A DNA stretch of 64,000 nt from Stenotrophomonas sp. ZAC14D1_NAIMI4_1 (GTDB taxonomy: Bacteria > Pseudomonadota > Gammaproteobacteria > Xanthomonadales > Xanthomonadaceae): NCBI RefSeq assembly GCF_003086775.1, contig NZ_CP026001.1:1390407-1454406 (forward strand), read 5' to 3'. The first letter of the stretch is position 1. Each line of letters begins with the position of its first letter. The notes under the pieces were generated by a model. That model worked only from the letters and a program-made list of their open reading frames with translations, had not been told where the DNA came from and searched no databases. Shown here one piece after another: positions 1 through 64,000 of the stretch. The position numbers were made by a program, and so were the translations under genes.

Positions 1-250
<250 letters not shown>

Positions 251-297
251 CTACCTGTGGACTGGCGAAAGGTGGAATCGGGGGAGGCCTGACCACC

Positions 298-361
298 ATA
301 GGTGGCGCCTACTGATGGGTAAATTCGATTGATTCAACCGATGCGATAGTGGCGGCCTATC
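298..361. promoter_or_regulatory. katG upstream region with OxyR-like half-sites
   Basis: Two sequences of the form ATAG-N7-CTAT stand in the gap between katG and the DUF937 gene: ATAGTGGCGGCCTAT (346-360) and the poorer ATAGGTGGCGCCTAC (298-312). OxyR commonly recognises two such units about 22 bp apart; here they are 48 bp apart, so the pair does not fit the classical geometry. Placement upstream of katG is the main reason to list it. Confidence 0.35.
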
Positions 362-390
362 AAGGGCAGGGCTTGGACCGTTGTGCGCGA

Positions 391-999
391 TCAGCGCTTG
401 AGCAGGCCCGCACCGAGCTTGAGCAGATCGCTGGCACCGAACTGGCCATCGCCGTCCTGGTCGAGTGCGCCCCCCAGCAGGCTGCCGAGGCCGCCGCCAG
501 CGTGCTGGGCTTCCTGGCCGAGGGCCGAGCTGAGTTCGCCGGCATTGCCCTGCTGGGCAAAGCGCTGGGCCAGGAACGACATGACGATGGGGGCGAGGAT
601 GGCCAGCAGCTTGCCGGTGGTGCCGCTGTCCAGGCCGGTCTTCTGGCCGAGCAGCTCGGCCGCCTGCGGCTGCTGGCCGCCGAATACATGGCCGAGGATG
701 CCGGCGCCGTCGGTGGCACCGCTGCCACCACCGCCCATCACCGCGCCGAGGATGCCGCCCAGGTCGAAACCGCCGCCGCCGCCGCCAAGATGATCGCGCT
801 GCAGTGCATTGAGCAGTGACTGCGCGCCCTGCGGCTCACTGGCGTTCTGGCCCATCGCGCCCAGCAGCAGCGGCAGCGCGCTGCCCACCGCCCGGGTGGT
901 CTGGCTGCTGTCCAGGCCGAGCTGCTGGGACACCTGCTGCAGGCCTTGCCCCTGCTGCAGCTGCTGGAAGAGGGAAGCGGCGAGGGATTCGGTGTTCAC
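391..999 (-). CDS. DUF937 (YidB-like) glycine-rich protein
   Basis: A 202-residue protein of the DUF937/YidB type, function unknown. It begins NTESLAASLFQQL and has the repeated amphipathic Gln/Leu-rich segments and long glycine-rich stretches of the family. The C terminus carries DQDGDGQFGASD, an EF-hand-like calcium loop found in many DUF937 proteins. I chose the GTG at 999 because GGAGACC precedes it at good spacing; the ATG at 1074 would add 25 poorly conserved residues. It lies downstream of mutS on the same strand, with a hairpin between them, so co-transcription is uncertain. Confidence 0.8.
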   Translation of the reverse strand: MNTESLAASLFQQLQQGQGLQQVSQQLGLDSSQTTRAVGSALPLLLGAMGQNASEPQGAQSLLNALQRDHLGGGGGGFDLGGILGAVMGGGGSGATDGAGILGHVFGGQQPQAAELLGQKTGLDSGTTGKLLAILAPIVMSFLAQRFAQQGNAGELSSALGQEAQHAGGGLGSLLGGALDQDGDGQFGASDLLKLGAGLLKR

Positions 1000-1074
1000 G
1001 GCGGTCTCCGTTCTGTGAAGGAAGGACCGCCCGAGCATAACGCCGGGTACACGACGGAAATGCGAAGGGTTCAT

Positions 1075-1098
1075 GGCGCCGGGCGAGGGCCCGGCGCC
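1075..1098 (-). terminator. Hairpin after mutS
   Basis: Perfect 10-bp inverted repeat GGCGCCGGGC / GCCCGGCGCC with a GAGG loop, starting 14 bases past the mutS stop codon. No T-run follows on the minus strand, so it may be a weak terminator or an mRNA-stabilising hairpin. Confidence 0.45.
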
Positions 1099-1111
1099 AT
1101 GTCAAACCCGC

Positions 1112-3733
<2,622 letters not shown>

Positions 3734-3901
3734 TGCGTCCGGTCTCGATGGGTGAGGGCGGGTTGCCGTCAGAAGCGGCAAGTAGCGGGATGTTCTGCTG
3801 CGATCGTGCTGCGACGCCACTCCGGGCACCGGCGATCATGCCCATGAATGTTACGACGGACCGCGTGGCGCGCGCTGGATCATTCCGGTTTCATTCGCCT
3901 G

Positions 3902-4399
3902 TCAGCTGCTGCGCTTCCCGGTCGGACCGTCTCCCAGGGGGTAGCCACTGAATGGCTTCACCTCGTCCATCAGGAACTGCGACACGATCTTCTCCACCCC
4001 GTAGTCGCCGCCCAGCAGCAGCCGCGCGATGTCCTTCCAGTGGTGCACATCGTTGACGATCACCCGCAGCAGGTAGTCGTACTCGCCGGAAATGCGGCTG
4101 GCCTCGACGATTTCCTGCATGCCCAGGATGCGCCGGTCGAAGGCGGTGAACTCCTCCAGTGCGTGCCGCCTGAAGGCCACCATCGCCAGCACCACCGTGG
4201 CCGAGCGGATGCGGTCCACCGCCACGTGCGCGCGGTAGCCGCGGATCAGCTCCTTGGCCTCCAGGGCGCGCACGCGTGCCAGGCACGCGCTGGGCGACAG
4301 CGCAACACGATCGGCCAAGGCCTGGTTGGTGATGCGTGCATCCTGCTGCAGCACGTCGAGGATCTTCAGGTCGATGCGGTCCAGCGATTTGGCGGTCAT
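3902..4399 (-). CDS. Lrp/AsnC-family transcriptional regulator
   Basis: 165 residues, the normal size for the family. The N-terminal helix-turn-helix starts LDRIDLKILDVLQQDARITN and includes LADRVALSPSACLARVRALE; the C-terminal half is the RAM ligand-binding domain. Lrp/AsnC proteins usually sense amino acids. It is divergent from the TonB receptor-to-proC operon that starts at 4674, with a 274-bp gap between, so it is the obvious candidate regulator of that operon. Its ligand may be the amino acid released by the operon (inference). Confidence 0.92.
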   Translation of the reverse strand: MTAKSLDRIDLKILDVLQQDARITNQALADRVALSPSACLARVRALEAKELIRGYRAHVAVDRIRSATVVLAMVAFRRHALEEFTAFDRRILGMQEIVEASRISGEYDYLLRVIVNDVHHWKDIARLLLGGDYGVEKIVSQFLMDEVKPFSGYPLGDGPTGKRSS

Positions 4400-4673
4400 C
4401 AGGGCTTTCCCGGTGCGGCAGCGCGCCGCAGTTTGTTCGCAATTTGAGGGGCCGGGCCGCAGAACCTGCGTATTTCACATGTGATAACGCCCACATCCAC
4501 GGCTCCCCATGAAATAAACATAATTCAATCAACACGTTGTCGCTAGTGCGGTGTCCGTTGATTCTGCTGGACAGCGGTGGCTGTTTTCACTTTCACTCGA
4601 CCTCAGCCATGTGGGTTGCCGCTGCGCAGAGCGCGACCGGCGCCACGTCCATCGCCAACTGGGGGACCGTCTC

Positions 4674-6923
4674 ATGCCGTTGCAGCTCCGCCTTCGCCCG
4701 CTCAGCCATGCTGTCCGTTTCGCGTGTTGTTTCGGCCTGTTCGCCACCGCCCCGGCCTGGGCGCAGGAGGCGCCCGCCGGCGCTGCGGCCGACCCGGCCC
4801 GTACCCTGGACACGGTGGTGGTCACCGCTGGCAAGCTGAAGGAATCGGTGCGTGAGATCGCCGGTTCGGTCTCGGCGGTCACCGACCAGCAACTGCAGGA
4901 CATCGGCGCGCAGTCGCTGGCCGATTACATCCAGCGCACTCCCGGCGTGGTCTTCAACAACTACCAGCCGGGTGTCTCGCACGTGGTGATGCGCGGCATC
5001 GCCACCAGCGCTGGCAATGTGCAGGGCCAGCCCACGACCGGCTACTTCCTCAACGAAGTGCCGCTGACCGAACCGGGCTGGACCATCGCCATTCCCGATA
5101 TCGATGCCTTCGACCTGAACCGGGTGGAAGTGTTGCGGGGGCCGCAGGGCACGCTGTTCGGGTCGGCCTCGATGGGCGGGGCGGTGAACTACGTGGCCAA
5201 CATCGCCGATACCGGCGCCTTCGATGCCGCTGCCGAAGCGACCGTCAGCCAGACCCGCAACGCTGACGTGGGCTTTGCCGGCAAGGCAATGGTGAATGTG
5301 CCGATCAAGCAGGACCTGCTGGCGGTGCGTGCGGTGGCGCAGTACCGCGACGATCCCGGCTTCATCGACAACATCGGCACCGGCAGGGACGGCGCCAACA
5401 GCAGCACGCTCGATGGCGGCCGGCTGTCACTGGTGCTGACCCCGAACGAGGGCACCACCCTGACCTGGCTGAGCCTGCTGCAGAACACCGACAGCGACGA
5501 CAACAGCTACCAGATTGCCGGACTGGGCGACCTCACGCGCCGCACCGCGCTGCCCGAGTACACCCATACCAAGGTGGCCGTGCACAGCGTGCGGCTGGAA
5601 CAGGACCTGGGCTTTGCCGACCTGACCGCGCTGCTGGCCTACCAGAAAAAGAAACAGGACTGGCGCTTCGACTACACGCCGGTGCGTGCGGCCTACAACG
5701 CCGACCTGGGCCTGGACCTGACCGCGCCGCTGTACATCGCATCCGGCGGTGAAAGCACCGGCAAGAGCGTCGAGCTGCGCCTGTCTTCCAAGCCGGGTGG
5801 CCGCATCGACTGGCTGGTGGGTGGCATGTACTTCGATTCGGACAAGAGCCTGCACGAGCAGCTGGGCGCGGAAGGTGCGGCTGCCGCGTTCGACCGTTCG
5901 CCGTTGTTCGGCCCCGGCAGTGGCGCGGTGATCGCGCCGGACGGACAGATCTTCAACGGCTTCCTGACCGACCTGTCCGGCTCGGAAGCGGCGCTGTTCG
6001 GCGAAGGCAGCGTGCACTTCAACGAGCAGTGGAAGCTGACCGTCGGCGGCCGCCTGTTCCGCAACAAGGTGCGCACGGTCAGTACGCAGGTGGGCTTCTC
6101 GACCTGGCCGGGCGCGCCCAAGGTGTCGACCCAGGAGACCAAGGAAGACGGCTTCAATCCGAAGGTCTCCCTGACCTGGCAGGTGAACCCGGACGTGATG
6201 GTGTACGGCCTGGTGTCCGAGGGCTTCCGCTTCGGCGAACCCAACACCGCCGGACTCAGCGCCTACCCGGTGCCGTCCGGGTCGAAGAGTGACAGCCTGG
6301 TCAACTACGAACTGGGTACGCGCACCAGCTGGGCCGGCGGGCGCCTGCTGCTGGATGCCACGCTGTTCTACGTGGACTGGAAGGACATCCAGCTGCGGCT
6401 GCAGACGCCGGACCTGTTCAACTACGCCAGCAATGGCGGCAAGGCCTACAGCCGTGGCGTCGAACTGTCCGCCACCTGGCGCCCGGTCGATGCCTTCGAA
6501 TGGCAGGCATCGGCCACCTGGCAGCGCGCCCGCCTGGATGAGGATCTGTTCATCCTGTACTACGGCACCGCGCCGAAGGGATCGCAGCTGCCGGGCTCGG
6601 CCGACTGGACGGTGAGCAACCTGCTCAGCTGGCACTTCGATGCGCGTTTCTCGCCGACGCTGTCGCTGTCACACCAGTACGTGGGCGGTGGCATCAGCGA
6701 TCTGAACTCGGCCGTGCCGGGCATCACGCCCAACCGCCAGGGCAACTACAACCTGTTCGACCTGCGCTACCGCATGACCTTCGGCAACACCGATGTCACG
6801 CTGTTCGGCAGCAACCTGACCGACAAGCGTGGCATCACCCGCAGCGTGACCGAAACCAACGGCATCGGCGAAGGCCTGGTGCGGCCGCGCACCGTCGGCG
6901 TCACCGTGCACTGGCGTTACTGA
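4674..6923 (+). CDS. TonB-dependent outer-membrane receptor (first gene of amide/peptide operon)
   Basis: 749 residues. A signal peptide ends at APAWAQ, a TonB-box-like DTVVVTA follows, then a plug domain (IAGSVSAVTDQQL, RTPGVVFNN, VEVLRGPQGTLFGS) and a 22-strand type beta-barrel ending in the aromatic residue of VTVHWRY. I chose the ATG at 4674 because the signal peptide begins there and GGGGGA stands upstream; the longer frame from 4551 adds 41 residues that look non-coding. It imports a substrate too large for porins. The next gene starts 4 bp after its stop. The substrate is not evident; the downstream hydrolases suggest a peptide or amide rather than an iron chelate. Confidence 0.9.
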   Translation: MPLQLRLRPLSHAVRFACCFGLFATAPAWAQEAPAGAAADPARTLDTVVVTAGKLKESVREIAGSVSAVTDQQLQDIGAQSLADYIQRTPGVVFNNYQPGVSHVVMRGIATSAGNVQGQPTTGYFLNEVPLTEPGWTIAIPDIDAFDLNRVEVLRGPQGTLFGSASMGGAVNYVANIADTGAFDAAAEATVSQTRNADVGFAGKAMVNVPIKQDLLAVRAVAQYRDDPGFIDNIGTGRDGANSSTLDGGRLSLVLTPNEGTTLTWLSLLQNTDSDDNSYQIAGLGDLTRRTALPEYTHTKVAVHSVRLEQDLGFADLTALLAYQKKKQDWRFDYTPVRAAYNADLGLDLTAPLYIASGGESTGKSVELRLSSKPGGRIDWLVGGMYFDSDKSLHEQLGAEGAAAAFDRSPLFGPGSGAVIAPDGQIFNGFLTDLSGSEAALFGEGSVHFNEQWKLTVGGRLFRNKVRTVSTQVGFSTWPGAPKVSTQETKEDGFNPKVSLTWQVNPDVMVYGLVSEGFRFGEPNTAGLSAYPVPSGSKSDSLVNYELGTRTSWAGGRLLLDATLFYVDWKDIQLRLQTPDLFNYASNGGKAYSRGVELSATWRPVDAFEWQASATWQRARLDEDLFILYYGTAPKGSQLPGSADWTVSNLLSWHFDARFSPTLSLSHQYVGGGISDLNSAVPGITPNRQGNYNLFDLRYRMTFGNTDVTLFGSNLTDKRGITRSVTETNGIGEGLVRPRTVGVTVHWRY

Positions 6924-6927
6924 GACG

Positions 6928-8481
6928 ATGGACGGGAGCGGCCGCGTGCAGCAACGTTCAATCGGGCGCTGGCAACTGGCAGCGCGGCGCAAATCGCTGG
7001 AGGCGGTGGTGGCCGACGGCGAGCGCGCCGGCCTGCAGCGCCGGCTGGGTGCCGGCAGCCTGCTGGTGCTGGGCATCGCCAACATCCTCGGCGCCGGCAT
7101 CTATGTGGTGACCGGCACTGCCGCGGCCAGTTTCGCCGGCCCGGCAGTGGTGCTGGCCTTCGTGCTGGCGGCGCTGGCCTGCGGCTTCACCGGGTTGTGC
7201 TATGCCGAACTGTCATCGGTCATCCCGGTGTCCGGCTCAGCGTATTCGTACTGCCAGGTGACACTGGGCGAAGGCGCGGCGTGGGCGCTGGCGTGGATGG
7301 TGATCCTGGAATACCTGCTGGCCGCCGCCGCGGTGGCCGCCGGCTTTGCCGGTTACCTCACCAGCCTGCTGGGCGATCTGCACGTGGCCGTGCCGCTGGG
7401 GCTTGCGGTGTCCAGCGTGACCGCCACCGCGCAGGGCGGGCATACCGTGCTGTCCTTCAGCGGCGGCATCAATGCGGTGGCAGCGCTGGCGGTGCTGGCC
7501 GCTGCCGCCGTGCAGATTGCCGGGGTAGGGCGCTCGGCACTGGCCAACCTGGTGCTGGTGCTGATCAAGATCGCGGTGCTGCTGGCCTTCATCGCGGTCG
7601 GTTCGCAGTTCATCGACGCTGCGCACTGGCAGCCGTTCCTGCCGGCCAACGAGGGCGGCTTCGCCTACGGCTGGCCCGGCGTGCTGCGTGCAGCGGCCAT
7701 GCTGTTCTTTGCCTACCTGGGCTTTGAGACTGTCTCGATGGCCGCCGCCGAAGCGCGCCAGCCACGTCGTGACGTGCCGGTGGGCATCCTCGGCTCGCTG
7801 GTGGTGTGCACCGTGCTGTACGTGGCGGCCGGCGCTGTGCTGACCGGGCTGGTGCCGTTCCGCGAGCTGGGCGTGCCGGACCCGGTTGCGCTGGCGGTGG
7901 ACCGCATCGGCTGGCCGGGGTTTGCGGTGCTGATCAAGATCGGCGCGCTGACCGGGCTGGGCTCGGTGCTGCTGGCCAACGCCTACGGCGCCTCACGCAT
8001 CAGCCTGAGCATCGCCCGCGATGGCCTGCTGCCGACGTTCTTCACCCGCGTGCACCCCACGCTCGGCACACCGTGGCTGGCCAGCGTGGCATTCGGCAGC
8101 GCCAGTGCCCTGCTGGCCGCGCTGCTGCCGATCAGCATCCTGGGCGACCTGATCTGCCTGGGCATCGCCTCGGCGTTCATCGTGGTGTGCATCGCGGTGA
8201 TGTGGCTGCGCTCCACCCGTCCAGAGCTGCGTGGCGGCTTCCGCGTGCCACTGGGCGGGGTCTGGATCGGCGGCGTGTGGCTGGGCGTTGTGCCGGTGCT
8301 GGGCATCGTGATGTGCGTGGCGATGATGGTGCCGGTGCTGGGCGACATGCTGGCCCAGGTCCGCCGCGGCGATGTGCTGCCGGCCAGCATCCTGCTGGTT
8401 TACGTGCTGGCCGGTGCGGCCATCTATGTCTTCTACGGGCAGCGCCGTGCGCGCCGCCGGCTTCAGGAACCCATGGCATGA
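6928..8481 (+). CDS. APC-superfamily amino acid/amine permease
   Basis: 517 residues with about 12 hydrophobic helices and a short cytoplasmic N terminus. The first helix carries LGIANILGAGIYVVTG, the hallmark unwound-helix motif GAGIY of APC transporters, and ELSSVIPVSGSAYSY is typical of the family. It should move an amino acid or its amide across the inner membrane. It starts 4 bp after the TonB receptor stop, and the amidase start overlaps its stop (ATGA), so translation is coupled. Closest in style to cationic amino acid transporters, but the substrate cannot be named from sequence alone. Confidence 0.9.
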   Translation: MDGSGRVQQRSIGRWQLAARRKSLEAVVADGERAGLQRRLGAGSLLVLGIANILGAGIYVVTGTAAASFAGPAVVLAFVLAALACGFTGLCYAELSSVIPVSGSAYSYCQVTLGEGAAWALAWMVILEYLLAAAAVAAGFAGYLTSLLGDLHVAVPLGLAVSSVTATAQGGHTVLSFSGGINAVAALAVLAAAAVQIAGVGRSALANLVLVLIKIAVLLAFIAVGSQFIDAAHWQPFLPANEGGFAYGWPGVLRAAAMLFFAYLGFETVSMAAAEARQPRRDVPVGILGSLVVCTVLYVAAGAVLTGLVPFRELGVPDPVALAVDRIGWPGFAVLIKIGALTGLGSVLLANAYGASRISLSIARDGLLPTFFTRVHPTLGTPWLASVAFGSASALLAALLPISILGDLICLGIASAFIVVCIAVMWLRSTRPELRGGFRVPLGGVWIGGVWLGVVPVLGIVMCVAMMVPVLGDMLAQVRRGDVLPASILLVYVLAGAAIYVFYGQRRARRRLQEPMA

Positions 8482-9917
8482 CCCTTGATGATTTTCCGCT
8501 GGCCCAGGCACTGCAGCTGGGCCATCTGGATGCGCACGACCAGCACGCGCTGGTGCGTGCCGGCGAACTCTCACCGCGCGAACTGGTTGCTGCGGCACTG
8601 ATGCGCGTGCGCCACCTGGACCCGGTGCTGGGCGCACTCAGCCATGTCGATGCCGATGCGGCGCTGGAGCACGCGTCGCGCGTGCGCCGCGATGCACCCA
8701 TGGCCGGCGTGGCGTGGCTGCCGAAGGATTCACTGCGCTACCCAGGCATGCCCACGCGCGGCGGTTCACGCTCGCGCAGCGCGGTGCCGGCGCTGGATGC
8801 ACTGCCATTCGCACAGCGCTTCGATGCGGCTGGGCTGGTGGCCATCGGCAAGAGTGCCATGCCCGAGTTCGGCCTGATGGGGTCGACCGAGCCGCTGCTC
8901 GGGCCGGTCACCCGCAACCCGTGGAACCCCGCGTATTCGCCCGGTGGTTCCAGTGGCGGGGCCGGCGCCGCGCTGGCCGCGGGCATCGTGCCGCTGGCGC
9001 ATGGCAGTGATGGCGCCGGTTCCATCCGCATTCCGGCGTCGGCCTGTGGCGTGGTCGGGCTGAAGCCGGGGCGCGGCGGCACGGTGATGGTGCGCGGACG
9101 GCATGCCATTGAAGACCTGATCGTGGCCGACAGCCTGATGTCGCGCAGCGTGCGCGATACCGCGTGGGCGTTCAGTGCGGCCCATCCCCGCGCCGGGCTG
9201 GACCCTCGCGGCTGGCTGCAGCCGCCGCGCCGGCTGCGCATTGGCGTCATCAGTGAATCGTTGCCTGGGTTGGCACCGGATCCGGCGGTGGAGGCCGTGC
9301 TGGAGCAGACCGTGCAGCTGTGCACGGCGCTGGGCCATGCAGTCGAGGCCACCACCTACCCGCTGCCGGGCCGTGAGGTCTGGCAGGCCCTCTACACCCT
9401 GTGGTCGCGGTTGGGACTGGATGCGGTCGAACTGGCGGTGGCGCAGGGCGGCGATGACTTCGCGGCACATGCACTGGAACCATGGACGCACGGCCTGGCG
9501 CGTTTCCACCGCCAGCACTGTGGCGTGCCCGAGCTGGAGCAGGCCTATGCGGTGCTGGCGGCACTGCCAGCGGCATTCAACCAGTTCCACCAGCACTACG
9601 ACGTGCTGCTGACCCCGACCGTGCGCACCTTGCCGCCGCCGCTGGGCGCACTCGCCCCGGACCGCGACTTCGACACGCTGCTGCCAGCCATGTTCGAGTG
9701 GATCAGCTACACGCCACTGCAGAACCTGGCCGGCACGCCGGCCATCTCGCTGCCGGTGGGCCACCGTGATGGCTTGCCGGTGGGCATGCAGTTTGCCGCC
9801 GACCGCGGGCAGGAGCCCCTGCTGCTGCAGCTGGCCGCCGAACTTGAACAGGCCGCGCCATGGCGCGACCGCTGGCCTGCGGTGTCCGTGGCCAGCGCAC
9901 TGGACCAACCCCACTGA
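8478..9917 (+). CDS. Amidase-signature family hydrolase
   Basis: 479 residues, a full-length amidase-signature enzyme. The catalytic triad is complete: Lys83 in WLPKDSL, cis-Ser158 in the GGSSGGAGAALAAG loop and Ser182 in DGAGSIRIPAS. The spacings (75 and 24 residues) equal those of fatty acid amide hydrolase and relatives. It hydrolyses a carboxamide to acid and amine or ammonia. No signal peptide is seen, so it acts in the cytoplasm on material brought in by the APC permease next door. Its ATG overlaps the permease stop by 4 bases. Possible substrates are amino acid amides or short N-acyl compounds; this is inference from context. Confidence 0.93.
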   Translation: MTLDDFPLAQALQLGHLDAHDQHALVRAGELSPRELVAAALMRVRHLDPVLGALSHVDADAALEHASRVRRDAPMAGVAWLPKDSLRYPGMPTRGGSRSRSAVPALDALPFAQRFDAAGLVAIGKSAMPEFGLMGSTEPLLGPVTRNPWNPAYSPGGSSGGAGAALAAGIVPLAHGSDGAGSIRIPASACGVVGLKPGRGGTVMVRGRHAIEDLIVADSLMSRSVRDTAWAFSAAHPRAGLDPRGWLQPPRRLRIGVISESLPGLAPDPAVEAVLEQTVQLCTALGHAVEATTYPLPGREVWQALYTLWSRLGLDAVELAVAQGGDDFAAHALEPWTHGLARFHRQHCGVPELEQAYAVLAALPAAFNQFHQHYDVLLTPTVRTLPPPLGALAPDRDFDTLLPAMFEWISYTPLQNLAGTPAISLPVGHRDGLPVGMQFAADRGQEPLLLQLAAELEQAAPWRDRWPAVSVASALDQPH

Positions 9918-9930
9918 TGGAGCTCTACTG

Positions 9931-10569
9931 ATGGGCCATGCCCGCGACAGCCGCTACGCCGCCCGCAACCAGGACGACGTGCTGCATCTGCTAGCCAGCC
10001 AACCCTTCGCCTGGCTGGTGTCCACCGGCGGCGACGATGCGGCCTTCACCCCTCTGCCGCTGCGTGCCGAGTGCGATACACACGGCCGGCTGGTGGCCCT
10101 GCGCGGCCACCTGGCCAAGCGCAACCCGCACGTGGCACGGCTGCAGCGCGACGGCCGCGCACAGGCGCTGCTGATGGGGCCGCATGCCTACGTCTCGCCC
10201 AGCTGGCTGGATGACCGCACCCAGGCGCCAAGCTGGAACTATGCCGCGGCGATGTTCGAGCTGGATGTTGCTGTCAGTACGCAGGACGCGGACATCCGCA
10301 ACGAGCTGGATGCGCTGATCACGCAGATGGAAGCCGGCCGTGCCAAGGCCTGGTCGCTGCAGGAAATGGGCGAGCGCTATGCGCGGCTGGCCAGCGGCGT
10401 GGTGGCGCTGCGCGGTGAGGTACGCGAGGTACGCGCCACCTTCAAGCTGGGCCAGGACGAAGCGCGGCACGACTTCGCGCAGCTGCTGGCCGGCCTGCAG
10501 GCCGGTGGCGAGCATGTACTGGCGGACTGGATGATCGACTTCGCGGCCGGCAGCGGGGAGGACGCATGA
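9931..10569 (+). CDS. PaiB-like FMN-binding split-barrel protein
   Basis: 212 residues beginning MGHARDSRYAARNQDD. It has the PaiB/FMN-binding negative regulator layout: PFAWLVSTGG and TPLPLRAE strands, GHLAKRNPH, the PHAYVSPSWL motif and WNYAAA. Relatives include B. subtilis PaiB, described as a repressor of degradative enzymes, but many members may be flavin- or haem-binding oxidoreductases of unknown reaction. It sits 13 bp after the amidase and overlaps the esterase by 4 bp, so it is an integral part of the operon. GGAG precedes the ATG. Whether it acts as a regulator or enzyme here is open. Confidence 0.87.
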   Translation: MGHARDSRYAARNQDDVLHLLASQPFAWLVSTGGDDAAFTPLPLRAECDTHGRLVALRGHLAKRNPHVARLQRDGRAQALLMGPHAYVSPSWLDDRTQAPSWNYAAAMFELDVAVSTQDADIRNELDALITQMEAGRAKAWSLQEMGERYARLASGVVALRGEVREVRATFKLGQDEARHDFAQLLAGLQAGGEHVLADWMIDFAAGSGEDA

Positions 10570-11558
10570 GCCGCAGCCTGGATGCGCTGGACCCGCAGAT
10601 CCGCCGCTTCATCGAAGATGTCTGCAACGAAGGCGCGCGCCTGCGCGCCGGACGCACGCTGGACTGGCCGCAGCGCCGGGTGATTGCCGCACAGGCGCGT
10701 GCGCCATGGCGCGAGGGCGGCCCGCGCATGCGCGACAGCGTGGATGTGCCACTGGACTCCGCGTACGGGCCGTTCAAGCTGCGCGTGCTGACCCCGCAGC
10801 AGCAGCCAGCCGCGCCGTCGCCCGCGCTGGTCTATCTGCACGGCGGCGGCTGGTGCATGTTCGGGCTGGATACGCATGACCGCCTGCTGCGCGAATACGC
10901 TGATCGCGCGCAGCTGCCGGTGGTGGCCATCGATTACAGCCTGGCACCCGAGCACCCGTACCCCGCAGCGCTGGACCAGGCGGTGATCGCGCTGCAGTGG
11001 CTGCGCAGCGAAGGCGCGCGCTTCGGCATCGACGGCCAGCGGCTGGCGCTGGGCGGTGATTCGGCCGGCGCCAACCTGGCCGTGGCCAGCGCCCTGCGCC
11101 TGCGCGATGCCGGCGATCTCGGTTGCGTACAGGCGCTGGTACTGAACTACGGTGCATGGACACCGCAGTTGTCCGAGCAGGCGCGGCAGCAGCTGGGCCA
11201 GCCGCAGGACATGCTCAGCGGGGCGGAAATGGATGAGTTCTGGGCCGCCTACCTCGGCGCGGATGCGCAGGCCGTGGCCGGTCCGCTGTCGGCGCCGCTG
11301 CATGCCGCGCTGCACGGGCTGCCGCCTGCGCTGCTGCTGTGGGGCGACCGCGACGTGCTGGCCGAGCAGAACCAGGCGATGGTGCAGCGCCTGCGCGATG
11401 CTGGGGTAACGGTCGACAGCCAGGTCTATCGCGGCGCGCCGCATAGTTTCATCGAAGCCATGGCGGTGTCCGCACTGGCAAACGATGCCATCGGCCGTGG
11501 CGCAGAATGGGTGCGCCAGCATCTGCTGCCGCCTGCCACACAAGGGAAGCCTGCATGA
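10566..11558 (+). CDS. HSL-type alpha/beta hydrolase (esterase family IV)
   Basis: 330 residues. Hormone-sensitive-lipase family signatures are present: oxyanion motif HGGGW at 92-96, nucleophile Ser166 in GGDSAGAN, acid in LLLWGDRDVL and catalytic His in GAPHSFIE. This family cleaves short-chain esters and sometimes amides or carbamates. No signal peptide, hence cytoplasmic. It overlaps both the PaiB-like gene and the S9 peptidase by 4 bases (ATGA), indicating one translational unit. It probably handles an ester or acyl group of the compound taken up by the operon. Confidence 0.92.
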   Translation: MSRSLDALDPQIRRFIEDVCNEGARLRAGRTLDWPQRRVIAAQARAPWREGGPRMRDSVDVPLDSAYGPFKLRVLTPQQQPAAPSPALVYLHGGGWCMFGLDTHDRLLREYADRAQLPVVAIDYSLAPEHPYPAALDQAVIALQWLRSEGARFGIDGQRLALGGDSAGANLAVASALRLRDAGDLGCVQALVLNYGAWTPQLSEQARQQLGQPQDMLSGAEMDEFWAAYLGADAQAVAGPLSAPLHAALHGLPPALLLWGDRDVLAEQNQAMVQRLRDAGVTVDSQVYRGAPHSFIEAMAVSALANDAIGRGAEWVRQHLLPPATQGKPA

Positions 11559-13558
11559 GCCTGTTGTTGAACCGGATGTGGTGCGCCTGCCTGTGCGTGG
11601 CGGTCGCATTGCCATCGCTGGCTGCCGCCCCGGCGGCGCCGGTGCTGCCGACCCCGCAGGCGATCATGGCGCTGAAGGTGGTGGGCGACCCGCAGATCAG
11701 CCCGGACGGCAGCCGCATCGCCTATACGGTCGGCACGCCACAGCCGCAGGGCAAGCCGCCGCGCAGCCGCATCTGGTGGGTACCGGCCAGTGGCAAGGCA
11801 ACCGCGAAGGAACTGCCCGCCGCAGACGCTGCCAGCGAAGAGCATCCACGCTGGAGCGCCGATGGCCGCTACCTGGACTTCATCTCCACCCGCGCGCTGC
11901 CGGCCGACGTGGAGCATGCTTCGCTGGGCGGCGCGCAGGTCTGGCGCGTGGATGCGCAGGGCGGTGCGCCGCAGCTGCTGACCCGCGCAGAGGGCGATGT
12001 CAGCGCTTTCGAGGTATCACGCGATGGCACGCGCATCGCCTATCTGTCGGCCGATGTCCCCGATGCGGCCACCACCGCCGCCGGCGAGGCCAGGGACGAT
12101 GCGCAGCGCGTGGACCATCCCATTGCGTTCAGCCGCGTCTGGCTGCGCGATCTGCGCAGCGGCCAGACCCGCGTGCTGAGCGCGCCCGGGCAGCAGGTGC
12201 ATGACCTGGCGTGGTCGCCGGACGGGCGCACGCTGGCGCTGCGCGTTTCGCAGGGCACCACGCTGAATGACTTCTGGTACCGCTCGCAGGTGGTGCTGGT
12301 GGATGCTGGCAGCGGCGCGCAGCAGGCCGAGCTGGAACCGCGTGCGTCGGCGCACCCGCTGCAGTGGTCGCCCGACGGCACGCGGTTGCTGTACGGCCAC
12401 CTCGGCGAGCACGGCATGACCGCCGACATCACCGTGCATGCCATCGGCAGCGGCCAGCGCACGGTGCTGGGGGCGGACTGGAACGGTACGCTGTGGCTGG
12501 CGCGCTGGCAGGACGACGGGCACCTGCTGGGGCTGGGCCAGCGCGGCGTGCGCGGCGCCTTCCTGCGCCTGGATGCAGCCAATGGCCACTGGACGGAACT
12601 GGCGCGGCCGCAGATTCCCTTCGCCGCGTTCACCACCACGCGCAGCGGGCGCAGCGCCTACCTGGGCATCGGCAACAGCCAGCCGACGGAAGTCTGGCTG
12701 CAGCAGGGCGCAACGCTGGCGGTGCGCAGCGACCACCACCCGGAAGTTGCGGGCTGGGCGCATGGCAACGTGCGTGAACTGGCGTGGACCTCCTCGCGTG
12801 ATGGGCTGCCGATCACCGGCCTGCTGGTCACGCCGCCCGGCTGGAAGCCCGGCACGCCGCTGCCGACGCTGGTGCAGGGCCATGGCGGTCCGGCGTGGGC
12901 GTGGTGGTCGGGGTGGCTGGGTTCCTGGCACGACTGGGCGCAGCTGCTGTCCACGCACGGCTATGCGGTGTTCCTGCCCAACCCGCGCGGCTCCGAAGGC
13001 GGCGGCCGCGCGTTCGCCGAGCGGGCGCGCAACGATTGGGGCGGCGGTGATTTCCAGGACATCCTCGACGGCGTGGACCTGCTGGAGAAGGAAGGCGTCG
13101 TCGATCCGCAGCGGCTGGCGATCGGGGGCTGGAGCTATGGCGGCTACATGGCGGCCTGGGCGGTGGCGAACAGCCCGCGCTTCAAGACCGCGATCGTCGG
13201 GGCCGGGGTCATCGACATCGGTGCGATGGCGCTGACCACCGATACGCCGGATTACCTGCCCGGCTACTTTGGCGATCCGCTGCGCAACCGCAGCGTCTAC
13301 GACCAGCATTCGCCGATCCGCCATGCCAGCAACATCCGCGTGCCGGTGCTGATCCTGCACGGCGAACAGGACAAGCGCGTGCCGCTGTCGCAGGGCGAGA
13401 TGCTGTACCGCGCGCTGCGCTTCAATGGCACGCCGGTGGAGATGGTGACGTACCCGCGCGGGCCGCACTGGTTCTTCGAGCAGGCGCACGGCCGTGATGT
13501 CCAGCAGCGCGTGCTGGACTGGCTGGACAGCCAGCTGGGCACGGAGCCGGTGCGATGA
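11555..13558 (+). CDS. Secreted S9-family prolyl oligopeptidase/aminoacyl-peptidase
   Basis: 667 residues starting at the ATG that overlaps the esterase stop. A signal peptide with a Cys-containing hydrophobic core ends near LPSLAAA, so the enzyme is periplasmic. A seven-bladed WD40-like propeller (ISPDGSRIAY, RWSADGRYL, AWSPDGRTLAL repeats) precedes the alpha/beta-hydrolase domain with Ser527 in GGWSYGGYM, Asp606 in GEQDKRVP and His638 in GPHWFF. The order fits the dipeptidyl- or acylaminoacyl-peptidase branch of S9. It probably trims a peptide that enters through the TonB receptor before inner-membrane import. Lasso-peptide isopeptidases belong to the same fold and also sit by TonB receptors, but nothing else here points to lasso peptides. 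Confidence 0.92.
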   Translation: MSLLLNRMWCACLCVAVALPSLAAAPAAPVLPTPQAIMALKVVGDPQISPDGSRIAYTVGTPQPQGKPPRSRIWWVPASGKATAKELPAADAASEEHPRWSADGRYLDFISTRALPADVEHASLGGAQVWRVDAQGGAPQLLTRAEGDVSAFEVSRDGTRIAYLSADVPDAATTAAGEARDDAQRVDHPIAFSRVWLRDLRSGQTRVLSAPGQQVHDLAWSPDGRTLALRVSQGTTLNDFWYRSQVVLVDAGSGAQQAELEPRASAHPLQWSPDGTRLLYGHLGEHGMTADITVHAIGSGQRTVLGADWNGTLWLARWQDDGHLLGLGQRGVRGAFLRLDAANGHWTELARPQIPFAAFTTTRSGRSAYLGIGNSQPTEVWLQQGATLAVRSDHHPEVAGWAHGNVRELAWTSSRDGLPITGLLVTPPGWKPGTPLPTLVQGHGGPAWAWWSGWLGSWHDWAQLLSTHGYAVFLPNPRGSEGGGRAFAERARNDWGGGDFQDILDGVDLLEKEGVVDPQRLAIGGWSYGGYMAAWAVANSPRFKTAIVGAGVIDIGAMALTTDTPDYLPGYFGDPLRNRSVYDQHSPIRHASNIRVPVLILHGEQDKRVPLSQGEMLYRALRFNGTPVEMVTYPRGPHWFFEQAHGRDVQQRVLDWLDSQLGTEPVR

Positions 13559-14376
13559 AGGCTGCTGCCGACATCGCGTTCATCGGTGGTGGCAACATGG
13601 CGCGCTGCCTGCTGCAGGGGCTGTTGCGGCAAGGGCAGGACCCCGCACGGATGGTGGTGGCCGATCCCTTGCCGGGCATCCGCGAGGGCCTGTCTGCCGA
13701 GCTCGGCGTGCAGGTGGTCGAACAGGCCACGCAGGCGGCGCAGCGGGCACCGCTGTGGGTGCTGGCGGTGAAGCCACAGGCCGCCGAAGCAGTGTGCCGC
13801 GCGCTGGCCGCCACGGCCGCCGCGGTCTCGCCGCAGGTGGTGTCGATCATGGCCGGCGTTACCCACGCCCGGCTGCAGCAGTGGCTGGGCATCGATGTCA
13901 GTGTGCGCAGCATGCCCAACCAGCCTGCAGCGATCGGCGCGGGCATCACCGCACTGCATGCCGGTGGTGCGCTGCCTGACGCGGCACGTGCACAGGTGGA
14001 AGCGCTGTTCCGTGGCTGCGGGTCCACCGTGTGGCTGGACGAGGAAGCGCAGATGGACACGGCGACGGCGGTGGCCGGCAGTGGCCCGGCGTATCTGTAC
14101 CTGCTGGCCGAAGCCCTGCAGCGGGCCGCCGAAGTGCGCGGCCTGCCGGCCGACAGCAGCCGGCAGCTGGCCCAGCAGACGCTGCTGGGCGCAGCGCGCA
14201 TGCTGCAGGCCTCTGCCACGACACCCGCGCAGCTGCGGGCGCAGGTGACGTCTCCCGGCGGAACCACGCAGGCCGCGCTGGCGGTGCTGGCCGAGGGCGG
14301 CTGGCCGGCGATGCTGGACGCGGCCGTCGGAGCGGCCCAGGCACGCGCGCAGGCCATGGCCGCATCAGGTGGCTGA
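13555..14376 (+). CDS. proC: Pyrroline-5-carboxylate reductase ProC
   Basis: 273 residues (E. coli ProC has 269). The Rossmann motif is IAFIGGGNMA at the N terminus; the C-terminal helical domain carries the ProC signature TAVAGSGPAYLYLLAEAL and VTSPGGTTQAAL. The enzyme reduces 1-pyrroline-5-carboxylate to proline with NAD(P)H. Its ATG overlaps the S9 peptidase stop by 4 bases, so it is the last gene of the operon. A biosynthetic gene at the end of an uptake and hydrolysis operon may be chance, or may indicate that a cyclic imine or proline-related product is formed from the imported compound (inference). Confidence 0.95.
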   Translation: MKAAADIAFIGGGNMARCLLQGLLRQGQDPARMVVADPLPGIREGLSAELGVQVVEQATQAAQRAPLWVLAVKPQAAEAVCRALAATAAAVSPQVVSIMAGVTHARLQQWLGIDVSVRSMPNQPAAIGAGITALHAGGALPDAARAQVEALFRGCGSTVWLDEEAQMDTATAVAGSGPAYLYLLAEALQRAAEVRGLPADSSRQLAQQTLLGAARMLQASATTPAQLRAQVTSPGGTTQAALAVLAEGGWPAMLDAAVGAAQARAQAMAASGG

Positions 14377-14409
14377 GCTGCGCCGCATCATGGCTGGCGT
14401 CGTTTCCCC

Positions 14410-16518
14410 TCAGGCCAACGACAGCAGGAACAGCCCGTAGGGCAGATCATGGTCCAGCCACTGATCCTCCACGCTCCAGCCGGCACATTCTGCGATTGCC
14501 GCCAGGCGCTGGGGCGTGAATTTGTGGGAGCTCTCGGTGTGCAGTCCTTCGCCAAGGGCGAAGTGAAACGCATGGCCTGCAATCCGTACCGCCTGCTCGC
14601 GGCGGCTTAGCAGCCACATCTCCATGCGGGACTCGCTGGCGTTCCAATGCGCACGGTGCAGGAATGCACCCGGATCGAAGTTGGCGCCCAGTTCGTCGTT
14701 GATCCGCACCAGCAGATTGCGGTTGAAGGCTGCGGTGACGCCGGCGGCATCGTCGTACGCAGCCAACAGCGTTTCTTTGTCCTTTACCAGGTCCACGCCG
14801 ATCAGAAGCTGGGCGCCCGAGCCCAGGAGGTTGCGCAGATGCGACAGCAGCGCGACCGATTCCCCTGGGCTGAAGTTGCCCAGCGTAGAACCCGGGAAGA
14901 AGCCCAGCCGCGCATGTCCATCAGCGAGCCCGGGCAGGGTGACAGCCTGGGTGAAGTCGCCTGCCAGTGCGGCCAGTTGCAGATGGGGATAGTCACGTGC
15001 GATGGCCGCACCCGCCTGCGCAATCGCGGACGCGCTGATGTCGATGGGTACGTAAGCGCCGAGGTGGGGCGAGGCATCCAGGAGGACGCGTGTTTTCACG
15101 CTGGCGCCGCTGCCGAACTCTACGAGCACGGTTCCGGGTTCGATGTGGCCGGCGATGTCGGCCGCCGAAGACCGCAGGAGGGCCAGTTCGGTGCGGGTAA
15201 GGTAGTACTCGGGCGTGGCGCAGATCGCCTCGAACAAGCGCGAGCCTTCTTCGTCATAGAAGTATTTGGCCGGCATATTTTTCGGGGTCGCCGAGAAACC
15301 ACGAAGCACGTCATCGAGGAACGCGCTTGACGGCGCCGACACGGCAGGATCGTTGTCGCGTGCCAGGCGCACGCCATTGAACATCCAGCGCTGGGCAGGC
15401 GCAAAGAAATTACGGTACGTCGCCCTTGCGTGTCCGGGAGGGGTGATCGAGGAACCACCGCGCAGGACCATCTGGCCCGCCATGAACTTGCCGTTGTATT
15501 CGCCCACGGTTCCAGGCGGCGCGCGGAAGCCGGGGTAGGCGTGGTAGGCGCTGCAGGTCCATTGCCATGCCTGGTCGTACAGGCCGCCCAGGTTGGGGAG
15601 CGTCATTGCAGCGTGCTCCCACTCGGCTTCGCTGGGCAGGCGCGCACCGGCCCAGCGAGCGTAAGCGTCAGCCTCGTAGTAGCTGACGTGGCGCACGGGA
15701 GCGTGTGGATCCAATGGGGTGCGGCCCTGCAGCGTCAGGGTGCTCCATTGGTCGCCTTCATCGCGCCAGTAGAGCGGTGCCTGCCAGCCCTGCGCTTGGG
15801 CGGTTGCCCAGCCATCGGCCAGCCACAGCAGAGGCCGCCGATAGCCGCCATCGGCCATGAAGGCCAGCCATTCCTCATTGCTGACCAGGCGATCGGCAAG
15901 CGCGAAGGCGTGCAGGAAGACCGTGTGGCGAGGCATTTCATTGTCGAAAGCGAAGTCGTCGCCTGTCGCGCCGATGTCCACCAGCCCGCCGGCGATGTCG
16001 GCCCATTGCATGGGCCCGGCAGGCCGCGCGCGGGAGGGGAGTTCCGGCCGATACGCAGGCGACAGCGCCGATCGGGAGAACAGGTGCAGCACGTCCATGA
16101 GGATCAGTTCCTGGTGCTGCTCCTCATGTGCCAGGCCAAGCTCGACCAGTCCGGTGCAGGCCGCCGGCAACGCGTGCAGCAGCCTGTCCATTGCAGCATC
16201 GACATGGGCGCGATACGCCAGTACATCGTGGGCGGAGGGGCGTGTCATCAGGCCGCGTTCTGCACGCGGCAGCCGTGGGCCGGCGCCTTCGTAGTACGAG
16301 TTGAAGAGGTAGCCGAACGTTGGATCAAACGCAGCGTACCCCGGCAGGTGCGGCGCCAGCAGGAACGTTTCGAAGAACCAGCTGGTATGTGCCAGATGCC
16401 ACTTGGTCGGGCTGGCATCCGGCATGGATTGGGCCGCCTGGTCTTCCACGCTCAGCGGGCCGGCCAGAGCGACGCTGTGCGCACGTACAACACGATAGCG
16501 ACGGCGTAGATGGCTCAC
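14410..16518 (-). CDS. egtB-egtD: Fused ergothioneine synthase EgtB-EgtD
   Basis: One open frame encodes two enzymes. Residues about 1-388 are EgtB: a DinB-like iron domain with WHLAHTSWFFE and His131/His135 in LAHEEQHQEL, then a formylglycine-generating-like domain ending GVRLARD. Residues about 400-702 are EgtD, the histidine N-alpha-trimethyltransferase: AKYFYDEEGSRLFEAI, SAM motif VEFGSGAS and C-terminal TESSHKF. EgtD makes hercynine and EgtB adds the sulfur by O2-dependent C-S bond formation. EgtC and EgtE are not in the window. I prefer the GTG at 16518 (4 bp after the upstream stop); an ATG at 16557 would add 13 residues and overlap that gene. Fungal Egt1 has the opposite order (EgtD first). 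Confidence 0.92.
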   Translation of the reverse strand: MSHLRRRYRVVRAHSVALAGPLSVEDQAAQSMPDASPTKWHLAHTSWFFETFLLAPHLPGYAAFDPTFGYLFNSYYEGAGPRLPRAERGLMTRPSAHDVLAYRAHVDAAMDRLLHALPAACTGLVELGLAHEEQHQELILMDVLHLFSRSALSPAYRPELPSRARPAGPMQWADIAGGLVDIGATGDDFAFDNEMPRHTVFLHAFALADRLVSNEEWLAFMADGGYRRPLLWLADGWATAQAQGWQAPLYWRDEGDQWSTLTLQGRTPLDPHAPVRHVSYYEADAYARWAGARLPSEAEWEHAAMTLPNLGGLYDQAWQWTCSAYHAYPGFRAPPGTVGEYNGKFMAGQMVLRGGSSITPPGHARATYRNFFAPAQRWMFNGVRLARDNDPAVSAPSSAFLDDVLRGFSATPKNMPAKYFYDEEGSRLFEAICATPEYYLTRTELALLRSSAADIAGHIEPGTVLVEFGSGASVKTRVLLDASPHLGAYVPIDISASAIAQAGAAIARDYPHLQLAALAGDFTQAVTLPGLADGHARLGFFPGSTLGNFSPGESVALLSHLRNLLGSGAQLLIGVDLVKDKETLLAAYDDAAGVTAAFNRNLLVRINDELGANFDPGAFLHRAHWNASESRMEMWLLSRREQAVRIAGHAFHFALGEGLHTESSHKFTPQRLAAIAECAGWSVEDQWLDHDLPYGLFLLSLA

Positions 16519-16522
16519 AGAC

Positions 16523-17104
16523 TCAGCCCGATTTGACGGCCGAACGTGCGCGCGCATTCTTGACGGTCACCCAGATGGCCGAGAGCAGGAAATAGAACGC
16601 GCCCAGGCCGGCGTAGGGGGCCACCGTGGTGACATCCAAGGCGATGCCACTGCTGGCCTGCTTGAAGAAGAACGCGCCGGCGGCTGCCGATTGCGCGCCA
16701 CTGAGGATCATGACCCACTGGCCACCTGTGCTCTTCCAGCGACGCACCGCGGTAGCCAGTTGCAGCAGGCCGGAGAGGATCGCCCAGACACCGAAGACCT
16801 TGATCGTGGCGACCATGCCGGAAGTGAGGGCAACGCCGATGGCAATGGCAGTCACCACGCTGACGATGAAGTTGAACATCTGCGTGCCGTTCGCACCCAA
16901 GCCACCGGTGCGGCGGGCATCGATGTAGTTCGCCAGCGCATCCCATGCCGGGTACAGCACCAGCAGCACCGCACCTACGGCTGCGTTCTGCCGGCCAACC
17001 ACAACGGCCAAGGCGATCCACGCAATGGACACGCCTGCGCGCAGGAAGTAGTAGCGCTGGAGCCAGGCACTTGCCGGGGACACGGAAGGGGCGGTGGCAG
17101 TCAT
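16523..17104 (-). CDS. DUF308-like (HdeD-type) membrane protein
   Basis: 193 residues with about six hydrophobic segments, including SIAWIALAVVVG, VFGVWAILSGLLQLATA and LGAFYFLLSAIWV. The general look is that of DUF308/HdeD-type small membrane proteins, whose function is mostly unknown. The GVWAILSGLLQL motif with a following basic stretch is typical. It lies 4 bp upstream of the EgtB-EgtD gene and both are presumably read from the promoter at 17105-17260, which holds two copies of the CTACC-N4-GGTAG palindrome. The first gene of a TetR-controlled unit is often an efflux or stress membrane protein. Confidence 0.8.
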   Translation of the reverse strand: MTATAPSVSPASAWLQRYYFLRAGVSIAWIALAVVVGRQNAAVGAVLLVLYPAWDALANYIDARRTGGLGANGTQMFNFIVSVVTAIAIGVALTSGMVATIKVFGVWAILSGLLQLATAVRRWKSTGGQWVMILSGAQSAAAGAFFFKQASSGIALDVTTVAPYAGLGAFYFLLSAIWVTVKNARARSAVKSG

Positions 17105-17153
17105 GAAATTCTCCGGATTCGAAAGGAAGAAGCGTGGGTGGGTGTTGGCCTAT

Positions 17154-17167
17154 CTACCAATAGGTAG
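17154..17167. promoter_or_regulatory. TetR operator-like palindrome, copy 1
   Basis: CTACCAATAGGTAG, a perfect 5-bp inverted repeat with a 4-bp spacer, 50 bp upstream of the DUF308-like gene. It matches three other copies in the window, one of them in front of tetR itself. Confidence 0.75.
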
Positions 17168-17188
17168 GCTATCGACGTGCATGCTTGC

Positions 17189-17202
17189 CTACCAGTAGGT
17201 AG
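17189..17202. promoter_or_regulatory. TetR operator-like palindrome, copy 2
   Basis: CTACCAGTAGGTAG, 35 bp from copy 1 (centre to centre) in the same promoter region. Paired sites would allow two repressor dimers to bind. Confidence 0.75.
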
Positions 17203-17263
17203 ATCGTCAATCAGTTTGCGTCAGGGCACCGCGCCGGGTTGCCTTCTGTTCATTTCCTGGGCT

Positions 17264-17854
17264 TCAGCGGGACGCCGGGTGGCCTTGGAAGTGCTCGATG
17301 ACCCACTGTTCGCAGAGTGCCCACAGGCTCGGCGCGCCTTCGCGGATGACCGGACCGTAGCGCTCGAGCACTTGTTCCATGGAGACGCCATTCTCGGTCC
17401 AGGTCCCGCCGCCGGCGAATATGTTCGCCAGCAGGGGTTGGAAGCGATCCAACGCCTTCGCAAACCTGGCGTCGGCGCTGCGCGCGCCTTCAAATTCATG
17501 CCACAGCGCCAACATGTCCTCGCCCTGTGGCTGCGGCAGCATGCCGAAAAGCCGCTGGGCGGCAACGGCCTCCAGCTGCGCCTGATGCGCGGCACTGGTG
17601 CCGCCATGGATGGGCATGTCACCCACGTCAATTTCAACGATGTCGTGCAGCAGAAGCATGGTCAGCACGCGTTGCACATCGACCGCTTCCGCGGCGTGCT
17701 CAACCAGCACAAGTGCGTACATCGCCAAGTGCCAGGAATGTTCGGCCGAGTTCTCACGCCGGCTGCGGTCGAGCAGGGGAGACTGGCGAACCACGTTCTT
17801 CAGCTGGTCGATCTCGCGAAGGAAGGCTACCTGTTTCTGGAGTGTCGTCGCCAT
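17264..17854 (-). CDS. HD-domain phosphohydrolase (YfbR/HDDC2-like)
   Basis: 196 residues. The HD metal-site motif series is visible: RRENSAEHSWHLA (first His), LLLHDIVEIDVGD (His-Asp) and a later conserved Asp in the helical region. This pattern is that of HDDC2/YfbR-type 5'-nucleotidases, which remove phosphate from (deoxy)nucleoside monophosphates. It begins 30 bp after the tetR stop on the same strand, so the two are likely co-transcribed from the tetR promoter. The link to ergothioneine or the membrane protein is not obvious. Confidence 0.88.
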   Translation of the reverse strand: MATTLQKQVAFLREIDQLKNVVRQSPLLDRSRRENSAEHSWHLAMYALVLVEHAAEAVDVQRVLTMLLLHDIVEIDVGDMPIHGGTSAAHQAQLEAVAAQRLFGMLPQPQGEDMLALWHEFEGARSADARFAKALDRFQPLLANIFAGGGTWTENGVSMEQVLERYGPVIREGAPSLWALCEQWVIEHFQGHPASR

Positions 17855-17884
17855 GGAGCACGCTTCCCGTGGGGTCGAAGGGGA

Positions 17885-18472
17885 TCAGGCGGCCGGGGCC
17901 AGGCGATCAAGCGACACCCGGACCAGGGACTCGAACGCCGCCGGTTCGCCCAGGCCACGCGCGGCGAGCATCGCACCATGTACCGCGGCCATGAAGGTGC
18001 GGGCTTCCACCTGTGGCGTCGCATGCAGCTGCAGCTGGCCCCGGGAGAGACCCCGCGTCATCGTCGAGGTGAGCCACTGGCTCAGGTCATCGAAATGCCC
18101 GCGCACCTCCGCCGCGACTTCGGGCGGCAGCGTGGGCAGCTCGGCTGCCAGCATCGCGCCGATGCAGAACGAGGACGTGCCGCCCAGGATGCAGCTGGAC
18201 CAGTAATCCGAATAGGCGGTCAGCTCGCCCAGCGGGTTGTCCAGTTGGCCTTCCAGCAGCGCCAGGCCGGCACGGGCTTCGGCGCGGTAGCGCGCCACGA
18301 CCTCCCGGACCAGATCGACCTTGGTGGGGAAGTGGTGGTGGATGCTGGCCTTGCTGATGTTTACCTGCGCTGCGATGTCTGCATAGCTGAAACTGTTGTA
18401 GCCCCCAGACTCGAGCAGAATACGGGTGTAGGCGACGATCTCAGCAGCTTTTGGCGAGAGCTCGGTATCCAT
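17885..18472 (-). CDS. TetR-family repressor
   Basis: 195 residues. The N-terminal helix-turn-helix reads FSYADIAAQVNISKASIHHHFPTK-type, the classical TetR recognition helix, followed by an all-helical ligand domain with TetR_C style. I chose the ATG at 18472; the longer frame from 18526 would run through the operator. A CTACC-N4-GGTAG palindrome lies 29 bp upstream of the start, consistent with autorepression. The same palindrome in front of the DUF308/EgtB-EgtD unit and of the thioesterase at 35.9 kb defines its likely regulon. The inducer is unknown; fatty acyl or quinone-like ligands are common in this family. Confidence 0.92.
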   Translation of the reverse strand: MDTELSPKAAEIVAYTRILLESGGYNSFSYADIAAQVNISKASIHHHFPTKVDLVREVVARYRAEARAGLALLEGQLDNPLGELTAYSDYWSSCILGGTSSFCIGAMLAAELPTLPPEVAAEVRGHFDDLSQWLTSTMTRGLSRGQLQLHATPQVEARTFMAAVHGAMLAARGLGEPAAFESLVRVSLDRLAPAA

Positions 18473-18500
18473 GAGGCACCTGAAGGTCCAAAGTATCAAT

Positions 18501-18514
18501 CTACCAGTTGGTAG
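18501..18514. promoter_or_regulatory. TetR operator-like palindrome, copy 3 (tetR promoter)
   Basis: CTACCAGTTGGTAG between tetR (start 18472) and the 3' end of the sialidase-like gene. Placement directly before tetR supports autoregulation. Confidence 0.78.
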
Positions 18515-18535
18515 GCTTTGGCGCAACGTGCCCGT

Positions 18536-19630
18536 TCAGCGGTCAGTCGAGGGCCGGTATGTGCCGAACCGGATCTGCACAGCCCCCTCCACCACATTGA
18601 CCACGCCGATCTCCTGCGGGCCGATCTCGACAACAGCGGGCCAGGAGTGACGGAAGCCGAGTGGCCATGCGGGCGGGCGGATCGTTTTCCAGGTAGCGCC
18701 GGCGTCCTCGCTTGCACTGACCTCATTGAGGCAGGAGGTCACGAACATTGCGCCGCTGGTGGTACTCGTGACATGCGGGCCGCACTTCTGGTCGGCGAGG
18801 GGCGTGCCCAGGCCGACCGGCCACGTGCGGCCGTCCGTTGACGTTTTGTACGACACCGGGCATTGAGGATCGTCGCCGCAGGTTTCCAGCACCATCAGGT
18901 AGCCGCCGCCCGGGCGAGCCGAGATGACCGGCATGCCCGGCCGCAGGCGGCCTCCGCCAGGCTGTTCGGCAATGGTCGCCGCTGCAGACCAGGTGCGGCC
19001 ACCGTCGTTGGATATGCGCTGCGACACCACCTGGTTGTAGGAGGGTTTTTCGTCGGCGCGGGTTTCATCGGCATAGACCACCGACAGGCTGCCATCCTGC
19101 AGCGGCGTCAGCACGGGTTCCCAGACACCGCGGTCCTTGCGCCCGCGCGGCGTTTCGTTGGCGGTAATGGTGCTGAGGAAATGCCACTGCCGGCCCTGGT
19201 CATCGCTGGCATACAGGTTGAGACGGTACGAGCGGCGGTCGATCAGTGAGCGCATGGCCAGCAGCACCCGGCCATCGGGCATGACACGCAGTTCGCCGTT
19301 GTCGAGCAGCCGCCCGGGCTCGGACACGCTGGACAAGGGCGCCCACGTGCGCGCGTTGTCATCACTGACCAGCAGCTGCAGCGTGGTCGGGCGGCCCTTG
19401 GGATAGTGAGTGGTTACGGCCAGCCAGCGTCCGTCGGGCAGCCGGGCCAGACGGCCCCAACCGGCATTGGCAGCGTCAACCGTCACCGTGTCTCCCCACT
19501 CCACGGTGGTTGCAGTGGCGGGCTGGGCGGCGACAAGCAGCGCAGCGAAGCCCAGTGCCAGGCTGCTGCGTCGCAGTGGGTGGGCCAGAGCGTCCATCGG
19601 GGGCAGTTTCATCAGGCGCATCTCGGTCAC
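18536..19630 (-). CDS. Secreted sialidase-fold (BNR-repeat) glycosidase-like protein
   Basis: 364 residues. After a signal peptide ending near AQPATA comes a six-bladed propeller with BNR/Asp-box-like repeats (SDDNARTWAPL, SDDQGRQWHFL, SNDGGRTWSAA, STDGRTWPVG, SEDAGATWKTI), the sialidase/neuraminidase fold. It is probably an exported exo-glycosidase or a lectin-like binder; the catalytic Arg triad of true sialidases cannot be confirmed by eye. The GTG at 19630 overlaps the symporter stop (GTGA), which couples it to the galactose operon; ATG codons at 19621 and 19612 are alternatives. Its place in a galactose locus argues against sialic acid as the main substrate. Confidence 0.8.
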   Translation of the reverse strand: MTEMRLMKLPPMDALAHPLRRSSLALGFAALLVAAQPATATTVEWGDTVTVDAANAGWGRLARLPDGRWLAVTTHYPKGRPTTLQLLVSDDNARTWAPLSSVSEPGRLLDNGELRVMPDGRVLLAMRSLIDRRSYRLNLYASDDQGRQWHFLSTITANETPRGRKDRGVWEPVLTPLQDGSLSVVYADETRADEKPSYNQVVSQRISNDGGRTWSAAATIAEQPGGGRLRPGMPVISARPGGGYLMVLETCGDDPQCPVSYKTSTDGRTWPVGLGTPLADQKCGPHVTSTTSGAMFVTSCLNEVSASEDAGATWKTIRPPAWPLGFRHSWPAVVEIGPQEIGVVNVVEGAVQIRFGTYRPSTDR

Positions 19631-21186
19631 CAGTAGGTTGCGTACAGCGCGACAAGGATGGCCACCACGGCCAACGAGGCAACGTTGAACGAAGGCGCGG
19701 TAGCGAAGCCCACGTCATCGGTACGGATGCGGTCACGATCACCGCGTGCACGGGTGGCCAGCGCCACGCCGACGCCGAGCAGCAGCGTGGCCAGGAACAC
19801 CACGCCCATGCGGTCCATGAAGGGCAGCAGCGGCCACAGCAGCTTGAACGCAAGCGACAGCACGAACGAACCGATGGCTGCCGCCAGCGCGCCGGCTTCA
19901 TTGGCGCGCTTCCAGAACAGGCCCAGCAGGAAGATCACCACGATGCCCGGAGTGAAGAAGCCGGTGAACTCCTGGATGTACTGGAAGCCCTGGTCGAAGC
20001 TGCCCAGCAGCGGCCGCGCAGTCAGCAGGGCCACGATGATCGAAACGGTGGCCGCCAGCCGGCCGACCCGGACCAGCTTGGCCTGCGGTGCGTCCGGCGC
20101 GCGCTTGGCGTAGAAATCCAGGGTGAAGATGGTGGCCACCGAATTGATTTTGGATGCCAGCGAAGCGACGATGGCGGCGATCAGGGCGGCGAACACCAGG
20201 CCGAGAATGCCACTGGGCAGCAGCCCCAGCATGGTCGGGTAGGCGGCATCAGGGCGTTCCAGGTTGGGCGCCAGCATCACCGCGGCAATGCCCGGCACCA
20301 CCACGATGGCCGGCAGCAGCAGCTTGAGGAAGGCTGCGAACACCACGCCCTTCTGCGCTTCCTGCAGATTCTTCGCGGCCAGCGCCCGCTGGATGATGTA
20401 CTGGTTGAAGCCCCAGTAGCTCAGGTTGGCGATCCACATGCCGCCCAGCAGCACCGACAGGCCGGGGAGATCCTTGTAGAACGGGTTGTCCTTGCTCAGG
20501 ATCATCTCGAACCGTTCCGGGTGCGCCTGCCACAGCTGCATGAAGCCATCGCTGACACTGCCGTCGCCGATCTTGCCCAGCGTGATGAACGTTACCAGCA
20601 GGCCGCCCAGCACCAGCAGGCAGACCTGCACGATGTCGGTCAGTGCAACCGCCTTCAGGCCACCGTACAGCTGGTACAGCAGCGCGAATGCGCCCAGCAG
20701 CACCAGCGCCACGTTCTGGTCCAGGCCTGCCACGCCGGCAATGGCGATCGAGCCCAGCCAGAGGATCGACGTCAGGTTGACGAATACGTACAGCCCCAGC
20801 CAGAACACCGCCATCAACGTGCGGATGCGGTTGCCGTACCGTTCCTCCAGGAACTGCGGCATGGTGGTGATGCCATTGCGCAGGAAGATCGGCAGGAACC
20901 ACTTGCCCACGATCAGCAGGGTCAGTGCCGCCATCCACTCATACGAGGCGATGGCCAGGCCGATGGCGTAGCCGGAGCCGGACATGCCGATGATCTGTTC
21001 TGCCGAAATGTTGGCTGCGATCAGCGAGGCACCGATCGCCCACCAGGGCAGGCTGCGGCTGGCCAGGAAGTAGTCCTGGGCCGATTTCTGTTGCCCGTCC
21101 TTCTCGCGCGACACCCACTGCGCAAGGATGAAGATGCCGGCCAGGTAAGCCAGGACGATGCAGATATCGAGGGTGGAAAGGCTCAT
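19627..21186 (-). CDS. Sodium:sugar symporter (SSS family, SGLT-like)
   Basis: 519 residues with about 14 transmembrane segments. The SSS pattern is clear: FLASRSLPWWAIGASLIAANISAEQIIGMSG at the first core helices, YGGLKAVALTDIVQ, and WGFNQYIIQRALAAKN. These are signatures of the SglT/sodium-galactose or glucose branch of the solute:sodium symporters. It should take up galactose (or a close hexose) across the inner membrane with sodium. It lies between the lactonase and the sialidase-like gene, in the same direction, and fits as the hexose importer of the locus. Confidence 0.92.
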   Translation of the reverse strand: MSLSTLDICIVLAYLAGIFILAQWVSREKDGQQKSAQDYFLASRSLPWWAIGASLIAANISAEQIIGMSGSGYAIGLAIASYEWMAALTLLIVGKWFLPIFLRNGITTMPQFLEERYGNRIRTLMAVFWLGLYVFVNLTSILWLGSIAIAGVAGLDQNVALVLLGAFALLYQLYGGLKAVALTDIVQVCLLVLGGLLVTFITLGKIGDGSVSDGFMQLWQAHPERFEMILSKDNPFYKDLPGLSVLLGGMWIANLSYWGFNQYIIQRALAAKNLQEAQKGVVFAAFLKLLLPAIVVVPGIAAVMLAPNLERPDAAYPTMLGLLPSGILGLVFAALIAAIVASLASKINSVATIFTLDFYAKRAPDAPQAKLVRVGRLAATVSIIVALLTARPLLGSFDQGFQYIQEFTGFFTPGIVVIFLLGLFWKRANEAGALAAAIGSFVLSLAFKLLWPLLPFMDRMGVVFLATLLLGVGVALATRARGDRDRIRTDDVGFATAPSFNVASLAVVAILVALYATYW

Positions 21187-21212
21187 GGAATCTCCGCGGG
21201 TGGTCCGCGCTG

Positions 21213-22115
21213 TCAGCGGGGCGGCAGGTGGTCGGGGTTGCCGGCGAACCGGCGCTCGGGAATGCCGGCGATGCCGGCATCGATGGCGAACAGATGGCCG
21301 GCCAGCGGCTCGCGGAGGCGTTGGGCCGGGTCCAGCCCGTCCAGCGCGCTGGTGACGAACAACGTCCGCAGGTCGCTGCCGCCGAAGGCGGGCCGGGTCG
21401 GCTGGCTGGCCGGCACATGGATGACGCAGTCCTCGCGGCCATCAGGCAGATAACGGACGATCCGTGATGCGCCCCAGCGCGCATTCCACAGGCCGCCCTC
21501 TGCATCGACCGCGCTGCCGTCCGGCTCGCCGGGCTCATCACGCAGGTCGGCAAACACCTGCACCGGGCCGAGCGTGTCGCCATAGCGGCAGCACCACAGC
21601 AGCTTCTGCTGCGAATCGCAGAAGTACAGGGTGTCACCGCGCGGGCTGAAGGCCACGCTGTTGGAGATCGCAACTGCTGGCAGGGCAAGACGCTCCAGCC
21701 GTAGATCGGCGTGCAGCCGGTAGAACGGCGCCACCGCCTGCTTCGGGCCCACGGCCGGTTCGTGCAGCATGCCGAACACGAAGCGGCCCTGGCGGTCGCA
21801 GGCGCCGTCGTTGGCGCGGGTCTGTGCGACTTCGTCCAGCCGGTGCAGTTCGCGCAGTTCGTTGCGCCCGGGATGGAAGAATGCCAGCCGCGTTGCCAGC
21901 GCCAGCAGGAGCCAGCCATCCGCCTCGCACAAGGCCACCGATGCCAGGCGTTCGGGCATCGCCCACTGGTCCACCGCTGCGGTGGCTGGCTGGTAGCGCC
22001 ACAGCCGGGACTGGACGATGTCGGTCCAGTACACCGCCTGCTCGCGTTCGCACCACACGACGCCTTCACCCAGCGTATTGGCGGACGCCACCGCAGGAGT
22101 CAGGGCTGCATTCAC
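21213..22115 (-). CDS. SMP-30/gluconolactonase family sugar lactonase
   Basis: 300 residues. The metal-binding residues of the SMP-30 propeller are seen in NTLGEGVVW (Glu), TRANDGACD (Asn) and GEPDGSAVD (Asp). It opens an aldonolactone to the free acid. The GTG at 22115 overlaps the SDR stop codon (GTGA); the ATG at 22154 would run back into the SDR gene, so GTG is preferred. With the SDR dehydrogenase upstream and galactonate dehydratase further up, galactono-1,4- or 1,5-lactone is the likely substrate. Confidence 0.9.
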   Translation of the reverse strand: MNAALTPAVASANTLGEGVVWCEREQAVYWTDIVQSRLWRYQPATAAVDQWAMPERLASVALCEADGWLLLALATRLAFFHPGRNELRELHRLDEVAQTRANDGACDRQGRFVFGMLHEPAVGPKQAVAPFYRLHADLRLERLALPAVAISNSVAFSPRGDTLYFCDSQQKLLWCCRYGDTLGPVQVFADLRDEPGEPDGSAVDAEGGLWNARWGASRIVRYLPDGREDCVIHVPASQPTRPAFGGSDLRTLFVTSALDGLDPAQRLREPLAGHLFAIDAGIAGIPERRFAGNPDHLPPR

Positions 22116-22897
22116 ACCCAGCCTCCATCCACGATGAAATCCTGCCCCGTACACATGCGGCTGTCGTCGGCCGCAAGAAACAGCGCTGCACGGGCAAGGT
22201 CATCCGCACGCAGGTAACCGGGCAGGCACTGCGCGCGGCGCAGTTGTGCTTCGCCTTCTTCATCCAGCCACAGCCGCTGCTGTTTTTCGGTGATCACCCA
22301 GCCCGGCACCAGCGCGTTGATACGGATGCGGTCCTGGCCCAGTTCCCGCGCCAGGCCGTTGACCAGGCCGTGCACGGCCGACTTGGCCATGGCGTACATC
22401 GGGTAGCCGCTGTTCTTGATCATCCAGCCGGTGGAACCCAGGCAGATGATCGAGCCGCCGCCGAGTACGCGCATGTCCGGTGCGACGGCCTGGATGGCGA
22501 AGTACTGGTGGCGCAGGTTGACCGCGATGCTGCGCTCGAAGTCTTCGGCTCGCGTGTCGGCAAGGCTGTGGCGGGCGTCGTTGGCGGCATTGTTGACCAG
22601 CACTGCGATGGGGCCGATCTGCCGGCGGGCCTCGGCGATGGCGGCCTGGAAGGACGCAAGCGCGGTGACATCGGCATGCAGGTAGATCGGAACGTGGCGC
22701 ACATCGGCCAGTGCCTGGACCAGTGCATGGCCGCTGGCATCGTCGATGTCGAGGAAGGCGACCCTGGCACCCTGCCGGGCAAAGTGCTCGACGAAGGCCG
22801 CGCCGATGCCGGTGGCACCGCCGGTCACCAGCACACTGCGACCGTCCAGGCTGGGATAGGTGGCCATGGCGGGCTGCGAAGAGAGGGGGATGCTCAT
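22112..22897 (-). CDS. SDR oxidoreductase, probable D-galactose 1-dehydrogenase
   Basis: 261 residues. Classical SDR features: TGGATGIG nucleotide loop at 25-32, Asp50 at the end of strand 2 (NAD preference), NNA at 102-104, and the catalytic Ser155, Tyr168 and Lys172 in YAMAK. In this operon the missing first step is oxidation of galactose to its lactone, and sugar dehydrogenases of this family are known to do that, so the assignment rests on context. The ATG at 22897 is 5 bp after the dgoD stop and has GGTGAG upstream; the longer frame from 22954 overlaps dgoD. Confidence 0.88.
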   Translation of the reverse strand: MSIPLSSQPAMATYPSLDGRSVLVTGGATGIGAAFVEHFARQGARVAFLDIDDASGHALVQALADVRHVPIYLHADVTALASFQAAIAEARRQIGPIAVLVNNAANDARHSLADTRAEDFERSIAVNLRHQYFAIQAVAPDMRVLGGGSIICLGSTGWMIKNSGYPMYAMAKSAVHGLVNGLARELGQDRIRINALVPGWVITEKQQRLWLDEEGEAQLRRAQCLPGYLRADDLARAALFLAADDSRMCTGQDFIVDGGWV

Positions 22898-22902
22898 GCC
22901 GC

Positions 22903-24051
22903 TCACCACTCGGCCACGCTGCCATCGGCATGGCGCCAGATGGGGTTGCGCCAACGATGGCCTTCGGCGGCACGCTCGTCCACGTAGGCCTGGTTGATCT
23001 CGATGCCCAGCCCGGGGCCATCGGGGATGCTGACGAACCCGTCCTGGTACTGGAAGGGCGTACGGTCGACCAGGTAGTCGAGCAGGTCGTTGCTGGCGTT
23101 GTAGTGGATGCCCAGGCTCTGTTCCTGGATGAAGGCGTTGTAGCAGACCGCATCCAGCTGCAGGTTGGCGGCCAGGGCGATCGGTCCCAACGGGCAGTGC
23201 AGGGCGAGGGCCACGTCGTAGGCTTCGGCCATGGCTGCGATCTTGCGCGTTTCGGTGATGCCGCCCGAGTGCGAAGGATCCGGCTGCAGAATGTCCACGC
23301 CACCGGTCTGCAGCACGCGCTTGAAGTCGAAGCGCGAGTACAGGCGTTCGCCGAGGGCGATCGGTGCCGGCGAAAGCGCGGCCAGTTCCGGAATGGCTTC
23401 CAGGTGTTCGGAAAGCACCGGCTCCTCGATGAACATCAGGTTGAACGGGGCCAGTTCGCGCATCAGCACCTTGGCCATCGGCTTGTGCACGCGCCCATGG
23501 AAGTCCACGGCCAGGCCGACATCGCTGCCGACCGCATCGCGCACGGCCTGCACGTTCTCCAGCACGCGGGTGACCTTGGCATGCGAATCGACGAACTGCA
23601 CTTCTTCGGTAGCGTTCATCTTGACCGCGGTGAAGCCCCGGGCCACGGCTTCGGCAGCTGCACGCGCCGTGTCTGCGGGGCGGTCACCGCCGATCCACGA
23701 ATAGACCCGGATGCGCTCGCGGACGGGGCCGCCCAGCAGCGTGTGCACCGGTACGCCCAGTGCCTTGCCGTGGATGTCCCACAGCGCCTGGTCGATGCCG
23801 GCCAGCGCACTCATCAGGATCGGGCCGCCGCGATAGAAGCCGCCGCGGTAGAGGACGTTCCAGTGGTCCTCGATGTGGCGCGGGTCCTTGCCGATCAGGT
23901 AATCGGAAAGCTCTTCCACAGCGGCGGCAACGGTATGTGCGCGCCCTTCGACGATGGGCTCGCCCCAGCCGCTGATGCCCGTGTCGGTGTCGATGCGCAC
24001 AAAGCACCAGCGCGGCGGCACGAGGAAGGTGGTGATGGCGGTGATTTTCAT
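22903..24051 (-). CDS. dgoD: D-galactonate dehydratase
   Basis: 382 residues, colinear with E. coli DgoD: MKITAITTF start, EGRAHTVAAAV, FYRGGPILMSALAGIDQALWDI, SWIGGDRPAD, and the C terminus WRHADGSVAEW. Enolase-superfamily metal ligands and acid/base residues are in VDFHGRV (Asp and His), FIEEPV (Glu), GERLYSRFD (Glu) and ALHCPLGP (His). It converts D-galactonate to 2-dehydro-3-deoxy-D-galactonate. Its start overlaps the dgoA stop by 4 bases (ATGA), so the two are translationally coupled. Confidence 0.97.
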   Translation of the reverse strand: MKITAITTFLVPPRWCFVRIDTDTGISGWGEPIVEGRAHTVAAAVEELSDYLIGKDPRHIEDHWNVLYRGGFYRGGPILMSALAGIDQALWDIHGKALGVPVHTLLGGPVRERIRVYSWIGGDRPADTARAAAEAVARGFTAVKMNATEEVQFVDSHAKVTRVLENVQAVRDAVGSDVGLAVDFHGRVHKPMAKVLMRELAPFNLMFIEEPVLSEHLEAIPELAALSPAPIALGERLYSRFDFKRVLQTGGVDILQPDPSHSGGITETRKIAAMAEAYDVALALHCPLGPIALAANLQLDAVCYNAFIQEQSLGIHYNASNDLLDYLVDRTPFQYQDGFVSIPDGPGLGIEINQAYVDERAAEGHRWRNPIWRHADGSVAEW

Positions 24052-24683
24052 GCGTGGGAGTCCGTGTTCGCCTGGTGCCAGGCGTCGATGAAGGCGCGTG
24101 CGCGGCGTGCGACTTCGGCCGCCGGGGTTCCCGGGGCATATAGCGCCGAGCCGATGCCGAAGCCGGCGGCGCCGGCGCTGCGATAGGCGGCCATGCGCTC
24201 AGGGGTGATGCCGCCGACCGGCAGCAGTGCGGTGCCCGCCGGCAATACGCTTGACCAGGCCTTCAATACGGGGGGCGGCAACTGCTCGGCAGGGAACAGC
24301 TTGAGTGCGTCGGCGCCAGCGCGCAGCGCAGCGAAGGCCTCGGTCGGGGTGGCAACGCCGGGCGTGCAGCGCATGCCCAGCGCATGTGCCGAAGCGATCA
24401 CCTCGACATCGGCATGTGGCATCACCAGCAGGCGGCCGCCCGCATTGGCGACGTCCTGTACCTGGCCGGTGGTCAGCACCGTGCCAGCGCCGACCAGGCA
24501 ACGGTCACCCAGCTGCCGGGCCAGCAGTTCGATGCTGTGCAGTGGCTGCGGTGAATTGAGCGGCACTTCCAGCAGATGGAAGCCGGCATCGGCCAGGGCC
24601 GCACCGATCGCGGGTGCTTCCTGCGGGGTGAGCCCGCGCAGGATCGCAACCAGGGGAAGGGGTTGCATCCACGCGGTACTCAT
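24048..24683 (-). CDS. dgoA: 2-dehydro-3-deoxy-6-phosphogalactonate aldolase
   Basis: 211 residues of the KDPG/KDPGal aldolase family. The general base Glu39 is in LLEVPLNS and the Schiff-base Lys128 in DALKLFPAEQ; ILRGLTP and GAGTVL are family signatures. LKLFPAEQ rather than the KDPG-type sequence favours the KDPGal (DgoA) branch. It splits KDPGal to pyruvate and glyceraldehyde 3-phosphate. The ATG at 24683 is preceded by AGAGGAT; the longer frame adds 14 residues. It lies just downstream of the dgoR-like gene. Confidence 0.95.
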   Translation of the reverse strand: MSTAWMQPLPLVAILRGLTPQEAPAIGAALADAGFHLLEVPLNSPQPLHSIELLARQLGDRCLVGAGTVLTTGQVQDVANAGGRLLVMPHADVEVIASAHALGMRCTPGVATPTEAFAALRAGADALKLFPAEQLPPPVLKAWSSVLPAGTALLPVGGITPERMAAYRSAGAAGFGIGSALYAPGTPAAEVARRARAFIDAWHQANTDSHA

Positions 24684-24693
24684 CGGAAATCCT

Positions 24694-25410
24694 CTATCGA
24701 GCGGGTGCGCGCCTGCGCCGGCCACCCTTCAGGTTGGCCTTGGAGTCGGCAATCATGTCCAGCATGGCGGCGCGCGCCGCATCGGGCTGCTTCAGCCTGA
24801 TGGCGTCGTATACGTCGAAATGCCGGGGCAGGGAGTACTTGAAGTCCTTGGCCGTCTGCGCCGAGAGCAGGAAGAAGGTGCCCAGCGCCGCGTCGATGAC
24901 CGAGAACAACGAGCCCAGCAGCTCGTTGCTGGTGGCATCGAGCACGCTCTCGTGGAACGCCAGGTCGGCCTTGGCCCATGCGTCCTGGTCGGTCGCATCG
25001 GCCATGGCCTGGTACGCCTCGCCGATCCTGGCCAGCTGTGCGGGCGAGCGTCGCTGGGCTGCCAGCGCCGCTGCCGCCGGCTCGATCACTTCGCGCATCT
25101 CCACCAGCTTGTTGACGAAATCCTGGGTGGGCATCAACGCGCAGCGCCACGCCAGGATGTCGCTGTCCAGCTGCTTCCAGTGCCGCGGCTCGCGTACCCG
25201 TGACCCGGTCTTCTGGCGTGTTTCGATCAACCCTTTCGAGCCCAGTACCTTCAAGCCCTCGCGCAGCGCGGAACGGCTCACGGACAAGGTCTGCGCCAGA
25301 AGTTCTTCCTTGGGCAGGAACTCGCCTGGCTGAAGTACGCCGCTGATGATCCGTTGCCCGATCTCCTGGGCGACCTGGTCGTAGAGATTGCGTACCTCGA
25401 TCCGTTTCAC
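24694..25410 (-). CDS. dgoR: FadR/GntR-family regulator, DgoR-like
   Basis: 238 residues. The winged helix reads VAQEIGQRIISGVLQPGEFLPKEELLAQTLSVSRSALREGLKVL-type in the order expected for GntR proteins (motif PKEELLAQTLSVSRS), followed by an FCD all-helical domain with metal/ligand residues such as DLAFHESV. E. coli DgoR, same subfamily, represses galactonate use and is released by galactonate. It sits 11 bp before dgoA, and an operator-like ATTATCCGACAAA lies 45 bp upstream of its start. The same motif recurs at the mutarotase and dgoK/GH43 promoters. Confidence 0.92.
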   Translation of the reverse strand: MKRIEVRNLYDQVAQEIGQRIISGVLQPGEFLPKEELLAQTLSVSRSALREGLKVLGSKGLIETRQKTGSRVREPRHWKQLDSDILAWRCALMPTQDFVNKLVEMREVIEPAAAALAAQRRSPAQLARIGEAYQAMADATDQDAWAKADLAFHESVLDATSNELLGSLFSVIDAALGTFFLLSAQTAKDFKYSLPRHFDVYDAIRLKQPDAARAAMLDMIADSKANLKGGRRRRAPAR

Positions 25411-25453
25411 GGGTGCCCCTCTGGCTCGGTGCGCCGCAGGCCGCGGCCACTCC

Positions 25454-25468
25454 TATTATCCGACAAAA
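25454..25468. promoter_or_regulatory. DgoR operator-like site before dgoR
   Basis: TATTATCCGACAAAA, an imperfect palindrome of the TTGTC-N-GACAA kind bound by many FadR-type GntR regulators. It resembles the sites at 30796 and 31794, although less exactly. Confidence 0.55.
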
Positions 25469-25509
25469 GGGATGCAGCAGGGTGTGGGGGGTGTTCATGC
25501 AGTCTTCCT

Positions 25510-28266
25510 TCAGAGCTTGAACCGGAAGCCGATGCCCACGGTCTTGTCCTGGTAGCGGATGTCACGCGGGCGGGTGTTGCCGTTGCCCCAGTACTGGTGC
25601 AGGTTGTTGCCCAGCAGGTTGGTGGCGGAAAACACCACGGTGGTGCGCGGGGTGGCGTCGTAGCTGATCGAGAAGTCCAGCGAGCTGGCAGCCTCCACCT
25701 GGTCTTCGGTGCCGGCCACGGTGGGCTGGGTGAAGAAATCGATGTAACGGCTGCGGTAGCCATAGGCCAGGCGCGCCGACATGCCGAAGTTCTCGTAGAA
25801 CAGCACGGCGTTGTAGTTGTTCTTGGAAACGTTCTGCAGCGGGCGGGTGGTGATCGGGCCGCCGATGAATTCCGGCGACTTGGTGTCACCTTCGATGTAG
25901 GTGTAATTGAACTGCGCACCCAGGCCGCTCCAGGCCCCGGGCAGGAAGTCGAAGGTCTGCTGGTAGGCGAATTCCACGCCCTGCAGGTGGCCGCTGCCGG
26001 CGCTCTGCGGCGAGGACAGCTCGTAGGTTTCCCCGGCAATGTCGACGTTGGTGATGTAGTTCTGGATGTAGCCGTTGATGTCGCGGTAGAAGACGCCGGT
26101 GCTGACGTAGCCCACCGGTGAGAAGTACCACTCCAGCGAGGCGTCGTAGTTGGTCGACTTGATCGGGCTCAGGTCCGGGTTGCCGCTGCTGGCCACGCCG
26201 GCACGGTTGAGCGTGCCCGGGTTCAGCGAGATCGAAGGATTCAGCGCGCCGAAGTCCGGGTAGCTCATGGTCTTGGCCGCGACCAGGCGCAGCTGCCAAG
26301 CCTCGTTGAAGTGCAGGTTCAGGCTGGCATTGGGCAGCGCCTGGGTATCTTTGGTATCGCGGCTGATGGCGCTGTAGACGCCGCTGGCGGCATCGAACGA
26401 GTAGGCATTGAGCTCGCGCTTGATCTGCTCGGCGCGGACGCCGACCAGGCCATCCACCCGCAGGTTGCCCAGGTTGAAATCGTACTTGGCCTGCAGGTAG
26501 CCGGCCGACTTGCGCTCCTGGATGTCGAAGAAGCGCCCCGGATTCTCTGCGGCCAGGCCGTCGGCCAGCCCGTAGTAGTTGCGCAGCGCATCGGCGTTGC
26601 CGATCAGGTAGTCATAGCAGGGCGTCAGGAACGGCTGGTTCAGGGCCGAGTTGCCGCGCTTGCTGCAGAAGAACGTGCCGCCCGGGATCGCGCCGGACGC
26701 AAGCAGGGCGTCGACCTGGTTGGCCGGGTTCGGCGAAGCGGTGATGTTGCCGGTGCCGGGACCGCCCGGGGGCGGAGTGCTGATCTCGACGCTGCCCTTC
26801 GCGCTTGCATTGCGGTCTGCATAGCGCAGGCCGAACTGGATGGCGGCGATCGGGCCATCGAGGAATTCGAAGCGGCCATCACCGCGCCAGCTGTTTTCCT
26901 CGCCACGCGACTCGCCCCACGTCTGGAAGAGCCCATTGAGGTAGTAGCGCGAGGAGTCGCTGGCCGGGTTGCCGGCCAGATGCCAGTTCTGGTGCTTGCC
27001 TGCCGTGCCGTCCCAGATCGTGGTGATCGGGCCGTTCATGAAGGTGTCGATGATGAAGTTCTCATCGCGGTAGTAGCCCGAGGTGCGCGACACCTCCGTG
27101 GACAGCTCCAGCTGATCCCCGCGCCACTTGAATCCAAGCGCGTTCTGGATGTCCTGGCCACGCTGCCGATGGGCCTGGGTGCTGCTGGCGGCATAGGTGT
27201 CGCCGGTCCATTCGCCACTGGTGGCATCGCAGATGGTCTGCCCGGCCAGGGGGCCGTCAAGGCGGTTGGCATAGCAGTTGTCGCCCACCTGCAGGCGGGT
27301 CGGCTGTACCGCGCCCACCGGGAAGCTGAACAGGAATGCCTGGTCATAGTCATCGCGCACGAAGTCGTACAGGCCTTCGACGTAGACCTCGGTGCGCTCG
27401 CTCGGCTTCCACTGTAGCGCGTAGTTGAAGGCGCTGCGCTTGCGGTCGCCCTGGCTGTAATTGGTACCCCAGCCATTCGGCGCCGCCACCAGGTTGCCGG
27501 CGTCGGTGCGCATCGGTGTGCCGTCGTCGTTGTTCAGCACCTTGGGGAAGTCACCCCACACCGCATCGTAGACATAGTGCTTGCCGACATAGCCGAAGTT
27601 GACCATGGCGCCGAACTGCCCAGCGTCGGTATCCCAGCGGTTGCTCAGCAGCAGGCTGGCCGACGGGTCGATGTCGCCGCCGTACTTGCTGTGCGTGCCG
27701 GTGACCGTGCCGGCAATCTCGGCACCGTCGAAATCCAGCGGCCTGCGCAGTTCGATATCAACCAGGCCGGCAATGCCGCCCAGCGGCAGGCTGGCTTCGC
27801 TGCTCTTGTAGACACTGAGGGTCTTGATTGCGGTGGCCGGCAGGTTCTGGAAGGCATAGCCGCGCCCCGAGCTGCTGAAGATCTCGCGCCCGTTGAGCGT
27901 GCTCACCACATTGGGCAGGCCACGGATGACGACCCCGGTGGTCTCGCCCTGGTTGCCCTGCGCGACCTGCACGCCGGTCACGCGCTGCAGTGCATCGGCA
28001 ACGCTGTTGTCCGGCAGCTTGCCGATGTCTTCGGCAACGATTGAATCGACCACCATGGCCGCTTCCTGCTTGAGCGTCTGCGCGGTCTGCAGGCTCTGGC
28101 GCAGCGCGGTCACCGTCACGGTATCAAGATCGGTGGCGGTCGGCTGCTGGGCCGCGGGTGAGGCCGGTCCGGCGGTGCTGGTGTCCTGGGCCAGGGCAAG
28201 GCCGGGCAGGGCCAGTGCGGACAGGATGGCAAGGGAGAGCAGGGTGCGGGAAGAAGAAACGGTCAT
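25510..28266 (-). CDS. TonB-dependent receptor of the galactose locus
   Basis: 918 residues. The signal peptide ends LALPGLALAQ; a TonB-box-like DLDTVTVTA follows, then the plug with DSIVAEDIGKLPDNSVADALQ, RVTGVQV and VVIRGLPN, a pattern typical of the large oligosaccharide receptors of xanthomonads and Caulobacter. The barrel ends VGIGFRFKL. The ATG at 28266 is chosen because the signal peptide starts there. It probably imports a galactose-containing oligosaccharide, released outside by the neighbouring glycosidases. It is read in the same direction as GH5 upstream and dgoR downstream. Confidence 0.93.
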   Translation of the reverse strand: MTVSSSRTLLSLAILSALALPGLALAQDTSTAGPASPAAQQPTATDLDTVTVTALRQSLQTAQTLKQEAAMVVDSIVAEDIGKLPDNSVADALQRVTGVQVAQGNQGETTGVVIRGLPNVVSTLNGREIFSSSGRGYAFQNLPATAIKTLSVYKSSEASLPLGGIAGLVDIELRRPLDFDGAEIAGTVTGTHSKYGGDIDPSASLLLSNRWDTDAGQFGAMVNFGYVGKHYVYDAVWGDFPKVLNNDDGTPMRTDAGNLVAAPNGWGTNYSQGDRKRSAFNYALQWKPSERTEVYVEGLYDFVRDDYDQAFLFSFPVGAVQPTRLQVGDNCYANRLDGPLAGQTICDATSGEWTGDTYAASSTQAHRQRGQDIQNALGFKWRGDQLELSTEVSRTSGYYRDENFIIDTFMNGPITTIWDGTAGKHQNWHLAGNPASDSSRYYLNGLFQTWGESRGEENSWRGDGRFEFLDGPIAAIQFGLRYADRNASAKGSVEISTPPPGGPGTGNITASPNPANQVDALLASGAIPGGTFFCSKRGNSALNQPFLTPCYDYLIGNADALRNYYGLADGLAAENPGRFFDIQERKSAGYLQAKYDFNLGNLRVDGLVGVRAEQIKRELNAYSFDAASGVYSAISRDTKDTQALPNASLNLHFNEAWQLRLVAAKTMSYPDFGALNPSISLNPGTLNRAGVASSGNPDLSPIKSTNYDASLEWYFSPVGYVSTGVFYRDINGYIQNYITNVDIAGETYELSSPQSAGSGHLQGVEFAYQQTFDFLPGAWSGLGAQFNYTYIEGDTKSPEFIGGPITTRPLQNVSKNNYNAVLFYENFGMSARLAYGYRSRYIDFFTQPTVAGTEDQVEAASSLDFSISYDATPRTTVVFSATNLLGNNLHQYWGNGNTRPRDIRYQDKTVGIGFRFKL

Positions 28267-28339
28267 GGCGGTAGCTCCGGATTCCGGAAAACAAGCGCAG
28301 GTGGGAGCTGCACCGGGCAGTGCCGGCGCAGCGGAAGAT

Positions 28340-29488
28340 TCAGAGGGCGGGCACGGCGTTGCGGGGGGTCTTGGCCAGGCTGCGGAACAGCTCTGCCTCA
28401 CGGGCGCGGTAAGGCGTTCCATCGGCCTTCAACAGGTCGTGGAACCAGACGGTGGGTTCTTCCATCGTGTACGGGCGCTGCCAGCTGTCCCACGGGAAGC
28501 GGGTCTGGATGGCGCCATCCACGAAGCCCCAGTTGATCATGCCGATGTTTTCGCGGCGGGCGATCGGCAGGATGGTGTCGACATTGGAGCCTGCACCGCG
28601 GGCCAGCCACTCGGTGCAGATGAGCGGACGGCCATGTTTGCGCAGCTGCGCTACACGTGCCTGGAAGGCTTCGGGCTGCTCGTAGTTGTGGAAGGTGATC
28701 ACATCGGACTGTTCCAGCTGGGTGCGCTGGATCGAGGTCAGCGAAGCGGCGCCCGGCGACCAGTCATCACCGATCCACACGCCGCTGGTCAGCGGCTGGG
28801 TCGGCTTCCTGCTCCGCGCCCACTCGAAGATCTTCGGCAGCAGCTCGGCAATGCGGGCCTGCTCGCCCTCCAGCTGCTTGTCCATGTAGTTGCCGCCGCC
28901 CGGGTTGTCCGGTTCGTTCCACAGGTCCCAGGCCAGCACGCGCTTGTCATCGGCGAAGGCGCCCACGACGCCCTCCACATAGCTGCGGAAGTGGGCGTCA
29001 TTGGCCGGGTCCACCAGGGCATGTCGGCTGGGGCTCTGCACCCAGCCCGAGTTGTGCACGCCCGGAATGGGGCGGTGCTGGGGGCCGAGCACCGGGTCCG
29101 GATCCCAGCAGCTGTCGAACAGCACGAACATCGGGCGGATGCCGTGCTTCTGGGCGATATCCAGGAACGTGTCGATGCGCTTGATCAGGCCCTGCGGGTC
29201 CTGCTTCCACAGCAGGTCATGCAGGTACACGCGCATGGTGTTCATGCCGAACTGCTCGTGTGCCCAGCCCAGCTCGCGGTCGATCGCCACCGGGTCGAAG
29301 GTCTCGGGCTGGAACATCTCCAGCTGGTTGATCGCGTTGGACGTTGCGTAGTTCGAACCAACCAGCCACTGCTGCTTTGCATACCACGCGTCGGCCTGCG
29401 CCGGGGTCCAGCGTGCGGTGTCGCTCGCATGCGCCATCGGCGCGACGGCGAGCAGGGTTGCCAGCAAGGGGGAAAGCCACTTTCGCAT
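28340..29488 (-). CDS. Secreted GH5-like endo-glycosidase (clan GH-A)
   Basis: 382 residues with signal peptide MRKWLSPLLATLLAVAPMAHA. A TIM-barrel glycosidase of clan GH-A: acid/base Glu192 in WDLWNEPDN, FHNYE before strand 7, and nucleophile Glu293 in LICTEW. This matches GH5-type beta-glycanases; related genes are often called cellulase or 1,4-beta-xylanase, but context favours a galactose-bearing glycan. The ATG at 29488 is chosen because AAGGAG stands 9 bp upstream; the ATG-like start at 29509 would lie before that ribosome-binding site. Confidence 0.87.
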   Translation of the reverse strand: MRKWLSPLLATLLAVAPMAHASDTARWTPAQADAWYAKQQWLVGSNYATSNAINQLEMFQPETFDPVAIDRELGWAHEQFGMNTMRVYLHDLLWKQDPQGLIKRIDTFLDIAQKHGIRPMFVLFDSCWDPDPVLGPQHRPIPGVHNSGWVQSPSRHALVDPANDAHFRSYVEGVVGAFADDKRVLAWDLWNEPDNPGGGNYMDKQLEGEQARIAELLPKIFEWARSRKPTQPLTSGVWIGDDWSPGAASLTSIQRTQLEQSDVITFHNYEQPEAFQARVAQLRKHGRPLICTEWLARGAGSNVDTILPIARRENIGMINWGFVDGAIQTRFPWDSWQRPYTMEEPTVWFHDLLKADGTPYRAREAELFRSLAKTPRNAVPAL

Positions 29489-29610
29489 GGGATGCATCTC
29501 CTTGGTCATGAGCTGCCCGCTCCCGGCAGGTGCCGGAAGGGCGGGGCGTGGTGCGATGTCGTCGGGTCGCGGCGGCCGCGGGTGCCTGGTCGCCGCGACG
29601 GAGGCGTGAC

Positions 29611-30756
29611 TCAGCGGCGCGCGGGGGCGTCGCGGTCGGTCGAGAACTGGTAGACGATGCGGTTCAGATAGGTCTGGCCAGGGTCCAGCCGTGCCGAGCC
29701 GAACGCAGGCTGGTTCGGCGTGTCCGGGAACAGCTGCGGTTCCAGCGCAATGGCATCACCCTGCCGGTAGACCGAACCGCTCTTGCCCACGGTGCTGCCA
29801 TCAAGGAAGTTGCCGGAGTAGAACTGCAGGCCCGGCTGCGTCGACAACAGGGTCATCACCCGGCCCGAACGGGGGTCGTGGACGCGGGCAACTTCACGAA
29901 GCTCTTTGCTGGGGCTGCGGCTGATCACCCAGTTGTGGTCATAGCCATGGCCGTGCAGCAGCTGCGGCTCATCGCCACGGCGCAGGTCGCGCCCGATGGG
30001 CTTGGCCGTGCGGAAATCAAACGCCGTGCCTTCCACAGGCTGCAGCACGCCGGTGGGAATCAGGGTGGCATCCACGGGCGTGTAGGCGCTGGCCGGAATG
30101 GTCAGTTCGTGCTCCATGGCCGTACCCGAGCCTTCGCCTGACAGGTTCCAGTAGGCGTGGTTGCTCAGGTTGACGATGGTCGGCGCGTCGGTGGTCGCGC
30201 GGTACTCGACCAGCACGCGACCATTGCCCTGCAGCGTGTAGGTCGCGGTGACGGTGAGCGTGCCGGGGAAACCCTGTTCCCCATCGGCGCTGACGTGGCG
30301 CAGCGTCACGTGGTCGGCCTTGGCCTCGACCACATCCCAGACCACCTTGTCGAAGCCACGGCTGCCGCCGTGCAGGCTGTTGGGGCCGTCATTGGTGGGC
30401 ACCTGGTAGGTCCGGCCATCCAGGCTGAAGCGACCTGCGGCGATGCGGTTGGCGAAGCGACCGACCGTCGCGCCGAAATACTGTGGCTTGTCCAGGGTGG
30501 CCTGCAGCGTGCCATCAGCGAGCAGCACATCGGCGTACGCGCCATCGCGGTCCGGCACCTGCAGCGAATGCAGTGCTGCGCCCAGGGTCAATACGGTGGC
30601 CTGCATGCCGCTGCCGTCGCGCAACTGGATCGACTCGACCCGCGTGCCATCAGCCGTGGTGCCCAGCACCGTGCGCGCCTGTCCGTGTGCGGCTGATGCA
30701 GCCGCCAGTGCCATCGCCCCGATCAGTCCCGCCGTCTTTCCCTTGCCAGCAAGCAT
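29611..30756 (-). CDS. galM: Secreted aldose 1-epimerase (galactose mutarotase)
   Basis: 381 residues. Unlike cytoplasmic GalM (about 346 residues) it begins with a signal peptide ending ASAAHGQ, so it works in the periplasm. GalM motifs are intact: FGATVGRFANRIAAGRF, NDGPNSLHGG, NLSNHAYWNL (catalytic His) and ALEPQLFPDTPN (catalytic Glu). It interconverts alpha and beta galactose before uptake. It is downstream of dgoK on the same strand, with an 87-bp gap holding an operator-like site, so it may have its own promoter. Confidence 0.94.
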   Translation of the reverse strand: MLAGKGKTAGLIGAMALAAASAAHGQARTVLGTTADGTRVESIQLRDGSGMQATVLTLGAALHSLQVPDRDGAYADVLLADGTLQATLDKPQYFGATVGRFANRIAAGRFSLDGRTYQVPTNDGPNSLHGGSRGFDKVVWDVVEAKADHVTLRHVSADGEQGFPGTLTVTATYTLQGNGRVLVEYRATTDAPTIVNLSNHAYWNLSGEGSGTAMEHELTIPASAYTPVDATLIPTGVLQPVEGTAFDFRTAKPIGRDLRRGDEPQLLHGHGYDHNWVISRSPSKELREVARVHDPRSGRVMTLLSTQPGLQFYSGNFLDGSTVGKSGSVYRQGDAIALEPQLFPDTPNQPAFGSARLDPGQTYLNRIVYQFSTDRDAPARR

Positions 30757-30795
30757 TGCCCCAGACCCCTCTCAATGTCGTGGGCGTACAAAAAC

Positions 30796-30810
30796 ATATA
30801 ATCAGACAAT
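30796..30810. promoter_or_regulatory. DgoR operator-like site before galM
   Basis: ATATAATCAGACAAT, 14 of 15 bases identical to the reverse complement of the site at 31794-31808. It lies 40 bp upstream of the galM start, between galM and dgoK. Confidence 0.65.
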
Positions 30811-30843
30811 ACGCACGTTGCGACGCAACACGACGTATTCGGC

Positions 30844-31764
30844 CTAGCTGGCCGCGAGTTGATGAAGCGCATGGAATCCGCGGACAACGGCATCGGCTGA
30901 AGCCACCGGGCGCGATGCGATGCCCATCCCGGCCAACGCGGCCTGGTAGAGGCGGCACACCGGCGCTGATCCGATCAATGGCACGCAGGCCTGCTGCAGT
31001 TGCGGGTACAGCGCCAGCGCATCGGCGATCTCCGCACCGGCGAGCAGGCCGCGCAGGTACGCGCTGCTTTCGGTGCGCGGCAGAACCCCGCGCACCACGC
31101 GTGCGCGCACGCCGAACAGCAACGTGCCCAACCCCAGCCCACCCCGCGCTGCTGCACGCATGCCTTCGGCAAATGCCGGGCCGGCGTCGCCCGGTCCTTC
31201 CAGTACCGATGCCAGCAGGCCGCCGCTGGCAAGGCGGTCGAACAGCTCGCCGGACATCGCGGTCATGAAGGAGTGGACGCGGCCATCGACCAGTTCGATC
31301 CACTTGGTATGCGTGCCGGGCAGGGCAACAATCGAGGTGGCCTCGATGCCACCGCCGGCGAGCAGCCCCAGCAGCTCGGTCTCTTCGCCGCGCAGCACGT
31401 CCGGCGCGCCGTCGGCGGTGCGCACACAGGCCATGCCAGGCACGATGCGCATCGACAGCGTCCCGATATGGGCCGTGACCAGGTTGCGCGCCACATCGGT
31501 CACACCGGCGGGGCAATCCACATAGCCCGCATCCGCCCAGCCCACGGTGGAACCGATCATGCCTGCCGCGTAGACGTGGCCAGCGGCGGGCCAGCGCTGG
31601 CGGATCGCATCGGCGGCGGCCACCATGCCATCGCGGTCCAGGCCGGCCACGCCTGCCGGGGCCTCAAGGCTGTCGGCCATCTGTCCGGATGCATCGATGA
31701 GGTAGGCGCGAAGATTGCTGCTGCCCCAGTTGATGCCGATGATGCTGTGCACGTCATGCTGCAT
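30844..31764 (-). CDS. dgoK: 2-dehydro-3-deoxygalactonokinase
   Basis: 306 residues (E. coli DgoK has 292). The order of motifs matches DgoK: IGINWGSSNLRAYLID at the N-terminal phosphate-binding end, AGMIGSTVGW, LRGEETELLGL, LPGTHTKWIEL, MTAMSGELF and LPRTESSAYLRGLL. It phosphorylates 2-dehydro-3-deoxygalactonate, giving the DgoA substrate. I use the ATG at 31764; the frame from 31794 starts within the operator. It is divergent from the GH43 gene, and the shared 100-bp gap carries the motif at 31794. Confidence 0.95.
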   Translation of the reverse strand: MQHDVHSIIGINWGSSNLRAYLIDASGQMADSLEAPAGVAGLDRDGMVAAADAIRQRWPAAGHVYAAGMIGSTVGWADAGYVDCPAGVTDVARNLVTAHIGTLSMRIVPGMACVRTADGAPDVLRGEETELLGLLAGGGIEATSIVALPGTHTKWIELVDGRVHSFMTAMSGELFDRLASGGLLASVLEGPGDAGPAFAEGMRAAARGGLGLGTLLFGVRARVVRGVLPRTESSAYLRGLLAGAEIADALALYPQLQQACVPLIGSAPVCRLYQAALAGMGIASRPVASADAVVRGFHALHQLAAS

Positions 31765-31793
31765 GTCCCATCCCCACGTCGTGGCCGTTGCCA

Positions 31794-31808
31794 ATTGTCC
31801 GATTATAT
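31794..31808. promoter_or_regulatory. DgoR operator-like site between dgoK and GH43
   Basis: ATTGTCCGATTATAT, reverse complement ATATAATCGGACAAT. It lies in the divergent gap, 30 bp from dgoK and 57 bp from the GH43 start, so one repressor could control both directions. Confidence 0.65.
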
Positions 31809-31864
31809 GTTTCTGTGGCGGCCGGCTGGCAACCGGCCAGTGTGGACATCAACGGGAGGGCGGG

Positions 31865-32869
31865 ATGGTGCAGAACACACTTCGGGTATTGCTCGCAGCG
31901 GCACTGCTGCAGGCAGCTGCAGGGGCAGCGGCAATCGAGCCGGCGCGGGACAATCCGCTGCTCGATTCCGGCCCTGATCCGTGGATCGTCCGCGACGGAC
32001 GGACCTTCTACTACATGGCCACCCACGGTGACCGCCTGGCGATCCGCGCAACCAGCGACCTCGCACACCTGGCGCAGGCCCGGGAAGTCACGGTCTGGCG
32101 CCCGCCAGCCACCGGGCCCAACGCAACATCGATCTGGGCGCCCGAACTGCACCGCATCGATGGCCGCTGGTACATCTATTACACCGCTGCCGCCAGCGGC
32201 GCTGCCGAAGGCCAGGAAGATGCCCAGCGCGGCGTGTTCGTGCTGGAGAACACCAATGCCGATCCGACGAAGGGCGAATGGATTGATCGCGGGCGCCTGG
32301 CCACGGCGCATGCCGGCATCGACGGCACCACCTTCGTGATCGGTGAAAAGCGCTATTTCGTCTATTCGCCGTACGTGGGCCCCGACAGCGTGCTGGCCAT
32401 CGTGGCCATGGCAAACCCGTGGACCCTGCAGGGCGAGGAGGTCATCATCGCGCGGCCGGACCAGGCGTGGGAGCGCCAGGGTGGCCGGCAGATCCTGGAA
32501 GGGCCGGAGTTCCTGAAGGGCCCCAACGGCGACCTCTTCCTGACCTATTCGGGAAGCGCATGCTGGTCCGACGACTACGCGATCGGGCTGCTGCACGCGA
32601 AGGCCGGTTCCGATCCACTCGATGCCCGTGCATGGACCAAGGCGAAGGCGCCCATCCTTGCCAAGAACCCTGCAGGCAACGTGTATGCGCCGGGTCACAA
32701 CGGCTTCTTCCAGGGCAGTGATGGCACCGATTGGATCATCTACCACGGCAATTCCGGTCCGGACATGGGCTGCACTGCCAAGCGCTCGCCGCGCGTCCAG
32801 CCCGTGCACTGGGACAAGAAAGGGTGGCCGGTACTTGATCTGCCGGCGGGGCGTGCTGAGCGCAACTAG
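31865..32869 (+). CDS. Secreted GH43 glycosidase (arabinosidase/galactosidase-like)
   Basis: 334 residues. A signal peptide runs to about AAAGAAA; then the five-bladed GH43 propeller with general base in DSGPDPWIVRDG, the pKa-modulating Asp/Glu in IWAPELH and the general acid in LEGPEFLKGP. The ATG at 31865 is preceded by GGGAGG; the longer frame from 31715 covers the divergent promoter. GH43 enzymes cut arabinose, xylose or galactose side groups; in a galactose locus an arabinogalactan-type target is reasonable but not shown. It is the only plus-strand gene of the locus. Confidence 0.9.
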   Translation: MVQNTLRVLLAAALLQAAAGAAAIEPARDNPLLDSGPDPWIVRDGRTFYYMATHGDRLAIRATSDLAHLAQAREVTVWRPPATGPNATSIWAPELHRIDGRWYIYYTAAASGAAEGQEDAQRGVFVLENTNADPTKGEWIDRGRLATAHAGIDGTTFVIGEKRYFVYSPYVGPDSVLAIVAMANPWTLQGEEVIIARPDQAWERQGGRQILEGPEFLKGPNGDLFLTYSGSACWSDDYAIGLLHAKAGSDPLDARAWTKAKAPILAKNPAGNVYAPGHNGFFQGSDGTDWIIYHGNSGPDMGCTAKRSPRVQPVHWDKKGWPVLDLPAGRAERN

Positions 32870-32907
32870 GCGCTCACCCTCCTGGTGCAGCGCAATGCGC
32901 ACCCATG

Positions 32908-32935
32908 CACTGAGTGGGCGGGTGCCCACTCAGTG
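32908..32935. terminator. 12-bp perfect hairpin between convergent genes
   Basis: CACTGAGTGGGC / GCCCACTCAGTG with a GGGT loop, in the 96-bp gap between the stops of the GH43 gene (plus) and the alcohol dehydrogenase (minus). It probably separates the two transcripts. No T-run follows on either strand. Confidence 0.55.
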
Positions 32936-32965
32936 GAACTGCGGTGGATGTTCTCGGGAAGGTCT

Positions 32966-34012
32966 TTACGTACTGCGCCCAGTGTCACCCCAAGGCAGGA
33001 AGACGCCGCGGAATCTCATTTTTCCCGATGCCAGCCGGTCATAGGCTTCGGTTGCCTGGTCCAGTGCGAAGGTCTCGACCAGCGGCTTCACTTTGCCCGT
33101 GGCCGCCAGATTCAATACCTCGCTGAGGTAATGCTGGCCGCCGTGGGTCGAGCCGATCACGCGCTGGCGCATCATGTGGAAAGGCACGCCTTCTGATGAG
33201 ATCGAGAACGGCTGGCTGAAGTCCAGACCACACAACACGATGCGCCCATCGACCCGCAGGCCGGCCATGGCTTCTTCGGCGGAGTTGAACGCATTGGTCG
33301 TTACCAGCAGCACATCGGCGCCGCCGATGTCCTTCAGTTCCTTTCCGCTGGCGACGACATGGTCGGCGCCCAACTGGCGGGCGAGGGCATGCTTGTCTGC
33401 CGAATGGGTAATGGCAATGGTTTCGAAGCCGCAGGCCTTGGAAAACTGCAGCGCAACGTGCCCCAGGCCACCGATGCCAAGCACGGCGATCTTCTCATTG
33501 GGCTGGGGCGCCGCATCACGCAGGCCGCTCCACGCGGTGTAGCCGGCACACATCATCGGCGCAGCGTCCACATAGGACAGGCCGTCCGGAAGCAGAACCG
33601 TGCCCTCGGCAGAGACGGCAATGTACTGGGCATGGCCGCCCTGCGCAGCGAAGCCGGTGGTACGGGGGGCCTCGCAGTTCATGGCGGTCTGGCCGGACAA
33701 TGGGCGGCTTTCGCGGCAGTAGGGGCAGCGGCCGCAGGACGACTGGACCCAGGTGGTACCCACGCGGTCGCCTACCCGACGCGAGCGCACGCCCGCGCCG
33801 ACCTCGACGACTTCGCCAACCACTTCATGCCCGGGTGTCTGGGGGTAGATGTCGCCGCCATAGCCCTGGGTCGCCCACACATCGGTGTAGCACATGCCCG
33901 ATGCGTAGACCTTGACCAGTACCTGGCCCGCTTCGACCACTGGCACGGGCACGTCCTGCACCTGCCACGGATTGTTCGGGCCGGTCATCACAACCGCTTT
34001 CATCGTCTTCAT
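32966..34012 (-). CDS. Zinc-dependent alcohol dehydrogenase
   Basis: 348 residues of the medium-chain dehydrogenase family. Catalytic zinc ligands are in SGMCYTDV (Cys41 region), GHEVVG (His-Glu) and the later Cys in MMCAGYTAW; the structural zinc is held by the four Cys of SSCGRCPYC and NCEAP. The coenzyme loop is VLGIGGLGHVALQ. It oxidises an alcohol or reduces an aldehyde with NAD(P). It is divergent from the LysR gene at 34120, which most likely controls it; the gap holds an ATCAA/TTGAT inverted repeat. ATG codons at 34012 and 34003 are both possible starts. Confidence 0.92.
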   Translation of the reverse strand: MKTMKAVVMTGPNNPWQVQDVPVPVVEAGQVLVKVYASGMCYTDVWATQGYGGDIYPQTPGHEVVGEVVEVGAGVRSRRVGDRVGTTWVQSSCGRCPYCRESRPLSGQTAMNCEAPRTTGFAAQGGHAQYIAVSAEGTVLLPDGLSYVDAAPMMCAGYTAWSGLRDAAPQPNEKIAVLGIGGLGHVALQFSKACGFETIAITHSADKHALARQLGADHVVASGKELKDIGGADVLLVTTNAFNSAEEAMAGLRVDGRIVLCGLDFSQPFSISSEGVPFHMMRQRVIGSTHGGQHYLSEVLNLAATGKVKPLVETFALDQATEAYDRLASGKMRFRGVFLPWGDTGRST

Positions 34013-34089
34013 CGTCTCGATCCTGTTTCGGTTTGCGAATCCCGAGGGTTGGCACCCGCGGACAACCGTGAGCCTAGAATCGGTTTACT

Positions 34090-34116
34090 ATCAAGACAAT
34101 ATCTCCAATATTTGAT
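34090..34116. promoter_or_regulatory. LysR-type inverted repeat in adh/lysR gap
   Basis: ATCAA at 34090-34094 and TTGAT at 34112-34116 in an AT-rich stretch just before the LysR start. It fits the partly symmetrical sites of LysR proteins, but it is close to the start codon, so it would mainly act on lysR itself. Confidence 0.4.
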
Positions 34117-34119
34117 CTC

Positions 34120-35058
34120 ATGATGAAAGCGCTTCATCAATCGACAGGCGTTGAGATGACCGCGTTTACGGCGTTCCTGGCGGTGGCTACGCATCGCAGT
34201 TTCCGCAGCGCGGCTGCCGAGTTGAACATCACCCCGTCCGCGATCAGCCATGCAATCAAGGCGCTCGAACGGCGGTTGGGCGCACGCCTGTTCAACCGCA
34301 CGACCCGCAGCGTTTCGCTGAGCGATGCGGGTGAGCGACTGGCAGAAAAGCTGCGGCCAGCCATGGCCTCCATCGAGGAAGCCCTGCAGTCGGTGGATGC
34401 AGGCGCAGACGCGCCGCGCGGCACGATCCGCATCAACGCCAGTGAAGGCGCCATCCGCCTGGTGCTCAAGCCGGTGATGGCGCGATTCCTGCAGCTCTAC
34501 CCGCAGGTCCACCTGGATATTGTCAGCGACGGTCGGCTGGACGACATCGTGTCGAACGGCTTCGATGCCGGCATCCGATTGGCCGAAGCAGTGCCACGGG
34601 ACATGGTCGCCGTAGCCGTTACCGCTCCCATGCGGTTCGCGGTGGTCGCCTCCCCGGAGTATCTGCGGGTGCGCAGCCGCCCAATGCGCCCGCTGGATCT
34701 GCATCAGCACGACTGCATCCGCTTCCGGTTCGAAAGCGGGGCCATCTACCGCTGGGAGTTCGAGCGCCAGGGCACGACGGAGCGCGTCAATGTGTCCGGG
34801 CCCATGACCCTGACCGATCAGCCCTTGATGGTCGACGCGGCGATGGAGGGCATCGGCATCGCGTTCGTTCCCGAGCATCTGGCGGCCCAGCCGCTCGCCG
34901 ATGGTCGCCTGCTTCGGCTGCTTGAAGACTGGTGCCCCGAGTTTCCTGGCCTTGCGCTGTACTACCCGGGCCACCGGTACGTGCCGCCAGGACTGAAGGC
35001 CTTGATCAGGCTGATTCGAACTGAAGCTCCAGGCGCGCCGTTCGCAGGGGAGGCATGA
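34120..35058 (+). CDS. LysR-family transcriptional regulator
   Basis: 312 residues. The N-terminal winged helix is typical: FLAVATHRSFRSAAAELNITPSAISH-type sequence (key part AAELNITPSAISHAIKALE) with RLFNRTTRSVSLSDAG. The rest is the periplasmic-binding-like effector domain. In the CrgA/DmlR-like branch, which often control oxidoreductases or efflux. It is divergent from the zinc alcohol dehydrogenase. Start could also be the second ATG (34123). Confidence 0.93.
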   Translation: MMKALHQSTGVEMTAFTAFLAVATHRSFRSAAAELNITPSAISHAIKALERRLGARLFNRTTRSVSLSDAGERLAEKLRPAMASIEEALQSVDAGADAPRGTIRINASEGAIRLVLKPVMARFLQLYPQVHLDIVSDGRLDDIVSNGFDAGIRLAEAVPRDMVAVAVTAPMRFAVVASPEYLRVRSRPMRPLDLHQHDCIRFRFESGAIYRWEFERQGTTERVNVSGPMTLTDQPLMVDAAMEGIGIAFVPEHLAAQPLADGRLLRLLEDWCPEFPGLALYYPGHRYVPPGLKALIRLIRTEAPGAPFAGEA

Positions 35059-35112
35059 TGTTTCCTTCCACGCGCCGGCTGCGCGCACGCCAGCGCGGAT
35101 GCAGTGCCGCGA

Positions 35113-35766
35113 TCACTCTGGTTGTTCGTCGCTGTTGAAGCCCGCGCCGGGCAGAGCAGGGGGATGGCCATGGCTGCCGGGTGGACGCGGCTTGCGCCGA
35201 CGCAGCGCTCGCGTGCTGGCCGACTGCGCTGGATCGGGAACGATCCGGCCCGGTATCACGACCAGGATGTTTTCAGGCAGCGACGGGCTCATTGCCGCGA
35301 CGTGCTGCGGGCATGCCATCGGCGCTCCGTACCCGGGGACATTCCAGCAGGAGGCGGCTCGCAACGCCGCTGGATCCTGAATGTGCTCGGCCGTAGGGAA
35401 GGTGTCGGGTGCATCAGGGCAGGCACGGTCGATCGCATCGGCGCTCTTGGGTGAAGTGCAATCAGTGGCAGCAGCACCACCTGCGGAGGCCGTAGGTGGT
35501 GGCCGGCCCACCCGGGTTGATGCCTGTTGCAACACCTTCCGACACATGAGCATCTGTACGAGCATCGCGTCGGTTTCCGGCCGACGCGGTGCTCGCGCGG
35601 CCTGCATCAGCGATGTCCCCGCAATCGCTGGCGCGGGGGGCCTGGCCTGCGCCTTCACCAGGGTCGGGAAGTCCGAAGTGGGGCAGGCAGGCAGATGCGT
35701 GCTCTTCCGGTCCACGTTCGGCAGAAGGGCAGGCGTTGTCGCCGGCAGGGTACGAACGCTGGTCAT
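35113..35766 (-). CDS. Hypothetical Pro/Cys-containing protein
   Basis: A 217-residue frame with no family I recognise. It starts MTSVRTLPATTPALLP, with CGAGGG about 8 bp upstream as ribosome-binding site, and has codon use broadly like its neighbours, which is why I list it. It is rich in Pro and Ala, with scattered Cys (LPACPTSD, MLMCRKVLQ, TDCTSPKS, RACPDAPD, SCWNVPGYG, MACPQHV) and a basic, Pro-rich tail. There is no clear signal peptide or membrane helix. It fills the 0.8-kb gap between the LysR gene and the thioesterase. A plus-strand frame across the same DNA (35381-35788) looks less convincing. Confidence 0.45.
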   Translation of the reverse strand: MTSVRTLPATTPALLPNVDRKSTHLPACPTSDFPTLVKAQARPPAPAIAGTSLMQAARAPRRPETDAMLVQMLMCRKVLQQASTRVGRPPPTASAGGAAATDCTSPKSADAIDRACPDAPDTFPTAEHIQDPAALRAASCWNVPGYGAPMACPQHVAAMSPSLPENILVVIPGRIVPDPAQSASTRALRRRKPRPPGSHGHPPALPGAGFNSDEQPE

Positions 35767-35859
35767 GAAGTTGCCCTCGATCAGGTAGCCGCGCATGACT
35801 CAACGTGCCGAGCGCGCCGGGTGGGCAGGCATCAACACTTCGGGTCGTTGATTGCCAGC

Positions 35860-35873
35860 CTACCAACTGGTAG
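35860..35873. promoter_or_regulatory. TetR operator-like palindrome, copy 4 (thioesterase promoter)
   Basis: CTACCAACTGGTAG, 30 bp upstream of the thioesterase start. It matches the three copies around the TetR gene at 17-18.5 kb, so this distant gene is probably in the same regulon. Confidence 0.72.
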
Positions 35874-35903
35874 ATTGGATCGCAACGCAAAGCAGGTACC
35901 GCC

Positions 35904-36359
35904 ATGAACCAGACCCCTGAAAGACAGAGCGCAACCGGGCTTGATTTCCTTCGCAATGCAATGGCATCGGGTGGCCTGGGCAAGGGCATCGGCCAGACGC
36001 TCGGACTCTCGATCGATGCCGTTGACGACGGCCACGTGACCTTGAGCGGCGCGCCAGGCCTGGAGCATGCCAACCCGATGGGCGCTGTCCATGGCGGCTA
36101 CCTCGCCACCCTGCTCGATGGAGCGATGGCGCTGGCCGTGCAGACGCAGCTCGACATCGGCACGCGCTATGCGACCACGGACCTGAACATCACCTACGTC
36201 AAGGGCGTGGCACCCGGCCAAGCGGTCGTCCGTTGCGTCGGCGCCGTTCTCCATCTCGGACGAACGATGGCTCTCGCGGAGGCCAAGGTAGTTGACGACG
36301 CGGGGAAGCTCTACGCGCATGCAACAGCGACCTTCGCCATTGCTGATCGTCAGCCCTGA
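35904..36359 (+). CDS. PaaI-type hotdog thioesterase
   Basis: 151 residues. The PaaI-family hotdog signature NPMGAVHGGYLATLLDGAMA is present (HGG with a downstream Asp on the long helix), followed by TTDLNITYVKGV. Such enzymes hydrolyse acyl- or aryl-CoA thioesters in the cytoplasm. The gene stands alone: its promoter holds operator copy 4, and the next gene starts 63 bp after the stop. Regulation by the TetR protein at 17.9 kb would fit an acyl-CoA or aromatic-acid signal (inference). Confidence 0.92.
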   Translation: MNQTPERQSATGLDFLRNAMASGGLGKGIGQTLGLSIDAVDDGHVTLSGAPGLEHANPMGAVHGGYLATLLDGAMALAVQTQLDIGTRYATTDLNITYVKGVAPGQAVVRCVGAVLHLGRTMALAEAKVVDDAGKLYAHATATFAIADRQP

Positions 36360-36422
36360 CGGTGCCGCGCGCCTGGCTGCTGTGTCGCCGCGGGCAGGAT
36401 TCTTGTACATAGGAAAACGAAC

Positions 36423-36884
36423 TTGAAAAATCGCTCCCCTCGCTACCTCGCTGCTTTCCTCATCGCCGCTTTGCCGGGAATTTTCCCAGTCCATGCCGCC
36501 GACCACGGCAGTCACGCCATGACGGCGGCGAAGCAGGCCGTGGCACCGGAAAGCAGGAATGAAGCGGCCCCGAAGCTGATCCTCTCTGCGCCACGTGCCG
36601 ATTTTCTGCAGAAAGGTTACGTGTATGTACCCTTCCGCGTAGAGAACATGACCATCCTGCCGCTGTACGCTGAAATACATGGCGAGGAGGTCACCCATCT
36701 GAAACCGAGGATCGGCCACCTGCACGTCAAGGTCGATGGAAACGAATGGTCCTGGATCCATGCCCAGACGGATCCCATCTATTTCAGCACGCTGCCGTCC
36801 GGCGTCCATCATCTGAGCGTGGAGCTGGCCGACGCCGCACACGCGGTGATCGAGACGCAGACGATGGAGCTGGTCGTACCCTGA
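36423..36884 (+). CDS. Secreted DUF6130-like protein
   Basis: 153 residues with a Sec signal peptide ending FPVHA. The core GHLHVKVDGNEWSWIHAQTDPIYF and LPSGVHHLSVELADAAH resembles the beta-sandwich of DUF6130 proteins, whose role is unknown. The start is a TTG at 36423, with AGGAA upstream; no ATG of similar quality is close. Position 63 bp after the thioesterase in the same direction leaves co-transcription possible. Confidence 0.75.
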   Translation: MKNRSPRYLAAFLIAALPGIFPVHAADHGSHAMTAAKQAVAPESRNEAAPKLILSAPRADFLQKGYVYVPFRVENMTILPLYAEIHGEEVTHLKPRIGHLHVKVDGNEWSWIHAQTDPIYFSTLPSGVHHLSVELADAAHAVIETQTMELVVP

Positions 36885-36976
36885 TCCAGGGAAGACCGGA
36901 ATTCGGGGATTGAACTCTAGTAGGTCCCCTATTGAAGCTATAGCTCAGTCAATCTATGTGAGGGTATTGATAGAGC

Positions 36977-37348
36977 CTAGTCCCTGACAATGTCCGAAGA
37001 TCTCCAGACTGAGCCATCCACCTTGTACCAGGTGTATCTTCCAATTCGCTTGCCGGCCTGAAACGTGCCCTCTTCCTTAAGGAGGCCTGAGTCCCACCAG
37101 CTCTTGTAGGGCCCATGAAATTCACCATCTTTGACAGCTGCACTCAGAAGGAGCAATCCATCCTCGGACCACTCTCGAATCATCCCGTTTAGCTGGCCAT
37201 CTATGTACTCGCTCTCGCCGAAAAGTGCACCGCTCTCGTGCCAGCGCTGAAAAATGCCAATCCACTGTCCGTCCACCTGGGTGCCGCGCGACTCGAGTTT
37301 TCCCGATGGGAAATGGTTTTCCACTACCTTTAGGCTTGAATTTTTCAT
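36977..37348 (-). CDS. MORN-variant (YwqK-type) protein, second copy; candidate immunity protein
   Basis: 123 residues made of MORN-like repeats (YPSG or FPSGKLESRGTQ, WHESGALFGESEY, WSEDGLLLLSAAV, WWDSGLLKEEGTF). This pattern is annotated widely as YwqK-family antitoxin. It is about 70 percent identical by eye to the gene at 37410-37781, most strikingly from GPYKSWWDSGLLKEEGTF to TWYKVDGS. Both follow the Rhs gene, so they may be duplicated immunity proteins against its C-terminal toxin. It starts 61 bp past the stop of the first copy. The sequence looks less GC-rich than that of the flanking genes. Confidence 0.82.
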   Translation of the reverse strand: MKNSSLKVVENHFPSGKLESRGTQVDGQWIGIFQRWHESGALFGESEYIDGQLNGMIREWSEDGLLLLSAAVKDGEFHGPYKSWWDSGLLKEEGTFQAGKRIGRYTWYKVDGSVWRSSDIVRD

Positions 37349-37409
37349 GGTTGGCCTTCCATTTTAGTTCCAGCTTGATCCGCTCGCGCACGGTTAGCGC
37401 TCGTGATGT

Positions 37410-37781
37410 CTAATCGCTGGCAAAGTCCGAGAACCTCCACAGCGAACCGTCTACCTTGTACCAGGTATATCTTCCGACCCGCTCGCCGGCGCGGAACGTG
37501 CCTTCCTCCTTGAGGAGGCCAGAGTCCCACCAACTCTTGTAGGGGCCGTCGTAATCACCGTTTCTGATAATGGCAGACAAGGTCAACACTCCGTCCTCTG
37601 TCCATTCCTGTAACAAGCCATTCATAACGCCGTCTCTGTACTCCGACTGAGTAAACAGTCCGCCACTCTCGAACCAGCGTTGACAGAGTCCATCCCAATG
37701 TCCATTCACGCGGGTGCCGCGAGATTTGATCTTTCCTGAGGGGTAGTGGGTTTCGACCAGTTGCGGGTTTGAATCTTTCAT
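37410..37781 (-). CDS. MORN-variant (YwqK-type) protein, first copy; candidate immunity protein
   Basis: 123 residues, the same size and repeat layout as the next gene (HYPSGKIKSRGTR, WFESGGLFTQSEY, WTEDGVLTLSAII, WWDSGLLKEEGTF). Its ATG at 37781 is 10 bp after the Rhs stop, so the two are almost certainly one transcript. Immediate position after a polymorphic-toxin gene is the usual place of the cognate immunity gene. The paralogue may protect against related toxins or be a relic of toxin-tip exchange. Longer frame from 38075 runs inside the Rhs gene and was rejected. Confidence 0.85.
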   Translation of the reverse strand: MKDSNPQLVETHYPSGKIKSRGTRVNGHWDGLCQRWFESGGLFTQSEYRDGVMNGLLQEWTEDGVLTLSAIIRNGDYDGPYKSWWDSGLLKEEGTFRAGERVGRYTWYKVDGSLWRFSDFASD

Positions 37782-37791
37782 GGAGCAACAC

Positions 37792-40700
37792 CTATCTGAG
37801 GTCATGATCTTTCCAAACGGGCGGCTCGTCGCCAGATTGGCCCTTATTGGCGACGCACAGATTGCGACGATCCGCCGCTCGTGTGAGACAAGCTCGATAC
37901 CAGCGATCAGGATCTCTGTCTGGCCCGAACCCGCGCCATCTGTCGCACGCCACCGCCTCACCATCGTAGCGTCTGTAGCACTCGTCAGTATTGTCTTCAT
38001 CGCTCGGGCAGATCGCCAAGCCCGTGAGATATCCATAGAAGCTGCCGACGACGGAGCCTGCTGCACCTCCCGCACTGCTGCCGGCTACAGCACCGCCTGC
38101 CCCGCAGCCGACTGTGCCGACGCCGGGGGCGAAAAGCGTGCATCCCGCCCCACCACCAACGCCCCCTGCAATGCCGCCGCCGGCGTAACCGATATAGCCG
38201 CCGATGACACCTCCGCTGATGGTGCACGACGCCATGCAGACCTGATCCTTGGCTTGGCCTGTGCTGTCCGTATACAGAAGGGGGTTGGACTCGACATAGC
38301 TGTAAGTGCTGATGCCTCCCGCCAGGCCAATGGGGTCACTCTGCAGATACCGGCCTGTAGCGGGCTCATACTCACGGGCGTAGTTATGGTGAAGACCGCT
38401 ATAGGGGTCGTACCGCTGTCCCGCGAAGCGCATGTTGAACGTGAACGGCGTACCGTCTGCATCCGGATCCTCGCTGGGTCCGTCGCTGCCAAATGCCTCG
38501 CCTCTGCTGTCCCACGACCAGACCGCAACGTTGCGTGCAACCTCGATGACGGCGCGTGGTGCGCCGAGCTGATCCGGCTCGATGTAGTGCAGGCGATTCG
38601 AAGACGCTGCGGTGCCAACCAATACACCCACGGGCAGGTCGCCCAGCCATATCACCTGTTGGATCGGCGTACCCGTGGCATCGTAGTCACCCAGCCATTG
38701 GCCGCTCTCATCGTGGACGCTGTAGGTCGTGGTGGTGGTCCCCAGGTAGCTTCGTACCCGCTCACCACGGCCGTTGTATGCGTACTGCTGGATCACCTGG
38801 CCGCTCTGCTTGACCTGTATCAATCTATTGAGCGGGTCGAAGACGAACTCTCTATCTGCGCCATCAATGGAGGTTGTGTTGCCAACAGCGTCGTACTTCC
38901 GGGGTGCCCCCTCTACCGAGAAAAGGCGATGGCTGTCAGCCGGGTAGGCGTAACCGTCGGTCCCTCCAGCGTTGGTGAACGATGTGCGGTTTCCCGTAGC
39001 GTCGTAGCCATAGCGCTCGATCGCGGTTCCTGTTGCCCCATCCCGGAATGCAACCAGACGTTTGAGGGCGTCGTAGTCGTAGGTGGCAAGCGCCGGAGAT
39101 TCATGGCCAGCGGTGTGCAGGCCGGTTAGGTTGCCAATGGCGTCGTAGGCGTAACCTGCATCCAGGCCGTCTCGGTCGACATCGCGCAGCGAAATGGTGC
39201 GGTAGTTCCGGTTATGGGCTCGGACCAAGGTCCGACCATTGCCGTAGCTCCAGCCTTCCGCAGGTCCGAAGGGGTAGTAGGTGACACCGGACAGCAGCAC
39301 CTGGCGGCTGGCGCCGGGCGATGTAACGCCTATCTCCGAGATGCGGCCCTCGGGATCACGCACGTAATCAACCGAGGTGCCATCTGGGTAGGTGATGGCT
39401 TGGAGCTTTCCACCCAAGCTGTAGGCGTAGCGAGCTGCGAAGCTATGGCTGCCGGTTACCTGGGTCTTGCGTACGATGCGGCCGAAGCGGTCGTAGCAGT
39501 ATCCCGTCGTGCCGCTGGCATCCACAATTTGGCTCAGATAGCCAGACGCAAAGGCCTCGCCCGTTGCACACTCAGTTGGCCCGGCATCATAGAGGTAGGA
39601 CGTGTCCAGCGCAGGCGCACCGGCAACTGCAACGCGGGTCAGTCGTTTGAGCGCGTCATAGCGATACGCCAATCTCTGTCCACGGGCATCTGTGAGTCCG
39701 TCGCGATTGCCTGCGCTGTCATAGCTGTAACGGGTCGTGCCTGTATCTGGACTGCTCAGCTGCAGCAGGTCGCCTAGTGCGTTGTATGCGTAGTGTGTCT
39801 GCAGCCCCTTTGGGTCAGTGACCTGTACGAGCCGATTCAACGGGTTGTAGAGGTAATGCGTAGCGGCGGCGATTCCGCCGGCATCCTGCGTGGTCTGCCT
39901 GAGGCGGTTCTGTGCGTCGTACTCACGGCGTTCAGTGCGGCCCAATGCATCCGTCACCGCCGTAATGTTGCCGTTGTCGTCGTACGTGAAATCCGTCGGG
40001 TTGCTGGACGCATCGGCGACGGTCGCAAGCCGCCCGTTCAGGTCGTAGATGCGCGACAGGCTGCGTTGCACTCTCTGGGCTGGGTCCCGGGTCTCCTCTG
40101 CAATGCGGTTGCCCGCCGCATCCAGGGTGTAGGCGATGTAGCCGCCACTGTTGTCGGTGAGGCGTACCAGTCGATGCGCGGCATCGTAGGAGAACGCCAG
40201 CGAGTCGCCGTCGGGCTGGGTGATCTGCTCGACCAGGCCGGTTGGCCGGTAGTCGGTGCGCGTTATGCGGTCATCACTCTCGGTGCTGTCATCCGGACCT
40301 CGCACTTTCTCCGCTGTCATCCAGCCGCGCGGATGGTATTCGTAGTTCGTCTCTACACCGTTCGGATCGACGGAGGACAATCGTCGCCCCGCGCCGTCGT
40401 AGGTCGGGAAGGCTGTGATGCGCCCCAGCGGATCGATGATCTTCCACAGATCACCCTTGCGATAGGCACATCCCGTCGGGGCAACTTTGCAATCGCCGTG
40501 GTCGGTCTGGTGGTAGACGTAGGTCGTCGTATCGCTGATGTCGGTACGCGGGCCCTTGGTGCTGATCGGCAAGCCAACCAGCGGACAGGTGCCGGCGCTT
40601 GCGTCAGCGGGCTCGCAGTAGGTCGTCGTCGTTGTGCGACTGATGGATGTTTCCGGATCCCTGCGAGTCTCGCTGAGCACCTGGCCACGGCTGTTGTAAG

Positions 40701-42321
40701 TGAAGCTGGTCTCAGCAACGAGCGTGTCCGCCGCGTCATAGGTTCGCCGCGCTATGGGCTGGCGGAAGGTTGAATGCCAGTCTGTCTGGATTGTGCGCTT
40801 GCTGCCGCCGAAGTCGTTGGCTGCCTCGATCCGCTGGGTCTGCAGTCCGCGGGCGTTGTAGGCATAGGTGGTAACGTTGCCCCTGAAGTCCGTCCGGCTG
40901 GCGGGATATCCGTTGCTGTCGTAAGTGCGTGCCGCGGCAACACTGGCACAGTCGTCGCAAGGCGCATCCAGCGATGCGAGTCGCGCTACTCCGTGATCGA
41001 CGCCAAACGCGTAGCGTCTGGCATTGCCGAGGCTGTCGGTGATCGTGGTGCTGCCGTCCTTGTTGAACTGCAGTTCGACCCGATCTGCGGTTCCGGAAGC
41101 GAAGGGACCGTGCACGCTGAGCACGGCACGCCGCTGGGCGTCATAGGCCCAGCTTGCATAGCGATTATTGTCCTCATCAGTGATGCCGGTTAGCAGGTGC
41201 GGCTGCGCCACCCCTCCGGTCTGGCCTGGCTCGCTGTAGTGATAGAGACGCGTCGCCGGGCCGGACCGTGGCGAGGGATAGGTCACGCTGGTCAGGTCGC
41301 TGCCGGTGTAGGCGTAGGTGATGACCGCCCCGGCGCTGTCGGTCAGACTCGTCAGGCGATCGCTTGTGTAGCCGAACACCAGTGACCGTCCCTGCGGGTC
41401 TGTAACGCGTTGAACGTACGGCGAGATGCCCGCGCCGGAAGCATAGGAAAGCGTCTGCACGAGCCCGTCGCGCGAGGTGATGGAGTGCAGGCGGCCGAGT
41501 TCGTTATAGGCTTCGACGGAATCGTCCGCACGGCGATAGCTTGCCGAAGCCAGTGACCCTCCTGTCAGGATGACGGTCAGTCTTTCCGGAACATCGCTAC
41601 CTGCAGTCCATTCGCCATTGACAAGGCTGAAGGTCTGAATAGCGCCATTGGCTCGATGAGCTCGGAGGCGTACGACCGATCCGGCGGCGTCGGTGACCGG
41701 CTCGAGTCGGGTTGCATAGTTGTGGCTCCAGCCAATGCCGATAGGAAGCGCTCGGCTGTCCGGCACGCGATGGCTGTTGTAGACGCGAACGAACTGCAGT
41801 GGGAATGCTCCCGCTCCAACGTAGTCCGTCTCCTGCTGACGCTTGTTGCCGGTAGCGCTGGCTATGGGGTTGGATGCATTGCCTCCGTCGGCGGGGCAGT
41901 TGCTGTCGCACTTGGGTATGCCGCACTGACCGGTGTCCGGGTCGGCGAGGCCGCCGAGCGGGCAGGGCGGTCTTGCACCGCGTGGGCCGTAGACGAACGT
42001 GTTCACAATTTCGACGGGCAGCCACGAATTGAACTGGCGGCGTTGCAGTTGGCCCCGGCATATGGCTTCGCCATCGAGGTACGGTCCGACGGAAACAGCG
42101 GCGTAGCGATGCGGTAACGCGCTCTTTGCACGATGGCCATCCAGGCGGCGTTCCAGTTCGCCGGTGACGCAGGCCTCTTCTGCTGTGGGGTAGTGGGGCT
42201 CGCTGTCGTTGAAGCGGGAGTCGAGCCAGTAGGTCTCGGCCTGCACCGCGAAGCTGAGCAGAAGCGTGGACGCCATACCGAAGCGCACCGCCACGCGTTG
42301 TATCGCCAGAAGTCCCTGCAT
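37792..42321 (-). CDS. Secreted Rhs/YD-repeat polymorphic toxin
   Basis: 1509 residues. A signal peptide (TLLLSFAVQA) leads into a Cys-containing N-terminal domain and a DUF6531-like segment, then about 1000 residues of YD repeats (YDAAGRR, YDANGNI-type) and the Rhs core end PYSGLHHNYAREY...YLQSDPIGLAGG. The C-terminal 150 residues after SDPIGL differ in kind: a glycine-zipper hydrophobic stretch (GGYIGYAGGGIAGG, AGSSAGGAAGSVVG) and a Cys-rich tail (DECYRRYDGEAVACDRW, ACLTRAADRRNLCV). I see no VgrG, PAAR or type VI genes. The ATG at 42321 has AAGGAG at ideal spacing; the one at 42327 is too close. Two MORN genes follow. Confidence 0.93.
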   Translation of the reverse strand: MQGLLAIQRVAVRFGMASTLLLSFAVQAETYWLDSRFNDSEPHYPTAEEACVTGELERRLDGHRAKSALPHRYAAVSVGPYLDGEAICRGQLQRRQFNSWLPVEIVNTFVYGPRGARPPCPLGGLADPDTGQCGIPKCDSNCPADGGNASNPIASATGNKRQQETDYVGAGAFPLQFVRVYNSHRVPDSRALPIGIGWSHNYATRLEPVTDAAGSVVRLRAHRANGAIQTFSLVNGEWTAGSDVPERLTVILTGGSLASASYRRADDSVEAYNELGRLHSITSRDGLVQTLSYASGAGISPYVQRVTDPQGRSLVFGYTSDRLTSLTDSAGAVITYAYTGSDLTSVTYPSPRSGPATRLYHYSEPGQTGGVAQPHLLTGITDEDNNRYASWAYDAQRRAVLSVHGPFASGTADRVELQFNKDGSTTITDSLGNARRYAFGVDHGVARLASLDAPCDDCASVAAARTYDSNGYPASRTDFRGNVTTYAYNARGLQTQRIEAANDFGGSKRTIQTDWHSTFRQPIARRTYDAADTLVAETSFTYNSRGQVLSETRRDPETSISRTTTTTYCEPADASAGTCPLVGLPISTKGPRTDISDTTTYVYHQTDHGDCKVAPTGCAYRKGDLWKIIDPLGRITAFPTYDGAGRRLSSVDPNGVETNYEYHPRGWMTAEKVRGPDDSTESDDRITRTDYRPTGLVEQITQPDGDSLAFSYDAAHRLVRLTDNSGGYIAYTLDAAGNRIAEETRDPAQRVQRSLSRIYDLNGRLATVADASSNPTDFTYDDNGNITAVTDALGRTERREYDAQNRLRQTTQDAGGIAAATHYLYNPLNRLVQVTDPKGLQTHYAYNALGDLLQLSSPDTGTTRYSYDSAGNRDGLTDARGQRLAYRYDALKRLTRVAVAGAPALDTSYLYDAGPTECATGEAFASGYLSQIVDASGTTGYCYDRFGRIVRKTQVTGSHSFAARYAYSLGGKLQAITYPDGTSVDYVRDPEGRISEIGVTSPGASRQVLLSGVTYYPFGPAEGWSYGNGRTLVRAHNRNYRTISLRDVDRDGLDAGYAYDAIGNLTGLHTAGHESPALATYDYDALKRLVAFRDGATGTAIERYGYDATGNRTSFTNAGGTDGYAYPADSHRLFSVEGAPRKYDAVGNTTSIDGADREFVFDPLNRLIQVKQSGQVIQQYAYNGRGERVRSYLGTTTTTYSVHDESGQWLGDYDATGTPIQQVIWLGDLPVGVLVGTAASSNRLHYIEPDQLGAPRAVIEVARNVAVWSWDSRGEAFGSDGPSEDPDADGTPFTFNMRFAGQRYDPYSGLHHNYAREYEPATGRYLQSDPIGLAGGISTYSYVESNPLLYTDSTGQAKDQVCMASCTISGGVIGGYIGYAGGGIAGGVGGGAGCTLFAPGVGTVGCGAGGAVAGSSAGGAAGSVVGSFYGYLTGLAICPSDEDNTDECYRRYDGEAVACDRWRGFGPDRDPDRWYRACLTRAADRRNLCVANKGQSGDEPPVWKDHDLR

Positions 42322-42707
42322 CGCCATACTCCTTCATGGGTCACGACAGACTCGGCCGAGCTGTTGATATCAGTTGTGTCCTGCCACTTCGCGCAGTCAA
42401 CCATTTCCATGCTCTGGCTCGGCGCCCAATGTGGTGGGGCAGGCATCGAAAATGACTGGAGCATCGCTGCGCCGGCAGACGCGCTTCATTGATCGCTCAC
42501 TGTGAGGTCAGGCCTGCAAACACCTGCTTTCAGGCGTAAAATGGCGGGTTTGCAATGAGCTCGCTCTGATGCGAAAGCTCCCGCTCCGCACGCCCGAAGG
42601 CGTGCTGAAGCAACGATCAACTTGACATCATCCGGATGCGTGTGCAGGCCAATTGCGTCAACTGAGCGCGTGCAGTGAGGGCGGAATGCGACATCGCCCG
42701 AGGGCAC
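42322..42707. other. Intergenic region upstream of the Rhs gene
   Basis: 386 bp without a convincing gene. Features seen: the Rhs ribosome-binding site at its left end and a GCACGCC-CGAA-GGCGTGC hairpin (42588-42605) whose minus-strand loop is TTCG, possibly ending the barstar-like transcript although no T-run follows. A 73-codon minus frame here has no signature and was not called. Confidence 0.5.
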
Positions 42708-43100
42708 CTATTCCAGCCGCAACGTGATCTGCGGATGGCCCGAGAAGATTTCCATCACGATCTCGAAGTAGGTCTGGCCTTCGCCGCGTTCCAGTGCATC
42801 CAGCTGGCGGCGGATCACATCGGTATTGAACGTGCCGGGGTGCTGCAGTTTCGCCTGCAGCCAGGCGCAGGTCGCGTCCACGCCCAGTGCGACGCGGCTG
42901 AGCTCGACATCGCGCCAGGCCACGGTGGCCGTGGCGTGACCGGCCAGCGTGCCGTAGCCGCCGTACAGCAGGTCGTCCAGCGCATCCAGGCTGGGGCCGA
43001 GCTGCCAGTCCTCGCCCACCATGAACACACGGTTGAACTCGGCATAGAGGCTGTCGATGCCGGTGATCGCGCGGCCTTCGATCTGCAGGTACAGGGTCAT
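42708..43100 (-). CDS. Barstar-like protein (ribonuclease inhibitor family)
   Basis: 130 residues beginning MTLYLQIEGRAITGIDSLYAEF. The barstar pattern is seen: beta strand, GIDSLY helix, then DWQLGPSLDALDDLLYGGYG, matching the strand-helix and the Asn/Ser-Leu-Asp-Ala-Leu-X-Asp signature of barnase inhibitors. It is longer than barstar (about 90 residues), with an extra central insertion. Barstars bind and block RNases. It is read in the same direction as Rhs, but 386 bp apart; a barnase-type toxin is not in the window. It may be an orphan immunity gene. ATG at 43100 is favoured over the frame from 43157. Confidence 0.8.
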   Translation of the reverse strand: MTLYLQIEGRAITGIDSLYAEFNRVFMVGEDWQLGPSLDALDDLLYGGYGTLAGHATATVAWRDVELSRVALGVDATCAWLQAKLQHPGTFNTDVIRRQLDALERGEGQTYFEIVMEIFSGHPQITLRLE

Positions 43101-43246
43101 GCATGCACTGTAGGGCACGCGGTGCCAACACCGGCGTCGCATCGCTGAACGCTGCATGGCCCTTCAGGTGGTGACGACCGGTATTTCACCTTCGGTTGGC
43201 GTTGCCAGCGGGAGACTGGGCGCACACCGGATCACAGGAGATCGCC

Positions 43247-43609
43247 ATGAACACGTCCCTTCGCGTACTGCTGCTGGGCAGCCTGATTGCGGCGTCGTCG
43301 GTAGCCAGCGCACAGAGCTATGGCCCGCGCGATGAAGGCCGCAAGTTCAACGATGGCAGCCGCGTGGTCTGCAAGAACGTGGAAGTGCAGCGCAACTCGC
43401 GCGATCCCAACCGCATCGCCGGTACCGCCACCGGTGCGGTTGTGGGTGGCCTGCTCGGCAACCAGGTCGGCGGCGGCAACGGCAAGAAGATCGCCACCGT
43501 TGCGGGTGCTGTCGCCGGCGGTGCAGCCGGCCGCCAGATCCAGGGCAACCACCAGAACAAGACCGGTGACCGCGTGGTCGAGCGCCGCTGCGAGCGCGTC
43601 TACCGCTGA
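43247..43609 (+). CDS. Glycine-zipper 2TM envelope protein
   Basis: 120 residues with signal peptide ending SSVASA and a glycine-zipper segment (AGTATGAVVGGLLGNQVGGGNG and VAGAVAGGAAGRQIQG). Family members (SlyB/Rickettsia 17-kDa-type) sit in the outer-membrane or periplasmic side of the envelope; functions are poorly known. No lipobox Cys is visible, so it is not an obvious lipoprotein. AGGAG precedes the ATG by 7 bp. A hairpin 48 bp after the stop likely ends the transcript. Confidence 0.88.
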   Translation: MNTSLRVLLLGSLIAASSVASAQSYGPRDEGRKFNDGSRVVCKNVEVQRNSRDPNRIAGTATGAVVGGLLGNQVGGGNGKKIATVAGAVAGGAAGRQIQGNHQNKTGDRVVERRCERVYR

Positions 43610-43656
43610 GCCACTGCAGGACCTGATACCCGCTCCCTTCCACGACGCGGTACCTC

Positions 43657-43682
43657 GAACGCCGGCCCCAGGGTCGGCGTTC
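43657..43682 (+). terminator. Hairpin after the glycine-zipper gene
   Basis: GAACGCCG / CGGCGTTC with a 10-base interior (GCCCCAGGGT), followed by GTCGTTGT. Stem and place fit a terminator; the T content after it is modest. Confidence 0.45.
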
Positions 43683-43741
43683 GTCGTTGTGGGCGGGCGT
43701 ATCGCAGGCAACGGCGCGGCCCCTATACTGCGCCGACTTCA

Positions 43742-45133
43742 ATGGATGAACGCCCTGTGAACGAATCGCCTGCTGCCGAACCCGTCGTGCCTGCCAGCCA
43801 CGCCGAACCCGAGCAGGGGGCGAGCACGCGCTTCGGCCGCCTGCGCGAGCGCACCGATGAGCTGGAGTTGTTCATCTCCGGCCTGCTGGCCTTCGCACTG
43901 CTGGCTGTGCCGGGCTATCTGTTCGACATCTGGGCGCGCAGCAGCCTGCATACCGAAGGCATGTACTTCCAGGTGCTGTGGTTCGTCTTCAGCATCAGCG
44001 TGGGCATGTGCTACGTGCTGGCGGTGGCGCTGATCGCGCACCTGACCGTGCGCGGCTACTGGATCGGCCTGGTCGGTCTGAAATCACACTTCCCCAAGGG
44101 CATCGACTGGGACCACCTGCCGCAGATGGGGCCGGTGTCGCGGGCCTTCATGCGTGCGCGCGATGGCGGCCTGGATGGCAGCATCCAGCGCGCCGACCGG
44201 TTGGCGACGATGCTGTTCTCCAGCACGCTGATGTGCGTGCAGACGCTGGCCGGCACTCTGGTGATGGCGATCCTCATTCTCGGCCTGGCGATGGTGGTGG
44301 CTGCGCTGTCCGGCGGTTCGGACACCGCGGCATTGATCTTCATGGGCGTGGTGATGGCGGGCCTGCTGATGCTGGGCCTGCTGCCTGCGATGCTGGAAAA
44401 GTCGATCGCGCGGCGGCAGGCGCGCGGGCAGTCGACGGCGCGCCAGCAGCGCATGCTGCAGGGGGTGCTGGGTGGCCTGCAGCGGGTGCCGCTGATGCGC
44501 CTGATCCAGACCATGCAGCTGACGATGCAGAGCAACCTGCGCTCGCGGTTCTTCATCGTGGGGTACATGTCCGCGATCCTGGTTGCGATGCTGCTGGGGG
44601 GCCTGCAGGTGGCGGGTTCGGTGAAGTTCTCGCTGTTCAACCGCTACCAGGTGGTCACCGAGGAAGCCGTCGACCACGGCATGCTGAGTGCGCACTACGA
44701 ATCGATGCGTTCGGCGCACGACCAGCTGCTGCCGTACCCGATGATCCCCTCCGACACCGTCAGCGCGACCCAGCTGCGGCTGTTCATCCCGCACCGCCCG
44801 CAGCGCGACAACACCCTGGCGCGTGAGCGCTGCACGCAGCTGCCGGGGGGGCAGAATGACGCCCGCGGCGCGGCGGCTGCCACTGCGGCGGTGGACTGCC
44901 TGGCCCAGCTCTGGACGGTACAGCTGGACGGCAAGCCGGTGGACCTGCACGCCTTCGTGCCGATGGAGCGGCGTGACCTGGACATGCGCGGCCTGGCCGG
45001 CTACCTGCCGATGGCCGGGCTGGCACCGGGCCGGCATGACCTGCATCTGCTGTGGAATGCCGGCGGTCCGACGCGCGGCGGCGACCGCCGGCGCGAATAC
45101 TTCATTCCGTTCTGGTACGCCCCCGATCCCTGA
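43742..45133 (+). CDS. Uncharacterised multi-pass membrane protein
   Basis: 463 residues. A charged N-terminal tail is followed by helices such as LFISGLLAFALLAVPGYLF, FVFSISVGMCYVLAVALIAHL, VMAILILGLAMVVAAL, FMGVVMAGLLMLGLLPAML and YMSAILVAMLLGGLQVAG. The last 160 residues look soluble and contain a periplasmic-type domain with paired Cys (RERCTQLPGG, AVDCLAQLW) and RDLDMRGLAGYLPMAG. I do not recognise a family. Its 3' end overlaps the convergent permease gene by about 32 bp. Confidence 0.75.
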   Translation: MDERPVNESPAAEPVVPASHAEPEQGASTRFGRLRERTDELELFISGLLAFALLAVPGYLFDIWARSSLHTEGMYFQVLWFVFSISVGMCYVLAVALIAHLTVRGYWIGLVGLKSHFPKGIDWDHLPQMGPVSRAFMRARDGGLDGSIQRADRLATMLFSSTLMCVQTLAGTLVMAILILGLAMVVAALSGGSDTAALIFMGVVMAGLLMLGLLPAMLEKSIARRQARGQSTARQQRMLQGVLGGLQRVPLMRLIQTMQLTMQSNLRSRFFIVGYMSAILVAMLLGGLQVAGSVKFSLFNRYQVVTEEAVDHGMLSAHYESMRSAHDQLLPYPMIPSDTVSATQLRLFIPHRPQRDNTLARERCTQLPGGQNDARGAAAATAAVDCLAQLWTVQLDGKPVDLHAFVPMERRDLDMRGLAGYLPMAGLAPGRHDLHLLWNAGGPTRGGDRRREYFIPFWYAPDP

Positions 45134-46238
45134 TCGAGGGGCCGTGCAGGCGCCAGAAGGCGAGGGCACCGTAGAGCACCAGCAGGACACCAAGCGTGAT
45201 CAATTCATGGCTGACGTCGGCCAGGCCGGCATCCATCTGGGTCAGCCGCACCATCAGGTTGATGCCGGAGGTGGTGGGCAGCAGCTGCGCCAGCCAGACT
45301 AGCGGCTGCGGCGTCATCACCGTGGGCCAGGACAGGCCGGCCAGGAAGAACAGCGGGATGGACGTGGCGATGATGTACTGGAAGGCGCGTTCGCGCGTGC
45401 GGAAGAAGCTGCCGACGAACAGGCCGAATGCCACCGTGGCGGCGATGAACAGCGTGCCGCCCAGCAGCTGGCCCAGGGGATTGCCGCCGCGCGGATAGTC
45501 CTGCACCCAGGCGGTGAACCCGGCGTAGTAGAACAGCCCGAACAGGCCGATCAGGCCGAAGCCCAGGGCCATGCCGGCCAGCGTGGGCAGGTCGAAGCGC
45601 AGGCGCCGACCCAGCGCCAGGCGGCGCCCGCCGAGCAGCACGCCGATGCCCATCAGCAGGGTCTGGTGCACGATCAGTTCGGCCACGCCGGGCACGATGG
45701 CGCTGCCATAGCCTTCGTGCGTGTTGAACAGTGGCCGCTGCACGAGGTTGACCGGCGGCGCCTGCGGGGCGCCCATGAAGGCCGCCTGGGTGACGGCCGC
45801 CTCGCGCCCGAATGATCCCAGCGCATCGGCCACGCTGCCCAGCACCCAGCTTGCGCGGCCAAGGTAGGCACCGTTGCCGAGCAGGACCAGCTTGGCGGGA
45901 TGGCCACGCAGGATGTCGCGTTCCAGGTTGGCTGGGATCAGCACGATGCCTTCGGCATCTCCGGCTTCCAGCTGGCGGCGCGCGCTGTCGATGTCGGCGG
46001 GCTGGCCGACCACGCGCGCCACGCGCAGCGCATCCAGCTTGCGCAGCAGTTCGCGGCTGGTGGCGCTGTGGTCTTCGTCCACCACCAGGATCGGCAGGTT
46101 GCCGGCCACCTGGTGCCGGTACGCGGCCGGGTAGAAGAACGAGTACAGGATGACCGCACCGACCATCACCACGATGGCATAGCGGTCCAGCAGCACCGCC
46201 AGCAGGGTCTGCCGCAGGCTGGCCCAGACCCCGCTCAT
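45102..46238 (-). CDS. ABC-2 type permease, second of pair
   Basis: 378 residues. N-terminal helix (AIVVMVGAVILYSFFYPAAYR), a large periplasmic domain with the DUF-like LPILVVDEDHSATSRELLRKLD motif, then five helices at the C terminus including GTLFIAATVAFGLFVGSFF and IPLFFLAGLSWP, the ABC2_membrane_3 pattern (YhhJ-type). Its ATG overlaps the preceding permease stop (ATGA). It is the last gene of the tolC-hlyD-permease-permease operon. No ATP-binding protein is encoded alongside, so its energy source must be elsewhere. Confidence 0.88.
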   Translation of the reverse strand: MSGVWASLRQTLLAVLLDRYAIVVMVGAVILYSFFYPAAYRHQVAGNLPILVVDEDHSATSRELLRKLDALRVARVVGQPADIDSARRQLEAGDAEGIVLIPANLERDILRGHPAKLVLLGNGAYLGRASWVLGSVADALGSFGREAAVTQAAFMGAPQAPPVNLVQRPLFNTHEGYGSAIVPGVAELIVHQTLLMGIGVLLGGRRLALGRRLRFDLPTLAGMALGFGLIGLFGLFYYAGFTAWVQDYPRGGNPLGQLLGGTLFIAATVAFGLFVGSFFRTRERAFQYIIATSIPLFFLAGLSWPTVMTPQPLVWLAQLLPTTSGINLMVRLTQMDAGLADVSHELITLGVLLVLYGALAFWRLHGPSIRDRGRTRTE

Positions 46239-47422
46239 GCGTCGGCCCCCGCGGGCTGCACGGCCTGCGTGCTGCGGGCAAAGGCCAGCAGACGCCAGCC
46301 ACCCAGCCCACCGGCGAGGATGATCATCAGCAGCAGCGTGCCCAGCGGCCACAGCGTGACCGCCAGCGGCGCACCGACGAACTGCTGCTGGGTCTGCAGC
46401 TTGATGTACGCGCTGAGCGGCAGTAGCAGGTGCCAGATGCGGGTGAACAACGGTGCATCGATGACCGGGAAGGTGGCGCTGGAAAAGGCCAGCGCGGTGC
46501 CGATGCTGAGGCCAACGGCCGACAGCGCCGTGCCCATGTCCCGGGTGATGCCGACGAAGAACAGGGCATAGGCTGCGGTGGCCAGGTAGAACAGCGGCTG
46601 GCCGAGCAGCAGCAGGATCACGCTGCCGGCGATGCCATCGCCGCGCAGCCAGGCCAGGTAGCCGACGCCGAGCGCGCCATACACGGAGAACAGCAGGACG
46701 TAAGGCGCGATTTTGCCGGCAAGCGCCGGCCACGGCGTATGGCCGAGCCAGCCGCGCAGGGTGCCATCGCGGATCTCGCGGCCCAAGCTGCCGGCCACTG
46801 CCAGCGCCAGCACCAGCGACAGCACGGCGGGGAAGATCAACGGCAGCAGGAACAGCTCGTAGCTGCGCGCAGGGTTGTAGAGGATGTCCGACTGCACGGC
46901 GATCGGCGCTGCGCGCAGCTTGCCGGGGCCGACCTGCAGGGCGATGCGCTCGCGCAGCAGGCGCGCGTTCCAGGCGGCCACGGCATCGCCGATGTCGCGC
47001 GCAGCCGATTGGCCGGTGGTCATGTAGGTGGCGTTGTAATAGGCAAATACCGTGCCCTGCTGGCCGCGCAGCGCCTGCCGGGTGACATCGCGCGGCACCA
47101 GCACGATGGCATACACCTGCAGTCGGCGCAGCTGCGCGCGGGCGTCATCGATGCCCACCGGCTGGCTGGCCACGCGCACGCCAGGGCTGGCGTCGAGCAT
47201 GCGCAGCAGCAGGCGGCTGTCACTGCTGTGGTCCAGGTCAACCACGGCAATGGGCACGTCGCGCATCACCGAGGGGCTGAACATCCAGGCCATCAGCGCC
47301 AGCATCAGCAGCGGCAGCACCGTCACCAGCAGCAGGTCGGCGCGGTTGCCACGCAGCGTGCGCAGTTCGCGCCGCCACGATGCAGCGAAGCCGGCCTTGC
47401 CCGGGTTCAGTGCTGGGGCCAC
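46235..47422 (-). CDS. ABC-2 type permease, first of pair
   Basis: 395 residues, same architecture as its partner: first helix LLLVTVLPLLMLALMAW, periplasmic domain with VPIAVVDLDHSSDSRLLLRMLD, and C-terminal helices such as LFLLPLIFPAVLSLVLALAV and VILLLLGQPLFYLATAAYALF. A GTG at 47422 is the likely start; it overlaps the HlyD gene by 16 bases. The two permeases would form a heterodimer exporting small molecules with HlyD and TolC partners. It lacks Walker motifs. Confidence 0.85.
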   Translation of the reverse strand: MAPALNPGKAGFAASWRRELRTLRGNRADLLLVTVLPLLMLALMAWMFSPSVMRDVPIAVVDLDHSSDSRLLLRMLDASPGVRVASQPVGIDDARAQLRRLQVYAIVLVPRDVTRQALRGQQGTVFAYYNATYMTTGQSAARDIGDAVAAWNARLLRERIALQVGPGKLRAAPIAVQSDILYNPARSYELFLLPLIFPAVLSLVLALAVAGSLGREIRDGTLRGWLGHTPWPALAGKIAPYVLLFSVYGALGVGYLAWLRGDGIAGSVILLLLGQPLFYLATAAYALFFVGITRDMGTALSAVGLSIGTALAFSSATFPVIDAPLFTRIWHLLLPLSAYIKLQTQQQFVGAPLAVTLWPLGTLLLMIILAGGLGGWRLLAFARSTQAVQPAGADA

Positions 47423-48420
47423 GCGAACAGCACGCTCATGCCGGGGCGGAAGCCCTCGATGCGATCTGCCGGACGCACCCGCACCTCGAAGCTGCGCACG
47501 TCGTAGCCCGATGACTGGCGGGTAGTGCGCCAGGTGGCGTAGTCGCCTGCGGGGTTGATGAAATACACCTTGAATTCGGCGTCCTGGTCGAGCGCCGGGA
47601 TGCGGCCGCGCACCGTGCTGCCGACCTTCAGGCCCTGCATCTGCGATTCGCGCAGGTTCATCGACACCCACATCCGGTCGATGTCGACCAGGGTGAACAC
47701 CGGGTAGCCGGCCGGCACCAGTTCGCCCGGATCGGCCATGCGCTTGTTGATCTCGCCCGCCACCGGCGCGCGTCCTTCCACTTCGGCGCGCGCGGCGTTG
47801 ACCTCGGCCACCGCACCCTGCGCCTGCTGCACCTGGCCCTGTGCCGCCCGCTTGTCCTGCTCGCGGGCGCCGGCCAGCGCCATGTCGTACTGCGCGCGTG
47901 CGGCGCGTGCCAGCTCGCGCGAACTGGTGGCCTGGGCCTGCGCTTCGTCGCGCTTCTGCCGGGTCATCACCCCTTCGATGAACAGGTTCTGCACGCGGCG
48001 GGCGGTGGCTTCGGCCAGGGTGGCACCGGCTTCGGCCCGCTTCCAGTTGGCCTCGGCGGCACGGATGTCTTCGCTGCGTGCGCCCGCGTCGGCCTTGTCG
48101 GCCACTGCCTGGGCGGCGGCGAGGGCGCCCTGCGCCTGCTGTTCCTTGGCGGCCACTTCCGGGCTGTCGAGCAGGAACAGGATCTGCCCGGCCTGCACGC
48201 GGTCGCCCTCGCGGACCTTCAGTTCGGCCACGCGCGCGGTGATCTTGGCGGCCACGTTGAGGGTGTCCGCGTCGGCCATGCCCTGGATCTGGTCGGCCGG
48301 GCGCCGCCAGGCCAGCCACAGGCCCAGCACCACCACGACCAGCAGCACCAGCACCAGGATCACACCGAGGCGGCGCTTGCCCGGAGGCGTGGTGGCGTCG
48401 TCGTGCAGCACATCACTCAT
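47407..48420 (-). CDS. HlyD/EmrA-type membrane fusion protein
   Basis: 337 residues: one N-terminal membrane helix (LGVILVLVLLVVVVLGLWLAW), a lipoyl-like half (VREGDRVQAGQILFLLDSPEV), a long coiled-coil hairpin (about residues 95-215, AAQAVADKADAGARSEDIRA), the second lipoyl half (EGRAPVAGEINKRM), and the beta-barrel domain (VDIDRMWVSMNLRESQMQ). It links the inner-membrane permeases to the TolC channel. Its start overlaps the tolC stop by 8 bases (ATGAGTGA). Confidence 0.92.
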   Translation of the reverse strand: MSDVLHDDATTPPGKRRLGVILVLVLLVVVVLGLWLAWRRPADQIQGMADADTLNVAAKITARVAELKVREGDRVQAGQILFLLDSPEVAAKEQQAQGALAAAQAVADKADAGARSEDIRAAEANWKRAEAGATLAEATARRVQNLFIEGVMTRQKRDEAQAQATSSRELARAARAQYDMALAGAREQDKRAAQGQVQQAQGAVAEVNAARAEVEGRAPVAGEINKRMADPGELVPAGYPVFTLVDIDRMWVSMNLRESQMQGLKVGSTVRGRIPALDQDAEFKVYFINPAGDYATWRTTRQSSGYDVRSFEVRVRPADRIEGFRPGMSVLFAWPQH

Positions 48421-49822
48421 GGTCGATCACCTCGTCCGCACGGCGCCGGTAGTCTTCGAAACGGTCCATCTGTCCACTGATCTCCAACAGCTGCGCCAGC
48501 GCGATGTCGTACTGGTAGGCCGCCTGCGCGCGTTCGACGCGGGCGCCGCCCAGGCCGAGCCGCGCATCGATCACATCCAGCGACGTGGCCTGGCCCTCGC
48601 GGAAGGCCAGCTCCTGCAGGCGCAGGTTCTCCTGGGCCTGGGCGATGCTGCTGTCCAGCAGCACGAACTGCTGCCGCGCGCTGTCCAGTTCGTTCCAGGC
48701 CTTGCGCACGCCCAGCGCCACCTGGTTCTCGGCTTCGCGCAGGCCGGCCTCGGCCTGTTCCTGCTGCGCGCGGGCCGCACTGATCTGCGCCGGCCGCGAA
48801 CTGGGCGACAGGAAGGTGTATTTCAATCCGATGCCGAAGGCCCAGTCCGGGTCGGTCAGCATTTCATCGCGGCGGCGGAAGTCGTACTGGCCGAAGGCGA
48901 AGATCTGCGGTTTCAGCTTGGCCTGCTGCACGCGCACGCCCTGTTCGGCCTGGGCCACCATGGCCTGCAGGCGGCGGATCTGCGGCTGCCGCGCCTGCGC
49001 GGTGCGCTCGAAACTGGCCACCGGTTCCAGCGGTGCGCGCTGCACGAACAACGGCGACAGTGGCTGCACCTCGCCGCCGCTGCGCAGCAGGGTGGCCAGC
49101 GCGGCCTTCAGCGTGGCCAGGTCGTTGAGGGTCTTCTGGTACTCGCGCTCGGCCTTGTCGCGGGCCACGGTGGCCTGCAGGCGCTGGGCGCGGGTGGCGA
49201 AGCCTTCGCGTTCCAGCTTCTGCGCATCGGACAGGTGGCGGTCGAGGCCATCGCGCACATCGCGGCGCACGTCCACCGCTTGTTCGGCCAGGCGCTGGCC
49301 GAAGTAGGCCTGGGCCAGCTGCACGGTGAGCGACTGCCGCTGCGCCTCGCGCTCCGCGCTGGCCTGTTCGCTGGCGGCGCTGGCCGCGCGCTGCGCCGCG
49401 GGGATGACGCCACCGGTGTACAGCGGCAGCACGGCGGTCACCACGGGGCGGGTCCGCCAGTCGCGTTCGGTGAACGTCAGGGGCGAGTCGATGCCATACG
49501 CCTCGGCCACCGGTTCCAGCGAGCCCAGCGGCAGGGTGAGGGTCTTCTGGAACTGCAGGCGGCGCACCTCACCGGTGATTTCCGGCAGGCGCAGCAGGCG
49601 CGTGGCGTCCTGCAGTTCCTGCTTGTTGCGCACGCCGGCATCGGCAGCGGCCAGTGCGTCGGAAACCTGTTCCAGCCGCTGCCGCGCTTGTTCCCACTGC
49701 AGCGCGGCCACTGCACTGCTGTCCGCACCCGCCTGGGCGTAGCCGGCGGCCGGCAGCAGCGTCGCGCAGACCAGTAGCCAACGTGCGCGGTGCGGTCGCG
49801 GGGAAGGGCGTTGCAGGTGCAC
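48413..49822 (-). CDS. TolC-family outer-membrane channel protein
   Basis: 469 residues. A signal peptide ending LLPAAGYAQ precedes two internal repeats of the OEP family with long helices (QAYFGQRLAEQAVDVRRDV, LREAENQVALGVRKAWNELD). The GTG at 49822 is the only codon before the signal peptide that gives a normal length; GGACC lies at about -9. It is the first gene of the exporter operon and is divergent from the secreted protein gene at 49935. Confidence 0.9.
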   Translation of the reverse strand: MHLQRPSPRPHRARWLLVCATLLPAAGYAQAGADSSAVAALQWEQARQRLEQVSDALAAADAGVRNKQELQDATRLLRLPEITGEVRRLQFQKTLTLPLGSLEPVAEAYGIDSPLTFTERDWRTRPVVTAVLPLYTGGVIPAAQRAASAASEQASAEREAQRQSLTVQLAQAYFGQRLAEQAVDVRRDVRDGLDRHLSDAQKLEREGFATRAQRLQATVARDKAEREYQKTLNDLATLKAALATLLRSGGEVQPLSPLFVQRAPLEPVASFERTAQARQPQIRRLQAMVAQAEQGVRVQQAKLKPQIFAFGQYDFRRRDEMLTDPDWAFGIGLKYTFLSPSSRPAQISAARAQQEQAEAGLREAENQVALGVRKAWNELDSARQQFVLLDSSIAQAQENLRLQELAFREGQATSLDVIDARLGLGGARVERAQAAYQYDIALAQLLEISGQMDRFEDYRRRADEVIDHE

Positions 49823-49934
49823 GTCGGGTCCGTCATCCGTAAAGAGTCCGGCAAAAACTAGTGGATACGCCGTGAAGCCGTTGTAGGTGCGGCGCGCTTT
49901 ACAGTGGCTGCCGCCACGCGGACAGGAGCGCGCG

Positions 49935-50486
49935 ATGCAGGATTGCCACTGGAAATGCCGACGTGCCCACCTGTGGCTGGCCTGCGCGCTGCTGCTCGCA
50001 CTGCCATGGGGGTGGGCCGCTGCCACGGATGTGGCGGCGCGCACCGGCCCGGCCATCATCGGCATGCAGGTGCAGGGCAGCGGACGGCTGGCGCATGGCC
50101 AACGCGTGCCGTTGCCACGCGTGCTGCAGGCGCTGGGCACGCCCTCGCAGCGCGAACCCTCACCCTACGAGTGCGGCAGCGCCTACGACGAGGGCGATAT
50201 CCAGCTGCTGAGCTGGGCGGGGCAGGCGTGGGAGAGCGACGGCCGCACCGCGGTGCTGCGTCGCTTCGACGTGGGCCGGGAGGGCGCGCTGCTGTTGGCC
50301 AATGGGACGCAGATCGGCGCGCGCACCTCGCCTGCCGATGTGCTGCAGCGTGTGCCACGCGCGCACCGCAGCGGTGACACGGTGCATGTCACCCCGGACC
50401 CGCGCGGGCTGACCGAGGAGCGCTACGACCTGCGCTTCGACGGCGAGGGACGCCTGTTCCAGATCGACTACTGGATCGCCTGCTGA
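49935..50486 (+). CDS. Hypothetical secreted protein
   Basis: 183 residues with a signal peptide (LWLACALLLALPWGWAAA). After cleavage it contains two Cys (YECGSAYDEG and a terminal DYWIAC) that could form a disulfide. No family is recognised. AGGAG stands 9 bp before the ATG. It is divergent from the tolC operon and convergent with argP. Third-position GC is high, and the frame is coherent, so it is probably a real gene. Confidence 0.7.
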   Translation: MQDCHWKCRRAHLWLACALLLALPWGWAAATDVAARTGPAIIGMQVQGSGRLAHGQRVPLPRVLQALGTPSQREPSPYECGSAYDEGDIQLLSWAGQAWESDGRTAVLRRFDVGREGALLLANGTQIGARTSPADVLQRVPRAHRSGDTVHVTPDPRGLTEERYDLRFDGEGRLFQIDYWIAC

Positions 50487-50510
50487 GCCTGCGGCGTGCG
50501 TGCCATGGGC

Positions 50511-51404
50511 TCAGCGCAGATTGCCTTCCGCTGCGCTGCGAAGGGCCTGGGTGATGTGCTGCAACGTGCTCGAGCGCACGGCGGCGTGCTGCCAGAACAG
50601 CGGGACGTCCAGCCAGCGGCGTGGTTCCAGCACGGTCACCCTGCGCTCGGCCAGCGCCGGCGCGATCAGCGTTTCCGGGGCCAGGCACCAGCCCAGTCCA
50701 CGCCCGGCGGCTTCGACGAAGCCGGTGGAGGAAGGCAGGTAGTGCACCGGCGGCTGCAGCCGTGCGCGGGTCAGGCGGCGCATGAAGCGTGCCTGCAGTT
50801 CGTCCTTGCGGTTGAACACGATCATCGGCGCCACGGCCAACGCATCGGCCTGCATGCCCTTGCCGAACCAGCGGCGTGCGAAGGCCGGTGATGCGATGGC
50901 GTGGTAGCGCATCGCGCCCAGCGGATGCACGTTGCAGCCCTTCAGTGCGCGCCCCTCGGCGGTGACCGCGCCAAGCACGCTGCCATCGCGCAGCAGTTCC
51001 AGGGTGTGGTCCTGGTCGTCCATGCGCAGGTCGAACAGGTAGCCATGGCGCTGGTGCAGGTCGGCGATGGCGGCGACGAACCACGTATCCAGCGAATCAT
51101 CGTTGACCGCCAGTGGGATCGGCGTGCGGGTGGCATCGTTGCCGCGCTCGGGCAGCAGCTCGGCCAGCGCTTCGCTCTGCAGCGCCTGCATGGGCCGCAC
51201 GCTGCGCAGCAGGATTTCACCGGCCGCGGTGGGCCGGCACGGCGCCTGGCGGACCAGCAGCACCTGGCCCAGGCGGTCCTCCAGCGCCTTGATCCGCTGC
51301 GACAGCGCAGACGGGCTGATCGCCAAGCGGCGCGCGGCGGCCTCGAAACTGCCTTCTTCCAGCACCGCAGCAAAGGCGGCCAGTTGCGGGTGTACCAGGT
51401 CCAT
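50511..51404 (-). CDS. argP: LysR-family regulator ArgP (LysG-like)
   Basis: 297 residues, the same length as E. coli ArgP. It reads MDLVHPQLAAFAAVLEEGSF, then the helix-turn-helix AARRLAISPSALSQRIKALE and LLVRQAPCRPTAAGE, typical for ArgP. The effector domain binds lysine or arginine. It is divergent from argO with a 105-bp gap, the standard arrangement: ArgP activates argO when arginine or its antagonists accumulate. Frames that extend it to 51884 overlap argO and are not real. Confidence 0.94.
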   Translation of the reverse strand: MDLVHPQLAAFAAVLEEGSFEAAARRLAISPSALSQRIKALEDRLGQVLLVRQAPCRPTAAGEILLRSVRPMQALQSEALAELLPERGNDATRTPIPLAVNDDSLDTWFVAAIADLHQRHGYLFDLRMDDQDHTLELLRDGSVLGAVTAEGRALKGCNVHPLGAMRYHAIASPAFARRWFGKGMQADALAVAPMIVFNRKDELQARFMRRLTRARLQPPVHYLPSSTGFVEAAGRGLGWCLAPETLIAPALAERRVTVLEPRRWLDVPLFWQHAAVRSSTLQHITQALRSAAEGNLR

Positions 51405-51509
51405 GCCGGGCCTCTTCAGTTTTGCTGCACAGGATAAAGAAAAACCAGCTGGCCTTAATCGGCGGTGGGCTGCACCCTGCGCGTCCCTTCCTGCTGGATA
51501 CCTGTCCCC

Positions 51510-52124
51510 ATGTGGTTCACCGCGGCCCTGGCCGGCCTGTTCGCAGGCGCCGGCCTGATCATCGCCATCGGCGCCCAGAATGCCTTCGTCCTGCGCCAGG
51601 GGCTGCAGCGCCGCTACGTGGGCACGGTGGTGCTGGCGTGCATGGGAGCGGACATCGCGCTGATACTGGCCGGTGTCGGCGGGATGGGCGCGCTGGTGCT
51701 GCAGTGGCCGCTGCTGCTGCAGGTGCTGCGCTTCGGCGGTGCGGCGTTCCTGGGCTGGTATGGCCTGCAGGCGGGCGTGCGCGCGTGGCGCGGCGGCAGC
51801 GCATTGGCGGCCGCCCGCAGCGACGGCGGCAACCGGCGCCAGGTGCTGCTGGCCTGCCTGGCCTTCACCCTGCTCAACCCACACGTCTACCTTGATACGG
51901 TGGTGCTGCTGGGCAGCCTGTCCACGCGCTACCCCGGCGACCTGCGCTGGGCATTCGCCGCCGGCGCCAGCGTGGCCAGCGTGCTCTGGTTCTGCGCGCT
52001 GGGCTATGGCGCGCGCCTGTTGCAGCCGCTGTTCCGCAACCCGAACGCGTGGCGCGTGCTGGATGCCGGCATTGCCTTGTTCATGGCGGGCCTGGCATTG
52101 CTGTTGCTGCTACGTCCGCTTTAG
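51510..52124 (+). CDS. argO: Arginine/lysine exporter ArgO (LysE family)
   Basis: 204 residues with five or six helices. LysE-family signatures are LIIAIGAQNAFVLRQGLQR at the N terminus, and LLACLAFTLLNPHVYLDTVVLLG in the middle. It exports arginine and possibly lysine or canavanine, avoiding toxic accumulation. The ATG at 51510 is the family start; a longer frame adds 15 residues. It is controlled by the divergent ArgP gene. Confidence 0.95.
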   Translation: MWFTAALAGLFAGAGLIIAIGAQNAFVLRQGLQRRYVGTVVLACMGADIALILAGVGGMGALVLQWPLLLQVLRFGGAAFLGWYGLQAGVRAWRGGSALAAARSDGGNRRQVLLACLAFTLLNPHVYLDTVVLLGSLSTRYPGDLRWAFAAGASVASVLWFCALGYGARLLQPLFRNPNAWRVLDAGIALFMAGLALLLLLRPL

Positions 52125-52193
52125 GCTGCATCCACAGCCCGGATGCTCCGGGTCATCCATTCGACCCGGTGTCTGCCCGAGGGAGGTGTTCTG

Positions 52194-52760
52194 ATGCATC
52201 CGGACGTTGCTTCCGGGATGGGCGGCATGCGGGGTCCGTCGTCGCGGCGTGCGCTGCCGCTGATGCTGCTGGCCGGTGCGCTGTTGTCGGCGTGCGGCGC
52301 GCACCCACCGCCGCCTGTTTCCGTGCCCGCCGATACGGTGGCTGCGGCGGCAGGTGATCCCGCTTTCGCGCGCATGCTGGCAGGCTTCCATCAGTGCCGC
52401 TATGAAGGCCTTTTCGTCAACGATCTTCTGGGGCAGGTGGCCACGGCGCCGGATACGGACTGGTTCCGCGCCCATCCCGGGGCCGCCTGTGGGCGTGACG
52501 ATGACTTCTATTATTTCTGCATGGACGAACGCTACCGTGGGCTTACGGTGCAGCGCATGGCGCTGCCCGGCACCGGCGGCCTGCCCAGCGTGGCGCTCTA
52601 CCTGCAGCAGGACGCCGCAACCGCGCGATCCATCCTGCGCCAGCAGCTGGGCGGCGGCTTCCCGTCCTCGGCCGCCTCCGACGCTGGCACGGCCCCTGAG
52701 CTGATGGCCGACCCGGCCGATGCCAATCGTTCGATCCTGGTCTGTACGCGCACGTTCTGA
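52194..52760 (+). CDS. Hypothetical lipoprotein
   Basis: 188 residues. The signal peptide ends in the lipobox LLSAC, so the mature protein would be lipid-anchored; residue +2 after Cys is Gly. The rest has paired Cys (HQCRYEGLF, GAACGRDDDFYYFC), LALPGTGG-like turns and no family I know. GGGAGGTG precedes the ATG. It is convergent with map. Confidence 0.75.
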   Translation: MHPDVASGMGGMRGPSSRRALPLMLLAGALLSACGAHPPPPVSVPADTVAAAAGDPAFARMLAGFHQCRYEGLFVNDLLGQVATAPDTDWFRAHPGAACGRDDDFYYFCMDERYRGLTVQRMALPGTGGLPSVALYLQQDAATARSILRQQLGGGFPSSAASDAGTAPELMADPADANRSILVCTRTF

Positions 52761-52793
52761 GGGTTCCCCGGCCGCTTCCGCCACCCTGGGGTG

Positions 52794-53588
52794 TCAGTGC
52801 TCTGCCTGGTCAATCACGCACAGTGGCGTCTCGCCCGGGCGCAGGGTCAGTACGCGCACGCCCTGTGCTGTCACCGCCACGGTGTGTTCGAACTGCGCCG
52901 ACAACTTGCCGTCGCGGGTGTACACCGGCCATTCGTCCGGCAGCTGGCGGATGGCCGGCTTGCCCTGGTTGAGCATCGGCTCGATGGTGAACACCATGCC
53001 CTCCTGCAGTTCCATGCCGGTGCCGGCGTGGCCGTAGTGCAGGATCTGCGGGTCTTCGTGCATCTCCTGGCCGATGCCGTGGCCGCAGTACTCCTTCACC
53101 ACGCTGTAGCCGTGGCTGCGCGCATGGCGGGCAATGGCATGGCCGATGTCGCCCAGGCGCGCGCCGGGACGCACTTCGGCGATGCCCTTCCACATGGCCT
53201 GGTAGGCCACCTTCACCAGCTTGCGTGCGGCGTAGTCGATCTCGCCCACCGGGTAGGTGGTGCTGGAATCGGCGATGTAGCCGTTCTTTTCCAGGGTGAT
53301 GTCGAGGTTGACGATCTGCCCGCTGCGCAGCACGTCATCGTGGCTGGGCACGCCGTGGCAGATGACGTTGTCGATGGAGGTATTGAGCACGTACGGAAAG
53401 CCGTACTGGCCCTTGCTGGCGGGTCGCGCGTGCAGTTCGTCGACGATCATCCGTTCAACGAAGTCGTTGATGTCCATCGTGCTGCGGCCTTCCAGCGGCA
53501 GCGCGTCGAGTGCGGCGAACACCTGCGCGAGCAGCCGCCCGGACTCGGCCATCAGCGCGATCTCGTCGGGGCGCTTGATGATGGCCAT
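52794..53588 (-). CDS. map: Type I methionine aminopeptidase, extra copy beside ParD-like gene
   Basis: 264 residues, same as E. coli Map. The five metal ligands are Asp96, Asp107, His170, Glu203 and Glu234, and His78 of CHGVP is present. It removes the N-terminal Met of nascent proteins. A canonical chromosomal map usually sits near rpsB or rpsM and not by this kind of gene, so this is probably a second copy. It begins 4 bp after the ParD-like gene, forming an operon under the AT-rich palindrome at 53821. Pairing with an antitoxin-like DNA-binding protein is unusual for a housekeeping enzyme. Confidence 0.94.
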   Translation of the reverse strand: MAIIKRPDEIALMAESGRLLAQVFAALDALPLEGRSTMDINDFVERMIVDELHARPASKGQYGFPYVLNTSIDNVICHGVPSHDDVLRSGQIVNLDITLEKNGYIADSSTTYPVGEIDYAARKLVKVAYQAMWKGIAEVRPGARLGDIGHAIARHARSHGYSVVKEYCGHGIGQEMHEDPQILHYGHAGTGMELQEGMVFTIEPMLNQGKPAIRQLPDEWPVYTRDGKLSAQFEHTVAVTAQGVRVLTLRPGETPLCVIDQAEH

Positions 53589-53592
53589 CGGC

Positions 53593-53805
53593 TCAGGCCT
53601 GGCCCGCTGGCAGCAGCGGCGGTTGCACGCCGGCCGCGCGCAGCTCGCTGGCGACGATGTCCTGGAAGCTCAGGGTCGGGTTGAGTTCGCACAGCATGCC
53701 GACCCGGATCCAGAAGTTGGCCTGGGCGTTGATGGAGCGGCTGGAGACGGTGCAGGCACGACGCAGCTGGTCGTGCAGGGTGTCATCGATGTTGACGATG
53801 CCCAT
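53593..53805 (-). CDS. ParD-like antitoxin family protein
   Basis: 70 residues starting MGIVNIDDTLHDQLRRACTV. An N-terminal beta strand and two helices (ASFWIR-like QANFWIRVGMLCELNP) give the ribbon-helix-helix form of ParD-like antitoxins (PF11903-type). Such proteins often repress their own operon through a palindrome; one lies 16-51 bp upstream. The gene for a ParE-type toxin is absent, and the partner in the operon is a methionine aminopeptidase. Confidence 0.85.
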   Translation of the reverse strand: MGIVNIDDTLHDQLRRACTVSSRSINAQANFWIRVGMLCELNPTLSFQDIVASELRAAGVQPPLLPAGQA

Positions 53806-53820
53806 GGCGGGTTCTCGATG

Positions 53821-53856
53821 GGGAATATATGAAGCATATATGATTCATATATTCCC
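53821..53856. promoter_or_regulatory. AT-rich palindrome before ParD-like gene and map
   Basis: A perfect 12-bp inverted repeat GGGAATATATGA / TCATATATTCCC (53821-53832 and 53845-53856). The 12-bp centre contains a further CATATATG palindrome, so ATATATGA occurs twice in one direction and once inverted. In DNA this GC-rich it is conspicuous. It sits at the promoter of the ParD-like/map operon and is probably its autoregulatory operator. Confidence 0.75.
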
Positions 53857-53869
53857 GCTCAAGAGGCCC

Positions 53870-54130
53870 TCAGCGTGGCGGACGCAGCCGGCGCATCAGC
53901 GTTGGGGCGGCGGGCTGTCCCAGCAGCGTGTTCAGCTCGCAGAGCTGCAGGTACTCGGTCGGGTGCAGTGTCACGCCGGACTCGTCGATGTCGGCACACA
54001 GCTGGTCCAGTGCCAGCGGCACTTCATTGCGATCCAGCAGGTCCAGGACCATCGCGATGCGATCCTGGGCCAGCCGATCCTCCAGAAGTTGGCCCATCGC
54101 GCGCAGGCCAGCGCGTGCATCAGTCTCCAT
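53870..54130 (-). CDS. MafI-like small protein
   Basis: 86 residues (METDARAGLR start). All helical, with IAMVLDLLDRNEVPLALDQLC and YLQLCELNTLLG, a pattern that resembles MafI-family immunity proteins and similar helical pairs. It overlaps the VOC gene stop by 11 bases and is read with it, so it is translationally coupled. No Maf-type toxin is nearby, and the assignment is by eye only. The longer frame to 54547 is an alternate reading of the VOC gene and was rejected. Confidence 0.6.
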   Translation of the reverse strand: METDARAGLRAMGQLLEDRLAQDRIAMVLDLLDRNEVPLALDQLCADIDESGVTLHPTEYLQLCELNTLLGQPAAPTLMRRLRPPR

Positions 54131-54488
54131 CGCGCGGATGGGCGGCAAAGCGCAGGCGGTTGCCGTCCGGGTCGACCAGCAGCATTTCGCGGGTGCCCCA
54201 GTCGGTATCGTGCGGCGGCTGCGGGATGGGCACGCCGGCGGCACTGAACGCGCGGAACACCGCGTCCACGTCATCGACCTTGAAGTACACCGCGCCGCCG
54301 GGCTGGCAGTCACCGGCATGTTCGCTGAGGAACAGGGTCTGGCCATCGCGGGTGAGCTGGGCGAACAGCGGCATGCCCGGCCCGAAGCGGTGTTCCCAGT
54401 CGACGGAGAAGCCCAGGCCCTGCACGTAGAACGGCAAGGTGGTGTCGGCGTGCAGCATGCGCAGCTGCGGGATGACGGTCTGGGGCAT
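54120..54488 (-). CDS. VOC/glyoxalase-superfamily protein
   Basis: 122 residues: two beta-alpha-beta-beta-beta modules typical of the vicinal oxygen chelate fold. IPQLRMLHADTTLPFYVQGLGF, FLSEHAGD and LLVDPDGNRLRFAA are the usual signatures. Similar genes are called glyoxalase/bleomycin-resistance proteins; which reaction it performs is unknown. The downstream MafI-like gene begins inside its 3' end. Confidence 0.88.
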   Translation of the reverse strand: MPQTVIPQLRMLHADTTLPFYVQGLGFSVDWEHRFGPGMPLFAQLTRDGQTLFLSEHAGDCQPGGAVYFKVDDVDAVFRAFSAAGVPIPQPPHDTDWGTREMLLVDPDGNRLRFAAHPRDGD

Positions 54489-54506
54489 GGCGGCGGTTCC
54501 TGATGG

Positions 54507-54600
54507 GTAGCGTCGAGCTTGCTCGACTGGCTTTGAGATCGCGCCAACGGTAGTCGAGCAAGCTCGACTCTACCAATGCCACGGCAGTTGAGCTTGCTCG
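54507..54600. repeat. Cluster of GTAG-type palindromic repeats (SMAG/REP-like)
   Basis: Three hairpin units in the 115-bp gap: GTAGCGTCGAGCTTGCTCGA (from 54507), GGTAGTCGAGCAAGCTCGAC with CTACC at 54549-54574, and GTTGAGCTTGCTCG at 54587-54600. Arms GTCGAGC / GCTCGAC with a 2-base loop and a leading GTAG are typical of Stenotrophomonas REP (SMAG) sequences. The second is inverted relative to the first and third. Confidence 0.8.
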
Positions 54601-54603
54601 GGG

Positions 54604-55731
54604 TCAGTCATCCACGCCGGGCACGCCTTCAGCCAGCGGCACCCGCGTACCGTCCAGCAGGCCGCGGCTGAGCGTGCCGTTCTCGATGAACAGCAGTTCG
54701 CCGTTCTCGCCGTTCTTGATGCTGCTGTCGATGGCGATCACGCGGCCACCATGGAAGCTGCTCACGTGCGGCATCGAGGTGTGGCCGACCACGATCCGCT
54801 TCAGCTGCAGCTGGTCGAGCACGGCCTGCACGCCGTTGCTGTCCAGGCGTCCATCGAAGTAACCGCGGTACCAGATCGGGCTGGTCTTGCCGTCATACAG
54901 CGGCGCGGTGGCCGGGTTGGCCTTCACCTCGGCCTTGGGCGTGCCCAGCGAGGCCTGGTAGGCGGCATTGGTCGCGGCCGGCTGCAGCGCCAGCTGCACG
55001 GCGTCAGGCGAGATGCCACCGTGCAGGAACAGGGTGTCGCCGATCTTCAGCAGCACCGGGCGGGTGCGCAGCCACTGGCCGATCACCGAATCGGCTCCAT
55101 AGAGCTGCGGATAACTGCGGCCCAGCAGCTGCGCGCTGCGCAGGTACTTGGGATTGACGTAGCGCAGGTCGTCGTACAGCACCATGGTTTCGTGGTTGCC
55201 CAGCACGAAATGCACCGCGCCACCGGCCGCTGCGGCCTGCTGCTGCAACCCGTACAGCAGCCAGAACGCCTCGGTCACCTGCGGGCCACGGTCGAACACA
55301 TCACCGGCAATCACCAGCGTGTCCTTGCCCAGCGCCCACTGGTCCTGCGCATCGATCACCTTGTTGGCGCGCAGCAGGCGCACCAGCAGGCCGTACTGGC
55401 CATGGATGTCTGACACCGCAACGATGCGCGGCGTGGCCGGCAGCACCGACACCGAGGGCGCCGCCGGCGGCAGCACATGCACGCTGTGGCCGTAGCCGCA
55501 CTGCGGCGTGATGTCCGTACCGCTGGTTTGGGCGGGCAGGGTGCGCATCTGCACCTGGTCGCCGCAGATCCACTTCGCCCGCAGCTGGTCGCCGACGCGG
55601 AACACATAGGGGCCATCGGCATCGACATGCTCGGCCGGCGCGGCCACCTCGCGTGCCTGCAGCGACGGCGCGCCCAGCAGGGTCAGCGGCAACAGCAGCA
55701 GGGCAGGGTGGAGCAGGCGGCGGTGCAGCAT
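54604..55731 (-). CDS. Secreted calcineurin-like metallophosphatase
   Basis: 375 residues. Signal peptide to APSLQA, a small N-terminal extra domain with paired Cys (WICGDQVQM, PQCGYGHS), and the metallophosphoesterase core: VSDIHGQY, AGDVFDRGP, VLGNHETMV, FLHGGISP and GHTSM. It resembles the Shewanella-like phosphatase group (protein phosphatases of the PPP superfamily found in bacteria). Located in the periplasm or outside. The ATG at 55731 has GAGGA at good spacing. A strong terminator of the upstream TonB gene ends just before that site. Confidence 0.9.
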   Translation of the reverse strand: MLHRRLLHPALLLLPLTLLGAPSLQAREVAAPAEHVDADGPYVFRVGDQLRAKWICGDQVQMRTLPAQTSGTDITPQCGYGHSVHVLPPAAPSVSVLPATPRIVAVSDIHGQYGLLVRLLRANKVIDAQDQWALGKDTLVIAGDVFDRGPQVTEAFWLLYGLQQQAAAAGGAVHFVLGNHETMVLYDDLRYVNPKYLRSAQLLGRSYPQLYGADSVIGQWLRTRPVLLKIGDTLFLHGGISPDAVQLALQPAATNAAYQASLGTPKAEVKANPATAPLYDGKTSPIWYRGYFDGRLDSNGVQAVLDQLQLKRIVVGHTSMPHVSSFHGGRVIAIDSSIKNGENGELLFIENGTLSRGLLDGTRVPLAEGVPGVDD

Positions 55732-55750
55732 GGGCGGTTCCTCGGTGGGC

Positions 55751-55778
55751 AACAAAAAGGCGGGCCCGAAGGCCCGCC
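55751..55778 (-). terminator. Rho-independent terminator with TTCG loop
   Basis: On the minus strand GGCGGGCC-TTCG-GGCCCGCC followed by TTTTTGTT. An 8-bp GC stem, stable tetraloop and T-run make it the clearest terminator in the window. It should end the siderophore-receptor transcript, and it lies only a few bases before the phosphatase ribosome-binding site. Confidence 0.9.
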
Positions 55779-55868
55779 CGTGATGCTACGCCGATGCCCA
55801 CCCCGGCAGCATGCGCCGAAGGTGGGGGTCACTGTGCGGAGTCGGGTGGCCGGCGCCGCACGGTGGCA

Positions 55869-58076
55869 TCAGAACTTCGCGCGCAGGTTGAACAGCACCC
55901 GGCGCGGCTCGCCCCAGTAGCCCGCGTTGAAGAAGCCGACGTTGCGGTAGTAGACCTTGTCGAACAGGTTGGTGACCGTCACGCCCACGCTCAGGTTGTC
56001 GTTGATGCGGTAGCGGCCCATCAGGTCGAACAGCACGTAGCCACCCTGGCTCATCTTGCCGGTGGCGGTGACCGGGGTGCCGTTGGGGTTGAAGCGGCCG
56101 GTGGGGATCGGCTGCATCTGGTAGATCTCGCTCTGCACGCTGACGCCACCGCCGACCGTCCACTGGCCGTGGCTGTAGGTGGTGTTGAAGCGTGCCAGGT
56201 GCATCGGGCTGAAAGTCGCGAAGCGGCTGCCATCAGGGCTGCTGCTGTAGCTGTAGGTGTAGCCGCCGGTCATGCTCCAGTGGTCGTTGATCGAGCCGGA
56301 CACTTCAAACTCGCCGCCCTGGGTGGTGATGCCCTTGCTGGCGATGTACGGCGAGCCGCCACCTGGAAGCTCGACGTTGATGCCTGCCGGATCCACAACG
56401 GCTACGTTGTCCTGCTTCATGTAGAAGCCGTTCAACGCGGTGTACAGGCGTCCGCCGAAGAACTCACCCTTCAGGCCATACTCGTAGTTGCCGCCGGTGG
56501 TCGGGTCGAGCAGCTGGTTGTTGATGTCGCGGCGCGCGGTGGCCTGGAACACGTCCGAATAGCTGGCGAAGGCGGTGATGCTGCTGCTGAGGTCGTACAG
56601 CACGCCCACGTATGGGGTCAGCTCGTGCGCGGTGGTGCGTGCGCTGCGGCTGGTGAACACACCGTTGACGTCGTAGTTGTCGGTTGTGGTGCGGTAATCG
56701 GAATAGCGCGCACCGGCGATGATCTTCAGCGGGTCGATCGGGTTCAGGCGCACGGCGGCGTAGTAGCCTGTCTCGGTGGTGTTCACCGTGTTCGACGGAA
56801 TGCCGTAGTTGTAGGTGGTCGGCTTGCCGATGTTGCCGTCCCACTCGTAGATGCTTGGGAACGCGTTGACGTTGTACGGGCGCGAGGTGATGCCGGCGCG
56901 GATGGTGTCCAGGTCGCGGTCGTAGTGGTTGATGCCCACCACCAGCTCATGCGAACGGCCGAACAGCTGGAACGGGCCGGAGGCGTAGAGGTCGAAGGCA
57001 TCCTCGCGCGTCTCGGACACCGAGTAGGTATCGGCGATGCGCAGGCCCAGGCCGGTCACGGCATCGGCCCAGTTGCCGGTGTTGGAACCGGCCAGCAGCA
57101 GCGAGTCGGTGTCGGTGGCGCGGTGGTTGTAGGCCAGGCGGCCGCTCCAGCCGGCGCCGAGCTGCTGTTCGAGGGTGGCGAAGTAGTTGGTGCTCTGGCG
57201 GTTCCACTCGTTCCAGCGCGCCGCGGCGCTGTAGGAACGCGGCATGTGCGCACGCGTGCCGTCGCGGAAGTACAGCGGCGAGGCGCTCCACGCACCGCCA
57301 TCGGAGCCGGTTTTCAGGTAGTCGATGCCGGCGCGCAGGCGGGTGCTGTCGGTCAGGTCGGCTTCGATGACGCCATACAGACTGGGCGATTTGTCATGCT
57401 GGAAGCGCACCCAGCTTTCCTTGTCGGTGTAGGCGCCGACGAAGCGACCGCGCACGCGGCCGCCCTTGCTGAGCGGACCGGACACATCCACTTCCGCGCG
57501 CTTGTAGTCCCACGAGCCTGCGCTGAGGCTGGTACTGGCCTGGAAGGTTTCGGTCGGGCGCTTGCGCACCATGTTCACCGTGGCCGACGGATTGCCCGAG
57601 CCGGTGACCAGGCCGCTGGCGCCGCGCACCACTTCGATGCGCTCGTAGATGGAGGTGTCGCTGAGGATCGAGTTGCCACCCGAGCCGGTGGTGTAGTTGG
57701 TGGGGATGCCATCGAACATGAAGTTGTTGATGGCAAAGCCGCGCGCGTTGAACAGCGTGCGGTTGCTGTCATAGGACTGGATGGTGACGCCCGGGGTCTG
57801 CTGCAGCACCTCGGAAATGGTGATGAGGTTGAAATCCTCGATGCGCTGGCGGGTGAACACGGTCAGCGACTGCGGGGTTTCGCGCAGGGTCAGCGGCAGC
57901 TTGGTGGCGGTGTTCGTGCCATAGACCTGGTAGCCCTCGGTGCGCTGGGTGACCATCACCCGGTCCAGCTCAGTGGTGGTCGGCGCGCTGTCCTGGGCGA
58001 AGGCCGGCGCGGCCGCGCAGGCGAGCGACAAGGCGAGGGCGTTCCGGCGCAGGGCGCCAGGCGAAGGCTGCTTCAT
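55869..58076 (-). CDS. TonB-dependent ferri-siderophore receptor (FpvA/FoxA-like)
   Basis: 735 residues. Signal peptide to AAAPAFAQ, TonB-box-like DRVMVTQ, and the siderophore-receptor plug: LPLTLRETPQSLTVFTRQRIED, QQTPGVTIQ, ARGFAINNFMFDG and EVVRGASGLVTGSGNPSATVN. The barrel ends RVLFNLRAKF. This plug pattern is that of hydroxamate/pyoverdine receptors. It is the last gene after DUF3649, PepSY and DUF3325 genes on the same strand, which supply inner-membrane iron-reduction functions in similar operons. Confidence 0.94.
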   Translation of the reverse strand: MKQPSPGALRRNALALSLACAAAPAFAQDSAPTTTELDRVMVTQRTEGYQVYGTNTATKLPLTLRETPQSLTVFTRQRIEDFNLITISEVLQQTPGVTIQSYDSNRTLFNARGFAINNFMFDGIPTNYTTGSGGNSILSDTSIYERIEVVRGASGLVTGSGNPSATVNMVRKRPTETFQASTSLSAGSWDYKRAEVDVSGPLSKGGRVRGRFVGAYTDKESWVRFQHDKSPSLYGVIEADLTDSTRLRAGIDYLKTGSDGGAWSASPLYFRDGTRAHMPRSYSAAARWNEWNRQSTNYFATLEQQLGAGWSGRLAYNHRATDTDSLLLAGSNTGNWADAVTGLGLRIADTYSVSETREDAFDLYASGPFQLFGRSHELVVGINHYDRDLDTIRAGITSRPYNVNAFPSIYEWDGNIGKPTTYNYGIPSNTVNTTETGYYAAVRLNPIDPLKIIAGARYSDYRTTTDNYDVNGVFTSRSARTTAHELTPYVGVLYDLSSSITAFASYSDVFQATARRDINNQLLDPTTGGNYEYGLKGEFFGGRLYTALNGFYMKQDNVAVVDPAGINVELPGGGSPYIASKGITTQGGEFEVSGSINDHWSMTGGYTYSYSSSPDGSRFATFSPMHLARFNTTYSHGQWTVGGGVSVQSEIYQMQPIPTGRFNPNGTPVTATGKMSQGGYVLFDLMGRYRINDNLSVGVTVTNLFDKVYYRNVGFFNAGYWGEPRRVLFNLRAKF

Positions 58077-58097
58077 GATGGAACCTCTGTTTCTGGA

Positions 58098-58397
58098 TCA
58101 GGAACGGGAAGACGGGCGTGGCGCCGGCTTGGCCGGGCTGCGGAAACTGAGCCAGAGCACCATCGCCCCGGCACCGGCGGCGAGCACGCCGCACCAACCA
58201 ACAAAGCCCTGTGCAATGCCCCAGGCGGCGATGCTGGCCAGCAGGCTGGCGAGCAGCCCGAGCACGCCCAGCCCCTGCAGCAGGCGACGGCGCGGCGTCG
58301 GCGGCGCATGGCCGGCCACATCGCGGTGGTGGCGTTCCATTGCCATGGCCAGGCAGGCGAAGGCGGCGGCCGCCAACAGCAGGGCGAGCACGCTCAT
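58098..58397 (-). CDS. DUF3325 small membrane protein
   Basis: 99 residues, three helices (LALLLAAAAFACLAMAM, LLQGLGVLGLLASLLASIAAWG, FVGWCGVLAAGAGAMVLWLSF). Family of small proteins found beside siderophore-uptake PepSY proteins. Its ATG overlaps the PepSY stop by 4 bases, and it is 21 bp before the receptor. Probably a subunit of an inner-membrane complex for iron release. Confidence 0.85.
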   Translation of the reverse strand: MSVLALLLAAAAFACLAMAMERHHRDVAGHAPPTPRRRLLQGLGVLGLLASLLASIAAWGIAQGFVGWCGVLAAGAGAMVLWLSFRSPAKPAPRPSSRS

Positions 58398-59974
58398 GCG
58401 CCCGCCTCGGCCGGCGTGGTGGCGCGTGCGGTGCGCGGCTTGCGCTGCGCCGGCACGAAACGGTGCACCTTGCGCGCGGCCCACAGCAGGCCGGCGCCGA
58501 TCAGCAGCAGGCCGATGTCGATGCCGGCCTTGGCGCCATCCCCGGCAGCAAGCGCGGAAAGCAGGCCACCGTGCCACGCCACCAGGTTGTAGAGCGGCAG
58601 GCCCAGCGCCAGCACGCCGGCCAGCGCCAGCTGCTCGACCCAGCCGCGACGCGGCGCGCGCAGCATCGCGTGCACCACGCAGGCGGCCCAGGCGTAGAAG
58701 AACACCTTCACCTCGGCATCGCTGCGGTTGGCCACGTCCAGCGGCAGCAGGCGGTTGCCCCACAGGAAGGCGATCATCGCCACCGGCAGGCCGGTGACGA
58801 AGCCGATGTTCAGGCGTTCGACGATGCGGAAGCCCAGGTGCGGCCGCGCCGGATCCGGCAGCTGGGTGCGCCGCTTCACCGTCCACAGCACCAGCCCGGT
58901 GGCCACCATCAGCGTGCCGGCCACGCCGGAAAGGAAGAACAGCCAGCGCATCGTGGTGGGTGCGAAGCGCGCGGCATGCAGGCCGATCATGCCGTCGCGG
59001 GTGATGACGGCGGCCGAACGCGGCGGCGCCGCATCCAGCAGGTTGCCGCGCGCATCGAAGGCCAGCGTGTCGGCAGCGCCAGCGATCTGGTCGCCCTGCT
59101 GGCGGTGCACGCTGATGCGCATCGCCGCATCGCCAGGCTGTTCGATCTGCAGCGAGGCCGCATGGCCGCCGCCCCACTGCACTTCGGCACGGCGCAGTAC
59201 CTCGGCCAGCGCCGGCGGGGTCGCGGCGGTGCCGCTGGCTTCGACTTTTTCCGCACGCGGGAACAGTTCGGCGAAGAACGCATCGCGGCCACCGGGGTAG
59301 TTGGCATCCACCGCCCACGGCATGTACAGCGTCATCAGGGTGATCAGGCCGGTGTAGGTGATCATCAGGTGGAACGGCAGCGACAGCACGGCCAGTGCGT
59401 TGTGGCCGTCCAGCCAGCTGCGCTGGCCCTTGCCCCGGCGGAAGGTGAAGAAGTCGGTGAAGATCTTCTTGTGGGTGATGACCCCGCTGATCAGCGCGAT
59501 CAGCATCAGCATCGAGCAGGCGCTGATGAACCAGCGTGCCCACAGCACCGGCACGTAGTGCAGGTCGAAGTGCAGGCGATAGAAGAAGTTGCCGCCGCGC
59601 GTCTCGCGCACCTGCACCGGCTTGCCGTCGGCATCCAGCGTGGCCTGGTTCGGGTTGCGCTGGCCGCGGCGGCGTTCCTTCTCGCCCTGTGGCTGCCAGC
59701 TGACGGCGGTCGCGCTGCTGCGCGAGTCGGGCAGTTCGATGCTCCAGCGCTGCGCATCCGGCGCGGTGCGGGCGAGGAACTGCTGGGCCTGGCTGACAGC
59801 CGTGGCGCTGCTGGCGGGCAGGCCGATTTCCGGCTGCATCCAGCGGGTCAGTTCTTCCTTCCAGTACGCAGCCGTGCCGGCAATGAAGATCAGGAACAGC
59901 ACCCAGCCGACCACCAGGCCCGACCAGGTATGCAGTACCGATTGCGATTGGCGGATGCCACCCAGATTGCTCAT
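58394..59974 (-). CDS. PepSY-associated membrane protein, putative ferri-siderophore reductase
   Basis: 526 residues. PepSY_TM architecture: first helix with QSVLHTWSGLVVGWVLFLI, PepSY-type periplasmic regions, RLHFDLHY, HNALAVLSLPFHLMITYTGL and further helices at the C terminus. Conserved His in membrane segments (LHTW, HLMI, HFDLH) could bind haem as in FpvG of Pseudomonas, which reduces ferripyoverdine. It overlaps both neighbours by 4 bases. Function by analogy, not shown here. Confidence 0.9.
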   Translation of the reverse strand: MSNLGGIRQSQSVLHTWSGLVVGWVLFLIFIAGTAAYWKEELTRWMQPEIGLPASSATAVSQAQQFLARTAPDAQRWSIELPDSRSSATAVSWQPQGEKERRRGQRNPNQATLDADGKPVQVRETRGGNFFYRLHFDLHYVPVLWARWFISACSMLMLIALISGVITHKKIFTDFFTFRRGKGQRSWLDGHNALAVLSLPFHLMITYTGLITLMTLYMPWAVDANYPGGRDAFFAELFPRAEKVEASGTAATPPALAEVLRRAEVQWGGGHAASLQIEQPGDAAMRISVHRQQGDQIAGAADTLAFDARGNLLDAAPPRSAAVITRDGMIGLHAARFAPTTMRWLFFLSGVAGTLMVATGLVLWTVKRRTQLPDPARPHLGFRIVERLNIGFVTGLPVAMIAFLWGNRLLPLDVANRSDAEVKVFFYAWAACVVHAMLRAPRRGWVEQLALAGVLALGLPLYNLVAWHGGLLSALAAGDGAKAGIDIGLLLIGAGLLWAARKVHRFVPAQRKPRTARATTPAEAGA

Positions 59975-60306
59975 GCCACGCCCCCGCGCAGCAGCCAGGC
60001 AAGCAGCGCGCCCAGGCCACCGGCAACCAGCAGGCCCAACGTGGCGCGCAGGGTGCTGCGTGCGGCATAGGCCCAGATCGCGGCCAGCACGTAGACCACG
60101 AAGGCGGCCATGGTGGCGACCAGGGTGGCATCGGCCTTGGCGCCGGGCAGCAGGCGCGCCAGTGCGGCGGCCCAGCCGGCGGCCACGGCATAGCCACCGA
60201 GCAGGCCGAGCAGGCCACGGGCCCACAGCAGGCCATGGCCGTTACCGCGCGGCACGCGCTTGGCCGGCGCGGTGCCGGCAGCAGGAGAGGAAGAGGGTGC
60301 GGCCAT
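59971..60306 (-). CDS. DUF3649 small membrane protein
   Basis: 111 residues. Pro- and Ser-rich N-terminus, then three helices (LLWARGLLGLLGGYAVAAGWAAAL, ATMAAFVVYVLAAIWAYAAR, ATLGLLVAGGLGALLAWLL). A family found at the head of PepSY siderophore operons. Start is taken as the ATG at 60306; a TTG at 60318 is the alternative. First gene of the four-gene iron operon. Confidence 0.83.
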   Translation of the reverse strand: MAAPSSSPAAGTAPAKRVPRGNGHGLLWARGLLGLLGGYAVAAGWAAALARLLPGAKADATLVATMAAFVVYVLAAIWAYAARSTLRATLGLLVAGGLGALLAWLLRGGVA

Positions 60307-60330
60307 AGCCGATGTCAATAGGAATCGTCT

Positions 60331-60356
60331 GCAATTGCGAGCGAATGCTATTTGAC
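60331..60356. promoter_or_regulatory. Possible Fur box before the iron operon
   Basis: GCAATTGCGAGCGAATGCTA and the following TTTGAC form an AT-leaning stretch with partly repeated GCGAATGC-like elements, about 25 bp upstream of the DUF3649 start. It is a weak match to Fur consensus; placement before a siderophore operon is the main argument. Confidence 0.25.
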
Positions 60357-60399
60357 ACCGGTAGCGCTGTCGAGTCCCCCATTCGGGGGAGGCGCTGTT

Positions 60400-60828
60400 T
60401 CAGAGCTTGCGCACCACGGCCTGCTCCGCGCCGATGGCGTGGCCGGCCGCGTTCTGCGGCTGCATGTAAGCCAGGGCGCTGCCGGTGCCGCGCTCGACCA
60501 GGGTGGAGTGGGCCTCGCCGGGGCTGAAGCGATGGCGTTCGCCCCATTGGCGCAGGGCCACCAGCAGCGGGAACAGGTCGCGCCCGGCCGCAGTCAGCAC
60601 GTAGTCCTGGTAGGCGCTGCCATCGGCGGCGGGCTGCTGCACCAGCAGGCCGGCCTCCACCAGCCGGCGCAGGCGGTCGCTGAGGATGTTGCGGGCGGCG
60701 CCGAGGCTGCGCTGGAAATCACCGAAGCGGGTGATGCCGTCGAAGGCATCGCGGATGACCAGCAGCGCCCAGCGGTCGCCGAGCAGATCGGCACTGCGGG
60801 CCACGGGGCAGGGGCTGTCGGCGTGCAT
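60400..60828 (-). CDS. HxlR-family winged-helix regulator
   Basis: 142 residues. The HxlR pattern is MHADSPCPVARSADLLGDRWALLVIRDAF, RFGDFQRSLGAARNILSDRLRRL and YVLTAAGRDLFP. Cys7 (in SPCPVARS) is the conserved position that is often redox-sensing in this family. It is divergent from the MFS gene, and a perfect 12-bp inverted repeat lies in the gap (60848-60911), so it probably controls both. Confidence 0.93.
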   Translation of the reverse strand: MHADSPCPVARSADLLGDRWALLVIRDAFDGITRFGDFQRSLGAARNILSDRLRRLVEAGLLVQQPAADGSAYQDYVLTAAGRDLFPLLVALRQWGERHRFSPGEAHSTLVERGTGSALAYMQPQNAAGHAIGAEQAVVRKL

Positions 60829-60847
60829 GGCGGCGTCCGGGGTGTGG

Positions 60848-60911
60848 AATGTGGTTGCAGTTTAAAACCGCTGGCGCTACCGTGCATCCAGTTTCGATAT
60901 GCAACCACATT
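60848..60911. promoter_or_regulatory. 12-bp inverted repeat flanking the hxlR/MFS divergent promoter
   Basis: AATGTGGTTGCA at 60848-60859 and its exact complement TGCAACCACATT at 60900-60911, 40 bp apart. The arms lie 20 bp from the HxlR start and 1 bp from the MFS start. The centre-to-centre distance, 52 bp, is close to five helical turns. Confidence 0.7.
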
Positions 60912-60912
60912 G

Positions 60913-63021
60913 ATGAGCACTCCCGTATCGCGGCCATTGCTGGGCTTGCTGGCCGTCGCCGCCGGCGCCAGCGTGGCCAATGTCTACTATGCCCAGCCCC
61001 TGCTGGAGCGGCTGGCGCAGGCGTTCGCGCTGGATACGGCCGTCGCCGGTGGGGTGCTGGCCGCGACCCAGGTGGGCAGCGTGCTGGCCCTGCTCGGCCT
61101 GCTGCCGCTGGCTGACCGCGGTGACCGGCGGCGCCTGCTGCGCGTGCAGTTGCTGGCCCTGGTGGCCGCCCTCGTCCTGCTGGCAAGCGCCCGCACGGCC
61201 CCCTGGCTGCTGGCGGGCATGCTGCTGGCCGGGCTGCTGGGTACGGCACTCACCCAGGGCCTGATCGCCTACACGGCCACGCTGGCGCCGGCCGCGCAGC
61301 GCGGTCGCATGGTGGGCGTGGTGCAGGGCGGGGTGTTCATCGGCCTGCTGTCGGCGCGCGTGCTGTCCGGCAGCGTGGCCGCGGTGGGCGGATGGCGTGC
61401 GGTCTACCTGCTGTCGGCAGTGCTGATGGCCCTGCTGGCACTGCTGCTGTGGCGGCGGCTGCCGGCCTTGCCAGTACCGGCAACGCCACCGTCATGGCGG
61501 GCGCTGCTGGCGTCGATGGCCACGCTGCTGCGCGACGACCGCGCGCTGCGTGAGCGCGGGCCGCTGGCGCTGCTGCTGTTTGCGGGCCTCAACGTGTTCT
61601 GGGCGGCGGCGCCGTTGCCGCTGTCGGCGCCACCGTTGCACTGGTCCACCGCCGCGATCGGTGCACTGGGCGTGGCAGGCATTGTCGGCGCGCTGCTGGC
61701 CGCGCGCGTGGGCCACTGGATGGATCGTGGTTTCGCGGTGCGTGTCAGCCTGGCCGCGCTGCTGCTGATGCTGGCGGCGTGGTGGCCGCTGCTGGGGCTG
61801 CCGCACTCGCTGGCGTTGCTGCTGCTGGGCGTGGTGCTGCTGGACCTGGGCGGGCAGGCGCTGCACGTAGCCAACCAGGCGCTGCTGCTGCGCGCACCGG
61901 TTGAACAGCATGGGCGCCTGGTGGCGCTGTACATGCTGTTCTATGCGGTGGGCAGTGGCAGTGGCGCGGCGGCCGGCACCTGGATGCAGGCGCGCCATGG
62001 CTGGGGCGCGGTGTGCCTGCTGGGGGCCGGCATCGCGGCGCTGGCGCTGTTGTGGTGGGCGCTGTGCCGCCTGCGCCGCCAGCCGTGCGGCGCGAGGGAA
62101 TATTCAGCGTTGCAGGGCACGGCGCCCGGGTGCGTCGGGCAGGGTGGCATCAGCCAGCACCACCCGGTTGCGTCCGCCACGCTTGGCGGCGTACATCGCT
62201 GCATCGGCACGCGCCATCAGCCGCTCGTAGTCAGGGTGGCCATCGTGGGCGGCCACGCCGATGCTGGCGCTGAGGTCCAGCTGCTGGCCGTTGGCCAGGC
62301 TGACCGGCGACTGCGCGATCTGTCGCCGCAGGCTTTCAGCGATCACCATCGCCTGCGATTCGCTGGCGGCCACCAGCACCACCACGAACTCTTCGCCGCC
62401 GTAGCGGAACAGGTAATCGCTGCCACGGGTCAGCTGCCCCAGCAGGGCGGCCACGTGCTGCAACGCGCGGTCACCGGCGTCGTGGCCATGGCCATCGTTG
62501 ATCGCCTTGAAGTGGTCCAGGTCCAGCAACAGCAGCGAGAAAGGCGTCTGGTTGCGCGTGGCCAGCTCAATTTCCCGGCGCAGCACGGTCGGCAGGAAGC
62601 GGCGGTTGAGCAGGTTGGTCAGTGCATCGCTGCCCGCATCCAGTTCGCCGATGCGCTCGAACAGCAGCGTCATCAGGCTGCGGATGGTGGCCAGGTCTTC
62701 GCGGATGGGCGGCAGCACGGCCAGCCGCTGTGCGGTGTCATCGCTCTTGGCGCGCACCAGGCAGGCGTCGATGCGCGCGACCAGGCGGGACACCTGCTGG
62801 GTCTCGCTGCTTTCGCCGAAGCTGGGCACGCCCTTGTGGGTGAACCACAGGCCGAACTCGGACGTGGCCAGGCTCGCGCCTTCGCCATCGCAGGTGTGGC
62901 CGGCCAAGGTGTACAACAGGGTGTTTTCCCAGTCCAGCAGCAGTGCACGCTGGCGCTCGCGTTCGGTGCTCACGTTCTGCACCAGCGAGAACAGGCGATA
63001 TGCCGCATCGGTACGCGATGA
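60913..63021 (+). CDS. MFS drug-type exporter with unusual open 3' end
   Basis: The first 395 residues or so are a complete 12-helix major-facilitator protein: VANVYYAQPLLERLAQAF, GSVLALLGLLPLADRGDRRRL, GGWRAVYLLSAVLMALL and LAALLLMLAAWWPLLGLP, of the YnfM/AraJ drug-exporter style. The helices end near 62090 (ALLWWALCRLRRQPCG). No stop codon follows: the frame stays open to 63021, some 300 codons deep antisense to the dosC gene, and the other two frames also lack a stop for over 100 bp. The listed end is the literal stop; the functional protein may be shorter if a frameshift occurs near 62090. ATG at 60913. Confidence 0.8.
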   Translation: MSTPVSRPLLGLLAVAAGASVANVYYAQPLLERLAQAFALDTAVAGGVLAATQVGSVLALLGLLPLADRGDRRRLLRVQLLALVAALVLLASARTAPWLLAGMLLAGLLGTALTQGLIAYTATLAPAAQRGRMVGVVQGGVFIGLLSARVLSGSVAAVGGWRAVYLLSAVLMALLALLLWRRLPALPVPATPPSWRALLASMATLLRDDRALRERGPLALLLFAGLNVFWAAAPLPLSAPPLHWSTAAIGALGVAGIVGALLAARVGHWMDRGFAVRVSLAALLLMLAAWWPLLGLPHSLALLLLGVVLLDLGGQALHVANQALLLRAPVEQHGRLVALYMLFYAVGSGSGAAAGTWMQARHGWGAVCLLGAGIAALALLWWALCRLRRQPCGAREYSALQGTAPGCVGQGGISQHHPVASATLGGVHRCIGTRHQPLVVRVAIVGGHADAGAEVQLLAVGQADRRLRDLSPQAFSDHHRLRFAGGHQHHHELFAAVAEQVIAATGQLPQQGGHVLQRAVTGVVAMAIVDRLEVVQVQQQQRERRLVARGQLNFPAQHGRQEAAVEQVGQCIAARIQFADALEQQRHQAADGGQVFADGRQHGQPLCGVIALGAHQAGVDARDQAGHLLGLAAFAEAGHALVGEPQAELGRGQARAFAIAGVAGQGVQQGVFPVQQQCTLALAFGAHVLHQREQAICRIGTR

Positions 63022-63549
63022 GCGCTCGCGGGCATGGGTATAGGCCAGGGTCATGCCTTCCATGGCGATGTCCATGGTTGCACTGAGGCAATCGATGGCG
63101 GCGAACGCCGTATCCGCATCACTGGCCAGGCCACGCAGGCGCACGAACAGTTCGTGCTTGAGCACGCGCGCACCGCGGGTGACGAGGTCCACGGGAATGC
63201 CGACCCGTGCATGGACATCGCCGATCACACGCTGCGCGGCCACCGCCATGGCCACGCCTCCGGCATCGGTGCACAGCAGCTGGTTCAGCCAGCGCTGCAT
63301 GGCGGGCTGCAGGCGATCCTTCACCTGCTCGTGGGACAGGAAGCGGCGCGCACGGGCATCCTGCAGCAGGACGTCGTAGAAGCGCTGTGCCAGCGCGGGC
63401 GGTGCATCCTGCGCGACCTGCCGCAGCAGCGCGGTCGCTGCGGGGCCAGCCTGCAGCAGGCAGTACTGCCAGGCGTCGGCCAGCGGTTTGCTGGCCTCAT
63501 CCAGTTGGGGTGTGTCCACGTCGGTATCCAGCGGCGTACGGCAAACCAC
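62104..63549 (-). CDS. dosC: Globin-coupled diguanylate cyclase, DosC-like
   Basis: 481 residues, colinear with E. coli DosC (460). The N-terminal globin sensor has the haem-proximal His113 in DVHARVGIPV and a distal Tyr58 in QRFYDVLL. A linker domain follows (STERERQRALLLDWE, EFGLWFTHKG), and then the GGDEF domain with LLNRRFLPTVLRREI, active-site GGEEF at about 383-387, and inhibitory-site RGSD five residues before it. It makes cyclic di-GMP in response to oxygen. GTG starts at 63549 or 63519 are possible. Overlaps the open frame of the MFS gene on the other strand. Confidence 0.95.
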   Translation of the reverse strand: MVCRTPLDTDVDTPQLDEASKPLADAWQYCLLQAGPAATALLRQVAQDAPPALAQRFYDVLLQDARARRFLSHEQVKDRLQPAMQRWLNQLLCTDAGGVAMAVAAQRVIGDVHARVGIPVDLVTRGARVLKHELFVRLRGLASDADTAFAAIDCLSATMDIAMEGMTLAYTHARERSSRTDAAYRLFSLVQNVSTERERQRALLLDWENTLLYTLAGHTCDGEGASLATSEFGLWFTHKGVPSFGESSETQQVSRLVARIDACLVRAKSDDTAQRLAVLPPIREDLATIRSLMTLLFERIGELDAGSDALTNLLNRRFLPTVLRREIELATRNQTPFSLLLLDLDHFKAINDGHGHDAGDRALQHVAALLGQLTRGSDYLFRYGGEEFVVVLVAASESQAMVIAESLRRQIAQSPVSLANGQQLDLSASIGVAAHDGHPDYERLMARADAAMYAAKRGGRNRVVLADATLPDAPGRRALQR

Positions 63550-63720
63550 CGGTATCGGCAGCGCGGGTGTACGGTTGATGGGGGGCGAGCCGGCAGTTTA
63601 AGCGGCATGCAGCGTGCCTGCATCGATGGCAGGGCGGCGACGCCTGCAATGTTATAAACAGCGTAATAGTCTCCCGCGGCCACCGCGCGTAGCCTGACCG
63701 CATTGCACAGGAGCTTTGCC

Positions 63721-64000
63721 ATGGGCCACGACCACGACCACCTGCCATCGGAAATCCGCCACGAGAAACCGTTGTGGTGGGCGCTCGGCCTGACCACCAC
63801 GTTCCTGGTGGTGGAGGTGGTGGGTGCGTTCTGGACCAACAGCCTGGCCCTGCTGTCCGATGCCGCGCACATGGCCACCGATACGTTGGCACTGATGATC
63901 GCGCTGGTGGCGGTGCGGCTGAGCCGGCGCCCGCCGGATGCGCGACGCACTTACGGCTATGCGCGGCTGGAAGCGCTGGGCGCGATGATCAATGGCGCGA
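63721..64000 (+). CDS. Cation diffusion facilitator, CzcD-like (cut by window edge)
   Basis: The first 93 residues are inside the window. It begins MGHDHDHLPSEIRHEKPLWW, a His-rich N terminus, and continues LTTTFLVVEVVGAFWTNSLALLSDAAHMATDT with the zinc-site Asp and His of the second helix (DAAHMATD), then GYARLEALGAMINGA. This family exports Zn, Cd or Co from the cytoplasm. It is divergent from the dosC gene, with 171 bp between them. The rest lies past the right edge. Confidence 0.92.
   Translation, partial: MGHDHDHLPSEIRHEKPLWWALGLTTTFLVVEVVGAFWTNSLALLSDAAHMATDTLALMIALVAVRLSRRPPDARRTYGYARLEALGAMINGA

Follow-up and report, generated by a model that had tools for sequence, protein, structure and literature searches.

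A fused egtB-egtD gene in Stenotrophomonas that probably derives from the Caulobacteraceae

Two core enzymes of ergothioneine synthesis, EgtD and the sulfoxide synthase EgtB, can share a single polypeptide chain. Fungal Egt1 is such a chain, with EgtD N-terminal to the sulfoxide synthase. A gene in Stenotrophomonas sp. ZAC14D1_NAIMI4_1 appeared to join the same two enzymes in the reverse order. Is this truly one gene, what would its product do, and how did it come to lie in a genome with a separate egtB-egtD pair? The window in which we asked these questions is a stretch of 64,000 nucleotides (contig NZ_CP026001.1, positions 1,390,407 to 1,454,406). An earlier note, made from the letters of the window alone, had described an uninterrupted frame in which EgtB, ending LARD near residue 388, runs through a short linker into EgtD. 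We conclude that the gene very probably encodes a bifunctional enzyme of the ergothioneine pathway, with EgtD forming hercynine and a type II EgtB acting as sulfoxide synthase, that came from the Caulobacteraceae and moved laterally into a few Stenotrophomonas.

The frame is indeed open throughout, but on the minus strand, where the earlier note had named no strand (Table 1); the corresponding frame of the plus strand contains three stops between 14410 and 16518. The Pfam domains run DinB_2, FGE-sulfatase, Methyltransf_33, confirming that EgtB comes first and EgtD second, and LARD falls at residue 388 as described. The GTG start sits just past the stop of the upstream gene, and an in-frame ATG further upstream offers an alternative.

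Table 1. Features of the fused gene and its upstream neighbour (window coordinates)
Feature	Coordinates	Strand	Residues	Remarks
Fused egtB-egtD gene	14410..16518	minus	702 codons	GTG start at 16518; 76.9 kDa
Fused gene, alternative start	14410..16557	minus	715 aa	in-frame ATG at 16557; 13 more codons
EgtB module	15355..16518	minus	1-388	DinB_2 + FGE-sulfatase
Linker	15322..15354	minus	389-399 (11 aa)	7-17 aa across 34 fused rows
EgtD module	14413..15321	minus	400-702	Methyltransf_33
Stop codon of fused gene	14410-14412	minus
DUF308 gene	16523..17104	minus		directly upstream of the fused gene, 4 bases apart

Could an error of sequencing or assembly have produced the single frame, or could the EgtD half be made separately from an internal start? 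One stop codon is all that separates many split pairs: in 14 of 83 split loci the two genes lie in the same frame, interrupted by one stop (L002 and L003 being the same pair). We nevertheless give this explanation hardly any credence. The EgtB/EgtD junction is open in all 34 aligned fused rows, the window's and those of 33 further loci, including two others of the genus, and the linkers vary in length yet always keep the frame. Selection was estimated against the two other Stenotrophomonas carriers, G099 and G065, and a Caulobacterales contig, L034. In that order, dN/dS is 0.20, 0.21 and 0.20 in the EgtB half; the EgtD half gives 0.20, 0.30 and 0.30. The values are rough, because dS is 0.85-1.06. 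Both halves look to be under purifying selection, and these ratios, together with a junction open in every row, make a lost-stop artefact unlikely.

Each half resembles a whole known enzyme. In structure comparisons the N-terminal module is 51-57% identical to the type II EgtB of C. thermophilum (PDB 6qki, 6o6l), and the C-terminal module 43-46% identical to M. smegmatis EgtD (PDB 4pim, 4uy5). The corresponding NCBIfam models are matched almost end to end: TIGR03440 at 530.3 bits (equivalog cut-off 360; model positions 2-413 of 413) and TIGR03438 at 376.5 bits (cut-off 290.9; positions 3-300 of 301). The halves are named separately, and a model for the whole fusion is absent among the NCBIfam matches. 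Residues H44, H131 and H135 align with the iron histidines of C. thermophilum EgtB, and Y75-Y76 with its Tyr93-Tyr94; the correspondence with native numbers depends on a shift of 3 residues between the chain as printed and the numbering in the entry. All five residues are invariant across the 34 fused rows. The Tyr93-Tyr94 pair is described in PMC10903977. Unlike C. thermophilum EgtB, the window protein is joined to EgtD and lacks a loop of about 17 residues, the long form of which is kept in six of the 34 fused rows. In the EgtD module, Y421, Y438, G543, N548, E662 and S664 align with the substrate-site residues Tyr39, Tyr56, Gly161, Asn166, Glu282 and Ser284 of M. smegmatis EgtD; the position of Ser284 is Ala in two of the 34 rows. 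Asn166 and Gly161 are also named in PMC9103826. Tethering to an upstream EgtB sets the window's EgtD apart from the M. smegmatis enzyme.

Both halves are predicted to fold as type II EgtB and EgtD. A first structure model, built from 26 alignment rows, reached a pLDDT of 76.0 and a pTM of 0.56; a second, from 103 rows, reached 94.6 and 0.67, with its lowest confidence in the linker (below 50 at residues 393-395). The two domains are firm in the models and their mutual arrangement is uncertain. The earlier note had expected such a chain to channel hercynine in a distinct geometry; since the predicted arrangement is unreliable, we claim no channelling geometry for the fused protein.

What would such a protein do? 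Its C-terminal EgtD domain would trimethylate L-histidine with SAM to give hercynine, which would then reach the EgtB domain, bound or free. There, at a non-haem iron held by three histidines and beside the Tyr-Tyr pair, hercynine, a thiol (probably cysteine) and O2 would yield the sulfoxide, and a C-S lyase encoded elsewhere would cleave the sulfoxide to ergothioneine. We infer both enzyme activities, and ergothioneine as the product, from family membership.

Homology also points to cysteine as the probable sulfur donor. The earlier note had suggested direct use of cysteine, as in some EgtB types, and the type II (cysteine-type) site described above agrees with that suggestion. It had seen no egtC or egtE nearby, and this extends beyond the window: a profile search of the whole genome finds no gene at the NCBI EgtC or EgtE cut-off. 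Hits below these cut-offs mean little, since the same models give them in 10 and 14 of 14 control genomes. The absence of EgtC above its cut-off is consistent with cysteine use rather than proof of it. The genome search did not find a dedicated C-S lyase.

Three other families of related enzymes were considered. Fungal Egt1 likewise carries both activities in one chain, but the Pfam order is reversed, and membership was rejected. Egt1 uses cysteine, according to PMC10903977. OvoA (PDB 8khq) has the synthase first and the methyltransferase second, as here, but its product and its methyltransferase differ; the window protein scores 90.3 bits against the OvoA N-terminal model TIGR04344 (cut-off 400), and this candidate too was rejected. 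Superposition of the whole chain on 8khq gives 20.9 A, to which we attach little weight given the model's uncertain domain arrangement. The selenoneine synthase SenA was rejected at 339.6 bits against NF041186 (cut-off 420).

How widespread is the fusion? The earlier note implied an isolated oddity, and this did not survive a wider look. Among the 42 relatives listed from a scan of genome contigs, 24 are single frames (L034-L054, L056, L074, L075) and 18 are separate neighbouring genes. The titles of the fused relatives name Caulobacter, Phenylobacterium, Caulobacterales or Caulobacteraceae, one Alphaproteobacteria MAG and one Stenotrophomonas maltophilia MAG. The fusions of Caulobacter, Phenylobacterium and their relatives (L036-L054, L056, L074, L075) have the same architecture and are direct relatives of the window gene, whose protein is 56-63% identical to the 18 of these 22 that were aligned. 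Like them, the window gene is a single frame with an in-frame linker, and it lies among them in the trees described below.

Genome draws gave lower bounds, from the matches listed and those two-piece matches whose DNA was read. Some genomes that looked fused, with both matches in one long open frame, had an in-frame stop between egtB and egtD; a fusion was therefore counted only as a single match without a stop or from DNA that was read. Among 398 Pseudomonadota genomes, 100 had a match, and among the matches listed 14 cover both halves, nine stop-free (fused) and five with one in-frame stop (split). From the order of genome G453, 249 genomes were drawn and 144 had a match. Within its family f54, by inference the Caulobacteraceae, 36 of 41 matching genomes have the fusion among the matches listed (34 by one stop-free match, two by DNA reading) and five are split; the fused form is thus the commoner one there. 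Of 200 genomes drawn from family f29 at least 2 have it, and a draw of 369 genomes of the class gave, among the matches listed, a single stop-free match at E up to 1e-180, the window's own gene. Not every Caulobacter has the fusion: in a control genome of Caulobacter vibrioides no EgtB passes the cut-off, though Caulobacter strain T5M6 (L075) carries the fusion. Close relatives with two separate genes, which the earlier note thought would tell against a fusion, do exist, in this genus at another locus and in the five split Caulobacteraceae genomes, but they do not undo the fusion here.

Other arrangements turned up in passing. Separate genes in the order egtD then egtB, like the domain order of Egt1, occur in only 4 of the 83 split loci (L057, L097, L099, L101). 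In a plasmid collection 94 records match the protein, 35 of them over at least 80% of its length and all at less than 60% identity; separate egtB and egtD genes are annotated in 11 of the 15 rows listed, and two matches, on Tistrella and Novosphingobium plasmids, align in one piece.

Within Stenotrophomonas, 79 of 91 genomes have some match at E up to 1e-30, and three carry the fusion: the window's, G099 and G065. Each of these carriers has three matches, including a separate EgtB besides the fusion; a separate egtB and egtD are listed for the window genome and G099, and a separate EgtB is among the matches listed for G065. The window genome's own split pair (C1:4645189-4647380) passes both equivalog cut-offs, and its genes are adjacent in the order egtB-egtD. 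The genome's third match to the EgtB model (C1:3107628-3108443) is weak, at 50.6 bits, which is below the cut-off, and is probably another FGE-type protein.

The surroundings of the fusion are partly shared among the carriers. DUF308, perhaps co-transcribed with the fusion in the window, stands beside it in both other Stenotrophomonas carriers too. TetR, HD-domain and DUF308 genes (window 16523-18526; L141, L142) keep the same order near the fusion in all three; in the two relatives additional DNA separates HD from DUF308. DUF308 was not found at seven fused loci outside the genus, one of which, L034, has less than 1 kb of upstream DNA. None of the neighbours conserved in Caulobacterales (DUF1345, EF-hand, sensor kinase, response regulator) recurs in the window, and they give no clue to function. 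Two further gene groups flank the locus. On the plus strand at 6928-14376, six genes overlap at their ends (amino-acid permease, amidase, FMN_bind_2, Abhydrolase_3, S9 prolyl-oligopeptidase type and ProC), perhaps an operon for the use of proline peptides or amides on shared accessory DNA. This ProC is a second copy in the genome, 51% identical to that at C1:1135586-1136386; its identity to the ProC copies of the two other carriers is 90% and 65%. On the minus strand at 18536-24051, genes for a BNR-repeat protein, an SSF symporter, an SMP-30/gluconolactonase, a short-chain dehydrogenase and a mandelate-racemase-like enzyme stand in a row, which suggests that sugar acids are taken up and broken down.

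Because the genome holds another complete egtB-egtD pair, the fused copy could be superfluous or serve a different function. Has it changed its job, making another betaine, thiol or selenium product or drawing on a different sulfur donor, and left ergothioneine to the native split pair? The presence of two systems in one genome would fit, as would the three matches, one a separate EgtB, in each of the two other carriers. We consider it improbable, however: the catalytic residues of both domains are conserved, and the SenA and OvoA scores given above fall short of their cut-offs. In addition, no match besides the fusion was reported, at E up to 1e-60 with at most four candidates scored per genome, in 34 f54 genomes, where the fusion should serve the normal pathway if the pathway runs. 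The fusion is usually the sole match reported in the Caulobacter and Phenylobacterium group, whereas in the window genome it sits, laterally acquired, beside a split pair. A redundant, decaying copy without importance is more improbable still. Presence in so few genomes of the genus, each with a further EgtB, might suggest decay, but the protein is intact in three diverged species (the other two carriers are 73% and 68% identical to the window), the low dN/dS ratios hold for both domains, and the DUF308, HD and TetR genes have been kept nearby. A working enzyme of the ergothioneine pathway stays our preferred reading.

Where did the fusion come from? In a tree of the EgtD half all 34 fused rows form one clade (SH-aLRT 98); in the EgtB-half tree the fusion needs two changes of state. 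Once the five split pairs of Caulobacteraceae are included, the AU test rejects one clade holding every fusion (p 1.69e-54), so the fusion arose more than once or was split again. Two of those pairs, L136 and L137, have overlapping but separate egtB and egtD frames and are placed with fused relatives, which likewise allows renewed splitting or repeated origin. A joined tree, with 49 rows, unites the window first with G099 and L035 (99) and next with the Caulobacterales contig L034 (99), inside 21 fused rows (99); the three Stenotrophomonas fusions fall among those of Caulobacterales. Four gene families next to the L034 fusion match in order and strand those that neighbour Caulobacter fusions such as L043, and so L034 is not a stray Stenotrophomonas contig.

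Might the fusion have formed within Stenotrophomonas from its own pair, whose genes are adjacent and in the right order? We see virtually no chance of this. Forcing the fused and split Stenotrophomonas proteins together costs 261 log units, and the AU test rejects it (p 1.26e-65); the window fusion is 51% and 44% identical to its own split pair versus 68% to the Caulobacterales contig. Base composition carries no clear foreign signal: the fused gene has 65.3% GC (third position 76.5%), and nine other window genes have 63.6-73.0% (third position 78-88%). The trees and identities point clearly to lateral acquisition from Caulobacterales. That egtB and egtD in general undergo lateral transfer has been noted before, in a review of earlier surveys (PMC9103826). 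Most likely the fusion itself would have arisen when neighbouring egtB and egtD genes in Caulobacteraceae lost the stop that separated them, a short step given the single stop between same-frame genes in the split loci noted above, and would then have moved into a few Stenotrophomonas, beside the native split pair.

A bolder version of this reading, which we think doubtful, holds that tethering itself was selected in a one-chain hercynine-to-sulfoxide synthase, through hand-over of hercynine or fixed stoichiometry. The fusion would hence be kept in Caulobacteraceae and spread even into owners of a split pair, giving two parallel ergothioneine systems under different control. Our literature search, in the partial texts it reached, found no description of an EgtB-EgtD fusion; the main survey (Jones et al. 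2014, Gene) lay outside it, and the fusion cannot be called unreported. The gene shows that bacteria have joined the two core enzymes of ergothioneine synthesis in an order that reverses the fungal one, and among matching Caulobacteraceae genomes the fused form is the commoner. The window genome offers a natural test of whether tethering EgtD to EgtB alters flux or the leakage of hercynine, with the split pair in the same genome as the control. The fused gene might also serve as a single-gene basis for producing ergothioneine.
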